Below, one piece after another: positions 1 to 64,000 of a stretch of 64,000 nt of DNA. This DNA comes from Siphonodentalium dalli. Lineage: Eukaryota; Mollusca; Scaphopoda; Gadilida; Siphonodentaliidae. A model generated the notes under the pieces. That model searched no databases and had not been told where the DNA came from. It was given only the letters and a program-made list of their open reading frames with translations. Location of the stretch: NCBI GenBank assembly GCA_032622095.1, contig CP136064.1, positions 180,764,011 to 180,828,010 on the forward strand, written 5' to 3'. Each line of letters starts with the position of its first letter. Positions within the stretch are counted from its first letter, which is position 1. Position numbers and translations under genes: made by a program.

Positions 1-561
1 TGAAACTCCCTGTGGCTGTGTCCACTGATTCCACCCCCGTGGAATCTGGTAAGTATGAGAAGCTGTCAGTGTCCACATCCGTGGAAGATGCTCGCGATAC
101 CTGAGCTTCTGGTGGCGACTCAACCACATGACGTAAGGTCGGTTGGGCTTGCTGAACCGATGGAAGTCACCTCACGTGTTGTAGAGCAGAGGATGGTCGT
201 CACTGAAACTATAAGTGAGACACGGTTTGGTGGTGGGTTTGATTTCACAGAGCTGGCTGCGTGTGGGAATGACGATTACTCATTCCTGATGCAGCTGGTT
301 GATAAATCTTTTAATGAAGTACCTATTATAGACCCAACCCCAGTTGAAATGGACCGAGTTACCGAACTGGAAGCTAAGGTCGTGGTACAGTCTATCGAGA
401 TCAGTTTCCTCAGGGTGCATGTGGACGATTTAACAAAGATGATGAAGGCCACGGAAGATGCGCAAAAGAAGAAGTTGCATATGCATAAGAGAATAAGACT
501 GACCATGAAGGGTAGAAATCGAACAAAACCAAGTTTTGAGCCTAAGGCTCACATTCAATAA
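1..561 (+). CDS. 3' end of an unrecognised gene (hypothetical protein)
   Basis: The plus strand is open in one frame from base 4 to a TAA at 559-561. Within it, from 55, lies a 168-residue frame with balanced composition. It has an acidic, hydrophobic middle and a C-terminal stretch (about residues 100-155) of regularly spaced Leu/Val/Ile with many charged residues, suggesting a short coiled coil followed by a Lys/Arg-rich tail. I do not recognise the family. In a second frame, bases 3-48 also look coding and end at a strong donor-like GTAAGTAT at 49, so the true exon structure at this edge is unclear: the first exon may end at 48, or there may be a frame change near base 90. AT-rich sequence with no further coding signal follows the stop, consistent with a terminal exon. 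The window edge cuts the gene. Confidence 0.4.
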
Positions 562-3500
562 CTTGTTGAAATTTGATATTTGTTTGTTTGATATTTGATA
601 AATGTTAGCTAGTTATACCGTTTGAAATTGTATTGTCTTCTTGTATGCACGTTCATATATCAAATTATAAAAGTTTGTGAGGACACAAATATATTTGTTT
701 GAGGGTAGTGAAAGGTCCGGCCTTTACTGGTCATACAGTTTATATTTACAAATATCACTTCGTAAAATTTCGGGTGCTATCTTGCATCATAACTTTTATA
801 TTTCAAATAGCAATCTGCTATTACTTGGTACTTCTATTCATTATTATAGTAACATATATGTAGCTAAATATCAACTTCTAGTAATACGTAGTTTATCTTT
901 TATTAGTTTAAATTAATCCGTAAATTTGCGTAGTTTAGTTATCTTCATGGGCGCCGCCATATTGGTTACGTCACGGGGGATAACTCTTGTCATAAAGTTT
1001 ATGGCTTTCCGTAGTCTGATTCAGTAATTTGTCCCTTCACAAACATAAACAGCTTTATTTTGCGTGCAAATGGGGTCAGGCTTTGAATATGTGAAATATA
1101 AACATTGGAGAAATATATCTAATGTGTTTTTACTTATTCAAGGTATGGAACTATTTTGCTCTGCAAGAAATAAGCTGCAGAAACGGATTGATTGGTTCAT
1201 ATTTATATTTCTCTGCGAGACATCGTTTGCATAAGCATTCTGGTTGGTCTGCATATTTCTCTATTATTTTCAAGCTATTTCGTTGGTTTGCAGACTTGTT
1301 GCAGAGTTTTCTAGTATATAAGCTTCAACAAAATTAAAATTAATGTTCTGCATCAGTTTAGATAACTCAATTGTTTAGAATTCTGGTGTGGATCACCCTT
1401 CTGTGCTAGGTATAGATTTTTGAACTTATACATTTATTCACAGTGGTATTTTACTAAGTTTTATCTTTTAAATTGTACTTAGTTGTGTGAATGCTAGCAG
1501 TAGCTATGACACAACCTGCAGAACAATGTAAATATTGTCATCTTAATTATTTATCTAGATGTGATAATGCCAGAAGTGGCTAGTTCTCATCCACAAAAAT
1601 AGGAGATTTACAGGCTGTGTCCGAAATGGCTCACTCATTACTACCAGGTTTATGCCAAAATTATGTACAGACAAAATGTGTGATGGAGTGTCAGAAGTGA
1701 CCAAGCACTACAATTGGAGGGCTGGCTGTTGAAAATTGTATGTGTTCATTATGCCAGAAAGGCTAAGACATGTAAAATCCACAAGTATCAACATGGTAGC
1801 TCTATTCCCGGCAGAATGTCAGAAGTGACTACGTCGGAGAAGACCGGGCCAGGAAGAGAGCATATTAGAGGTAAAATAAACTGTGTCCCATTCCAGAAGG
1901 TAATTTAGTACAAGTGACAATATTTACACCTTGTAGAAGCCAGTATACTGAAGGACTTGGAATTATTCTCTCTATTTAAAATTTATAAAGTAATTTATAT
2001 AGTACGGTAAAATAATATCTGATGCAGAACCCTGGAATGACATAGTCTCCTGAAAGCAAGTATATATTATTCCAGTATTAGCATTTATTTAAATTCAGTT
2101 GTGCAAAGTAAAAAAAATAACATTATTTAGTAGCTAAAAAATTTAAGTTACATGTTCCAAGGAAGTGTTTTTTGATTATGTGATGGAGTAGGCGAGCGAA
2201 GGCCGTTGAAACTTCACAGTACACAAAAACCATTTTATTGGAATTTACAAAGTTATAACTTTTTTATAAAGTTTTTTTCACTTCAGAAAAACAATTCAGA
2301 AATTATCTGCAAGTTTATCGCAGACATTCCTAGTGTGTCTAAGTCAAGTATATCTGCAATTCTAGTGCAGATTATTTTTATTTAACTTTACTAGTTCTAT
2401 ATGCAGTTAATTAAAATTAAAGTTTATCGCATACTTTTCCTGTGTGTCACACAAAAGTAGTTGCAGGCCAGTTAGATGTTACGTTGAAAGTTCATGTTCA
2501 TTACACAATTATTTCACATATGACGTGAGATTACTTTGGTGTTGGGCGGGCTAATTTCACATTTATACTCACATGGGGACTTCTTTGTTCAGTAATAAGA
2601 ACAAGTCAGGTTGTATTATTATTAGTCTACTCTTAAAGTAAAAAATATTTATACTACTTAGTAAAACTTTTGGTAGTTTATATGAGCTACTATTCAAAGC
2701 GAATTTGTTTTATTAGTAAATTCTTTCTGGTGGTATTTTAATACATGTGTATATAATCCATAAAGCACCGGTGTTCGTTCATGTTTCGACTGTAGTGGAC
2801 CTCAGTCTTCATTACTAAGTGTCTCAGTCATGAGGGACCCTTAGTGTCAGCATTCGTAAGTCTCACAATTGTGTTCAAGGCAATTACGCTATTAAAAAGC
2901 GACCTGCACAAGAGCGTAATAGGTTTTTATTAGACATATCGCAAATATGTTCTCTGATTCTATCAGCATTTCATGTCCGACTATTATTAAAGTTATCATA
3001 CCACTTAGAAATTATTGAAATATATGTTTTATGTGGCCAAAGTTTTGTATCAATGTGTTTTGTGTATCATGTATATGATTCGTAATATTTCATCGTTTCA
3101 AATCATAAATGGTTATAAAAATCATTTTTTCCAGTTTCCATTGTTTATGTGCAAATAGTTAAATTCTATTTGTTATGCTTTTCTGCATATTAGTCTACTA
3201 TTTCTGCATGTCATTCAAATTTAAATAAGTCAAATAATTTTTCACATAAATCTCTACTTAATTGGAATAATTTTAGGTTTTCTAAAACTTTGTCAAATAA
3301 AAATTAATGTTTCAAGTCACTTTAAAGATTTTATTTAACTTCATTTAAATTATTCATAAAACGTTCATCTTTCATCTGTCACTTCATAAAAATGTGATAA
3401 ATAGTCATTCCATTCAGATCATTCAACTTGCAAAATGTTCAATCTTATTTTCATTTTCTTATACAATTACTTAACATTCCGTCCATACAAAGTTATGTCT

Positions 3501-3962
3501 GTCAAAATATTATCTATAGTTTATGTGCTAAATAAATCATTAATTTAATTTATTTTCATCATTGGGATCACGTATCCTGTTACTCACCCATCAGCTGTTG
3601 TAGGTCCAGCTAAACAATACCTACTGGTGTCAGATATTTTATTGTTACATTTTAAAAGTTACATCCACTCGGTTATTTCGGACTGTAACTAGCTGGTGAT
3701 ATATGGGAATGCATGTAGTTTTCTCTTATTGGTGGATCAGGTGGGGAGTGGTCGCAGATTAACCCATTTTGGGGAATTTTTTTACTTATTCGTAACCGTC
3801 GATTCTCTGAGAGGTAGGAACTGCATGTATTTGTATATACCACTTGTGTGTTACAGACACTTGCAAGTTGTAACAATGCAAGTTGCGATTTGTAAGTTTT
3901 GCCGAAGGTGAGTTTATTTATAATTTGAAAACAAACGAATTCAAACAGTTATGTAATTATAA
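562..3962. other. intergenic stretch, no gene seen
   Basis: About 3.4 kb of AT-rich sequence with stops in all frames and no domain-like translation. It lies between the 3' end of the plus-strand gene at the window start and the 3' end of the minus-strand P4HA-like gene. I see no terminal repeats with matching target duplications here. The small frames at 677, 1122, 1714 and 3673-3911 look like chance. Confidence 0.5.
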
Positions 3963-4338
3963 ATCACGGTGGGGAATCGCGTGGATTCGAGTTGATGAGT
4001 ATCACATATTCAAAAAATTTCATACAAGCTGATACCTCTTTGTGTCCAAACTCGCAATCGTTTGCTCTAACATTCTGACCAAAGTTGTCAGCCGAAGGAT
4101 TCTCCTAGATGTATACCGGTATGTACTTGTGTATTCCACGAACCTCCGACTGGAAACTTGGTCAGAATTCATGTTATAGAAAACTACTGAGTATTTCCGA
4201 ACAAATAAGGTATCAACTTGTTTTAAAAATAAACTAGCAGTCAAAATGTTTTATGTGTTGTGTCAGTTTCTCATATGTCATGTGTTTTGAATGCGTGTTA
4301 CTCACCAACCTCGAAACCACGTGATTCCCCACCGTGAT
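3963..4338. mobile_element. short inverted-repeat element (MITE-like), ATCACGGTGGGGAATC termini
   Basis: The ends are inverted copies of about 45 bp beginning ATCACGGTGGGGAATC, with a few mismatches between arms. The 376-bp interior has no coding capacity. The flanks are AT-rich, so the target duplication cannot be fixed. It lies past the recognised 3' end of the P4HA-like gene. A frame inside it (minus strand, about 4020-4244) superficially resembles an oxygenase strand, but because it sits between the terminal repeats it is not accepted as an exon. Confidence 0.7.
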
Positions 4339-4384
4339 AAATGCTTGTTTTAGTATACGAAATCGGTTATCGGTGCAGACGCCT

Positions 4385-4510
4385 GACATTATGTTACTAA
4401 AAGTCTGCCGCCCATTAACGATTTGTTTTCAGTTCATTCTAATTTACATTGGACATTAAACGAGTATTCTAACAGAAATTGCGGCAGCCGTAAACAACTC
4501 AACAATCTGG
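4385..4510. repeat. diverged partial copy of the interior of the 14257-14579 element
   Basis: The stretch matches 14375-14470 over about 100 bases: both share 'TTGTTTTCAGTTCATT', then 'ACATTGG' or 'TCATTGG', then 'TCTAACAGAAAT'. The terminal repeats of that element are not found here, so this is a fragment or a relative. Confidence 0.5.
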
Positions 4511-5028
4511 GGTACAACAGAAACTTCTTTCAGTATTGGTATTTACGTCACAAGATACGATCTGATATACATGTACCGGGCATCGAATCAACGGTGTTTG
4601 TTTGTTGTATGCTTGTTTTTAGATCCTTCTCGGACATCATCAATTCGAGTTAGGTGCAAATGTCACCATAGAAACTATCATAAACCTTTCTAGCGGGATA
4701 CCCTCAATTGGCAGATATGCACGTATCGCCAGTAACCAATGAAACGGCGCGTACTATAGACCACTGTCGTTAGAGAGATCTTCATGAAAGTTCTCATGGA
4801 AACAATCCGCATGTCAGACCAGTGGTCAGCGTATTCCGTGTGCCGCCCGCACTGTGGTATCTTATCAGTGTTTAGTTCGAAGTTGACCGTGTGTTGATCT
4901 TCATTTTTTTTTGCATTTGTGTCAATGGCATATATAAATATATATGGCGCTGATAAAAAAGCACATTATCACTTTTGTTTCGCGTACAAATGTCATATAC
5001 AATGAACCAATCCCAGCCGCCAGCATTT

Positions 5029-5115
5029 TTAATAAATTATCAACGAAATTGAAGGACATTCTCTGTTAAATCGGAGAGAATTGACATAACCAGACATAAC
5101 CACAGTGCTATAATA
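5029..5115 (-). CDS. candidate terminal exon of the P4HA-like gene (weak)
   Basis: After exon 10 ends in phase 0, an AG at 5116-5117 opens a 28-codon phase-0 frame ending in TAA at 5029-5031. It keeps a hydrophobic Val-Val pair near the start and a Cys-Pro 19 residues later, roughly where P4HA enzymes have AVFWYN and then HAACP. If this is the exon, the second metal-ligand His is also gone and the protein ends early, at about 505 residues. The acceptor has no good pyrimidine tract and the likeness is low, so a random frame is a real alternative. Confidence 0.25.
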   Translation of the reverse strand, partial: YYSTVVMSGYVNSLRFNRECPSISLIIY

Positions 5116-5493
5116 CTGCACTATACATCTGGTTGTCTGAAGTTTATCTATTCAGTTTATCTAATCACCTGCTAGACAAACATTAATTTAGAGGCGGCGT
5201 GGTTAACGCCTGAATGTAGATCACTCTATTGAGCGAGCCATCGGCCCTGTCTTATCATGTAAAAGCCAATCACACAAATGTGATTAGAAGTGTCTGATAT
5301 ATATTTGTTTTTGAGCCTATGCCATGCAAATGTGTTCGTGTAATAATGTTGACAAAGAACGACTCCAATCGTTGAAGTTCCAAATTATCAACCACATCTT
5401 GACAATAATGGCGTTCTGAAAACGAAATAATGAAATGAAAAGATAATCCAACTCTAGACAGAAGCACATAATTAATGTGTTTCAGACGTTTAC

Positions 5494-5562
5494 CTTTTGG
5501 AATGGTATCCTGGTTCTTGCGAGTGGGAATGCAATGCCTCCTCCGAGACCAGTGTTGCCTAA
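5494..5562 (-). CDS. P4HA-like exon 10: GGxxxFP strand
   Basis: A 23-codon phase-0 exon, acceptor CGTAATTTCAG, donor GTAAACGT. GLGGGIAFPLARTRIPFQK aligns with SAGGATVFPEVGASVWPKK of human P4HA1. The next exon should carry the second iron His and the 2-oxoglutarate-binding Lys, and it is not confidently found. Confidence 0.82.
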
Positions 5563-8500
5563 CTGAAATTACGAGAACGGCTTTAGAGAACTGGTGAACT
5601 GATCTAATGTAGATATAGTAGACACGTACATTTTCATACATCTTTATTGAAGTGTTGAAGCGCCAAGTGACTGAATTCGGCAATCGTGTTGCACATTATA
5701 TATACACAGCGTAATAATACTCTTAGAGGCTCAATTATATAGTTTAGCCAGAATGTTGTGGCTTTACATTTTGGCTTTATTTGTCCACATTTCACATATA
5801 ATGCCGGCGATGTTCTTGGCGAGTGCAAAATACATTTCAGCACAATGCTCCCAAACTATTTCCCACTGTTAACAAAGTGACGTGTTGTGTCTATTGTGAA
5901 ATTTCCCAGTTATTTCGATTCATATCTCGTCGTCCATGTGTGTACATTTGCTGGCAAGTCACGGACGTCATAATACTATTCAAAATTCCTTACGCCGAAC
6001 GTATACAAAATATGAGCTGGACATTTTAGGTACTCACGAAAATAGCAGCAGATGCTATTCTTTCATTCTCCCTCAAACCGAGATTATAATGCTTTTGGAG
6101 CCTGTTCGTTTTCTTTTTGACATCGACCTGAGATACATACAAGATAAGAGTTGTGAAATATTCCTGAGTGTTTAAAGGCCCACTTAATTTTCGAACCCCC
6201 AGATCACATTATATAAAATATATGCCATATTATAAACCATTTGAAAGAGGAAGCTCCAAGCATTGTATTTTCAACTTATTCGATGTAATCAACTGAACAT
6301 GTTGTTTTTGTTGAGATATCGACGCCTGTTCTAAGCTAAAGGGGAATAACTCTATATATTTAGATATGGAGTTATCCCCTTCCATTGAAAATAAATTCTT
6401 GGAGCCATAACGGTGGAATGATTTTATTATTTAAGCTATATTCTATTACTCTATTGGCACCTTCTGAGACACAGACGTTCCAAATGGGGATGAATTATAG
6501 TATTTTTTAATCATATTTTATGCCATAGATTGTTATTAAAATTGTATATCAAGGCGCTATGAAAAAATAATCGGTGACTCGAAAATTAAGTGGGCCTTTA
6601 ACCCCGTTTCTGTTTACTAAATATACTCGTTGGCGAGTACTTCTCATAGGAAATGTTCATATCATATGTCCAACAAACAGCCATACTATATGTATATTAT
6701 CAGAAAATGTCCCGAAAATAAATAGGAATCCTACTGCACTTAAGTATTATTTGTTGATTTGTCTGTCGTCTGCTTATATTTCCAGAACATTCGTCCATGC
6801 AAATGGATGCTTTTATAACTGATGGGGGAATCCATTAAGTGAAGAAACATATGCCCAGCTGGGGTACACGCCACGCTGGTCAGAGCATTAAAGGCCCCAT
6901 TTCGTGTCATAATGAGTATCTTACACTGTCGGAATCGTTACCCGACATGAACTCCACACGGTCGTGTTGCTGAAGGCCCTCAGTATATGTGTGTTGAAGG
7001 CTACCAAATGTTAGCCGCAGAGTGAACTTTGAACTCGACCCCATGGAGCGAAATATGTGAATTGGTCAAGTTTATATTGGTGCGTTATCTATATTACCCG
7101 GATCTGCGAAACAATGCTTGATTAGGGTACCCAACAATGCCATATGTCAAAGTGGTATACGCGTACACGTGTTGAATTCGAAAATATTTGATTCGAAGAA
7201 ATGAAAGCCAACCGAAACAGAAAACACGTTAGTAACCAAAATAGTATACAAATATAAGTGTGGCTCACACATGCATGACACCATATGTAAAATCGGCTTT
7301 GGTGAATATTCGCCAATTCATATTGGCGTTCAATTAGATGGCCAGTCGGTATCGGAAAATGTCCAATTTCTGCCAATAACACCTATTAGCAAATTAGTAA
7401 TAAATTGAAATAAACCCAAACAATGCACACTTGTGAACCATATCTGTAGAATGTTTGTTAGAAGTGATGACGTATTGGTTTTTGAAAAGTCCCCAGTAAC
7501 GTATTATATTAATATCGAGCTCGTTTTATAACTCGTTTTTAACGATACGACCCTGTGGCAAAACGCATGTTATACCACCAACATATAGCTGATGTGGAAC
7601 TGTGCGTGTGTGATGTGGCTTGATATACGCTGAGTCAAATGTTAAAACCCTCATTGAACTAAAGTCCTGGAGCAATATAAAAAATATTAGCATACAATGT
7701 GACCACAATTTACACTTTCATTCGATGACACAATGGAGTTACTACTCATGTAAATTGTCTTCAGGTTAACATTTAGTTTTAGAAAGAATTTATTCCATGA
7801 ATTGTACAACAATAATAAGTACATAAATAAGTATGATACATCATGAACCGGATTCGACATCATGCATGTTGGCTTATAATAATGTGAGTTTCCTGTACTG
7901 GTTTATGAGATGTAGAATAATAACATTGAGTCGAAAAGATTGTTTTGTCACTTGGAACTTTTTTCTTTCTTAACAAGTTAATATATGTAACGCCTCATGT
8001 TACTATTTTATTTTATGCAAATAATTATAATAACGAATTACATTCGAAAGAGTTTCATAGGACGGGTTGTTATTGTTGTTGCTGAAAACGTTGATGGTAA
8101 GAGATACAGCATCTATAAATATTCAGTTGTGCTTACCATGAAGTCCACCCTAGGACGAAATTGCCCTTGAAGCCCGACGTTGTTTATCTGTGAATAGAGA
8201 ATGTTGAAATGTAAAGTTAACCTGGTTCACTCTGTTTCGACGTTCATGCGAGGCTAACTAATTAATCAATATAATGGACAGACCTCAGATAGACAACCAC
8301 AATCGATATACCATGTTTTGTGTTATTGAGTAACACTATTTTGAGGAAACTCATTTTTTCGAATTCATGAGTTCAGTCATGGAAAACACAATTTTACACC
8401 ATAAGGCAATGCTACGCTCTCCGTTCGTGTGTTACACGCCTTATCGCGAACTAGTGGGGCCAAATTAATGTTGGCATATTCACTTTTTCGTGGAATAGCT

Positions 8501-11500
8501 TGTAGTAAAGTCCACATTATATTAAAGCATCAATATAAACTTTGATTTATCGCTTATGTTGTGACATTTCAGCTCTTAAATAAGGTCGAATAATACTTGA
8601 TATAATTATACACGTAGTGTATTTACCACGAACAGATTGAAACTAAATATATATACTTAAGAAATGAATGTAGTTTGCTGTCCACACTAAATGTGCTCCA
8701 ACTGCCATAACAATATACTAGTACCCTTCAATAAAATACACACATACACCATTCATTTCTTATATGTATATAACTCTTTCCTTGCTAATTTGTTTTCTTC
8801 TGAACTATATCTGCAGTTTGGATATTATACCATGCATCTGTGAATTCTCGATCAATTATTCTATGACTGCGCACTCAAATATACAACAAACCCAGTTATT
8901 ATATCTACCACAATTAGTCATATATGTCAACATGATATGACGGTTCGTGTTATGGCGTGTTTTATTGTGATACAAAACGCATGACCCAATTGGGAGTTGA
9001 CCAATCACGGAACAGGATTTAGTGTAACACACACGGGTTATGTAATATTACAGGAGGAATAAAATATATTCAAGAACTGTTCAATGAAGGGTCTGTTATC
9101 ATATGTCAGTTTATGGTACAGAAAACAAAATACTGTGCCTTTTGTAACCGGTTATTGTGGTTACAAATCATCTCCCGTGTTGTTAAATTCCACATATAAC
9201 ACACCTCCTCGTGTACTGCCCATTATCCCGACAGAAAAGTGAAATTTTATCCAGAATCTTGAAAGAATAACGGAAGTCACTTAAACAATGTTCATTGTTT
9301 TGAGTTACAACGTTACATTTCTTACTCGAGAGTTTTCCCAACAAGAATAAAATAAACTATTCACACGATTCTACAAACCAATGGTTACAAAGTTAAACTG
9401 TGAAGTCATTTAAAAATGCTCTGTGTTCTGAGTTATACAGTTCCATTTGCTATAACTGAGGAATCTTCCAACAAGTAAAATAATTTTGTCTCACGAATCT
9501 TCAAACTGCATGAGGGTTACAAAGTTACATTTCGAAATCATTTAAAACTATCCCGCGTTTTGACTTACAAAGGTATATTTGGCACATATATCTTTTATCC
9601 AAGAACTTTTCAAACGAATGAAAACCATGTACATTTGACAATCCATAGGCGTACGTGATCCGGTCTCACCTGATATGGCGTCTCTTGAACCGAAGCTCGA
9701 CTGATACCAAGCATGAAGGCAATTCTGTTATTCAGTTGTCCCCAAATATTGTCGTTAATGTACCTATACAAGAGAGAAATTAACAATGTACATTGCGTTT
9801 TTCCGATGAATTGCAATTGTTCTTTGTTCTGAGAATATTCGTCTGAGGATTCTAGCTCATTTTGGATTCAGCCATGCATTAAAGATGCCTTGTCAGATTT
9901 GACCCCAGATGATTTTGGTCTTGTTATTGTAATTGGAGGTCTGGAACTATGAAAACATCTTTAAATATCCGTTGATTCGTTTTTGTGTAGTTTTTATAGT
10001 ATAACGGACATTGTTATCGGAGTGATATATGTGTATTATACATGGGAGTAAAACGTAATATACTTTGCCATCCGACCGCATGGTTGTGAGGTTCTTGGGA
10101 AATGGTTTTAGTCAGATACATTTTCGACAAATATCAGGACGGAACCATACTCACCGTTCAGTTTTACTTGGTCCTTCCGGTTGGTGGGAATATCTTATTT
10201 CTTCTTCATGGAGCTGTAAATGGATAACTCTCATATACAGTATGGTTGGTAAGATATGTTCTAATGGGAACAGATTGCTAAATTTAACGGGAGACCTATC
10301 TATAGATCTATTATTGAGACAAATTCCTGCTTGAATAGACTCAATGCTTTATAAGCGAGTTCATGCAAAATAACCATTTTGTTTTAGAAAAGTCTGTAAA
10401 ACAACTATCAAGAAAAAGTACATGTAAAAATATATCGACTTTGTTCATTATTGTAACTCTCCAATAACGAGATTTCGCAGAATTAAACCACTGTTTAACC
10501 AATATTACAGTGGCAATACGATAAAAGTCCAATTAGATACCAAAGTCCAATCAAAACTTGATGGTAAACATTGGAAAGTTCAATTCTTTTAAAACTATTC
10601 TAAAAATGACTGGGAGATAGTGGCTAATAGCCAAGATTTGCGATATTTTAGGGAGGTGACAAAGACAAGCTTGGCTGTTTTGGTGATCGGTCATCGAAAT
10701 GATATAACTACTCAGTGTAATATGCTTTTTATCGACAATTTAACTTGGGTGATAAGGAATGAAAACTATTAATCGATTAATCGAAACAAGAATTGGATGC
10801 AACTTGTCTTAAATATGAGAAATCGGCAAAGATCAGCGTAGAAAAGCTACATTAAAGTGATGTGAAACACTCCGGTAGGGTGATCGACTAGAAATAGAGA
10901 ATAATCTTGTTCAAAGTAGTTCTTTTTAACAAATATAAAAACCAAATTGACAACACACACCGTCATTACTTGCGCCAGTCCATGCTGGACGCAAGTAATG
11001 TTTTCGGTTCGGATCTTTGTCTGTCTGTCCTTCCGCGAACATGTTACGTCATACCGGAAGTACATACTGTAAAAAAAATGAACACGCGCTAATATGAAAT
11101 GGTTGCATCAATTGTAATTTAAATCCACATATATACTTAATTTGCATTGTTATCTGGTTTTATTTTGGTAATAAATCGTTCATAAATGAACAATATTGAA
11201 AATTTTCAAAAAGTTCAAAATTTTCAAAAAGTTCAAAAACTTCAAAAATTTCAAAAACTTCAAAAATTTCAAAAACTTCAAAAATTTCAAAGATTTCAAA
11301 AAGTTCAAAAATTTCACAAATTTCACAAATTTCAAAAAACTTAATAATTTTTATAGGCGCCAAATTACCATCCAATACGTATACCCTTATACACTGCGGG
11401 TCAGTCCTAGTAACGCGCACGTCAACGCGTTTGAAGTTTTTAATGCGAATGTCACTTTAACATTATCCCACAGTGAGTGCCTAGTGTCACTTTAACATTC

Positions 11501-14500
11501 ATCCATAGTGAGTGCCTTGTGTCACTTTAACAATCATCCCCCGTGATTATTTTTCATAATAATAAATAGTGTTTATAAAGTGTCTGGAAAATCAACACTT
11601 TGTGTGTTTATTGTAAAACGCTATGACATGTTTTAATATAAACACTAGTGTTTATTCATGTCCCTTTAATATTCAAATACTGAGTGCATTTTGTCCCTTT
11701 AATATTCAGGGCGGAAGCTGTCCATCGTTCATCTAGGTCATCACGTGATATACATGTAGATAATACATCGTTCACAAGGAGAGACTTCGTTCAGCGAGCG
11801 CAGTGTGTCACTTTAACATTCAAGAATGAAGCTATCCCCATCAAGGTCCTCACGTAATATACATGTAGTCATATCATCAAAACAGGGATATTATGTCCGT
11901 ACACACAACTATTTCAGCGATGGATGAACAGAGATTTGATATCTAGATTTTTGTTATCGATCTCTCAAACGAGGGGCCAGCACCCGTACGTGGTTCAAAC
12001 TGTTGTTGGCAAGACACCACACGACATGCCAAATGTGTGATGGGCGCAAGTATAGGCAGCTCCAGTGGGTGCATTCTAGTTCTTATATATAATTCAATGC
12101 AGTGACCCTCGATGGCGAAATCGTTTTCGTTAGTTTATCGCCGAAATATGCGTCCCGAATCGAGTAGTAAATATTTATAATTGAGCGTAGCTCAGACGAT
12201 GTTTTCCACGGTCGATTTCTTTCATATTTTCGGCGATGTTAGTAGAATGTTATATTCCTCCTATTTGCATAGCGCCTGAATACTAACTTATCAGCTTCAC
12301 GCACCCGAACAAGTACATAATGTGTCTTTAATCATTAACCACGCACTAACAGAAGCCAGCTTAATCTGCGTGATCCAAAACTACCGATTAGTATACGAAA
12401 AGCGATCATATTTTTCAAAGCCACAACCCTTGGCTTTTAGTCACTTCCCTCGACGAAATGGCCAAGACACTCCCGTGCATTTGGTCAGACGGATCCGAGT
12501 CTGGTCACCGGACTGACTCAAACGACTTTTACTGAGACGATGTCACTCACCGAGAAATTCTTGTACAATGAGATTACCCTGTTTATTTCTTGCGAGCTCA
12601 CAATGTCATGATACACAACTATCCTCGGCTTTAGGTTGTACTCTTCCTCTTTGAATGTGATGTACGGGACAGTGGTTCTCTTCGAGTTGCATTTAAGAAC
12701 AGAAAGCTCTGTCGGAGACTGAAACGGAACGACAAAGACGATAAACGCTCTTTATTTTTACCATATTAGGAATAGCCTAACAAGGAACGCTCTTCGTTCT
12801 TCCAGGCTGAAGAATAATTAGGAACCAAATTTTCTAAATTGAATGATTTAAACAAGCCTTACCGTTGGATAGATAACATCAGGATTATAGTATTTCACAG
12901 AGTGATCGACCCATTTGATCCCCGCTTAGCCGTTGTTGTAACAAACATAGCATAATTTCATCAATCAGACTGCCACGTTCGACGCTTTATCGATTTCTTT
13001 ACTAAATAGAGGATCTCACATGAGTTTCTATTTTATACGAAATTTATCAACCGAGTTCACTAAATTCGATTTGAGCCGAGGTTTACCGAGGCTCAAATAG
13101 AATTTAGTGGACGAGGTTATTAAATTACGTATAAAATAGAACGAGTTTGAGATACCTTTTATCACATGATCAAATAAACCCGAAGCAACGCGCAATATTC
13201 ATCGAAAACAACAATCATAAACAACAGCGATCGCAAGTTATTTGAAGAACGCCGTGACGTCATCGCACGCGCTGATATTAAACGTGTCTATTACCGATAA
13301 TTATGAAACTGCTTTTATGGCCAAATTATGTGATAAAATGATATATAGGATAGATAATTTTTTATTTACTTATTTACAATATACCGGTACATATGAATAG
13401 TATAGTACGAAACAACTAAAGGTACTCAATCCGATCAGACGCTCCTAAATTACTAGTTCTTTGGCTTCGGGGGTAAACAATATTTGATTCAAGTCAAGAA
13501 ACCCACCCATCAAAGCTCAGAGTGATCAGATATCGATTTTTGAAGTTTGTTATTTCTCGAGATGTGTAATAATATCTAGCCCAGAAACACGTGGTCAGAC
13601 GGAGGGTCTCGGACAAAATTGCGGATGAAGATGGATAACACTAAAATCAAGTGGTAAATTTACGGTCAAATTTCTCGATACTTTAGTGATATTAGGGTCA
13701 TATTTTGCTGAACAAAATGTTGATAAATAACAAGTTTTGGGAAATTTGATACCATGCATAGTTGACAGTGGTTAGCATTATTTTGTTGCAATAAATCGAT
13801 TCTGATAACTAAAGCGTATTTTGAAGAAATGTTGTTGTTGTTTCTTGGTGGTATGGGGACCGTCTGGTCGTATTGAGTACCTTGAAATCGTCATGTATGT
13901 TGTCAGTAATTAGGGGCGGTATAGTTATAAATAAAGAGTTAATATATGAAGCTGGAAATATGTACAGCCGTATCCACCCAAACCGAGAGGCTATTATTTA
14001 AAATCGTGAAAATAAAATGATTTTATTGACCACCTAATACAATGGATTCTCTCACTCAGTTATTTAAAACAGTATAAATCTGAATGGTATAAATCTGAAT
14101 GGTTTATTATCTGTTTCGAGCGATTATCAGAAAATAAAAAGCAGACGAAGTGTAGAATGATTTATATTATATGGTGGGAAATGTTCAAAATATAAGTTCA
14201 ACAATCGATCATGAACTAGTCATCAAATCATATTTAGTAAAGAAAGGGTTACTATGGCTGAAGGGGTCACTCTCACCAAAAAAGTGCTGAAGGGTACACA
14301 GGGTTTGAAAATGTGCTGAAGGGTACACTGGGTTTGTAATCGGCACAAACACCGTTACTTAAAATGTGTTTCTGAAAGTCTGGCGCCCTTTAGCAGTTTG
14401 TTTTCAGTTCATTTTAATGTTCATTGGAACATAAAACAATTATTCTCTAACAGAAATCATGGCAGATACGAAAACTAAATGTCATTTAGAACACATTTCA

Positions 14501-17500
14501 AAACCTGTGTACCCTTCAGCACATTTTAAAAACCTGTGTACCCTTCAGAACTTTTTTTGGTGAGAGTGACACCTTCAGCGTTACTATGACTAGTTTTACT
14601 CGACATATCCTTTCGTTACATTTAAGTTCGGTTTCAAGTTCAATGTGATGACACATTTGACTTTGATGCAGATAGATCTTTAGTTATCTCACAACGACTA
14701 CTACAGGGGTCATAACTATATAATGATGCATGTATACATAGTCCAACTATGTCATTTCCAATGAGTGGAGTTGGCTATTTTGAGTATCTACAACAGGTTG
14801 AACTGGGAATATGTATTAAAAACTTCACAAGCAAATAGCTTAATTCTCCATTAATAGTTATCAACGTTAAGCATGACAGGATTACGTCACTTTAACCAAT
14901 TGAGTATATTCAGAATGGATTCCTACATGCAATGTAGCCGTTTGTTAAACTTACTATCTGAACAATTCTTAATGGAACTATTCGTCAATGAGTTTTTAGT
15001 AAAGAAAGTGATAATTTGAGGTTGAAAGGTATGCACAGCGGTAACCCAATCCGGGAAGCTATTATTTAGAAACGTGGGGGAAAAAATGATTGACCACCTA
15101 ATACACACCTTCAAATCTCGCCGACAAATTTCTTCGAAACGCTTCCTGATTATAATTTCAGATTTATTATCTCCGAGGCCCTCGTGTTGTTTCCGTTTCG
15201 ATTTTCTGAAGAAAGCGAGATCGCGTATCGCCCCTTGGTGATCAGGATCTACAAAGAATTCACCATGGAAATATATATCAAGTTGCGACTTGATTATAGT
15301 TCAAATATAACCTCGATATGCAAATTATTTACAGCAATGCCGAACTTAGAATAAAATATCTGAAACCCTGCTATACTACCAGAGACCCAAATCTAGCCGC
15401 TCTATTTAACTCCCGAAACCATATGTCAGTTAAAAACTTGTCAGTATTTATTAAGAAGGTCCTTGAAATATTTAGGTCCCCCTGAGGCGTACTACCGACA
15501 GCCTGTCGAACTGAAACAGTGTAACTAACGAATATCGACCACATATATATATATACATATGTTATAGCATGTTTCGCCTTAATTGACGACTTTGCAATAA
15601 ACAATCAAACCACCCCATTCCTATCTGTATGTCATGCATATACATGTATACCTGTAATGACCATATATTGTATTTACGTATATACATCTGTGATGTCTAT
15701 TATTGACAAACAGAATAAACTGAAATGAATTGATAACATCATGGTTAAAGACATATTATGGACTTGTTCGAGTTCGTGAAACTGATAAGTTAGTATTCAG
15801 ACGTTATGCCAACCTGGAGAATGTAGCATTCTACTAACATCGCCGAAATTTTCAAAGAAATCGACCATACCACTAAATAGAAAACATTGTCAAAACTAGG
15901 CTCAATTGTAAATATTTACATCTGGATTCGGGATGCAATAATCGGCGACAAACAAACGCAAATGATTTCACCATCCAGAGTCAGTGAATTTAATTAATAT
16001 ATCAGAATGACGGTGTGTGGTGGCAATTTGGATTAATATTCGTAACAAGAACAACTTTGAGCAAGATTTTTTTCCATTTCTATTGGATCACCCTACCGGA
16101 GTGTTTCACATCACTTTAAACGAGACGAGTTGTACACTATACTAACAAGAGAAAACTCATGCAGCATTAATATGCATAACGGAAATCTTTCCAAAACAAA
16201 AAAAACAAAAGAAAAAGTTTACTCTTGCGAGCTGATTATTGAAGGTTATGACATGTTCACCAACAAGTTACCAAGGCCCGGCATTGCCATATACACACAT
16301 ACAATGTCACCATTCTATAAAAGCGGTTCCCTGTGCATATATGATCAACTCAATAGTACGGAATTCTTTGAATCAGTGTGGTGTACGTGGAGAACAGGAA
16401 ATAACAAAGTTACTCTATTGGATATGTCTACAGAAGTCCATCATCAGAAAAGGAAAACAACAAAAGACTCAATATTATTATCAAGGTAACAGAAAAGGTG
16501 AATACACGACCATCTCATACAATTGGGAGATATCAATTATCCAACCATTGAGTGGGACACCTTCAAAGAGCAGACTAGAAATGACGAAGACCTATTTGTT
16601 AAATTGCAGAGAGACAAGTTTCTTATCCAACATATTGATCAACCAACTAGGTTCATTGAAAACAAAACAAAAACCCTCATGATATCTGATACAGAGGAAC
16701 TTATATACGAGGTATCACATAATTATAGTGCACCAATGGGGAAATCGTTCACTGTGTAATCATATCAACCATAAAAGCAAATGTCACTCCATGTTCCTCA
16801 TTTAACTCCAACAACCCGCCAAAACACAAAAATGCTATAAGACAATAGCAGATACAGATTGGAACTTCAAAACATTAGCACCCAAAACGGATGGAAAATA
16901 TTCTACGGAAAGAATGGAGGAACCTATCGATGAAAATGTTCCAACTAAACGAAAAATCGTGTTAACTTGGGGAACTAAAGATAAATATATGGACCAACAG
17001 AAAGGGGGAAAAAAGCTTTCAGAAGATATCGAAACAGCGAACGTAAGTGTGACAACGATTCGTATAATCTTCGAATACTTCGAAAATTCGAGTGACATCA
17101 GAAACAAGGGCAGTGAAAACAGAATTTGAGAGAAAGCTTGTAAAGCAAAACACATAAAGCAAAATCCATTATATGCTGGTTCGTGATAATTAAAATCCGA
17201 CCTATTACATGTATATACATGTGTGGGCAGCGGTAAGTCCTGCGTAGGGGACTGATCGAACTTAGTTCAGTCATGAACGTAGTGCGTATCCTTCTACGAA
17301 GCAGCAATCTGCGAAAGCGGTCATGTTGACCTAGATCGAACTATGCATGGAGCTTGCTAACAGGTATGCCATGCAAGTACTTTAGCAATGATCTGGTGCT
17401 TTTCAATATTTCGCTTAAAAGTGAAATAAACGCTCTTTATTCTGTCATATTAGGAATAGACAAACAAGGTACGCTCTTTTTTCATATCGAAGAAAGTTCG

Positions 17501-20500
17501 GAATTTCGATCAGTTGCCAGTTGGGATAGTCTTTCTGCGCATGACATAGTTTTTTTTTATCGACATATGTTGGTCTTTGGAACTGGACCTCGATGTAACA
17601 AAACGCGAGAATAATTTGGACCTTCAAACCGCCCAATGGCTTTAAATATACGGGCGGTGTTGGCGGTGGGTATGTTGTTTGTTAAAATATTCACCTCCGT
17701 CAAAAACCGCATTAAACAGAAGGAATAGTAAGATATAGACAGACTTTGTTCTTATGCCAATCAGAAATATGGCATATAAACAGTATGTTATTGTCAATTT
17801 GTCCCCTTTGTTATGTAAACAAAAACAAAAAACGTTACGTTTCCTGGCTTTTGTTTAGATCCGGATATGGTAAACATAAAGAGCGTTATTTGTCACTGTT
17901 TTCCTGATATGGAAATAATAAAGAGCGTTTATATAATTTTTGTGTGATTAACCAATAGAATTTCACTGTGTTATGTAACCAGAAGCACAACTTCTGTAAC
18001 ACAAGCAGGCCCTTGTTTACATACACCATCTTACGTCTTGGCGACAATGTACTATTTACGCGCTGATAATGATTGTCATATGAACAAAACTATATATATT
18101 TTAATATTCCTTCTGTTGATGGCGATTTGAACAAATATGAATATTTCTGCAACGAACGCCGCCCGTGCCGTTAAGGCTAGCTAATTCTAATGTAAATCAT
18201 CATTGTCGTCATTACGTTGTTAAGACATTACACATGAATAAGTTCCAATAAACTATTGTTTTGTTGGTTTCAAATGATATTTTTTGCATAATTATAAATG
18301 TCTTATCTTCGGTGAAATTATTCCATAATAATAGTGTTCTTCTATCATGCCTATGCTCTCATTCTCATTGCCTTGTTTTAAAATATACAAGTTAAGTTCT
18401 TCTTCAACACTTCATATTGTGAATGTCCCCTCGGGCATATGTGACCCGCCATATCAAATCCAGTCGGAAGTCGGGATTTTTTTTACCCTGTGCCAATGCA
18501 TTCTCTTATATATGCGAGTCGACCATAGGTCGCCTCGCATATATAAGAGAGAGCATTGGCTTAACAATTTTTTAATCATGTTTTTTAAATAAATGTTTCT
18601 TACAATTTTTAGGACATAAAATAAAAAAAACCATCCATTACCCTGCAGGGAGCCCCACACACATATAGAAGTAGGCCTATATAGAAGAGTGTCGTCTGCT
18701 CATGTTTGTCTGGGGCTCTGTATGGGTGAAATTATAAAATTGTTAAAGAATACAAGAAAAAATTATTAAAATTGTAAAATATTGTTAGGCCAATGCATTC
18801 TCTTATATATGCGAGGCGACCTATGGTCGACTCGCATATATAAGAGAATGCATTGGCACAGGGTAAAAAAAATCCCGACTTACGACTGGATTTGATATGG
18901 CGGACCCGTCACATATTACGGTTCGGCGGTATGTGGATGTATTTGCCTTGATGGCATCCTCTGTTCTCCGCGTCGGTTATATATTATAACAATTTACATA
19001 TCTACGCAACTATGAATGCTTACGGAAATTGAACTACGATTAAACATATACAGTGCTAGCATACTTTCTCCCGATTTTTGTTTTTGGGTGGGGGACTATT
19101 AAAATATCGGTTGTCCGTCGGGACGTCCGTGCCCAAAGCTTCCGGATGAGAATTTTTTATTTTGGGTTATCGGATCGAAACCAAATTTGGTATGTGAGTT
19201 TATCAGCTCAAACGTTCGAATATGGGTTCGGTCCGCCAATTTCTGCCGGAATTATGGCTTATTTTCGACTTATTATATGTCTGTCAGTGCGAAACGTTTC
19301 CGGATTATAACTTTATTTTTGGTCTATCGGATCGAAACCAATTTTGGTATGTGAGTTTATCAACTCAAACCACAGGTCAAGTTCGAATATGGGTTCGGTC
19401 CGCCCATTTTTGCCGGAGGTATGGCCCCTTTTCGACTTAATTGGAATCTGCCCGTCCGTCGTTCGGAAAGTTTCCGGATGATAAGTTTATTGTGGGTTAT
19501 CGGATCGAGACCAAATTTGGTATGTACATTTATGAGCTCAAAATAAGGTCCAGTTCCAATATTGGTCCGGTCCGCCCATTTTGCCGGAGTTATGGCCCCT
19601 TTTCGACTTAGAATATTGTCGTTTTTAGGTTTCCGGATTATAACTTTATATATATGTACCTTGTCTCAAATATTCTTCGATCACTTCGACAGCTTTCAGC
19701 GGTTGGTCCATCTAAGAAGAATTTTAAATTGCAAATTTATTATATAGATTAATGTATGTGACATTTGGCGACATATAATATCATACAAAACACGAATAAA
19801 ATGTGTCGTTGATTTGTGCTTCTGCTGATTTTCATCGAAATCAACAAATAATCAACAAATAAATAAGTAAAGTGAAAGAAAACTGTGTACGGATTTGGTT
19901 GCCAAAACAGTTCTTCCCCGGTGCCATCTGATTGATGTCCAGTAAAGCTGAATGGGGTCATTGCCATGCACCGCTGGTACCCAGCTAGACAATTTCGGTT
20001 TTATGATATAGAATTGTTCACAATTCTTGAGGTTATACGTAAACAAATACAAGATAATATTAGCCAGAAATATCGATTTTAAAGATGACCACCCATGCGC
20101 CTTGTCATCGGATGCAATGTTTACATAACAACCGTGGGCTCAAAACGCCGCGAAGGTCAAGTTGTGTACCCGAAACTACTTGTCCTTAAGTTGGGTAATT
20201 GTATGCATTCTCTAAATATCTCCATGAATAAAGAAGGAGGAAATAAAGAATATATATAGTGTTTTATAATAAACTAACCTCGAAGTGCACAGAAGCTATA
20301 GAACGATACACACTGGACAGTTTGACTTCACCTTTTCCCTTGCTATTTCCAAGAGAGGAAGCTAGATTGCTGAGCCATTCCAGGGCCTTCTCAAGCATTC
20401 CGTTTTCTCGCGCGACCGAAACTAAGTCCATCATGCCTCGTGGACTGATGGAGCGCCATAGTACACCATCGTCCAACTTCCGTCCGGGGCGTCTGCTGTT

Positions 20501-23500
20501 TGATTCTAGCGTAACTCCTGTGTCCATTTTGCCCACTGAGAGGCTAGTCACCGGCGTCTGATATATTCCTTGGATGTGCAGCAATGCTGAAGATGCAGTC
20601 GTGACGTCATCGTCACCGGGCCACCAATTTGTTGAAGAAGTGGCTTTGTTGATGATTCGATCTACGACTGAAATGGACATTTCTCGATGCAAATCTACTA
20701 CCACGTGGATAGTTATGGAATATATGCACCATTGGTAAATTTGTCATATTTAACTTCTAAAATATAGCATTTTTGCACATTTTCAGTGAAAAAATAACGG
20801 CACATATTCTTAACAGCGTCGGTTTTCCACAATAACATTATACATGTATAGCTAATTCAGAAAGAACCAACGATATCATAGCATTATATAGCTATACCAG
20901 TCGACCAGAGGGTCGTATTTTATTGCATATAACACCCTTGTGCAGTATTGCAGTATAATCATACTACTGACCACTATCTCCAACCCCACATGCCATAGGT
21001 ACATGTATAGTTGTCAGAGTGGCTTAAAGGTCAGACGCATGTTTTATAAAAAATTCCTGATACTTCAAAATGAGTTTTCTAAAAAATCAGTATGGAATTT
21101 CTTTTTAAATTAGGTACAAGCGATTGTTGTGTCACAATATTTAAGCACCATCAAAAGTTGAAAGTTATAACCCCATTTACTTTACTTTTATGGCATAAAA
21201 ACATTTAAAAATTAAAGTTTTCATGTACCACGAACTTCTGTAAAATAGGACTTGTGCTTACTGCAGTTATATAGATAACATGAGAGCGAACTTAATTTTA
21301 CTTGATTCAAGAATTTTCAAAATTATTTCATTAAGAAAGACAGCCACCCATAAATAATTTTCTATATTTAGAATGTTCGTGCGTTACTATGTTTCAGCGC
21401 AACATTTCAGACTACAAGTTATCAGGAATTCCTCGCAATATGTTTTCTGATTTGACTAGAGACATTTCGCAGCACAACTACGTTCTGGACGGTGTCAAAT
21501 AGGAGGATAAGTTATTTAAATAGAACATATTTTTTGAAAACGAAGACACCAAAGTGTGTTTGCTGAACGTCTTTCTGAAGTAGAACGCCTCTTTCTAAAA
21601 ACTCAACGACACACTCGATAAGCCTTCTTGTTTTAACAAAAATTTACTTGAAGCAAGAGACACATAACTTCAGTTATAGTCTGAATAAGGCAGTTCTATG
21701 TGGCTGTCGTGAACGCCATCTTTAATCTTGAGCTTTCTCCAAATCGGATTTCAGCGGATTTGGGATATTTTTTCCTCCGTTCCTGTCGCTCAAAATGACA
21801 CCAAAATCGCCCTGTTGCCAATTTCGTCTACGCGCTTCGCTCCATTGACCAGACTACCCCTTTACGGCCCCACCAAAATAGCCGGTAATTTAGGAGACAA
21901 TCTTGCTGAGATGATCGAAGTTCCGAACGACTCTTTCCGCGTGGAAAGACGTAAAAATTAGCTTGTTACCAAGTTCACCTCATAATCTAGTCCCAACGAA
22001 CAGACTATCGGCCAATTGATGGTAATTGCACGAGGCTTGATAAGTCCTGGCTATGTGATACAATAAACTATTTGACTGAGTGTCTGTATTAGATATGTAT
22101 CGAAGACCCCTGGTAGGTAATGCTTCTGTCGATTAATATTCATTATGTTTCGAATATTTTAGCTAACGAACAATATAGTCGTTACTGTTAACAGAGACCA
22201 GAATGTTTATTGTGTAATTTTGTCACAAACAAACGTTAATTAGGCTCATTATTGCTTATAACTATGTAATAATACAAGCAATCAATCTGTGACATTTGAC
22301 GTTCGGAGTATAGCTATGGGAACACCCTATTGATCTATATCGCTATATGGTATCGCCTGAATGTTATGTTCTAAAAAATAGAACAATAGACGGTCCGTTC
22401 CCACTTAATAATCTCATTTTATAATAAAATATTCGAATAAAATCAATATTAATTGATTGAAGCGTTTCCGGACATGGGTCTTCAATTCATATTTGTTATT
22501 TTATACCCACGAAACTATATCAAAATTGTTATATGAAAGAGATAATCCATCTTTAAAGACACGGTTGGCCTTGGCGGTGGATGTCCTGTGAAAATATCTC
22601 CACCTGTCAAAAACCGCCACAAACAGAAAGAACATCAAAATGTAGATAGTCTTTGTCCATATATAAATAAGAAATATCGCACAAACAGTATGTTATGGTC
22701 ATATGTTTGACCATTGTTATGTAAACAAAAGCATAAAAAGTTACTTTTCTGGTGTTTGTTTATATTATGATGGTAAACATAAAGAGCGTTCTTTGTTGGT
22801 GAATACCTGATATGGAACTAATAAAGAGCGTTCATGCAATTTGTGTGTGATTAGCCAGTAGCATTGTGCTGTCTTCTGTAACACAATCAGGCTCTTGCTT
22901 AGGTAAAATATAGTAGGTCTTTATGATAACATGCTTTTTACGCGATGGTCATGGTATATATGAACGGAACTGTATGCGTTTTAATGTTTTTCTGTTTACG
23001 TTGTTTGGAACAAATATGAATATTTTCGACAATTAAGGCCGCACGTGCCTTTAATCAGTCCGGAACACATGGCAAATCATATGAAAATCCACTTCATGAC
23101 CCAATTGTAGCCGAATGAAGTTTTTTGTAGACACCTAAGAAATTGAATCCCTATCCATTGTGGCGGTTAGACCACAGTTATAGAACGTGCGTACAATTTT
23201 ATGACGTAGTGCCATAAATGTAGTCGTAACTCTTTATCCCTGAATGCGAAACATCGCTTAAAGCAGTATTCATAGATCGCTTACCTCTTGATAACTCACA
23301 CGGTACACACTCCTTGCAGGTGACGTTTTTCGCCAGCTGACGCCAGGATTTTGCCGCAAACTTGATCGATTGATATGCATTGACGGGGTGGTCGATAAAG
23401 CGTTCCTCATCTCCTTTGATTTTCGAAACCAGACTGGTTGCCTCCTCGCTAAATCTGTGTGTAGTAATTTTAATTGTCCGGACATATTAGTGTATAAAAC

Positions 23501-26500
23501 AAAATTTTTAAAATCAGCTTTAGATTTGAAATAGCATTAAACTTTCAATTCATCTGAATTACTCTTCATCGTGTTGGATATTACAGAGTACATGAATGCG
23601 GATAATTACAACATAATAATACATATATCTAATATATATTTTGAAACTTCTGTCTGTTTGTTTGTTTGTTTGTTTGTTAGCTATGGCCGGGAAAACTGCC
23701 GGGCGGATTTAGCCCAAACTTCCTATCTAAGGTTAAAAACCCACGGGCAGTGTTTACCGCCGTTTTGGAGAAGCTCAGAGCACCCATTCTCCACTCTCAG
23801 TCACAAAAATTACCGCCATTGGCACGGTGGGCTTAATCGCGTTGATAGTTAAAGAGCGTTCGTATCCGCAGTGTCGTTGATAAAGAGCGTATGGGTGTAA
23901 TGTGAGCGTGACTGTATCCAGACATGAGCGTGTTGTGTGATTCTTACGTACTTAGGGCTTCCTAGGAACGGGGCAGATTTTCATCTGGTCAGTTTTTTCG
24001 CCCGAGGTGATCTTCACCTTGAAACGGGTACCGACCCACAAATTATATATATGTGTGTGTCCTTTATTGACTCGAACCGATTGAGCTCAAACTTGCTACC
24101 CACGGGAAGTGTCAGGACGGGTTAAATTGTCGGGGGAGTGTTTTGGACGGGTCAAATCGTTACCCCGACCTGACCTTGACCTTCGAAATGGTCAATTCAA
24201 GGTCAAAGCCCGGACGAAGTCGGGTCACCTGCTAGTAGTATATATTGTGCGATTCCTGAGGTTTTTTGAGTGATTATTCTGTGCAGGATAATGCATAATA
24301 TATAGTGAAATTATTATATTGAGCAATTATTTAATTCAACACACATGGTGGTGTCCTAACGTGTGCGGTTATAGAATGCACAAGGAGATCCTAAGAATGG
24401 CATTACCCTTTTAATGAACAGTGAAAGATTTTGTGTTCTCTTCCCCGAATTGAATAGTTCATTCAGTATAGTAATATTCGGTCTTCCAGTGTGTATTCTA
24501 AGCTTCTAAGCCTATATAGGTTCCACGATTATATCCGGTTTGTGTGCTTCACAAGGAATGTCTCGACCGCAAGAAAAATCTCATGGATTCTCTCTAACAC
24601 TCAAATGAAATGTCTACTAACATGTTATTATCACTTACAAACAAAATATTAAAATAAAAACTAATACAAAGTACTGCTGAATTGGTCAGTATCCCATGGT
24701 TTCGGTGACATGTTGAACATACCCATTCAGTTCGTGATGGGTTCAATTATTTAAATGGGGCAAACAGTGGAAATTCGACGTTATCGTTTGCCATCTGCTC
24801 TTTTGTAAAGTGACAAGGCTTCCCGGAACCAAACACGTGCATAAACATTCTATCTTTCCTGATAGAATAGCCATTCGGGGTCACCCGAAACAGTGAACAT
24901 TAGCCTTTTTCGTTTGCCAGACACCACAACTACTGTTGATATTGAGAGCACATCCTTTCACTTCGTGGTATGTTCAAGTCTTCAAATATGGTAGTGATCA
25001 GCAAAACAGTGACAATTCGCCTTTCTACTTTCCTATCCACTTTTTGTAAAGTGTCCCAGGATTTCAGAAACCAACCATCAATGACATTTGTGTATTTCCT
25101 TATATAACTACTATTTGTCCACTCTGAGTTAATATGGAGATCATATCCCATTAGTTCGTGGTGTGTTAAAGACTTCAAATGGGGTAAGGGTCATTAGTAA
25201 ATAAAATTTGCCTTTCATAATTGCCATCCGCTCTTTCGTAAAGAGCCTCAGGATATCGGCAACCAAACCACCCACGTGAATTCCCTTATATATAGCACAC
25301 TACTTTGCGTTCACGTCCTCATAATATTGAGATCACATAGCTCCATTTCGGGGTGTGTTCAAGAGTTTAAATTGGTCAGGGGGGTCCCGCAAAACAGAGA
25401 CAATTTGCCTTTATCCTTTGCCATCCAATTTATTGTAAAGTGTCATAAGGTTCCGGGAACCAACCTATCCATAAAACTTGTATATTTCCTGACATTACTA
25501 CCATTTATCCACACTCTCAGTAAATAGTAAGAGCATATATACCCTATCAGTGAAGCTGATGGGGTCATTGTCACAAGGCTCCGGTCACATTCGTAGCCAG
25601 CTTTTTAAATCGATCACAAATGTGGCCAGCTTTTCTACGGCGATCACATTTGTAGCCAGCTTTTCATATTCATGCGAGCCTCAATGAACAAGATTAGGTT
25701 AGTCTCATTTTTCTGAGTTGATGAATGAAAAACAACATAAATTTTAATTTGATATTAGTTAATCTAATAACCTGTGGTTTCCGATCAATGTCGTTAGATG
25801 CTCGAATTATATTCCAATATAAGTTGATAAACGAAGTCAGTTTTTGGAGCATGGCGTCGGCATTTTAGTCACGAACGCGATGACGTCATATTTCGCGCCA
25901 TATAAAGAATGGAATTAGAAAATCTGGCTACGAATGTGATCGCCGGCGAAAAGCTGGCTACATTTGTGATCGATTTAAAAAGCTGGCTACGAATGTGACC
26001 GAAGCCTTGTGACAATGACCCCATCGGCATCAGTTCGTGTTTCAAGACTAAGGTAGGTTGACCTCAAAACATAGAGAATGTTTTGCTAACACTTGCCACC
26101 TTGGTCAGACTATTTTTTCTCTCCAAATTCTGGTCGATTTAAAGGGACACTAATCACTTTGGCAGCAAAAATGATATTGTTCGATATGTGTGAGTCTATA
26201 TTATGTGTCGTTTATATATCCAATATGGAACATTTAGAAAACTGTAACTTTTCGACCAAATAATCTCGCAAACCGTTCAAAATGTCAGATAACTACTGCA
26301 CCACATGAAATTACATGCTGTTCCATGTATTGTTCATAACAAATATTTAAAAGTCGAAGTCAGTGTATGTAAATTTAGTTGTTATCAATATTTTAACTTG
26401 CGGTCTGGAAGCCTAAACACATCTTTAATAACTCAAACTTTCATTACACGAGTCATGTTGAGTCCCATTAAGATCAATCAGGAAATTTTGTAAGGTAGTT

Positions 26501-28286
26501 ATAAAAAATATGCAATTATTCGAGCAAAACGTGTGAGAGAGGGGTACTAGTAGCTAAAATCCAATATCTCGCAAAAGAGCGAGTTTTCAGCAAAGCATTC
26601 ATTTTTCGGCACCAAATGGCAGGGAAATCCAAATTAACCAACACGTCTTTTCTGTCAAGTAGAGATAATTATGTTGATGCAGTTATTTTAACACCGATAT
26701 GTTGACAAATAAGTTAGGACTTGGCCACAGGGCTCGATTTACCAAAATAGCGAATTTCTAGGGGGGTCACTGGTGGGTCTCATTTATCGTCGATTTGACC
26801 ATAGCTATACCAGTGATTCCGTTATTTTTTTACTGTCAATATATATTTCATCTTCTAAAAACGTTGGTTTCAACTTGTTCTACTGTTGGTATAGGGATAT
26901 TACGAAAACTAAGCTCTTTTTCGATATGGCCGCTGCACCAATTCCGCCAACGGGAGTCGGTGCATATATAATTTATAAGAAAAAATATGCTGTGTTCTGT
27001 AAATATCGATTTCAACTTGTTCTACCATGTGTAGGGGTACACGACCACTTTGTGGCGTTTAGCCGCTGAACTAAATCATTCCCGTCTTTTTATCGAATGT
27101 TGAACGAATGAAGGACTATTTCTTTTACTTATTTGTTCGTACTTCAGATGTTGTACAACCAATGCTATTGCATTATTCAAAGGGGTTCATGTGCCTATAA
27201 TGGTCGGTGAATAGTTCAGATTGAATTAGCGATATCTCTATCACTCATATCAATATAATTTTCGGTATTCTCCGCCAGAAAAATTTCAGTGTCAAAAATT
27301 TATTTCTGACATTGCTTAAATATTACATCTACAAAACCAAATTTGACCCGGATACCTTATCCCTGAAATCATTTCTACATGAACTTGATGAGAGATACCG
27401 CTTAGAGAAATATATAGGACTAAAGAGAGATATGATTAACGACATCGAGTTTGAATGGTGTGAGATGTACCTTGTCCTGTCAAGTACTTTGAGGACAAAT
27501 AACTATTTGTGATTCTGTTCGTTTTTCACTTGTTGATGATTGTCGAATGAACGCTATATAAATTCCGGGCACGGATAGAGGCAATTGTTGTCATGTCGGA
27601 GACTATAAATTACATGTATATTTAAAAATCATACTAAAATATTTCTGGTGACACCAGAAATCATACTAAAATATTTTTGGTGACATAGTCTGTGTGCATG
27701 TAATACAAAAACACGCACGAGGTGCCCGCGATTTTGAAAGTGCATGTGTAAAGCGTGTGTGAGTTGCGAGCGAAAGTCTCCCCTCCCGAAAATACCAGAA
27801 CATTATTTTTGTTATTGTCATTATGCTGTATTTTAATATATGAATATGTCCATGTATATATTGTCAATAAAGAATAAAAAAAAAAAAAATTATCGATATG
27901 AGCTCATAATTTGAATTGTTCACCCTTCGTCCGTCACAGGAACAGAACAAAGCAAAAAACATCTAGACAAAAATTAATCACGAAGGTTATAACATGTTCT
28001 TATAAATTGAAACAGTTGAAAATGTGTCTAAACGTTCAATTTTTAAAATATTACACACTCACTGTTCAAGAAACATTAACTGATCCCTGTTTTTGTCGGC
28101 TGTGAAGTTATTTTTGCCCATATCTCGAATGTGTCGTCGAAGAACAGTCACTAAATTAGAGTGGATTTTCATCAATTCCACTAGTTTGAAATTCGGTGGT
28201 AAAACAGCAGACGCGTTAGTTAATATGTGTCCTATCATCACTATCAGAAAAATTGTCATAAATGAGATTTTGTTAGGAATATTCAT
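5494..28286 (-). CDS. Collagen prolyl 4-hydroxylase alpha-subunit-like protein (P4HA family), probable pseudo-enzyme; gene-level entry
   Basis: Ten minus-strand exons join without a phase error: 28063-28286, 23285-23454, 20279-20667, 15380-15502, 12551-12718, 10155-10213, 9670-9763, 8137-8187, 7583-7666 and 5494-5562 (477 codons). In order they give a signal peptide, the P4HA N-terminal helical domain (HPVNAYQSIK is the family's HPINAFxLIK block), an ALLHIQGIYQ block (family ALLRLQDTY), a peptide-binding helical repeat, then the oxygenase domain starting KPRIVVYHDIV (family PRIxRYHDII). In the family the enzyme works in the ER lumen with protein disulphide isomerase and hydroxylates prolines using iron and 2-oxoglutarate. 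Here the HxD iron motif reads Arg-Val-Asp (residues 422-424), so hydroxylase activity is unlikely. The C-terminal exon(s) are not securely found. Human P4HA1 has about 534 residues. Introns are filled with short transposons and tandem repeats. Confidence 0.88.
6176..6597. mobile_element. TTAA-flanked MITE (AGGCCCACTTAATTTTCGA termini)
   Basis: Perfect inverted ends AGGCCCACTTAATTTTCGA at both sides with TTAA duplicated outside (6172-6175 and 6598-6601). The interior is AT-rich and non-coding and carries a small GGGGAATAACTC / GAGTTATCCCC palindrome near 6340-6380. TTAA duplication is the signature of piggyBac-type transposition. It lies in intron 9 of the P4HA-like gene. Confidence 0.88.
7583..7666 (-). 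CDS. P4HA-like exon 9: region before the GGxxxFP strand
   Basis: A 28-codon phase-0 exon after TATTGCTCCAG. It ends RTVPHQLY, aligning with the family's RIATWLFY. The donor GTTGGTGG is weak. The joint with exon 10 gives LYLGNTGLGGGIAFP against FYMSDVSAGGATVFP with no gap, which supports this boundary. Confidence 0.7.
8137..8187 (-). CDS. P4HA-like exon 8: HxD iron-site exon with His replaced by Arg
   Basis: A 17-codon phase-0 exon (acceptor CTATTCACAG, donor GTAAGCAC) that aligns without gaps to the family's VANYGVGGQYEPHFDFA. It reads INNVGLQGQFRPRVDFM. The structural Gly, Gln-aromatic, Pro and Asp-Phe are kept, but the iron-ligand His is Arg 422 and the NYG tyrosine is Val. The HxD His is essential for iron binding in this enzyme class. 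Confidence 0.85.
9270..9600. repeat. diverged tandem repeat, about 130-bp period
   Basis: Three units begin near 9272, 9400 and 9533, each with 'TCA(C/T)TTAAA..' followed by 'TTTTGAGTTACAA.GTTACATTT' variants. It lies in an intron of the P4HA-like gene, just upstream of the splice donor of exon 7 in plus-strand order. Confidence 0.55.
9670..9763 (-). CDS. P4HA-like exon 7: RI...GxS helix region
   Basis: Acceptor CTCTTGTATAG, donor GTGAGACC. WGQLNNRIAFMLGISRASVQ aligns with VVSRINMRIQDLTGLDVSTAEELQ of human P4HA1. It takes one base from exon 6 and ends in phase 0. Confidence 0.82.
10155..10213 (-). CDS. P4HA-like exon 6: short oxygenase-domain exon
   Basis: 19 codons plus two bases, acceptor CATTTACAG, donor GTGAGTATGG. 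It ends GPSKTE, aligning with the family's RVSKSAWL region. It is accepted mainly because its splice sites are good and its phases fit exons 5 and 7 exactly. Confidence 0.7.
10856..10976. mobile_element. truncated TTAA-element, family E (AGTGATGTGAAACACTCCGG end)
   Basis: TTAA at 10852-10855 is followed by AGTGATGTGAAACACTCCGG and about 100 bases that match, in reverse, the right part of 15789-16115 and 61851-62157. The other end is missing. Confidence 0.7.
11196..11340. repeat. TTCAAAAA-type minisatellite
   Basis: About 18 units of an 8-bp motif alternating TTCAAAAA and TTCAAAAT, with variants. Both strands stay open through it, giving artificial Lys/Phe/Asn or Phe/Glu/Ile-rich frames. It is not a gene. 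It lies in an intron of the P4HA-like gene. Confidence 0.9.
11440..11545. repeat. short tandem repeat, GTGTCACTTTAACATT units
   Basis: Three units of about 38 bp, each 'TGTCACTTTAACA(T/A)T..CCCAC/CCATAGTGAGTGCCT'. Related single motifs recur at about 11808-11822, and 'GTCCCTTTAATATTCA' forms occur around 11660-11710. Confidence 0.65.
12107..12287. mobile_element. partial TTAA-element, family E (GTTAGTATTCAGGCGC end)
   Basis: In reverse orientation this matches the left half of 15789-16115: GTTAGTATTCAGGCGCTATG, then AGAATGTAGCATTCTACTAA-type sequence and 'CGCCGAAA'. The family's other end is not present. Confidence 0.65.
12551..12718 (-). CDS. P4HA-like exon 5: start of the oxygenase domain
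   Basis: A 56-codon phase-0 exon with acceptor CCGTTTCAG and donor GTGAGTGA. LKCNSK replaces the family LFCRY, and KPRIVVYHDIVSSQEINRV corresponds to KPRIIRFHDIISDAEIEIV of human P4HA1. This is the clearest catalytic-domain exon. Confidence 0.88.
13005..13165. mobile_element. foldback (palindromic) element
   Basis: Two arms of about 65 bp form an imperfect palindrome through 'TTCTATTTTATACG', 'CACTAAATTC' and 'TTTGAGCC', turning at about 13082. The whole piece could fold into one long hairpin. No target duplication was identified. Confidence 0.7.
13420..13882. mobile_element. MITE family A copy 1 (AGGTACTCAATCCGATCAGA termini)
   Basis: The inverted ends read AGGTACTCAATCCGATCAGA and AGGTACTCAATACGACCAGA. 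Here the flanks are CTAA/TGAA, decayed from the TTAA seen at other copies (32734-33088, 33271-33612). The interior has CTTTGGCTTCGGGGGTAAA, GATGGATAAC and a short GTTGTTGTT run shared with the other copies. Confidence 0.88.
14257..14579. mobile_element. inverted-repeat element with 9-bp target duplication (Mutator-like MITE)
   Basis: The terminal repeats of about 60 bp start GCTGAAGG, each holding two GTGCTGAAGGGTACAC-type subrepeats. GTTACTATG is duplicated exactly at 14248-14256 and 14580-14588. A 9-bp duplication is typical of Mutator-like elements; the superfamily call is inference. It lies in intron 4 of the P4HA-like gene. Confidence 0.8.
15380..15502 (-). CDS. P4HA-like exon 4: peptide-substrate-binding repeat
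   Basis: A 41-codon phase-0 exon. QGDLNISRTFLINTDKFL aligns with the family's QQGDLDKALLLTKKLLELDP in the TPR-like peptide-binding domain. It is bounded by CAG before Ala and by a GTAGTATAG donor. The aromatic residues that grip proline-rich substrate in true enzymes are not obvious here. The exon is weaker than its neighbours but phase-compatible on both sides. Confidence 0.65.
15789..16115. mobile_element. family E element, TTAA on the right
   Basis: Left end GTTAGTATTCAGACG after ATAA; right end CGGAGTGTTTCACATCACT followed by TTAA at 16116-16119. It is homologous over its length to 61851-62157. The two ends are not inverted copies of each other, so it may be a fused or internally deleted element. 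A LINE fragment begins directly after its right TTAA. Confidence 0.75.
16130..17160 (+). pseudogene. non-LTR retrotransposon fragment (endonuclease domain, broken)
   Basis: In one frame, with stops at 16487 and 16499, the translation shows the endonuclease-like blocks GYDMFTNKLPRPGIAIYTH, FFESVWC, then GDINYPTIEWD and DQPTRFIENKTK. These are the QGDFNyp..W and PTR patterns of AP-endonuclease domains in non-LTR elements. Beyond 16760 only scraps remain through further frameshifts. It lies inside an intron of the P4HA-like gene, on the opposite strand. Confidence 0.75.
17646..18170. mobile_element. TTAA-flanked MITE, family D copy 1 (ACGGGCGGYGTT termini)
   Basis: TTAA at 17642-17645 and 18171-18174. 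The ends are ATATACGGGCGGTGTTGGCG and, inverted, CGGCACGGGCGGCGTTCG. The interior carries ATAAAGAGCGTT twice and a CCATATCAGGAAAA-type segment shared with 22557-23050 and 56257-58088. Confidence 0.88.
18437..18916. mobile_element. inverted-repeat element carrying two 69-bp hairpins
   Basis: Inverted ends of about 130 bp begin ATATGTGAC followed by CCGCCATATCAAATCCAGTC. Within each arm sits a 69-bp hairpin (18492-18560 and 18789-18857), GCCAATGCATTCTCTTATAT on one side. The middle is AT-rich (AAAATTGTTAAAG-like). No TTAA is seen, unlike other carriers of the same hairpin. Confidence 0.85.
19062..19645. repeat. array of GTTTCCGGATGATAAC / TTATGGCC monomers, copy 1
   Basis: Three to four diverged units of about 150-180 bp. 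Each runs 'TTTCCGGAT.ATAA', 'TATCGGATCGA.ACCAAATTT', 'GGTATGT..TTTAT.AGCTCAAA', 'GTTCGAATATGGGTTCGGTC', 'GGAGTTATGGCCCCTTTTCG'. It starts after 'GGGGGACTATTAAAATA', like copies at 51146, 56631 and 59195. It is not coding; the frames through it are composition artefacts. Confidence 0.8.
20279..20667 (-). CDS. P4HA-like exon 3: end of N-terminal domain and linker
   Basis: The acceptor is CATTTCAG and the donor GTTAGTTT. It encodes residues 132-261. WWPGDDDVTTASSALLHIQG matches the family's FPxxxDLxGAAxALLRLQxTY stretch, and DDGVLWRSISPRGM stands where DCFELGKVAY is found. A Ser/Gly/Lys-rich insert near the end (SSLGNSKGKGEVK) looks disordered. It ends in phase 0. Confidence 0.85.
22557..23050. 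mobile_element. TTAA-flanked MITE, family D copy 2
   Basis: TTAA at 22553-22556 and 23051-23054; ends AGACACGG... and, inverted, AGGCACGTGCGGCC. It has the same interior order as 17646-18170, including two (A/C)ATAAAGAGCGTT motifs. It lies in intron 2 of the P4HA-like gene. Confidence 0.85.
23285..23454 (-). CDS. P4HA-like exon 2: N-terminal domain, HPVNAYQ block
   Basis: The acceptor is ACACACAG and the donor GTAAGCG. It encodes residues 75-132, including FIDHPVNAYQSIKFAAKSW, the hallmark of the P4HA N-terminal domain, then a Cys-rich segment TCKECVPCELSR that I do not recall from vertebrate subunits. One base remains for exon 3. Confidence 0.88.
23655..24235. mobile_element. Helitron-like 3' end and short element body
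   Basis: At 24209-24224 a GC-rich hairpin (CCCGGAC, loop, GTCGGG) is followed after a few bases by CTAG at 24232-24235 and then T, matching the hairpin plus CTRR rule for Helitron 3' ends. The body shows 'ACCCACGGG', 'TGACCTTGACCTT' and a TGTTTG microsatellite at about 23656. The 5' boundary is a guess. Confidence 0.5.
24690..25545. repeat. diverged tandem repeat, about 195-240-bp period, four units
   Basis: Anchor blocks 'GCCATC..TT.GTAAAGTG' recur near 24790, 25029, 25224 and 25418, each followed by 'GG.AACCAA(C/A)', 'TTCCT' and 'TTCG.GGTGTGTTCAA'. It lies in the first intron of the P4HA-like gene. Confidence 0.65.
25559..26024. mobile_element. inverted-repeat element (ATGGGGTCATTGTCACAAGG termini)
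   Basis: Inverted arms of about 110 bp start ATGGGGTCATTGTCACAAGG and each carry two to three TGTAGCCAGCTTTT-type subrepeats with GATCACA between them. The interior is AT-rich. No clear target duplication was found. It could form a large hairpin. Confidence 0.8.
27303..27890 (+). pseudogene. LINE 3' end: C-terminal reverse-transcriptase piece plus A-tail
   Basis: From 27312 a 66-residue frame begins LKYYIYKTKFDP and ends with E..I...RDMINDIEFEWCEMY. This resembles the 'KYYIY..K...P....F...L.....E..I' C-terminus of LINE ORF2 proteins. About 330 bases later AATAAAGAATAAAA and a run of A's (27868-27889) look like a retrotransposed 3' end. A 35-bp direct repeat (ATCATACTAAAATATTTCTG) lies at 27629-27690. 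Confidence 0.5.
28063..28286 (-). CDS. P4HA-like exon 1: start codon, signal peptide, start of N-terminal domain
   Basis: ATG at 28286-28284. Residues 1-27 form a signal peptide: a short polar start, the hydrophobic run MTIFLIVMIGHIL, then a small-residue site ASA. The next part, ELMKIHSNLVTVLRRHI, fits the family's first helix (DLIHTEKDLVTSLKDYI in human). The exon ends CA before a GTGAGTGT donor, leaving two bases that combine with the first base of exon 2 to make Gln. A second Met (residue 10) could also start a functional signal peptide. Confidence 0.85.
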
Positions 28287-28719
28287 CTTAACAAACTAAA
28301 TTCACAGAATGAAACAAAGAATGGCTACAGACATGTATATTGATATAGGTATGCCACGCAGCCGTTACAAAGTGCCACGGTTTAATTTTTGATTTGTCGA
28401 TTCTTAATTCTGTTTTCGATAAACATGCAGAGTTATCGATTCCGCTTGTGATTTCGTCCCGTATAAGTTGTAAGGCAACAGCTGAGCCATCGTCTGCTCA
28501 ATATTTTTACTATCGGCATAATCGGTATGTCCCGCAAGATTTCGATTAGGCCTGTATTTCCGTATCATTGGATGCATGTAATCCATGCCAATTCACGCCA
28601 TAATTGCTCTTATTATTTGCAGAAATTGGTCTCCGTGTCGATCATTATTTCCATAGTTTGATATCTTTGTTGTTTGGAACGTTTCCGTTGGTGCATGGGA
28701 CAATATATAACCACATTAA

Positions 28720-29182
28720 AGGTACTCAATCCTATCAGACGGCCCCCATATCATCAAGGTACAACAACAACAACAATATTTCTTCAAAATACTCTTTAGT
28801 TATCAGAATCTATTTATTGCAACAAAATAATGCTAACCACTGTCAACTATGGTATCAAATTTCCCAAACGTCCTATTTATCAACATTTTGTTCAACAAAT
28901 TATGGCCGTATTATCACTTAAGTATGTCGAAATTTGGTCGTATTATACCACTTGATTTCAGAGTTATCCATATTCATTAACAATTTTGTCCGAGACCGTC
29001 CGTTTGACCACGTTTCTCTGGGCCACAAACAATTGCACATCTCGAGAAATAACAAACATCAAAAGTTGATTTTTGATCACTCTGAGCTTTGATGGGTGGG
29101 TTCCTCGACTCGAATCAAATATTTTTTACCCACGAAGCCAAAGAAATAGTAATTTTTGAGCGTTAATTTGGATAATACATTA
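28720..29182. mobile_element. MITE family A copy 2, inverted orientation
   Basis: TTAA at 28716-28719 precedes AGGTACTCAATCCTATCAGA. The interior matches 13420-13882 in reverse, including the CAACAACAACAA run and CTTTGGCTTCG complement. The far end is decayed; its position near 29182 rests on equal length (463 bp) with copy 1. Confidence 0.8.
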
Positions 29183-30106
29183 GTAATGGTCATTACGTGC
29201 GCAGTTGTATAAGCCACTATGTATATAGAGGGTGTCGTTACGGGGTGGACTTAATTAGACACCTTTCGCATATTGAATGACAACAGATATATATTTATTA
29301 CAAATAGGGTACTATATATACGTAACTAGAAATTGTGTTCTTTCTATTCGTTGTCGTTTTCCCCTATATATCCGTTATGTTTACGGTTTTGGATTTTAAA
29401 CAACACTCGCAAATATAGGCTACACCACCATATACTAATAAGTTCGCGATCTTTTCTCAGCTACTAAATATAAGATTATGTTCTTAAATTGTGATCGACA
29501 TGTGGCCTTATTTTTTTTATCTGTTAGAGGCAATCAAATCATTCGTCGTCGTGAAACACGAGAATCTTACGAAGCGCTAAGCTATGACCTGACAACAACA
29601 TAATTAAGAACAAAACAATCACGACAAGCAGAACCATGATCCCCTTACTGTGAGCGACAAGCACTATTGTCTCACAAACGGACTCGTAGTCGTCATTTCT
29701 GCGAAAATGTTTTTGAACCGTCCGAAAAAATTACTACAAATATTTATTCGTAATATTTATCTGTCGTCGTTCATTATGCGAAAGGTGTATATCAACGAAA
29801 ATGAACACTGGTCACAACACAAATTACATTTGGACTATAACTGCAGAAATGAATCAGTTTATATAGTGTAATGCAGAACATTTTGATGTTTCCATGTCAG
29901 TCAATATATAATGTACATTGTCACTGTAATGTTACATGGATTATGTTATCTGAGTTCAATAAATATATTCCACTCAGAATTATACAGCATACGCCCGCAG
30001 CTGCCAAAATACTATGCAATATATTATTATTATTCTTTATTACCGTTTTCTCGTTTCTGGTCGTGTTTGCGAACGCCTCCGCCATTTTGAAATTAAATGC
30101 GTGGTA

Positions 30107-32103
30107 CCACTGTGTAGGAACTGTTACATCGGAAGTCGTTCTATCGCTGGTTTGTTACGGTTCCTTGTGATTAAATATAATCATTTTCGGGACAAAATCA
30201 CGCATAATTATAGATACCTTGAATGTATTATACTTTCCTGAATGAACAGAAGTGCCGTATTATCGAAACGTGAACTCAAAATCACAATTAACTCGGAATT
30301 AGCGAGTTAACGCGTAAATATCAACATGTTATCACTGAAAATCAAGCCACGTAAACGCAATGCCTTTGTTTTTGGTGGCGTATAAAATATGAAACGCATT
30401 CTGAACACGAACACAGAGTGTAAAGTATACACGTGTTATTCTTCTGTAAAATAGCTGAGATAATATCCCGACAGCGGTTGATAATTTGGAACAGTAGCCT
30501 CGTAATCAACACGTGTGCGTGTTACGGTTCTAATTCAAGTCAATCATGAATAAGCATAGGAAGGCAGTGTAATTCATAGAAATTGTTGACAATGGTGCAA
30601 ATTTCAACTTAATGCATATCTTGTTGTGTTTATCTTTTGTTAATTTCACGACTTGGTTAGTTTAGTTTGATCCATTATCCTGCCAAATATTAGCCATATA
30701 ATTTATAGTATTACCCGTATAAAACCGATTAAATGGGGGAGAGAACCGACTCGATCAGGAGAGAACCCAAACAAATATCAAAATTCGTGGTTTTCGTCGT
30801 TGATATGACTCGCATAATGGAATTTTTGTTATTATTACGCTCGTTCACCAATTGTGAGGGGAATGGGAAAATTAATCGAATTATCAGCTAGTTGGCTCCA
30901 AAATTGCGTTTTAATTGTCAAAAAGTCGCGAAAATGTATAATTTCGATTATAAGGAACCGTCACAAATCAGTCAAAAATCACCACAAACCGGCGATAGAA
31001 CGATTTCCGATGTAACAGTTCCTACAACGTGAATTTATATAAATAACCCAAATTGCACAAGTAAGCCCAAAATAGAGTTAAAACGAACTTAATTACAAAC
31101 TATATACCGGTACACGGACTGGCTAAATCGACTCGGACTCACTTTATCGTTCATACTGCCTCAAGGTGAAATGACAACTGTGGACAAACTGAAATTAAAA
31201 CATGTGTCCACAAGACACCATAAACACCCCCCCCCCCCCCGATCCAAATTCAGTTGACCGCAGTCAATTTTGGATCGGGTGGGGTTTGTGGTGACTATTT
31301 AAGGCGTCTTGGTGGGGGGACTTACAGCACCCTTTGTTTAACCTTAATATATAAAGGAACCGATAAATGGCATGTGTCACCTATACGAACCTCTGCATGG
31401 GCGGCGGCCATTTTCGAATAAGGAATGGAAGTCACGTGGTTCGTATAAGTTTAATACAAGCTGAAAAGTGCGACTTTTTGAAAAAACAGTGGCGGCCATA
31501 TTGAAGAAAAGTAGCGGCCATTTTGAATCAGTCGACCATTATGATTGGTTTGTTGGGGAAAACATCAGTCTTCGCAATTCACATTGACCATTCATGTCAA
31601 ATTGCATGCTTTGCGTCACAATAAAGTGAACGATTCTGTTACTACTGTTGACACATAATTATATAAGAAGGCAGTGCAACTCACCGAAATTGATCATAAG
31701 TGGTGTAAATTCAACATAATTGATATTTCGTTGTGTTCACTTGGTTATGTTCACGTATCTTTCGCAATAATAGTCATCGTATTTCCCAGACAGAACCGAT
31801 TAAATTGGGAGAGAACCGACTCGATCGGGAGAGAACCGATCGAGATATCACAATTCGCAGTTTTCGTCGTTGTTATTACTCGCACAATAGGATTTTCATT
31901 ATGTTTACGTTATTTGGGACCATAGATTATGAGGGGAATAGAAAAACTAATCGAATTATCACCTAGATGGCTAAAAAATTGCTTTTTAACTGTCAAAAAC
32001 TCGCGAAAATGTATAATTTGGATCATAAGGAACTGTCACAAATCAGTCAAGAACCATCACAAATCGGCGATGGAACGACTTCCGATGTAACAGTTCCTAC
32101 ACA
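30107..32103. repeat. duplicated 0.45-kb repeat with an inverted piece
   Basis: 30557-31027 and 31664-32103 are direct copies (AAGGCAGTG... at the start, 'ACCGATTAAAT', 'GAGAGAACCGACTCGATC', 'GTTTTCGTCGTTG', ending TTCCGATGTAACAGTTCCTA). 30107-30190 is an inverted copy of the last 85 bases, so the first copy is bounded by inverted repeats. The element type is unknown. Confidence 0.7.
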
Positions 32104-32733
32104 CTACACAGTGGCGTGGAACGGTACTCATCAACTCGAAACTACGCGATTACCCACCGTGATGTATGCATGGTTATGGTTTCAGGGTTTGTTTTCTGAA
32201 CATTCATTCATTCATTCATTCATTAAATACATAACATAATTAACGGGAACCAAGAGTCAATGAGACTCATTCCTAGAATACAGATGAAGATATGTTGCGG
32301 AACATATAACATTTTTTTCTAACATATTAGTTATAATGCACCAAGAATTCAATTTGGGGTCAATATTTCAAAATTCGTTAAATGAGTACATCGACCTTGT
32401 CCCACCAGCTGGTCGGCTGGCCCCAGTGGCATTTTAGTGGAAATTACAATGTCAACATGAAAATTGAATGGCGAAATGCATACTGACTAAAACAATTCAA
32501 AATCACAAATGTGGTGTTCATATCCCCTTTTGTCTCCATATTACCATGCTTAAAATAAATTGTAGGTGAATCTGGGTGAATTACACTTTTAAAAGCGTAA
32601 ATGATTTACTTCAATTTTCAGTAATCATGTCTCATTCTCATGTCTTGATCTTGATCTTGATTATTTATATACAGTACTACGTTGAAAAATATCGCACCGC
32701 ACAGGCGTCAAGCTTCCGATAATTAATCATTAA

Positions 32734-33088
32734 AGGTACGCAATCCGATCAGACGCTCCTATATTACTATTTCTTTGGATTCGGGGGTAAAAACTATATG
32801 ATTAGAGTCGATGAACCCACTCGTCAAAGCTCAGAGTGATCAGATACGGTATCAATTTTTTAAGTTTGAATTTTCTCGAGATGTGACCCAAAACACGGGG
32901 TCAAACGGACGGTCTTGCGGATGAAGATGGATAACTCTAAAATCAAGTGGTTATTATTACCGTCCGTTTGACCACGTGTTTCTGAACCACTTATTGTTAA
33001 ACGTCTCGAAAAATAACAAACTTCAAAAATCGATATCTGATCACTCTGAACTTTGATGGGTGGGTTCCTCGACTCGGACTGAGTACCT
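32734..33088. mobile_element. MITE family A copy 3, intact TTAA flanks
   Basis: TTAA at 32730-32733 and 33089-33092; ends AGGTACGCAATCCGATCAGA and, inverted, AGGTACTCAGTCCGAGTCGA. At 355 bp it lacks the GTT-run half found in copies 1 and 2. The interior is itself partly palindromic (GATCACTCTGA / TCAGAGTGATC). Confidence 0.9.
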
Positions 33089-33270
33089 TTAAAATTTTGT
33101 TTTGTGTTGTTGGGGTGTCTGATAGCCTGACAAAGGTATCAGCGGAACAGTGCTGTCCCAGTTTCAAGTTAATTCCACAATCGCACAGCATCCGGAACGA
33201 AACTAAATTTGTAGATGTCCGAGTAGCCAAAAGGGGTGACTCAACAATGGGGTTTTGTGTGACGACTTAA

Positions 33271-33529
33271 AGATGCATAATCCGAATAACGCTCCCAAAT
33301 GACTATTTCTTTGGCTTTGGGGTGAAAAATATTGTATTCGAGTCGAGGAACCCACCATCAAAGCTAAGAGTGATCAGCTATCGATTTTTGAAATTCGTTA
33401 TTTCTCGAAATGTGCAATTATTTGTGGCCCAGAAACGAGTCGTCAAACCCATGGTATCGGACAAAATTGTGCATGAAGATGGATAACGTGATATGCAAGT
33501 GATAATACGGCCATATTTCGTTGAACAAA

Positions 33530-33574
<45 letters not shown>

Positions 33575-33612
33575 AACTTAATATGGGGACCGTCTGATCG
33601 GATTGACTACCT
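33271..33612. mobile_element. MITE family A copy 4 with an expanded GTT run
   Basis: TTAA at 33267-33270 and 33613-33616; right end inverted AGGTAGTCAATCCGATCAGA, left end decayed (AGATGCATAATCC). Its GTT run has grown to about 15 units (33528-33573). Confidence 0.85.
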
Positions 33613-34073
33613 TTAAGCGGGTGAGTTTTTTTCGGTTGTCCAAAGGAAGCGATGATAGTTTAATGAGACCTGTTATTCTTTTGAGAAGTCCGATAACGCG
33701 ATTTGCCTTGTTTCAGGTGGTATTTATATGTTTGTTCCAGCTGAGGTCGGATGGTATCTGAACACCAAGATATTGAATCGAGTCCACTGTTTCATGTGCA
33801 ACACCTCAATATCATGTACATGTATAAGTTTATATGGTCGGAATATAAAATGTTTCGTTTTATTACTAGTGAGATGCATTGTAATATTACACTTCACCGG
33901 TTGCAATTTATAGGCTACATGTAATTGCCCTATATATTGTCCTATTGTGCCAGTCATATTGTGTGGCACTATAGGACACTTGGGGCGGTTCTCCCTTAAA
34001 CGAGCAAATTGATGTCTCGTGTACAATTGTTCCATAAAAATATGATTGTGCCACAAACAAGACCTATTGTGGC

Positions 34074-35257
34074 CAGGGATGTGGCTAGAGGGGGGGGGGG
34101 GGTGTGGGGGGGGGTGTCTCACCCCCCAGCAGAGAGCTATATTTTCAATAGTTGGAAATTTCATATCTGCCACAACGAAATTTTACACCAACAATAGGTT
34201 GAAAATGTTCTTGTAGTTTGATTATAAAACAATTTATTGGGGGAATTTATTGTTTTTCGACCAATATTTGCATATGTTCCTATTTTTGGTCAAAAATTTG
34301 GACAGAAATGGTCATCAGTTGGAAATTTTCCAACCTTAGGGGGGTGACAGGTTGGAAATTTCCAACACTTGGAAAGCTTGTGTCCTGGTCTCTCCCCCGT
34401 GGCCAGTCAAAAACTTCTAGTTAATTTAAGAAAACAATATTGTCATACAATTGGTCAACATTGTCATTGGAATTGTCATCAGTTTGAAAATTTCCAACCT
34501 AAGTGGGGGTGTAGGGTTTGAAATTTCGAACAGTAGGAAGGCTTGAGGCTAGTCTAGATGTTAGGATTTTGCGATTTTCTTGTTCAGATTTCAAAATTTT
34601 CGCACACCGGGCCGAACCATGGTCGGCCCGGTGTGTCATTGCCCCATTCACATGGCCAATACAAAACTGCTAATTAGTTTAGCAAAACAATATTTTACTA
34701 CATTTGGTCAAACTTGTAGACATAAATGGTCATCAGTTGAAGAATTTTCCAACCTGAGGGGGAGTATGAGGTTTGAAATTTCCAACACTAGGAAAGCTTC
34801 AGTTGAGGCCAGTCTAGATGCTAGGATTTGCGATTTTCTTGTATATATAATTTTCAAAATTTTCTCACACCGGGCAGAACAACCATGGTGGGCCCGGTCT
34901 CTTGTCCGTAGCCGTGTGTATTAAATATATCTTAATGTTCTCATACTGGGAAAATAGAAGCATGGCTTATGAATATATAGGAAATTAGGCCTGAGCATGA
35001 GGTACAAGGGGGGGGGGGTGGAAATATGCAAAAAGTTGTGTTGGTACGATTCCGACTCAAGGGGGGGGGGGGTGCAAATGGAATTATGCAAAAAGTTGTG
35101 TCGGTGTGATTCCGACTCAAGGGGGGGGGGGGTGCAAATGGAATTATGCAAAAAGTTGTGTTGGTATGATTGCGACTCAAGGGGGGGGGGGGTGCAGTTG
35201 GAAATTCCCAAGGTGGACACCCCCCCCCCCAGCGGAGACCCTCTAGCCACATCCCTG
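34074..35257. mobile_element. non-autonomous hAT-type element with 60-bp G-rich tandem units
   Basis: The inverted ends are CAGGGATGTGGCTAGAGG and CAGGGATGTGGCTAGAGGGT. ATTGTGGC is duplicated exactly on both sides (34066-34073 and 35258-35265). An 8-bp duplication and CAGGG ends are hAT hallmarks. Inside are 'TTGGAAATTTCCAAC' palindromic blocks and, at about 35017-35196, three units of exactly 60 bp each containing a run of about 12 G. No transposase remains. It lies in the intergenic space upstream of SMARCB1. Confidence 0.92.
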
Positions 35258-35571
35258 ATTGTGGCGTTCCATTTCACTGAGGAGCATGTGGCACAACGTT
35301 ATGATATAACATGCAGTATTGTAATATATCGACACATGCCTTTAGTTATGATCAAAACAACGAGAAAACACGAAAATCGCACGGTTTCATCGCCTAACTG
35401 CGAAATTTCATTTTATCCTATTAAGTTATCTTGCCTCTAATTGACAGAGAACGTGCAGTGTTATGTTATTTCTTGGACTGTTTATCTATGAATATCATTT
35501 ATGATGCACGTTTTTCGTGGTTTTATGTAAATATTGACTCTGAAACATCGAAAACCGCCTGTCTCGAGAAA

Positions 35572-35955
35572 TGTCCACACCGCGACATTATTTACAATAT
35601 AGGCCACCCCGGTTCCATTTTAACTAAGGGCAACAACCTACCATATGCATAAGAAAGTTTTGCCTTTTGACATTTTGTTTTGAAGATTTTGGACAATATA
35701 AAGAAGAAACACATGAAAAATGAGACGAAAATAAGTGCACCCTCCAGCGCACCTTAATTAATGTCCACACCGCGACGCTATCAAAGGAACTAGAAAATAT
35801 GTCGGGAGACTAACAAAATTGCTCAAATAGTAGGCCTACACATGGGGGTGAAGAATCGTGAATAAAAACGAATGGACGTCTGACATAAACAGAAAATGAT
35901 GAAAAATGAAGAAAATATAAAAAATGTCCACACCGCGACATGTCCACACCGCGAC
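35572..35955. repeat. four copies of TGTCCACACCGCGAC
   Basis: The 15-mer occurs at 35572, 35762, 35925 and 35941, all on the plus strand, the last two one base apart. The sequence between is AT-rich with no other shared blocks. Role unknown. Confidence 0.75.
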
Positions 35956-37281
35956 GCAGAATAACGTTACAGCCAGCCACAGACACATTTCACGATTAGA
36001 ATATTTGGGTGGTTCTGTTGTAAAATGGTCAACACGATGTACATACGCATATAGTAATTATAGTTCCTATTGGATCGGGGGTGTGAGTGAGTGGGGGTGG
36101 GGTGCGCTCAGAGAGAAGCAGATGACAATTCGAAAATCAACTGTTTCGGTACTTTTCAACAATCGTTCTGCCTGTGGGACGATTTCCGGCTCGTGTGGTA
36201 TAGCAAAGGCGTCAATGACACATTTTGGCCCATCGGAATATCTCACTGACAATTCTATCTGATTGAGCTCATCGAAAAACAATGCTAAATACCAAATTTC
36301 AGTTCAATATCTTGAAACATGTAAGAGAAATCCATCGACATTGTTTTCTATTGTAAATTATCTTTGCAATTTGGCGAACCCCTTGAGGAACAGAGTTTAC
36401 TTGACGTATGCTCACGTTGTCTACACCAGAGTTCCTCCATCGTTTGGCGTCAAACCAAGTGTACGATGGACCAGGGCATGACCGACTTGATAGGAATCGC
36501 CATTTATGCGATCAAAATCTGTTTCCAATTATCAGATCTGTACCCTGTATGCGTTGACCTCTTAGAGAGTTTGAACTCTAAGTCACGCCCACAAAACACA
36601 CAAATTTCCACCACCTATATTCAAATGGCCGTATCTCATAGACGTTTCAACGTGCGGAGCTGGGCGATACGTCGTTTGTACAGATACATCATCGGCTACT
36701 CCGTGATGTACGTGTTGATAATTCAAATATTAAAAAAAGGGCAAATGGCAAACAAGTGGCAAAAGTTTGGTTGGTTTCCATTAATCATGATATTCGAATT
36801 AAACACACGTTTTGGAGAAAGTACGAATTTGACAATGACGTCGCCCTGATTCAACCCAAAAACGTCATTAGCACATGCTGTAATGAACGACCTTGATTGA
36901 CCTTGACCTTGCCCTATAATTTTGCCAAATGTCATTTTCGTGGTCACCAATATATGTGCTGCATAGGCCTAGCTACTCACATAAAATTCATCGGCATGTG
37001 ACATATTTCATTTTTTCAGAATTTTCTGGAGGAATTTGTTCATTTAAGAGAGAATCACCCTTGGACGTATTCATTCAGATTCAGACGCTAATCTTACATG
37101 TACTGATTTCTGGGTATAAATCTATCGGGGACCAACATTTAAGTGATTTGAGCGCGATCTATATAATGCCTTTTAAAATCTAATGAGGGGGATAACTCTC
37201 TTTTGCAGCAGATGTTGTCCGGATTGTATGGTGCTGTTTTCAAGACCTGAGTATGTACTTACATTTTCCTGAGCGTCAATC
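35956..37281. other. upstream region of SMARCB1
   Basis: 1.3 kb with no accepted gene. The 161-residue frame at 36364-36849 has no recognisable domain and is probably chance. The bases just before the SMARCB1 ATG should hold its 5' untranslated region and promoter. I see no TATA-like box in an obvious place and cannot set the start site. Confidence 0.4.
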
Positions 37282-37437
37282 ATGGCGGCGGACCGACTGA
37301 ACATGGAAAAGGTTCGGGCGATGGATTCGCCTGTTCCGAACCCTTCTATGACACCCGGTGGTATAAAAACATATGGACAAAAACCAAGGTCATTCCAGAT
37401 CGAAGAAGCTGGTGAATACTATTACATAGGTTCCGAT
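37282..37437 (+). CDS. SMARCB1: SMARCB1 exon 1
   Basis: ATG at 37282 starts 52 codons ending YYYIGSD before the donor GTGAGTCA, phase 0. [20 protein letters not shown] matches human [20 protein letters not shown]. The first 31 residues have no human counterpart beyond the initiator region. Met 8 or Met 14 could also be the start, but the first ATG has a purine-rich CAATCATGG context. Confidence 0.93.
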
Positions 37438-40400
37438 GTGAGTCAAATTCCTTTGTTCACCTCGATGGTCCCGTACCGGTACGACGAGAATAGGTGAATC
37501 AAATTTTATTCAACAAAAAGCGCAGCACTATGATTTAGCCCTGTCATAACCTCTATATATCTAGCGATAGAATTCCTGAAATTTAGTTCAGTCTACTTGG
37601 AACTTCCCCAGACGGCCAGAGTATATATTGTTTTACTTACCATGTATCACTATCAGTTACGATGTATCACTATCAGTATCAGTGTCACTAGTAGTAGTAG
37701 TATCAGCCTATCACTCAGGGGACGTCAATTGCAAACAAAAAAAATCTTCCCTGGTTGGTGCCAATGGCAGTACTGTCAGTGTCACTGGTAAGTCAGGCCA
37801 ACAGGCAACATGAGACTCAGACTTTTGTGTCACAATGCAGTAAGCATAATTGTTTGGGTCCGTGGCAGCTTATCCCGTTAAATGGTAATGGTATCGGCTA
37901 TTCCCCCACTGACTGCGAGTAATCTTGACTTGAGTAATCTCCAATTATCCAGCCCTCGAAATTGAATCACAATGAGGAGATGGTGTGATTTTTGTTTATC
38001 AGCATAAATGATTGACATGATTATGTTATAGTGCTGAAACGGTTGACCCATTTTTGTAGCCGGTTAACCGCGATGTGTAACCGGATCATAACCGGTTATC
38101 CGCTATTTTCAACCTATGACTTTACACTGATTATTTACACCATAATATGTACCAATATATCAGTATAATTTGATTTATTAACTGTATGGCAAACTCGCGT
38201 AATGTTTACACAGACATAGCTTCTATTAAACGAATGTAAATCACCAAACACGAACGTCACAAAGCCACGTGTTGACAACTTGGCAGATGACACAGTGAAC
38301 TAAAACTCAGTTTTTATAAATAGACGTGTCATGCTTGACCTGTTTGTACTGCAGTTGCGACTGCTACCTGACTTGTTATCGTTCTCGTCTTGGGAAGAAT
38401 ATTGTGTGACCTATATACATGTTCGCACATGCAAATATCAGCAGTGTTTTTTTTATTGCCATTATAGCGTTTGTGGGACTGGCCGATTATTAGGTCATGT
38501 GACTCAGGTATTCTAACTCCTGCGTGTTCTTTGAGATTGATAGGATCATGACTGACATCGATAAACACAATTATGAAGATTGTGAACTTTATGTAGTTAA
38601 CAAATGAAAATTAAAAAAACAGCTGAAAACAGTGTTTTCTGTTATAAGACAATCAAATGCTGAGAATTTATAGTCATTAGTAGGATGCAAATAAGTCCGA
38701 CTGCACGGGAACACCACTGAAGTGATTCGAGTTTATTTGAACTTCATCGACTGAGATTACTCAAACTCAGTAATGTTAGAAGTATAGACCGAGCGTATGT
38801 AAATAGGGTTGGTTCTCAGAGTTTGCATTCTGCCAATTTCTCTTTGAAATGTGCCCAGGCATCTGATTTACTCATTTCTTGGGTATCCATGATACTGTCT
38901 GCAAGTGGTGAGTCGGAGAGTAGAAGTCAAATGATCACGCCGTACTGCAGTGAAAACGATTGTATTGATCTTTGCCGATGACCAGGTGGCGTCAGTGCAC
39001 GTGTTTTACCGGACATCGGAATATCAAAGATAACGTCATGCATCTTTGATGTTTAGCCGCCAATGCCAGACTATGTAATCTACCATTCATGGAAGACTTT
39101 TGATCTGAAGGACCTGAACACGATAGTTTTTATCAGTGGCATTGCATGTGTGTATTTATACATAGCGGTTAACCGGTTGATCGTAGTTCAACCGGTACCC
39201 GGTTATCCGGATATCCGTTTCAGCACTATTATGTTACCCGATGCTCTCAGTCTTGTGAGTGTGACACTTCGCTACAATACAAATTCAGTCCTTCCCATGA
39301 GACGGGTGCTATTGCGCTCGCGCCCGTCCGCGCCCGCGATTCCCTATTTCAGGGTGCAAACAAATGCGCTCGTGTTTTGACCGGACATTAAACGGAAAAC
39401 CGGCATTTCGTCCGGTGCGTAGACTAGCTCGCAAGTCGGAATTTTCATCGCTTAATGTAAAACGCATTTTGATTGGACAACGACAAACTATTAACCAATA
39501 GAATTACGTATAACAGTTCATGTTCGGGATACCGGAAATTCCGCCAAATTCGTTTTCGAAATAAATTTTATTAGTTTTTAATATGGTGCTGTTATCCACT
39601 TTTCTGAACTGGACTTTCAAAAATGTTGTCGGGTATTCGACGAAATACGAAAATGGGAAAACGTTGGTTACAAAAGTATGGTGCAAAACGTGTGCAAAGC
39701 AAGCGGATCGCGTGAGAAAAACGCTCAATGGAAGAACTCTTAAGGAATTTGACGTATTCACGGAGGGGAGCAATTTTGTAAATAAATATACATTCGAAAG
39801 GCATTTAAAAAGTAAAAGCCATCAGACCGCCACATATTATGAAAACATAGAACATTCAAATGCTGACAGTGGCAGGAGTGAGAAGGAACAGGATGTTGTT
39901 TGTGATAGCTCAGGTACCTGCGGAAGGGGAGCTGGTGTTAAAAGACCCAGCAACCAGCTGCGAATTGATCATGTATTGAATGAACAATCCAGAGAGGCCT
40001 ATAAGAAGCTACTCAGGACAGCTTATGTTTTATGTATAACTGAGCAACCCATTTCGACATTTAAGCCCATGGTCGAAATCCAGCGGGCAAATGGTGTGCA
40101 GCTGACTGCACGTAAAAATAACAACCAAACCGCAGTTGAGCTGATTAACAATCTTGCTGCGGCGTCAATGAGAAAGCTTGGTATTAAGCTGGCATCGGCC
40201 AAATTTTTCAGTCTCTTGACTGACGGATCACAAGCCAGGAAAACTTTGTCTGAAAAAGAACTTGTTTTCGCTCGTTTTGTTGTAAACGGAGAGGCACAAT
40301 TCCATCTTGTTGGTCTTGAGGATATTGATGACTTTGGCGATTGCACAGGGGAAAATCTGAAATCTTGTATTGACAATTTTGTTATGAATAAAGTTGGTCT

Positions 40401-43400
40401 AGAGGAAGAATTATACAAGAAACACTTTGTCGGTGCAACGGCAGATGGTGCTTCAGTCAACACAGGTGCATACAAGGGACTGCTAACACGACTTACATCT
40501 GATGACAGACCATGGCTGATCAAGGTGCATTGTGTGATGCACAGACTGGAGCTGAGCATCAAGAGTGCTCTGCTTGAAGTACAGCAGTTCAAAGCTATTA
40601 AGAATCTCCTAATTACCCTATTCAATTTATTGAAAAAATCTGGGAAGTTGAAACGTCACATTCGTGATCATGGTCAAAAAGTACTGGGCATGCAAGTTTT
40701 GACAATACCCAAAGTTAGTGGAACGAGGTTCATTACACACCTCAATAGAGGTCTTGATCACCTTTTACATAACTGGGTACTGTTATGCCAAGCAATTGAA
40801 AACATGATCGCGTCTGGAAATGCTAAGAAAATTGAACCGAAGTTAAGAGGCATTTTGAAAAAACTGAAGGATGCAATTTTTTTCTCATCTGCCGTTTTAC
40901 TGAAAGATATAACTCAACAGCTTAGTTTTTGTTCTTTAAACATGGAGAAGGAAACTTTTCTACTTTTTGAAGTAAAGCCTGTTTTAGACCTCCTTGTCCA
41001 AAATTTGAGGAAACTTACTGAAGACGAATATATTTATCCTCCCTCAGATGATAATGTTGTAATGAAAGAATACAGATTAAATTTTAATGGTAAAACTCTT
41101 GCTTGTAAAAGTCTTAAACTTGGGCATTGCAAAAAGAATTTGGTAAACAGACAGTATGTTGAAGTTCAGTATGATGGCATGACCGAAACAAAAAAGAAAC
41201 GCAGTACGTGTACTAATATTGTCCAGGAATCATTATCTGCCACTTCAAAACGCGTTATTCCTTCACTCATTGCTTGCATCAATAACAGATTCCCTTCATT
41301 TTCAAGCAGACAGTCGTCTGAATCCCAAGAAAATCCTACATGTAACTCTCTCGATAAGGATATTATTCATAATCTTGCAGTTTTGGATCCAGCTAACTAG
41401 AGCGATCTAAAAACTGAACTTGCATCCATTGAAAATATCTTTCAGCATTTTCATGTGCCTCTTGAGTTCAATGGCTACAACAATGAATCTGTAGTAAAGC
41501 CGAGAGGAGAATGGGAATCATTTAAGCACCTAGTGTCAAATTTTTACCCATGCATTCAGGCACCACAGTTATGGAAAAATATTTTATGCTACAGAAGGGA
41601 TCAATTCCCTAATATTAGTTTATTGGGGGAACTTGTTCTGACCTTGAGGCCTAGTAATTCCATAGTTGAGAGTGGCTTCAGCTACTTAACATGTATGCTA
41701 TCAGACAGAAGACTGAGCATGTCTCACTCAACTATGACTAGTCTGCTGAGACTTAAAATTGGCCACAAGTGCTCAAAGTCAGAACAAGAGCCTGAAGAAC
41801 TTATTGATGCTGCCTTATTGACTTACCTTTCCAAAAGGAGGTATAAAAAGTTAGATACCACTAGTGAACCTAGTGATTGCTTTAAGAGAATTTGTGTCAA
41901 AGCTGTAAAAAAAACCTCACAACACATGTTCAAGTAATGAAAAACTTGTCTCAAATAATGATTCTGATGGTGAGAACCTGCACAGTGTATCAATAGATCA
42001 TGGCCAAGTATGTGACTCTGCCGCAAACACAAATGATGGGTCTGAATCTTTTGATTCTGAACTTTCAGATTCACAATCTGATTCATGGTCTCAAATGGAT
42101 GAGGGTGAATCAGAATGTGACTCTGAAGATTCATCTGAACCGGAAGATTGAGTGCCACCTTGTACAATATTGAACTATGTTATTATTGTTATCTAATTTT
42201 ATTGTTCCATACCATTGAGGTGTTATTGTTCGATTAAATATAAGTTGTTATCCACCACAAGTGTGCCAATTGAGAAAATTTCAACAAACGTCCATGATAT
42301 TCATTTACATGTACATTTTATTATGAGTCATTTCTGTGTTATTAATTAATAATTTATTGTTCCACATTGACGTTTTATTGTTCTATAATTAAAGTTATTA
42401 TTTATACCACAATTGCAAATTCATATCTCTAAATGACCTGCTGGGTGACTGGTCAGGTGATGATAGCAAAATTGTTACCGACACATTCAACATGTGAAAA
42501 GGTATTGTGCAGACGGAATTTTTATTTTTATTTTAGAGTTATTGACCCTTTCTCGACTTAATAATTAATTAAGTGAAAATGCAATTGGATACCTTGACTG
42601 TGAAATCAACTTCTACAACTTATATCCTACATGTATGTACCGTACCTAAACTTCAGGAAAATGTTACTGACACATTGAAGATGTGCAACATATTTTAGAG
42701 AATATGCACTTTGTATAATATTAGGCTTAGGCCAAAACAAATTATACCTGTGTTTCTGGTGACATGCAAGAAAAAAATAGGGGTGGGGTATTGGCTTTTC
42801 ATTTTATTTTCAACTTAAATAAATATATATAACCCAGACTGCTTCTACTTGTTTTTAATGTACTATAAAATAATAAAACTAAGTACATAATATTAGAATT
42901 TTATAGTGTAAAGTTTGATTTGGCTGTGACCTAATTAAAGTGTGGTGTAATATACAGTTTAACAGTACACGTGATGTGTCTATTTTACATGGAAATGAGT
43001 CGGTTTACACAGAAAATAAAATCAGATGCATACTAATTTTCAACTTCAATAAAATGAAAATGGTCGGGTGCCGGAATAGGGGCGGGCGGGTCACCAGAAA
43101 CACAAGTTTTTGAAATTTTGGTCTGATGACAATGTCAATGATTATTGTAATTTGTTGGGAATAATAATTTGCATTCGTATTTTGTAAATGATGCACACTG
43201 TTGACAAATTCAAAATACATGAGAAAATGGCAATAAGTACCCAGTCAGGGGGGGGGGGGGGGGGGGGGTGGTGATGACAGGTCTGGGGTTATGTTGTTCA
43301 GTTTGGGGCTTTCTCACATTTCAGTTCACAATTTCAGATCCATGCCTGGAGTTAAGTTCACAATTCAGCATGTCCACTCTAAAATGGCTCCTATAGAGAT

Positions 43401-46400
43401 GAGTTAAATCCTTCTCACTATCATCAACATTTGTCATGCCAACTGGCAACATACACCAGAATGCACCATTTCAAAAATGAATATTCAAAATTCTCCCTGC
43501 ACAAATGGTTATTTAGGACACTACATTTAATAATTTTCCGATAAAAAATCGTAAGTCACTTGCAACAAGAAAAGATTGATCAGAATATGTCAAGATGCGA
43601 ATATTTTGAAAAGGCGCGGACGAATAAAGAGAATACCCATCTCCAATATAAACTAATTCTTTGTTATGTAATTATCTTATAGTGCAGACGGTCAATACTT
43701 AAATAACCGTTGATTTTACTATAATAATGTCCACTAACTGTTCTGATTGTCCACTTTATCCACTGTCTGGTATCAGTACGGCTGACTCATGTTTAGACAT
43801 TTCCGGTTTCGTCGCAAAGACAGAAACTCGACGGTATACAACCGACTAAATTGCTTGATTATAGATGTTCAGACTGTCGTACCATAATGGAATCTTGGTC
43901 AGATATGTTCGGGATATGTTAACAGTGCCAGTAGTGCACAGGAAACTAACCAGAGTTATATAATGTCATACTTTGTTAGATTACAGCACAATTTTAGTGA
44001 TGGGCGGTTAACCGAGAAAACAACTTTGTTTCGGTTTTTGACAATAAACCGAAAACCGACCGACGCGATTCTGCTCGAACCGACATTACGGTTTTTTTTA
44101 TATGTTTATTTTTCACTTAAATCTACTTATTATACCTCTCCAGGTACTTATTATTTGATATTGTTATCAAATTATCGGCCTCTCTGATCAATATTATATC
44201 GGAATGTGTCCATTTCGTCTCAGATATGTGTTGTTATAATATCGTAGGCGACTGTTTTTGTTCTTTTTCAAGACATGGCCGAACAAAATAACGAACAGGG
44301 TTCAACAAAAAGCCATGTTTGGAGTTATTTTACGCGTCTAACTGGAGACGACTCCAAAAAATGTCGCTGCTTAATATGTCATAAAAACGTCGTATCAGAG
44401 CATGCAAATACCAGCAACCTGGTCAGACAGTCGAAAACTAAACCAAGTAAATGGTATGAACACTTTAATTGATCGTCTGGACATTCCGATGTGACGTAAT
44501 CTGGGCAAACCATGTGCAGCTTGTAAACTATGTCGCAACATCAAAGCGATCACACCGCAGTCATTGAATGTGGGTCAATCATGCACGTGTCAAGAATTGT
44601 TACACAGTCAGGTCAAGGACGCCCACTGTTTGTGAATTTGCTGTTTGCGGTTGAATTCTCAGATACTATAATGTATATAATATGATAAATATGTTTTAAA
44701 CATGTCAGAAAGGGATGAACATTGAACAGTGAAGATGGGGGTGTTTATTTTTTGTATTGTATCATCTTTATGATCTTATCGCATTGGATTCATTTTGCGT
44801 CGGCATTTTGTCCCGTTGTTTACCGGTGATCGCAGTTCCTTCCTCAAATATTCAACGTTATTGGGACATTATTGACTCTAATTACGGTTAATTTGAAAGT
44901 ATATACTCAAATTGTATGTATTTCAGTATAATTTCACTATATAGTAAAAAAAACCGAAAACCGAACCGAACCGAAACCGAGGTTTTTTCTCCCAAAAAAA
45001 CCGAAACCGAATGTAAAAAATCAAAACCGCCCATCTCTACACAATTTAATCGAGAATTTTGCATATTTTTGTGCAAAAATTCGCTTTCAAATCCGTTTTA
45101 CAAGTGTTTTATCCTTTTAAAATTATAATCTTGCAGGTCATATATAATTCGTAATGTTTATCAAACAATAATCCGTAACCATTTGTCCATTCGGCGCGCT
45201 TGGTCGAAAATTGTTAATGTTGGCCTCCGAGCCGAAAAGTCGGGCAACGAAAACCGTCCGATGGTGGTGTTAAAAATTGATATTTCTGGCCTCTAAGTGT
45301 TGTATAGTAGAAAAAAGTATATTTTGGATGGTCATCGACAAATTTTTGTGTACGGTTTAGAATGCAGCTAGTGTACGGTTGATCAGCATTTCCATGTCTA
45401 CGAACGACTTCCCACAAACCAAACACGAGAACGGTTGTGAGCCGGTATGGGTTTTCGCATGTTTCCGCCAACTGTCCTTGCTGTTGTACAGAATGCCACA
45501 CACATCACACAACCAAGTGGAACTACTTTAATGTGTCTTCTTTGGCAGTAAAGATATGCTTTCTCTGAGTATTATTACCCGCATAGTACCTCACAAAGAA
45601 GCACATGCTTTCGTTGACTACCGAGATCTCGCGCTATCTAAAAATATCGCGTTCGCTGGTTGGCTTTCATTTATGAAACAGAGCAGTGCATTTTATCTGA
45701 GGGGTGAGAAGTTTGACAATGGTGATTGTAAACTTTACTATTTGTTTTGAAAGATTAAACGAGGAGGTTCAAATGCCCTTTTCAAAATCAATTCATGGGG
45801 TCAAAAATCATATATATTCTCAATTAGTTTCAGTGCAAAATACTCACTTTTTAATAAGCGTACAGACCCAAATAAGTACCGTACAGGGCGACATTTATTT
45901 CGACAATTAATTGCCGTACAGATACGCTTATTTGGACCCTGAGAGTACTCAAGAGTAGTGCTCCTGGTGTGAACAATCTTCAATGTCTTTCAGCATTACG
46001 TTCATTACTGACTCATCATGTGAGAGAAGCACAAAGTCATCTGCACATGCCGTTGAGACAGCCTATTTTGCACCTTGGAGATGGTCTTCTATATTCAGCA
46101 GTAATGGATTATTGAATCTTTTGTAGTGTGTAGCTGATAAAAGAACACCTTGCCTCACACCCTGTTAAATGGGGAATGCTTCAGATAATAGTTCTCCTTC
46201 CCATTTAACCTTTGACTCCATATCTTCATATAATATATGTTTTTCACCAGCAAACATTCGTCTCCTTCAATACAATCCATGTATAGTCTCTGCAATAAAC
46301 CAGCATGTTACACAACATCAAAAGCTTTCTGTGTCCAATGTAACCAGGTGGAGAGGTTTCTTTTCCTCCTTTGCCTCACTAATAACTTCAGTGATTAATA

Positions 46401-49400
46401 GAGCTGCAGTAATGGCAGATGTATCCTCAGTAAATCTCTTTTGCAATTGTGATTGTGTAGAAGACAGCTCTTGATTTGAAATATTGAGGAGAATGTCCTT
46501 AACAAAATAGTCAGTTCAGTTCAGTTATTATAATCCCTGAGTTAATTTTTGCCGCTCCTCCAAGATTAGAGTAGAATCTGCTTTCTGGAATCTAGAGCTG
46601 CAACGATTCATATAAAAAATTCCAAAAATTTAGGTAGAAAATCCTCGCAAAACTTGGTTTTTGCGTATCATGATAAGTATCGTATCCTTGGTCATGTATC
46701 ATGATATGTATCCTATCGTGACAAAGTGTATCGTTGCAGCCCTACTGGAATCTGGATTGCTCCTTCGTTATGACGACACAACAAAATAAAAGATACCAAA
46801 ATTTATTAAAATTGCACACAAAACTAAAGGTTATATCGAATAATCGATCATATCATAAGTTCGGGTATCTTGGATTTCAAATTTGAATCCAACGGCACAC
46901 CCAACAGCTCGTATTTATGGCAAGATCATTTTTAGCTCAACTTTACAAAGTTAAGTTTGAGCTATTGGCATTCGTTGTCCGGATGTCAACAATTCTGGGA
47001 GAAAAATGCAGACAGACATACATGAACCTTTTCCTATGCTTTTCCTATATTACTAGTACTCTTTTATACAGTATATAACTATATATAGATAAACGGCAGA
47101 TTAAATGTTGTCATGGATCTTGACTGCAATAAAAATTCAGTAAACCGTAGGGATTCATGCAGTTTGTTGAATTTTTATTGCAGTCAAAATCCCAAGCCAA
47201 CTTTGAATCTGCTGTTCATTTCTTATGATATGCTTATAATTGAAATATGATCACCCTCCCTTAATGACAATAATATTTCGAAGTTGCCATACATTTATTA
47301 TGTGTAGAAATTTAGTTTGAAAAGAATGGCGTTATTGGAGGTGAGGGGATTGGTTCCAAGTTAAGAGGGCAGATTTCCATAACTTATTATATTACCAAAA
47401 GGGTTGGTTCTTGTCTTTTTTCACTGATTTTGAATTTTTTATATGAATATCCAACAATTGTGGTCTGATGGGAAATTTTGCGTGCAAGCTAGTTTTGTGA
47501 GAGATTCAACTGCAAATATGGCAGGAAATTCCTCTTGCACTTGATTTACTGCAAAAATGGGGTCATTTTTATGTTACTAGTACTGTATTTAAGTATTTCA
47601 AGTGTTTCTAAATTCCCTCATTTTTATTCAATTCTAGGTTGGAAATTACTTGCGAATGTTTAGAGGTTCACTCTATAAAAGATTTCCTGCCCTATGGCGT
47701 CGGATGATATCATTGGAAGAGAGAAGAAAATTGTGTGAACTGGGTGAGAACTTGTAAAATGTCCATTTCAGGGTATAGAATGTCCACCTTCTATCTACCT
47801 GTCAGCTAAGATCTATTATTATCCACTTTTAATTGTCTGGTGTGAACTGTGTTATAGATAATCTGAGGATGCAGGCAGTTGACAGGTTTGGTGGTAGGAT
47901 TGTTATAGTGTGGCGGTAGTATGTTACTGAGGCAAGACTCTGCTACACATTAATAATGGCAATTACATGTATAGTGCCCAAATATATAGAGATAGACTTT
48001 CTTACAAAGGGCCCTGACTGCAGCCCCATCGAGCATGTGTGAGACATGTTTGGAAGAAGAGTAGTCGGGAGACAGCCATCACCAGATAGATAACAGTGAT
48101 AATCTGCAAGTGTGCTCTGCTTCCAATAAATATGACAATATCGACATTTTTGAAATCCGAAAGGTGATTAATGGCATGCCACGCTGCATCAGACACATTA
48201 CAGGTATATAAGGTGTCCGACCAAATATTGACTGTATATGTTATGATATGTTTAAACACAACAGAGGGCCCATTTAAGGACAAGAATTTCACGATAAATG
48301 GTTTAAATAAAGATGGATTGGGTGGTTTTCATTACAATGTTTAGATACATGTATATAACAATATGTTAGGACAGCATTATAAACGCTTCTACAGTATTTA
48401 TTACAGCTGGCTTTGGACAACATTCCTTGGCAACTAATATCACATTACTCAGACAGACTGAGGTGGATGATATTGTCAGTGGAAATGAGGAAAAATACAA
48501 AGCAGTTCACGTGAATGCAGATCAAACACCAAGGTAATCATATTTCATGTCAAGTCACATGATTAAAATATGCAGAAACTCCACCCAGCGATTAGTCTTG
48601 TAGAAACCAGTCAAGAATATTTATAGGACTGAACAAATGCAATATAAACCTGAGGTGGTTGTAATCAAAGCGTTTTATCTCATGTAGTAGACCCCGAAGC
48701 CACGACAAATAGTTTTCGCGGCTGGTTCAACCTATTTCGTGGCTGGTTAGCTAGCTGATCCGGCTCAGTCGCGATGTTTGTGGCTGATGAAATATGGCAG
48801 CTCAGCCAGCTGAGACATTATCATTCAGCGTATTTTCGTTTCTGAAATTGTCTTAATACCCCAAGTCCTTCGTTTATTTTCGCCATTATGGAAAAGCCCA
48901 ACAAGAAAAGAATACGTGTGGTCTGGAATTCTATGGGTTCACCACAAATGCTATAAAAAAAAACACATGGATGTACTATGTAGTTTCCAGCAATGTCTTG
49001 AGAGTGAGTCCTGTCGAAATAAACAATATGTATTTTAACCCTTTCAAGTTTCAAAACTGAACCGATGCTCCCATTCAGTTATATGAAAGCATGCATTGGA
49101 ATAGTCTATTCCACATTGAGAGGCACGGGTGTTCTGATAATATAACAACCAAGTAGTGTCCATGCATGTATGCCGATATTAGGCAATGCGGTTTAGTTCT
49201 TTGCGATTCAAAGTACAGTTGTGCTTGACATATAAGCTCATGCACACGGCTCAGCCATTTTGCTATTCCGATGGCGGAGTTTTTTTCATGTGGCTGACGT
49301 TGGGATAATATGGCTGGCGGCGGCTTGTGGTCAATATGGCTGGCGGCGGCAGTGTGCGATGGCGGCTTCGGGCTCTATCATGTAGTCTTGTACCAACTGG

Positions 49401-52400
49401 CCTGAAATTTTGCATGTCATATACATGCGGCAGGACATGGTCAAAATTTGCGCACAATCAGACATGAGGGTGATATTTTTTACGCGAGAAAATCATGTCA
49501 GAGTTACAGACACACACACACAGACAATAACTTGGCTTTTATATAGGTAGATAGATAAATTAGTAAATTGTATAGCATTTTGCAGAATGTATAAGAAAAT
49601 ATACTGGGTTATACCAGTTATTTGCTCTCTGTTCTACATCCATATCAATGAATTGGTTGTCACCATATGACAATCACTATATTTCTTTCAGAGAAAGATC
49701 CAAGAAGGCTACTAACTGGGTGCCGACTGTCCCTAGCAGCTCACATCATTTAGATGCTGTACCATGTTCTACCGCAATTAACAGGAACCGACTCGGCAAA
49801 TCTAAAATCAGAACCTTCCCTATGTGGTAAGTATAAATTGTTTACAGAGGACTGATGTACACTATTAACCCTTCCATGACTGGAGCTTCCTAAAAAAATT
49901 GTGAAACCCTGTGTAGGTGCATTCTCTTACATATGTGAGTCTCCCATAGGGAGCCTCACATATATAAGAGAATGCATTGGCCTAACAATAGTTACATTGA
50001 CCTTGTAAGCTGGTGCATTATCTTATGTATGTGATGCTCCATATGAGAGAATGCACGGGCACAGGTTCTTTAATGCTGCACCAGCGCGTTTCCCGTAATG
50101 AAAGGGAATTAATTGATTAATTGATTAATTAATTGATTAATTGAGGGTTCCAGATCTCCAATTTGTTTTTTTCTGCTGCAAAATGAATGTTGATAACTAA
50201 TTATGATGTCTAAACTACCCCTATATATACTAAAGAATGCCGTTTTTTTAGTGAAAAATATCAAGATAATTTCTTTCAGGTTGCTATTTTCAGTTCAATA
50301 GTGTTATTAATTATTATCTAAGCTAGAATATTAAAAAGTTAAATAGGTTTCACAAAATTTGTTCTGGAACTCCAAGTATATCTTTAACCCTTTACCCAAC
50401 AGAACGGCCCTGTGCCAATGCATTCTCTTATATATGCGAGTCGACCATAGGTCGCCTCGCATATATAAGAGAATGCATTGGCTTAACATATTAAAAATGA
50501 TAAAATTGTTTTTTTAGGCCAATGCATTCTCTTATATATGCGAGGCGACCTATGGTCGACTCACATATATAAGAGAATGCATTGGCACAGGGCCGTTCTG
50601 TTGGGTAAAGGGTTAAGGTGATAACTTTCTACCAGTTTGAAGAAACTTTCTTTTCTTACTCAATGAAACTATACGACTTTATAAGGCCATCAAAAGTAAA
50701 TACCTGTGTTCTCAGGCTAATTATATAGAGAATATTTTTTTTGTGGCGCCCATACCGGTGTAACACGTCATCTTCCCCCCCAGGATATCTTCCCCCGCGG
50801 GGGAAGATATCCTAGGATATCTTCACACCGGTAACCGTTATCAAAACCAGACTGTATATGTCCCTGCTTTAACCCCCTTCTTTACTTCTTTACTTAACTG
50901 CCCAGCAATAGTTCCCATAGGAAATGTTCAGATAATAAGTTCATCATATTAGCTACCGGGTATTTGACTGTCTCGTCTGCGTGTATTCCTGAACATCCCT
51001 CCAAGTGAAGAATAGACCATTCCAATATATACTGTTATAAGTGTTATTGAATGGGAGAATCTAATCATTAAACCTTTCCATTCTAAATACTAATTAACAA
51101 GTACTCTAGTGTTCCAAATAAACATGCATACTCATTTATTAATTATACCCCCACTTTCGAAGAAAATGGGGGGTATACTGGATTGACTGCATCTGCCGTC
51201 ACACTTTTTGATTGCGTCTGTCTGTCACACTTTCTCCCTCCGTGTGTCCGTCCGTCCGACCTCATAACTCGAACAACTATGAACCGATTTCAATAATTTT
51301 GTTATGCAATCTCCTTAGGACCGCCTCTCCGCATGATGCTAATTGCGGTGCGGTCCGACTTTCTTTTTTTAAGTTACGCCTTACTTTTCGACTTATTTTG
51401 ACTTAGAAAATTCTGTCCGACTTAATAACTTTAACAAATATGAACCGATTTCAATAATTTTAGGTATACATGCTTCTCACAACACCCTCTCTACATGATG
51501 CGGCTCAGGGTTGGCTCGGACTGTTTTTCCTAACATTACACTTCATTTTCGACTTATTTTGACTTTTGTGGATTTGGGATTTTTTTTGTGTGAATGCTAT
51601 CAAGTTAGCAAACACTTGACAAAAACCATCTTAGATGTTAAGGTTGCGTTTCATTTTCTACCCTTTTTTGGGTTTCTGCAATCATTCGAACAAATATGAA
51701 CCAATTTGAATATTTTTTTTTGTAAAAGCTTCTTGTTTTATCTGATATTTCCACCCTGCACATTGCTTATTTGGTTTGGACATTTACTGCCCCCCCCCCC
51801 CAAAAAGTGGGACTAATAAAATAGACAGTGTCTGTCCCTTCCATCTTGCCGTCCATTCGTCAGTCCATTCAAAAAGTTTCCAGATGATAACTATATCTTG
51901 GGTTATCGGAATCATCGGATCAAAACCAAATTTGGCATGTGACTTGATCAGCTCAAAATACAGGTCAAGTTCGAATATGGGTTTGGGCCGCTCATTTTGA
52001 CTGGAGTTATGGACCATTTTCGACTTTGTTGTTTTAAGGTTTCCGGATGATAACTTTAGTTTGTGTTATTGGATCTGATACCAAAACATACAAAATTTGG
52101 TATGTAATGTTATCAGCTCCAAATACAGTCAAGTTCAAATATGGGTTCCATCAGCCCATTTTTGTCAGAGTTATGGTCTTTGTTGACTTGGAATTTGCCG
52201 ATTATTTTTGTTTCTGGATGATAACTTTAGTTATCTTTTGTTTTTATTAAATTTGGTATTTGGATTAACCACATGAAGACACAAGTCAAGTTCGAATTTG
52301 GGTTTGGTCCGCCCATTTTTGCTGGAGTCAATATGGTATCCATTGGGATAATTGTGTGCTGTTAACAGTTGGATTGCTCAACAGTTGGATTTCTGTTGTC

Positions 52401-55400
52401 ATTTTGTAGGAAGTGTTAAAAGATTGTAAGTTAAAAGCTGCAATGCAGACTATTCCACCATTGCAACTAGACCAGATGTATTGGGGGTCATCAGACTCAT
52501 CACACAAATCTGAGAAACTTGTCTATTCACTGAACAGATCATCTGGAATCAAACATACACAACCAGCATTGATGAAGATGAAATTAACAAGCAGAATTTT
52601 TTTTTCTAATAAAGCCAAACATGGAGTTTGCCATGTACCAATTCAGGGGACACTGGTCGGAAAACTTTTTATTTTTTATTTCGACTTAGAATTCGATGAT
52701 TTTTGACTGAGTTAAAAAAACTTTTTAAATTTATTTGCTCCCGCTGCCAGAAACTTGAGTATTATTAATTGTTAGAATCAGAACATCAGGCCAATTCCTT
52801 TATCCCATAATTACAATGGTCATCAGTTAAAATGGTGTCTAATTGCATCCAGTCCCTGCATGTTTATTCGGATCGGCACGTTTATTAAATTTTACCATGA
52901 TTTCTACCCTGCATGTTTATTTGGGACTGCACGTTTATTTGGAACACTAGAGTAGTTCCCTTAGGAAATGTTCAAACAATAAGTTCAACAAAAAACCATA
53001 AGCCATTCGTTGAACTTATTATCTGAGACATTTCCCCATCAGTGAATAAGAATCTGTCAGCATTTGTATTAATTATCTGTTCATCTGTTTGTTGTCTACT
53101 TATATATACTGAAAACCCCTCCAGGTGAATAATTGACCATTCCAATATATACTCTTATAACTGGGTTGATGAATCCATTTAGTAAAGAAAGGGTTAATAG
53201 GTGCTTTCTATTTTTAGCTTCGATGACTCTGATCCAGCCGCTATACACCAGAATGCATCACAGAATGAGATACTCGTTCCAATCAGACTGGATATGGAAT
53301 ATGATGGGCAGAAATTACGAGATTGCTTCACCTGGAATAAAAATGGTCAGTCTTTATTTATTTCATCAATACTTATTTTTATGATGTAATCATTCATTCC
53401 CAGGAGACGGGAGAAATTTCTCTCGAACCCGTATGCACGCGCAATTTTTAATTCACGGGGTGCTAAAATATGCACTGGTCATTTGGTCAAAATGTAACTA
53501 ACAATTATATTATGGGCACAAATACATTCGTCTTCTGAATTGTGAGAGCATATAAGTGCACTCGCTGTGTTTTGCTCATGGGAAGGACTGATGTAAATGA
53601 TTTTCTATTAGATGAACTGCTCTATTATACATACCCCCATGACCGAAGAAAATGGTGGGTACACTGGATTACAAGCGTCCAGGCCCCCCATCTGTCTGTC
53701 AGTCCGTCCATCCATCCGAGCAGATATCTTGACCACATGTTGTCGGATATTCAGAGGTGTTGTTCGTATTCTCCGTTCTAGAGTTATTCATCTTTGTTTA
53801 TCTGAAAATACAGTCAATTCCAATTAATCGAATAACGGTTAATCAAATAATTCGTTTATTATAATAATATTTCGGATTCGAAAACCATTTTAATAGTACA
53901 TCTGTATTTTTTAATTGCTTATTCGAATAGACTCCCAAGCGGACTATTGCTTAATAGAATAGAATATTCGCAAAAATGAGCTCCGAAAGTCGGTATTTTC
54001 GTGCATTCTAGAACTTAGTTGAAGGTATTTCATCCAAAATATTATAGTTTATGTCAAGAAACCGCAGACAATTGTATTAGATCGAAAATGGGTGACATAA
54101 AACGTGCTTTACGGTCATAAGTTACTTTAAGAAAGTGATTTTTCAATTAAATGTGAATATTAAATATTAAATATTAAATTTTGTAAGCAGTGTGGGTAAA
54201 TCCCGCATCTATAGTCTATAGTAGTCTATAGTTTATATCAATGTTCAGACTTAATCCGATTAAGAAACTAATAAACCCGACGCTTTATTCGTGATCCGTT
54301 GTCCACATAGAGGATGTTACAATAGCGACTAATTGCATGTTTAACAAAAGCCAGTGAGTGTAATTATTTAACACTAACAGTACTGACAAAAGACAGTGTT
54401 GTATTTCTGCTAAAAAGCACATGTTTTAATAAATAGAGTTATCGCTCCTAAACTGTTTATACTGTAAAACGTGAACAAAATGCAGCTTAAAAATGTTAAT
54501 GTCTTCCTCAAACACTCGATGTGCTTCTATCGATCAAAGGTGAATAACTCTAACCAGTCCTTCAATGTAAACATTAAACACGTGCTTTTATCGATCAATG
54601 TTTTTACAATTTTCCCTCGGTAAAAAGTAACAACAAACACACAATCTGACAATGGTATTACAAATATTTTAATAGTATATGAAACAATCAATAAAGAGAA
54701 CAATATTATGAAGTAAATACACATTTAATAACAGGTATTTTAAAGTTTTTATATCAAACAAACATCGGTCAAGTCAGTGGTACATCGTCAACTCGAAATT
54801 ACGTTTTGGTGCATCGTCAACTCGAAATTACAACGTTTTGGTGCAAATTCGTCTAATCAAATAATCGGTTATTCAAATAAAAAATTGCTGCACCGAGCAT
54901 ATTCTATTAACCGAAATCGACTGTATTTATTTTTTGCTGTCTGCCTGATAATCTCAGCCATGGGTTATATGATCTCGAAAAAATTTGGCATGTATGTTCC
55001 CTATCCCAAGTGCTTTCTAAGAAGTGTAAACCAGTGTTGATTGCATTTTTCGTTCTCCTTCGTTTATCTGGAAATGTTGATTTTTTTGTCTGTCCGTAAG
55101 TTCAAAAGTTCAGCGACATTATCAGAAGCAACAATTTGTTTTCATTGTGGGTGGATTGTTACATTTGACCGATTAGGTAGAAATTTGACTTAATAACTTC
55201 AATCTGACAGAATGAATGAAGTAACTTTTCTGTTTATGTCACGATCTGCACATTGAATGATTTCAGAACAGAACATGATGACAGATCAGCCATGTAAATT
55301 GAAAAATACAGAGTATATGTAATGTACAGTTATCTGTCTTCTCTTGGCCCCTGATAATTGTAATGTTTTAAGGACATTTTCATTTATATATTAATTAGAT

Positions 55401-58400
55401 AAAATCACAGGAGTCTTTGGAGCGTGTTTAAATTTGGCACCGTAGGAGTATGCCAGCTCCTGAGGTGCAACTTCTTGTTTGTCTCGGGATGTTTTAACGT
55501 TCTTAGTGCATGATTATTTTTCAGAGCAATTGATATCTCCTGAGCAGTTTGCAGAGATATTATGTGATGACCTGGATTTGAACCCTGTTAACTTTGTCCC
55601 TGCTATAGGCCAGGCAATAAAGCAGCAGATCGAAGCTCACCCATCTGAAAAGATGGAGGGGCAGTCAGACCAAAGAGTTATTCTCAAGGTATAGTGATTA
55701 TTCTATTAAAGATGTATTCAGTTTTTATACTCCCAAGTTACAATAACAACATACAATGCCTAATTTAACAGTTTTTAGCTCAACTTCCTGAATTGTTTAC
55801 CTTGTGTCTTAAGCATGTCAGCATGATAACTCTGACAAACGTAATCTGATTTTGCCCACAATCAGTTCATGGGTTCTTGTCAAGAACTCGACCAAATCAT
55901 CTCTGATGCATACCGCTTGTTTAATTTCTTATTTTGCTTCAAATATCTTGTGGTTTTAACAACATAAATGTTTTTTTCTCAGCTAAATCTCCATGTGGGC
56001 AACACATCTCTTGTTGACCAGTTTGAATGGGATATGTCAGATACACATACTTCTCCGGAGCATTTTGCCAACAAACTTTGTGCCGAACTGGGTGCGTATT
56101 CATATATAATTAATTTAGCCAAGGGTTTCTCATCACTTGCTTATACTATGCATTAATTCATGTGAAGGATAGAATATGGGTTGCTACTTTTGATATACAT
56201 ACACTATGAGTGTTTGAGTGCAAATTTTCAACGCAAAACATTAACTTCCTGCTTAAAGATACGGGCGGCGTTGGCGGTGGGTATGCTGTTAAAATATTCA
56301 CCTCCGTCAAAAACCGCCATAAACAGAAAGAATAGTAAAATATAGACAGACTTTGTTCTTATACCAAGCAGAAATATGGCATAAACAGTATGTTATTGTC
56401 AATTTTTTTCCCTTTATTATGTAAACAAAAACAAAAAAACGTTATGTTTCCTGGCTTTTGTTTAGATCCGGATATGTAGTTTTTTAACATAAAGAGCGTT
56501 ATTTGTCACTGTTTTCCTGATATGGAAATAATAAAGAGCGTTTATATCATTTTTGTGTGATTAACCAATAGAATTGCGCTGTGTTATGTAAACAGAAGCA
56601 CAACTTCTGTAACACGAGCAGGCTCTTTTTGTCCCCCGAAAAAAAAAATTCGGGGGACTATTAAAATAGCCGGTGTACGTCTGTCCGTCCGTGTGTCCGT
56701 GCATCCGGGAAATGGTTTCTGGATGATAACTTTAGTTTCGGTTATTAGATCAAAAGCAAATTTCATGGGTGAGTTTATCAGACCAAAATAAAGGTCAAGT
56801 TCGAATATGGGTTTGCTCCGCCCATTTTTGCGAGAGTTATGGCCCTTTTCTGACTTAGAAAACCCCTGAAAGTTTGTTTCCGGATGATAACTTTAGTAGA
56901 GTTAATCAGATTCAAACAAAATTTGGTATATTACTTTCTCCCAGCAAAACACAGGTCAGGTTCGAACTTGGGTTCTGCCCGACTATTTTTGGCAGAGTTA
57001 TGCCCCTTTTTCGACATAGAAAATTCAGTTTTTCTTCTGTTTTTTTGTTTCCGAATGATAACTTGATTTTGGATTGTTTATATGCAAAAACCGTTTTTTT
57101 GTGGATTACTTATATCAAAATACAGCTCAAGTTCGAATTTCGGATTAATCCGATAATTTTTGCGAGAGTTATGGCCCTTTTTTGTCCGCCGACCCCGACA
57201 TATAAAACCCCAAAAGTTGGTGTCCGGATGATAACTTCAGTAGAGTTAATCAGATTTAAACCAAATTTGGTATGTGTCTTTCTCCCAGCAAAACACAGGT
57301 CAAGTTCGAATTCGGGTTCCGCCCGCCAATTTTCACCAGAGTTATGTCCCTTTTTTACTTTGAATTTTTGCCAATTTGAGGTTTCCGGATGATAACTTTA
57401 GTAAATGTGTACTGAATGAAATTAAATTTGGTATATGTAGGTTTACTAGCACAAAAGACAGATCAAATTCGATTTCGTGTTCTGCCATGCCAATTTTTAT
57501 ACGCAAACAACGGTCGTATCAAGCCGACGTTTAGAGGCGGACATGAGGTCTACCGACCTTTTATTCGACTTGTTTTAATTCTCACTTTTTCGGTTTCTGG
57601 ATGATATCTCAAGTTTGGATCCTTTAATTGCAAATACCGTTTTTATGTGGATCAGTCATATCGCGATACAGGTCAAGTTCGAGTTTGAGTTTGAACCGAT
57701 GATTTTTCTCAGAGTTATGGGCTTTTCGACTTAGAAAATTCAATTTTTCTTGTAATTTTTCTTCATTTTGAGGTTATATTTTGACTTTAAGAGTTTTTTT
57801 AAGATTTTGTTATTTGTATGCATGTCAGTAATTAGACAATGCACAAGTGAAGTATCCATATAGTATACTTCTACAAAGCCTCCACTCCAAATGAAGCCAC
57901 CGGTTCGGGGGACACTGTGGCCGAGTGGCCTTTTATTACGTACACCATCGTACGTCTTTATGACAATATACTATTTACTCGCTGATTATGTTTGGCATAT
58001 GAACAAAACTATATATATTTTAATATTCCTTCTGTTGATGGCGATTTGAACAAATATGAATATTTCTGCAACGAATGCCGCCTGTGCCTTTAACTGGAGG
58101 TAGTCTCATATAAAATAGCTGCTAGCACTAACGACATGAATATCAGGGTTGATCATCCACAGAAGGGTCTGGGAACTTTTTATTTTATTTTTATTAGGCG
58201 AAAAATATATATTATTTGAGTCTCAGACACCGCCACATTGACATTTTTGCACTGCGTTTGTAAAATTTATAGGGGGAGGGGGGTGACATGACTGTTTAAT
58301 ACCGTACACTAAATATATCACAAAAATAGGAAATGTGACTTAACTAGAGTCACTTCGATCTTCACATAACTAAAGTTGCGTCGTGTATTTCTAACACAGG

Positions 58401-61400
58401 AGGTTCGGGAGATAATGTACCATTGATCATCTCCTATCAGCATCGGGAATTAAGAAACATTTTAATGAAAATTGAATTCAGAATGGTATCAGACTATGTA
58501 AAATTCTGGAGTTATTTCAAAATGCGGAATATGTTCAGAAACAGAACAAACACGTACTCATGTATCGATTTCATACAATCCTTTCGGCGTTATTCTGTGT
58601 CTCCAGTTGTCTGGTATCTATCGTGGTACCAGGCAAGGTGGACAATACCACCCGATGCGAAGCTGACAAAAATAGTTAACCCACATGTGCGATCTTGTTG
58701 ATTTCAGTAATGTGAGTTTTGTTGAACCAGTTAGTTCTTGTTTTCAATGAAAGGAACATATATGATGTCAGAACTGTGTACTTGGTCTGGATATAAATGG
58801 TGGAAATTAACACAGGACACAGTTCTTCTAATTTGCGCTTGCAAAGTCGCTTTATTTATGTATTGTGGATTACAATCTCCATTTTACGGATGATAAAATT
58901 ATTTGGCAATGGGAATCCTGACTGGCTGTTGAGAACATTCATTGTATTGCTTGTTATTTCTGTTTGGGGTTGTTGTTCCGATGGACACGCGATAACACAT
59001 GCAAGTTACAACTTGAATCGGAGGGAAACAACGTATTTTTCAAATGGTGGTTACAAGCATGGTATGAGAATAGACTTCTGATTTATTGACCTTGTTTAGT
59101 CTCAGAACAGGCGAGTAATTCTGTGATTTCTTTGAAATGGGGACTAATATATAATAATTGTTTTTAACCATTTCAGGGCCTAACAAATTTTATTGTCCCC
59201 CGGCATTCTGAAAGAAAAGGCGGACTATAGAAACGGGCTCCGTTTGTTTGTCCGTCCGTCCGTTCGTCTGTCACACTTTTGAGTACCTTCATGGTGTAAT
59301 CATCTCCTCCTACAGATTTCATCCCAGAGATTTGAAACTTCAGAATATTGTTGCCCATATATTAAAGATGTGCAACATGTATATAGATGAAGGAAAAATA
59401 ATTTTTTGACAGAGTTATTATCCCTTTTCGACTTAGAACATTTCAACATTTTTTTTAATTTCTTTAACAAAGCGGCATCGACTTGCCACGTTGTCGGGGG
59501 ACACTGTGGTCGACTGACCTTTTATTATTTCTTATAATTGTTAAAAATTGTAAGTAAAACTGAGGAAAAATGATAAAAATGATAAAAAATTGTTAAAGAT
59601 TGTAAAAAATAATGGTAAAAAATGATAAAAATTGTAATAAAGAATGTAAGAAAAATTGATAAAAATTGATATAAAGAATGTAAGAAAAAAATGATAATAT
59701 TGTTAAAGTATGTAAGAAAAAATGATTAATAGCTGTTAATAGTGATAAAAATGTTGAAGAATATAAGAAAAAATGATAAATATTGTTATAGAATGTAAGA
59801 ACAAATGATAAAAATTGTTAAAGAGTAAAAAAAATGATAAAAATTGTTAAAGCATGTGAGAAAAATCGATAAAAATGATTAGGCCCATGCATTCTCTTGT
59901 ATATGCGAGGCATCCTATGGTTGACTCGCAATATATAAGAGAATGCATTGGCATAGGGATTTTAATGTTGCGCCAGTGCAGCTCCCATCATGAAGGGTTA
60001 ATGTTCCTGGACCACTGTGCGCATCCAATATTCTCAGTACCTTTAATTGTTCTGTTAATTGTTAGGCATCTATGATTTTTGCGTTTTTTTATTGTGATTT
60101 TTTGAAAACAGTCAATTGTTCCTTTAACTTACTGGCACTCATTCAAGCTCAACACTACCCACATGGCCATCACTCAAAGTGTGGATTACTCTTCAGAATA
60201 CCCATGCCAAATTTAATAACAATGTACCCAATCTATCTGGAGATAAAATATGACATGTGTTACTGTTTTTGGGGTGTTTAGAAAGAAGTAGTGCTATTAT
60301 AATCCAGGATTTGTAAACACATGCTATAATCAAATCTGTCAATCTTGTTTCAGGTTTGGGTGGTGAATTTTCAACGTCTATCGCTTACAGTATTCGCGGG
60401 CAACTGAGCTGGCATCAAAGAACCTATGCCTTCAGGTACATTATAGTCTATTCCTTTAGGTCAATAGATCCTGTATAAAAAGTTATATATATAAGGTGAC
60501 CCAAAGTTTATTATTTGATTCTAAATCATTATATTTTCAAATCATTTTGGTTTATATTTTTAGTCTAGTTTCAAAGCTTAATTATTGATATTGCGAGGGG
60601 CGGTTGGCTGTCGCCAACAAACCTGTATAACATAGCCGTTTATTGATGTATTCTGACAGTTTTTGGTATGTGCGTTAACTGTCATGAGAAGTGTGAGTTC
60701 AAAAACCAGGTTTGTCCGATTTGTTTTTACCTGAGTTATGGCCCTTAGTTCTGAGTTATGGTTCTTTTCGTCAATTTTTAGTGATTCTCGGTCGAACAGA
60801 TTCACTCTTATCGGCAAAAAAACTCGACCAGAGCCATCTTTGCTGTGCAACCTTTTTTAGCTCAACTTTACAATTTTGAGCTATTTCCATTGTCCGTGCA
60901 TCAACAATTTCCTTTGGCATGCCCTACAGGCCTCATCCCTTATCTGATCTTCACCAAACTTCCTATGCAGCTTCAGGGTGATCTATAGATGGGAGCTATC
61001 AAATTTGTTCTGTATTTATGGCTGGATCATTTTATAATTTTGCAAGCACAATTGTGCTCACCTGTAGATGGGAGCTATCAAATTTGAACGATTCTCGATG
61101 AAAAACATGGCCACCGGCAGCCATCTTGGATTTTACTCTTTGCATGACTAAATCCTTTGGCACACCCTACAGACCACAACCCTCATCCGATCGCAGCCCT
61201 CTTAATTCAGATTGTTTGGCTTCGGCAATCCGCTACGGCAACAGTATGCCGTGGCCCAGTTTGCTTCAGCAAATTGCTTCGGCAATGCTGATTGCCGTAG
61301 CCAATTATGAAGGCTGCGATCGTCACCAAACTTCATATGGATCTTCAGGGTGACCTCTAGATGGAAGCCTCCTATTTTAACCAAAATTTGTTGAAAAACA

Positions 61401-62245
61401 TGGCCCATTTTTACAATATAAGGACTGTCAGGGCGTTTTCACAAAATTGGTTTAATATTGGCATTACGGCTGCATCCCTATATTGTTGTGTTCCATAAAA
61501 TATTTTTTTCTGCATTCGGTACAGTCATTGTCAATCGGAAACTAGAACGACTGACCATTGACTTGAGATTGAAAACAAAAGCGACCAGTCAGTTGCTAAT
61601 TTGGTGTCAGTGGTTTTTACATGCAGTGGTGTGATAACCGCTGTGTGGGCTTTCATTTACTAGCAAAAATGATCATGTCCTGATATGGCAGCTTGTCAAA
61701 ATTTCAATAGTAGTAAATTTCATGTCTGACACAACATTAGTCATTATCTGGAAATTTCAGACCAGAGGTAGGTTGAATTTGTTCTGATAGATTTTCCAAT
61801 CAGTATTTATAATTAATGGAATTTGTTGTTTTTTTTAGACAAAAAGTTAAGTTAGTATGAAGGCGCTATGCTAACTGGAGGAATGTAGCATTCTACTAAC
61901 CTCGCCGAAAATCTCAAGAATATCGACCATACCACTACGCTCAATAGTATATATTTAATTCTCGATTTGGGATGCATCTATCGGGGACAAACTAACGAAA
62001 ATGATTCCACCATCAAGAGTCACGTTATTTAATTAATATATATTTAAAGAATGATGGTTTATGTAGTCAATTTGGATATATTTGTAAATATAACTACTTT
62101 GAGCAGGATTGTTATTCATTTCTATTTGATCACACTACCAGAGTGTTTTACATCACTTTAATAAGTTTGAGGTACGAGTTGGAGAATTCCAACCCAAAAT
62201 TTTCCAACCCTGCAAATATAATTTCCTTGACTTAGTTCACTTCAA

Positions 62246-62284
<39 letters not shown>

Positions 62285-62547
62285 GAAAGATGGACACATT
62301 CCCCCAACAGACACTCTAGCCATGTCCCTGTATGACCAAGCAGCTTAAATGATGATACAACCCCGCAGTTATTAATATTAACCATTTCAGTGAGATGTAA
62401 TCTTTTGTTTTTCAGTGAAACTCCCCTTCCTACAGTAGAAGTAGCAATCAGAGGTCAGAATGAGGCTGATCAGTGGTGTCCATTCCTCGAAACTTTAACA
62501 GATGCCGAAATGGAGAAGAAAATACGAGACCAGGATAGAAATACAAG
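37282..62547 (+). CDS. SMARCB1: SMARCB1 (SNF5/INI1/BAF47), SWI/SNF core subunit; gene-level entry, last exon outside window
   Basis: Nine exons join in perfect phase: 37282-37437, 47638-47743, 48407-48533, 49692-49826, 53218-53345, 55525-55688, 55983-56091, 60354-60435 and 62416-62547 (379 complete codons plus two bases). Every intron is GT-AG. The protein has the N-terminal winged-helix DNA-binding domain (exons 1-3), the SNF5 domain with its two imperfect repeats (RPT1 about residues 193-255, RPT2 about 269-330), and the start of the basic C-terminal helix that contacts the nucleosome acidic patch. It acts in the nucleus as part of BAF/PBAF remodelling complexes. The human protein has 385 residues; this one would reach about 391. 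The N-terminus before YGQKP is about 22 residues longer than in human. The winged-helix linker is about nine residues shorter than in the long human isoform. Intron 1 is 10.2 kb. Confidence 0.97.
38029..39228. mobile_element. non-autonomous hAT-like element (TAGTGCTGAAACGG termini)
   Basis: A 14-bp inverted end TAGTGCTGAAACGG at both sides, with TTATGTTA duplicated exactly at 38021-38028 and 39229-39236. Near each end 'AACCGGTTATCCG' motifs recur. It is 1.2 kb with no transposase. It lies in SMARCB1 intron 1, immediately upstream of the hAT transposase gene. Confidence 0.88.
39583..42151 (+). pseudogene. hAT-superfamily transposase (ZNF862-like group), recently broken
   Basis: The frame from ATG 39583 runs 605 codons to a TAG at 41398-41400, then continues in the same frame to 41937. 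The N-terminus has a CxxC...HxxxxxH zinc finger (C34, C37, H74, H80). RNase-H-fold motifs are LLTDGSQ (Asp 214) and ADGASVN (Asp 288), then HCVMHRLEL. The hAT dimerisation block ([20 protein letters not shown]) follows the stop. At 41909-41916 there is an A8 run; beyond it the original frame soon stops, but the frame reached by one fewer A gives an acidic Ser/Asp/Glu-rich tail ending at 42151. So two small lesions, one nonsense and one homopolymer slip, separate this from an intact gene. Element ends were not found. It lies in SMARCB1 intron 1, same strand. Confidence 0.9.
42747..43108. mobile_element. inverted-repeat element (GTGTTTCTGGTGAC termini)
   Basis: Left GTGTTTCTGGTGAC then, about 15 bases in, TAGGGGTGGGG and CATTTTATTTTCAACTT. 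The right side has all of these inverted. The interior is AT-rich and non-coding. It sits 0.6 kb downstream of the hAT transposase and may be a separate MITE. Confidence 0.65.
43248..43268. repeat. run of 21 G
   Basis: An uninterrupted G tract in SMARCB1 intron 1, next to GTGGTGATGACAGG. Such tracts can form G-quadruplexes and are error-prone in assembly. Confidence 0.85.
43995..45039. mobile_element. deleted hAT/ZBED-type element
   Basis: Inverted ends TAGTGATGGGCGGTTAACC and TAGAGATGGGCGGTTTTGA, with CACAATTT duplicated exactly at 43987-43994 and 45040-45047. Subterminal CCGAAACCGAA repeats lie at both ends. It retains only a BED-finger exon (44275-44472). It lies in SMARCB1 intron 1. Confidence 0.92.
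44275..44472 (+). pseudogene. BED zinc-finger remnant of a hAT transposase
   Basis: A 65-residue frame: [28 protein letters not shown], then [11 protein letters not shown]. This is the BED-finger pattern of ZBED/hAT transposases (C32, C35). The two His expected after TSNLVR are missing (one replaced by Gln, one apparently deleted), so the finger could not fold normally. The catalytic part is absent. Confidence 0.8.
45357..45530 (-). pseudogene. C2H2 zinc-finger gene fragment
   Basis: On the minus strand: [20 protein letters not shown] then [24 protein letters not shown]. It has one complete finger (C-x2-C-x12-H-x3-H), a TGEKPF-type linker, and a second finger whose first His is Arg, then a stop. 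It is probably a retro-inserted or decayed fragment in SMARCB1 intron 1. Confidence 0.7.
45975..46490 (-). pseudogene. LINE reverse-transcriptase fragment (CADD box)
   Basis: Minus-strand translation shows, in order, [32 protein letters not shown], then GVRQGVLLS and [15 protein letters not shown]. These are the conserved RT blocks, with Cys in the YADD position (Asp pair at 46036-46041) and one in-frame stop plus frameshifts. It is in SMARCB1 intron 1. Confidence 0.82.
46593..46744. mobile_element. 152-bp hAT MITE (TAGRGCTGCAACGAT termini)
   Basis: Ends TAGAGCTGCAACGAT and, inverted, TAGGGCTGCAACGAT, with CTGGAATC duplicated exactly at 46585-46592 and 46745-46752. TAGGGCTGCAACGA is a common hAT terminus. 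It lies in SMARCB1 intron 1, about 0.9 kb before exon 2. Confidence 0.93.
47121..47188. repeat. 18-bp inverted repeat
   Basis: GACTGCAATAAAAATTCA and its exact complement about 30 bases later, within a larger imperfect palindrome. A small hairpin in SMARCB1 intron 1, element type unknown. Confidence 0.65.
47638..47743 (+). CDS. SMARCB1: SMARCB1 exon 2 (winged helix)
   Basis: Acceptor CAATTCTAG. It encodes [20 protein letters not shown], nearly identical to human, then [15 protein letters not shown]. Donor GTGAGAAC, phase 1. Confidence 0.97.
48407..48533 (+). CDS. SMARCB1: SMARCB1 exon 3
   Basis: Acceptor [31 protein letters not shown] then EEKYKAV corresponds to human [20 protein letters not shown] and DEKYKAV. 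Donor GTAATC, phase 2. Confidence 0.96.
49692..49826 (+). CDS. SMARCB1: SMARCB1 exon 4
   Basis: Acceptor [30 protein letters not shown] then INRNRLG matches human almost residue for residue, ending FPMC across the junction. Donor GTAAGTAT, phase 2. Confidence 0.97.
49869..50106. mobile_element. TTAA-element, family C copy 1 (CCCTTCCATGACTGGAGCTT end) with hairpin module
   Basis: TTAA at 49865-49868 then CCCTTCCATGACTGGAGCTT; the right end is GAAAGGG followed by AATTAATT. It holds a complete hairpin (TGCATTCTCTTACATATGTG...) and a decayed one. It lies in SMARCB1 intron 4, 43 bp after the exon 4 donor, so it is close to a splice site. Confidence 0.8.
50388..50612. mobile_element. TTAA-element, family C copy 2: two 69-bp hairpins in mirror order
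   Basis: TTAA at 50384-50387 and 50613-50616. The ends CCCTTTACCCAACAGAACGG are perfectly inverted. Inside are two hairpins, 50414-50482 and 50518-50586, each GCCAATGCATTCTCTTATAT... with only one or two mismatches between stem arms. The second is the reverse complement of the first, so the whole element is also one 225-bp palindrome. CCC after TTAA is typical of piggyBac ends. Confidence 0.93.
50783..50812. repeat. perfect 30-bp palindrome
   Basis: GGATATCTTCCCCCG followed by its exact complement, flanked by further GATATC / ACCGGT symmetrical motifs (50752 and 50827). It is unusually GC-rich in this AT-rich intron. Confidence 0.85.
51104..52952. mobile_element. element with TA flanks and CTCTAGTGTTCCAAATAAAC ends
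   Basis: The 20-bp inverted ends CTCTAGTGTTCCAAATAAAC are identical, with TA outside on both sides. That fits Tc1/mariner-type insertion, though TA is too short to be proof. The body holds a GTCCGTCCG / TTATGGCC array (51146-52330). It lies in SMARCB1 intron 4. Confidence 0.65.
51146..52330. repeat. array of GTTTCCGGATGATAAC / TTATGGCC monomers, copy 2
   Basis: Starts ATACCCCCACTTTCGAAGAA, then short GTCCGTCCG runs and degenerate units with TATGAACC.ATTTCAATAATTTT and later 'AAATACAGGTCAAGTTCGAA'. A second small start, 'TACCCCCATGACCGAAGAAA', lies at 53634-53760. Confidence 0.7.
53218..53345 (+). CDS. SMARCB1: SMARCB1 exon 5 (start of RPT1)
   Basis: Acceptor [29 protein letters not shown] then [19 protein letters not shown], matching human [20 protein letters not shown]. 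Donor GTCAGTCT, a weaker but phase-correct GT, confirmed by the joint [10 protein letters not shown] with exon 6. Confidence 0.96.
55525..55688 (+). CDS. SMARCB1: SMARCB1 exon 6 (RPT1)
   Basis: Acceptor TATTTTTCAG. It holds [27 protein letters not shown] and QSDQRVILK, the RPT1 repeat that binds MYC and other partners in human. Donor GTATAGTG, phase 0. Confidence 0.97.
55983..56091 (+). CDS. SMARCB1: SMARCB1 exon 7 (RPT2)
   Basis: Acceptor [32 protein letters not shown] then [13 protein letters not shown]. Human: [20 protein letters not shown]. Donor GTGCGTAT, phase 1. Confidence 0.97.
56257..58088. mobile_element. TTAA-flanked MITE, family D copy 3, interrupted by a nested array
   Basis: TTAA at 56253-56256 and 58089-58092; ends AGATACGGGCGGCGTTGGCG and, inverted, AGGCACAGGCGGCATTCG. 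Compared with 17646-18170 it is split by about 1.3 kb of TTATGGCC array (about 56628-57936) between 'AGCAGGCTCTTT' and 'TTACGTACACCATC'. It starts 166 bp after the exon 7 donor of SMARCB1. Confidence 0.88.
56628..57936. repeat. TTATGGCC array nested in a MITE, with both ends visible
   Basis: Left end GTCCCCCGAAAAAAAAAATT then CGGGGGACTATTAAAATAGC, a short stem-loop. Right end CGGGGGACACTGTGGCCGAG then TGGCCTTTTATTA. Between them are about six degenerate units. Because the host MITE is known from other copies, this pair of ends defines the mobile unit. 59195-59520 has the same ends with almost no array. Confidence 0.8.
59195..59520. mobile_element. minimal copy of the GGGGGAC-ended array element
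   Basis: Begins TTGTCCCCCGGCATTCTGAA, has a GTCCGTCCGTCCGTTCGTC run, one TTATTATCCCTTTTCGACTT unit, and ends TCGGGGGACACTGTGGTCGA then CTGACCTTTTATTA. It has the same ends as 56628-57936. Confidence 0.75.
59525..60001. repeat. expanded ATGATAAAAATTGTTAAAGA tandem array ending in a hairpin module
   Basis: From about 59530 to 59878, irregular units of about 30 bp (GTAAGAAAAAATGATAAAAATTGTTAAAGAAT) repeat some ten times. They run into the 69-bp hairpin (59883-59952) and the family C end ...CATCATGAAGGG with TTAA at 59998-60001. The same AT-rich unit occurs singly in the middle of 18437-18916, so the array looks like an internal expansion of such an element. Confidence 0.75.
60354..60435 (+). 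CDS. SMARCB1: SMARCB1 exon 8 (end of RPT2)
   Basis: Acceptor [33 protein letters not shown] then HQRTYAF, against human [20 protein letters not shown]. Donor GTACAT, phase 2. Confidence 0.97.
60590..61430. repeat. AGCTCAACTTT / TTGAGCTATTTCCATTGTCC repeats
   Basis: TTTTTTAGCTCAACTTTACA with TTGAGCTATT at 60854-60894, preceded by a reverse-oriented piece (60590-60850, with 'GAGTTATGGCCCTTAG') and followed by two 'TAGATGGGAGCTATCAAATT' units (60987 and 61065). Similar starts lie at 46931 and 55776. Frames through it are artefacts. Confidence 0.6.
61851..62157. mobile_element. family E element with TTAA at both sides
   Basis: TTAA at 61847-61850 and 62158-62161; left end GTTAGTATGAAGGCGCTATG, right end CAGAGTGTTTTACATCACT. 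It is homologous to 15789-16115. It seems to sit inside a decayed relative of the 34074 hAT element, since 'TTGGAAATTT'-like and 'TAGCCATGTCCCTG' pieces lie on either side. Confidence 0.8.
62246..62283. repeat. run of 38 G
   Basis: An uninterrupted G tract 132 bp before SMARCB1 exon 9, followed by a CTCTAGCCATGTCCCTG terminus like the 34074-35257 hAT element, whose tandem units also carry G runs. Confidence 0.85.
62416..62547 (+). CDS. SMARCB1: SMARCB1 exon 9 (C-terminal helix starts)
   Basis: Acceptor [32 protein letters not shown], then [20 protein letters not shown], the basic helix that in human continues RMRRLANTAPAW. Donor GTAGGTTC, phase 2. No exon for the last dozen residues is visible up to 64000, so it lies beyond the window. 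Confidence 0.96.
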
Positions 62548-62629
62548 GTAGGTTCATGTTCAGTTTATTTTGTGGCAAGTATTTTCTTCTGTAAATAAAG
62601 GAAACAGCATCATAATGCACTTGCCTTAA

Positions 62630-62836
62630 CCCTTTCAGTGCCAAGTACAATTTTTGTATCAACCCATATTTCCTTGATAATTTTTCAAATTTATTGATTA
62701 TAATAACGTGATACATTGATGGAAAGAGCTCTTAGAGCTCTTTCCATTAATGTATCACGTTATTATAATCAATAAATTTGAAAAATGATCAAGGAAATAT
62801 GGGTTGATACAAAAATCGGACTTGGCACTGAAAGGG
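62630..62836. mobile_element. TTAA-flanked 207-bp near-perfect palindrome
   Basis: TTAA at 62626-62629 and 62837-62840. The ends are CCCTTTCAGTGCCAAGT, and the two halves are inverted copies almost throughout, meeting at AAGAGCTCTTAGAGCTCTT (about 62733). It begins 82 bp after the exon 9 donor of SMARCB1. Confidence 0.93.
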
Positions 62837-62861
62837 TTAATGACAAGAGTTTTCATATTAA

Positions 62862-63114
62862 CCCTTCCATGACTGGAGCTTTCTGAAATTTAACGAAAAC
62901 TTTGTGCAAATGTCTTCTCTTATATATCGAGTCTCCCATATAGAGCCTTGCATATGAGAATACAGTGTCCTAACAATATTTACCTTGACCTTGTAAGCCA
63001 TGTAATTCTCTTATAATATATGCAAGGCTCCTTATGGGAGACTTGCATATATAAGAGAATGCACTGGTACAGGATCTTTAATGCTGCAACAGTGAAGCTG
63101 CTATCATGATAGGG
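62862..63114. mobile_element. TTAA-element, family C copy 4, two decayed hairpins
   Basis: TTAA at 62858-62861 and 63115-63118; left end CCCTTCCATGACTGGAGCTT, right end inverted CCCTATCATGATAGCAGCTT. The hairpins around 62912-62970 and 63008-63066 show TCTCTTATATAT and TATATAAGAGAATGCACTGG. It sits 21 bp after the previous palindromic element. Confidence 0.88.
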
Positions 63115-63359
63115 TTAATAAAAGAATTTGGTCCCATACTTTCAGATTAGGTATATTAATAGAATTTGCCAATCCTCTTAAAGCCATTCATAATGTCCCT
63201 CAGATTATGTTTTCTACTAATAGAGGTACATACTAGTATGCATATTAAAAGTATTACAATATATACCGAAAATGGCCAAGGGTAGCAATGCGATAACAAA
63301 AAACAAATGATATAATAAATAGAACTTCGCGGTGTTAATTATGCCCCCCAACTGGGTAA

Positions 63360-63441
63360 CAAACAACATGGTAATTATAATAAAAAATGAGTTTATGACT
63401 CGGCTAATTGTTCATGTTCATTATAATTACCATGTTGTTTG
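63360..63441. repeat. 21-bp perfect inverted repeat
   Basis: CAAACAACATGGTAATTATA (plus A) at 63360 and its exact complement at 63421-63441, with a 40-base loop. A possible small foldback element in the last SMARCB1 intron. Confidence 0.8.
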
Positions 63442-63831
63442 CATCGTTCATAGAGCACATGAGTGTATTTTTCACTAATCCATGGCTCAAATTCATTCAT
63501 TTGTTGCTTATATGCTTTTGAGTATAAAAGGAGATTTAGCGTACAGTACCCCTTTAAGTTGAGCAAAATAAAATGTTTTTTTGTTTTAAATAATAATTTT
63601 TATTTTTTTTTAATTAAAATGTTTAAAAGATCAAAATGTGTGCAAAGTCGCTGGTTAAAGGCTCCCAAATTTTTTGAATGTAATTTAATGGGTGTCTGTT
63701 GTGAATGTGTTAAGAATATATAAGGACAAGAGCTCAGAGCTGTTAAGCTAATTAAACAATTTCTTCAGGAGCCTTGTCTCATAGCAACCGTAAGCTCCTC
63801 CCACTAGTGAATGTGTGGAAAGCTCCATTAA

Positions 63832-64000
63832 AGGTACTCAATCCAAACAGAGGGTCCCCATCTCAACAGATTCCAACAACAACAACAATCCGATCAGAGG
63901 GTCCTATATTACTATTTCTTTGGCTTTGGTGTTAAAAAATATTTGATTCGATTCGAGGAACCCATCAAACAAAGCTCAGAGTTATTAGATATTGATTTTT
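63832..64000. mobile_element. MITE family A copy 5, cut by the window edge
   Basis: TTAA at 63828-63831 then AGGTACTCAATCCAAACAGA, a CAACAACAACAA run, a second internal 'CAATCCGATCAGAGGGTCC' and CTTTGGCTTTGGTGTTAAAA. It resembles a rearranged copy in which the two ends were brought together. Confidence 0.85.

Follow-up and report, generated by a model that had tools for sequence, protein, structure and literature searches.

A collagen P4H alpha-subunit homologue with Arg in place of the iron-binding His in Siphonodentalium dalli

The minus strand of the window considered here (the whole stretch of DNA that was analysed, 64,000 nucleotides of Siphonodentalium dalli contig CP136064.1) carries a gene that, judged from its sequence, is a homologue of the collagen P4H alpha subunit (P4HA) by descent and, by the catalytic features tested, is not an active one. 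The reading we favour, with moderate confidence, is that the gene is a maintained animal P4HA paralogue, divergent and still read as protein, which is unable to hydroxylate proline and perhaps acts as a non-catalytic partner binding PDI or alpha subunits. The exons are listed in Table 1.

Table 1. Exons of the P4HA-like gene. Exons 1 to 9, with the model version of exon 7, make up the nine-exon model.
Feature	Position	Strand	Phase	Encoded part	Basis
Exon 1	28063..28286	minus	2 out	ATG; hydrophobic N-terminus resembling a signal peptide, MNIPNKISFMTIFLIVMIGHILTNASA; first part of the P4HA N domain	by eye
Exon 2	23285..23454	minus	2 in, 1 out	N-domain core, contains DEERFIDHPVNAYQSIK	P4Ha_N E=7.5e-5, ORF alone
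Exon 3	20279..20667	minus	1 in, 0 out	rest of the N domain; TPR-like peptide-binding domain, first half	P4Ha_N E=0.0026, ORF alone
Exon 4 (tentative)	19660..19711	minus	0 in, 1 out	17-codon TPR helix MDQPLKAVEVIEEYLRQ	phase, splice sites, length
Exon 5	15109..15248	minus	1 in, 0 out	DPDHQGAIRDLAFF, TPR end and linker, Cys aligned to P4HA1 Cys276	
Exon 6	12551..12718	minus	0 in, 0 out	Cys aligned to P4HA1 Cys293 (PDI-facing), catalytic-domain start FKEEEYNLKPRIVVYHDIVSSQEI	
Exon 7 (model version)	10155..10213	minus	0 in, 2 out	LHEEEIRYSHQPEGPSKTER, at the place of P4HA RATV...SKSAW	splice sites and phase
Exon 7 (alternative)	10375..10490	minus	0 in, 2 out	WFNSAKSRYWRVTIMNK...FTDFSKTK; SKTKW at the exon 8 junction (SKSAW in P4HA)	
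Exon 8	9670..9763	minus	2 in, 0 out	YINDNIWGQLNNRIAFMLGISRASVQETPYQ	by eye; strong splice sites
Exon 9 (active-site block)	8137..8187 (51 nt)	minus	0 in, 0 out	INNVGLQGQFRPRVDFM; His of HxD is Arg (AGG)	
Exon 10 (candidate)	5494..5562	minus	0 in, 0 out	23 codons, LGNTGLGGGIAFPLARTRIPFQK	best-spliced phase-0 candidate in 8136..1

The active-site block is encoded by exon 9, which was numbered 8 in the preliminary description of this DNA and takes its new number from the present model. Its codons, ATA AAC AAC GTC GGG CTT CAA GGG CAA TTT CGT CCT AGG GTG GAC TTC ATG, yield INNVGLQGQFRPRVDFM, which aligns without gaps to the P4HA active-site block, HxD becoming RVD and NYG becoming NVG, exactly as first described. 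The register is the same against P4HA2, whose catalytic domain (PDB 7zsc, 'vanygvggqyephfdf') also pairs ungapped with the exon. The HxD iron-ligand feature of active collagen P4H is absent, its His being replaced by Arg, while the Asp of HxD and the surrounding N-G--GQF-P--D pattern are kept. Ranked among every minus-strand AG and GT in 1..28300, the acceptor ttctctattcacag lies at the 98.0 percentile and the donor CATG/gtaagca at the 99.4 percentile; these percentiles, like those given below, come from our own splice matrix, its numbers being set by hand.

When the six frames are scanned without gaps against a small P4HA profile built of four working catalytic-domain sequences, exon 9 is the second-best segment of the window, behind exon 6. 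On the active-site slice of the profile it scores 45.75 and ranks top among the six frames, the best unrelated segment having 32.75. In 100 simulated 64-kb windows (order-2 Markov) the mean maximum is 32.8 (sd 2.75), the highest value is 43.25, and none reaches 45.75. An intact HxD on another exon nearby, or a sequencing error at the His codon, had been raised as ways to dispose of the Arg. No second active-site block stands out in the six-frame scan of the window, the next-best segment scoring about as noise does. The codon AGG is three base changes away from both CAT and CAC, and hence a single-base sequencing error is ruled out as the source of the Arg; the Val of NVG, GTC, is two or three base changes from the Tyr codons. 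The plus-strand string NYQPHLD at 5383-5403 contains an HxD by chance: it scores 30, which is within noise, and lies on the strand opposite to the gene.

The iron ligands of human P4H are reported to be His412, Asp414 and His483. The variants H412E, H483E and D414A/G/H, and those with shuffled or re-ordered ligands, are described there as inactive, all reported ligand changes being inactive save Asp414 to Glu, and poly(proline) binding is retained in the Asp414 variants of Table 1 of the same paper (PMC2767507). By analogy with the inactive H412E and D414A enzymes, replacement of the iron-binding His is expected to eliminate hydroxylation here as well, which agrees with the pseudo-enzyme proposed initially.

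The fate of the peptide groove is a separate matter. In P4HA1 the groove is reported to consist of Tyr158, the Asp192-Arg223 pair, Tyr193, Tyr196, Tyr199, Asn227, Tyr230, Phe231 and Tyr233; position 233 is Gln in P4HA2 (isoform II), and the changes of Tyr193, Tyr196 and Tyr230 to Ala raise the KM for the peptide substrate (PMC12433258). When mapped to the working P4HA1 sequence, Y158, D192, Y193, Y196, Y199, R223, N227, Y230, F231 and Y233 align to R, R, S, S, F, G, D, F, F and K, respectively, that is, nine of ten mapped positions differ, two of them conservatively (Y199F and Y230F). For the block that contains nine of these ten residues the ungapped BLOSUM62 score against the working P4HA1 sequence is 41, the maximum of 2000 shuffles being 9; the Tyr158 block scores 7 (shuffled mean -30, maximum 22), and the mapping of this residue is less secure. 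The groove residues thus are probably mostly lost by sequence, and since they are mostly changed, the initial suggestion that peptide binding is kept finds no support.

The situation is different for the cysteines of the region preceding the catalytic domain. Cys320 and Cys335 of the predicted protein align to Cys276 and Cys293 of the working P4HA1 sequence, which we equate with Cys294 and Cys311 of P4HA2 by sequence context. In the reported P4HA2-PDI structure Cys311 forms a disulphide to the a' domain of PDI, and Cys504, within the catalytic domain, is the partner of Cys294 (PMC9676403). Cys504, the partner of the Cys320 equivalent, and Cys529 would sit in the part of the protein that was not found. 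With the two upstream cysteines kept, the other function initially proposed, partner binding only, is possible.

Spread over 20 kb, the nine exons can be joined without a phase break into 449 codons with 0 stops, the intron lengths ranging from 391 to 4608 nt. The upstream exons had been described as open and in phase; this is true of the nine-exon model, with the caveat that open segments were sought and exons 4 and 7 were partly picked by phase. The splice sites had been called good, which fits all nine donors (95.1-99.9 percentile among the GTs of 1..28300), whereas the acceptors span 55.9-99.7 percentile: six of eight are at or above the 89th, and those of exons 2 and 3 are ordinary. The length of 477 residues given earlier is not reproduced, as the model yields 449 through exon 9 and 468 with the alternative exon 7, the candidate exon 10 adding 23. 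Similarity is clear and scored for exons 2, 3, 6 and 9 and modest for exon 5; exons 1 and 8 were recognised by eye, and exons 4 and 7 by phase and splice sites.

Exon 1 taken alone has no Pfam match, and its last residues fall within the joined P4Ha_N match described below. Its hydropathy peaks at 2.81 over residues 12-22 and is accompanied by an ASA site, so that the start looks signal-peptide-like by eye; both the start codon and the signal peptide are inferred. In exon 2, another donor (gtgagt) 15 nt upstream and in the same phase was set aside in favour of gtaagc. For exon 4, chance alone would supply 0.5 exons of like quality in its interval, and its similarity ranks outside the top eight candidates with a human target and second with an invented one; what keeps it in the model is its length of 17 residues, along with its splice sites and the TPR match of the joined protein. 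Exon 5 scores 46 against the working P4HA1 sequence, the best unrelated segment scoring 43. Exon 6 has the top profile score in the window, 54, and E=1e-4 in hmmsearch. Exon 8 alone is at noise level in hmmsearch and scores 25.5 on its slice; it aligns to 7zsc once joined. Apart from two chance matches of 13 and 24 nt, the window contains no further copy of any exon, nor of the 300-nt sequences flanking exons 7, 9 and 10.

Two introns contain sequences of other kinds. In intron 4, a fragment resembling the endonuclease of LINE-type reverse transcriptases is present on the plus strand at 16502-16756 (Exo_endo_phos_2, E=3.8e-4, under the curated cut-off). In intron 6, a tandem array of the 9-base unit AAAAATTTC (11199-11338, 15.6 copies) has an extended open frame and does not represent an exon.

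Membership in the P4HA family, claimed in the preliminary description, is borne out by the joined protein, in which P4Ha_N (PF08336), the N dimerisation domain, is present with 45.6 bits at a cut-off of 25.3 (E=7.9e-12). Two single segments give 23 and 18 bits; collinear pieces of a single domain would be expected to show such a rise once joined. TPR_14 covers residues 252-290, encoded by exon 4 and the start of exon 5, with E=2e-4 and 22.2 bits against a cut-off of 23.5, and thus lies partly on the tentative exon. The block alignment with a score of 41 given above bears on this middle domain too. Among PDB sequences the whole protein matches 4bta (the N region of P4HA1, E=1.1e-8) and 7zsc (the P4HA2 catalytic domain, E=0.0055), and it is identical to residues 1-440 of the working P4HA1 sequence in 111 of 372 aligned positions. 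At E up to 1, Pfam gives no catalytic-domain family for the whole protein or for the piece from exon 6 to exon 10, and the piece from exon 7 to exon 10 has no match in the PDB set. Pattern scans for relatives produced 20 matches in genome_contigs and three in viral_contigs, neither of them an animal collection, and none of these matches was confirmed.

Two candidate versions compete for the place of exon 7. The model version (10213-10155) has no similarity of its own, but its splice sites are at the 93.4 and 99.8 percentile, and sites of this quality with phase 0-2 occur at 0 other places in 128 kb of strand. The splice sites of the alternative version (10490-10375) are ordinary, at the 77 and 71 percentile, but it resembles P4HA: SAKSRYWRVTI aligns under LAKPRLRRATI, and SKTKW under SKSAW. 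Joined to exon 8, it scores 35.5, compared with 25.5 for the model version; the former value is reached by 0.67% of 1500 control segments, with 0.3 expected in the interval. It ranks first among minus-strand candidates of phase 0-2 in the homology-guided searches. Its scores against the plus-strand controls are 24.25 versus 18.5 with the profile, 26 versus 21 and 33 versus 20 with working P4HA targets, and, below the control, 20 versus 23 with an invented target. The match of exons 6-9 to 7zsc has E=0.00012 with this version and E=0.00056 with the model one. They may be used alternatively, or one may be due to chance. Since both keep the phase, the odds of the main reading are the same with either.

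Downstream of exon 9 the catalytic domain becomes difficult to follow. The second iron His, the 2OG-binding Lys and the C-terminal cysteines were not found on the minus strand in 8136..1, and neither was an exon matching P4HA 'ARKDE...GNRIATWLFY', for which the best minus-strand segment scores 23.5 and the plus-strand control 26.75. The absence of the second-His/Lys and GNRIATWLFY exons from the model makes the protein fold possibly unstable. The candidate exon 10 aligns gaplessly, 23 residues to 23, to MSDVSAGGATVFPEVGASVWPKK (a working sequence). One exon of its quality occurs by chance in 128 kb of strand, that is, 0.064 is expected in the interval. It is called a candidate because its similarity, 19.8, is below the plus-strand control (24.2), and its codon usage is equalled by 12.5% of open intronic segments. 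Should this candidate be genuine, the GNRIATWLFY exon either is skipped or escaped detection. The best match to the C-terminal slice, GPLQSKHERTPVLYG at 2801-2757 of the minus strand, was rejected: its score of 34.25 is reached by 11% of 44 control tiles, and there is a stop just upstream. The open segment containing these positions, 2801-2697 (minus strand, GPLQSKHERTPVLYGLYTH), bears a faint likeness to the C-terminal H-x-x-C-P-V-L-x-G of P4HA that is within chance. Past exon 10, 5493 nt of the window remain, and the missing exons may be located beyond its left edge, have diverged past recognition or have been lost.

Outside the gene, the plus strand has an intronless ORF at 39565-41934 composed of 611 codons, one stop and 178 further codons; by eye it is ZNF862-like and hAT-derived, and in Pfam it has a weak match to zf-C17orf113 only (E=0.0092). 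At the left edge of the window, an open plus-strand segment of 185 codons (4-558) is possibly the last exon of a neighbouring gene on that strand; it has no Pfam match. Other features are a pure TGT microsatellite at 33530-33574, a G-rich 60-base tandem repeat at 35019-35203 and a run of 38 G at 62246-62283. Rfam has no match in the window.

Whether the gene is maintained or decaying was assessed from the state of its exons. It is not a processed pseudogene, as introns are present. The earlier statement that the frame is kept holds in so far as the nine model exons have 0 stops, frameshifts and lost splice sites; however, exons were sought as open segments, hence openness is partly built in and the argument for maintenance is weakened. 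In a rough neutral simulation (300 runs each, indels set to 10% of substitutions, 34 splice bases, "intact" meaning open, spliced and indel-free) the coding sequence stays intact in 29% of runs at 0.005 substitutions per site, 12% at 0.01, 0.7% at 0.02, and in 0 of 300 at 0.03 and above. The GC content is 44.5% in exons versus 36.3% in introns. Codon usage is nearly uninformative, the true frame being top in six of nine exons, mostly by small margins. Since the codons at the His and Tyr positions are two to three changes from the usual ones, these residues most likely changed under a kept frame.

The last point bears on a different reading, a P4HA copy that died recently or was truncated at its C-terminus, in which the 3' part has been lost and the other exons are open because the decay is young. 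As the downstream catalytic half is unrecognisable in the remaining 8.1 kb, this is a serious rival, although we hold it to be somewhat unlikely. It would account for the failure to find the second His, the Lys and the C-terminal cysteines in 8136..1, for a C-terminal slice match that 11% of the control tiles reach, for the numerous conserved positions already gone, and also for the poor splice sites of the most P4HA-like exon 7. However, the nine exons are open with good donors, the rough simulation excludes a neutral age above approximately 0.02 substitutions per site, the changes in the His and Tyr codons point to a frame kept while they accumulated, and the absent exons may simply lie past the left edge of the window.

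Mutually exclusive exons are frequent in animals, and exon 7 already has two candidates; thus the true active-site exon might be an alternative or undetected one, exon 9 being a rarely used or decayed duplicate. The exons of this gene have diverged enough for one of them to escape detection. Still, we consider such an arrangement very unlikely, as the next-best segment falls far short of exon 9 and is about the mean of the simulated maxima, the HxD string NYQPHLD is on the plus strand, and exon 9 itself has strong splice sites and a phase fitting exon 8. Least probable of all is a working 2-oxoglutarate oxygenase or another catalyst with an altered metal site. The retained Asp and its surroundings are compatible with it, and TauD and aspartyl hydroxylase are reported to tolerate a changed His; but the same source describes human P4H with H412E, H483E or re-ordered ligands as inactive (PMC2767507), and in the present gene NYG and the groove are changed too, and the second His and the Lys were not found.

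If the gene is a maintained non-catalytic paralogue, its putative N-terminal signal peptide would direct the protein into the ER, where it would pair through the N domain, either as a homodimer or together with an active alpha subunit, and the retained cysteine region would dock on PDI. Its role would then be that of a non-catalytic subunit, stabilising, competing or PDI-recruiting, with a C-terminal end that is strongly diverged, off the window or missing. A more specific version, which is speculative and in our view unlikely, is a pseudo-subunit devoid of iron binding and of the polyproline groove that has kept the dimerisation domain and the PDI-docking cysteines, and forms mixed assemblies of alpha, pseudo-alpha and PDI or serves as a P4H-free adaptor of PDI, tuning collagen-type hydroxylation in a secretory tissue.

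With human P4HA1/2 and fly PH4alphaEFB the gene shares the order of the N domain, a probable TPR-like middle domain, linker and catalytic domain, and also P4Ha_N, the HPVNA motif, the two aligned cysteines and the ungapped active-site block. Unlike them, it has HxD His changed to Arg, NYG to NVG and a mostly changed groove, and the search revealed no C-terminal part of its catalytic domain. Among the published parallels listed, the nearest is Drosophila CG34041, which belongs to a reported set of 26 P4H-alpha-related genes in the fly and retains the N domain but no catalytic domain; the authors of that study speculate that it binds other alpha subunits and describe its function as totally unknown (PMC12340787). 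Both are P4HA-family genes with no catalytic capacity and a retained N domain, but, as CG34041 is described in that paper, its entire catalytic domain is absent, whereas approximately half of it is present here with a broken iron site. More generally, the gene is similar to pseudoenzymes, that is, enzyme homologues that stay open without a catalytic residue; among fly genes encoding enzyme-like proteins, 8% are reportedly classed as such (PMC12869072). No P4HA paralogue or pseudoenzyme with a replaced HxD His is among the matches listed in our literature search, in which few subscription papers were represented. It is plausible that the finding is a new pseudoenzyme variant of a known family and no new kind of system.

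P4HA proteins are studied as enzymes. A gene that has lost the iron site and the groove and yet remains readable would, if the favoured reading is true, separate the catalytic role of P4HA from its roles in dimerisation and in holding PDI, alongside CG34041.
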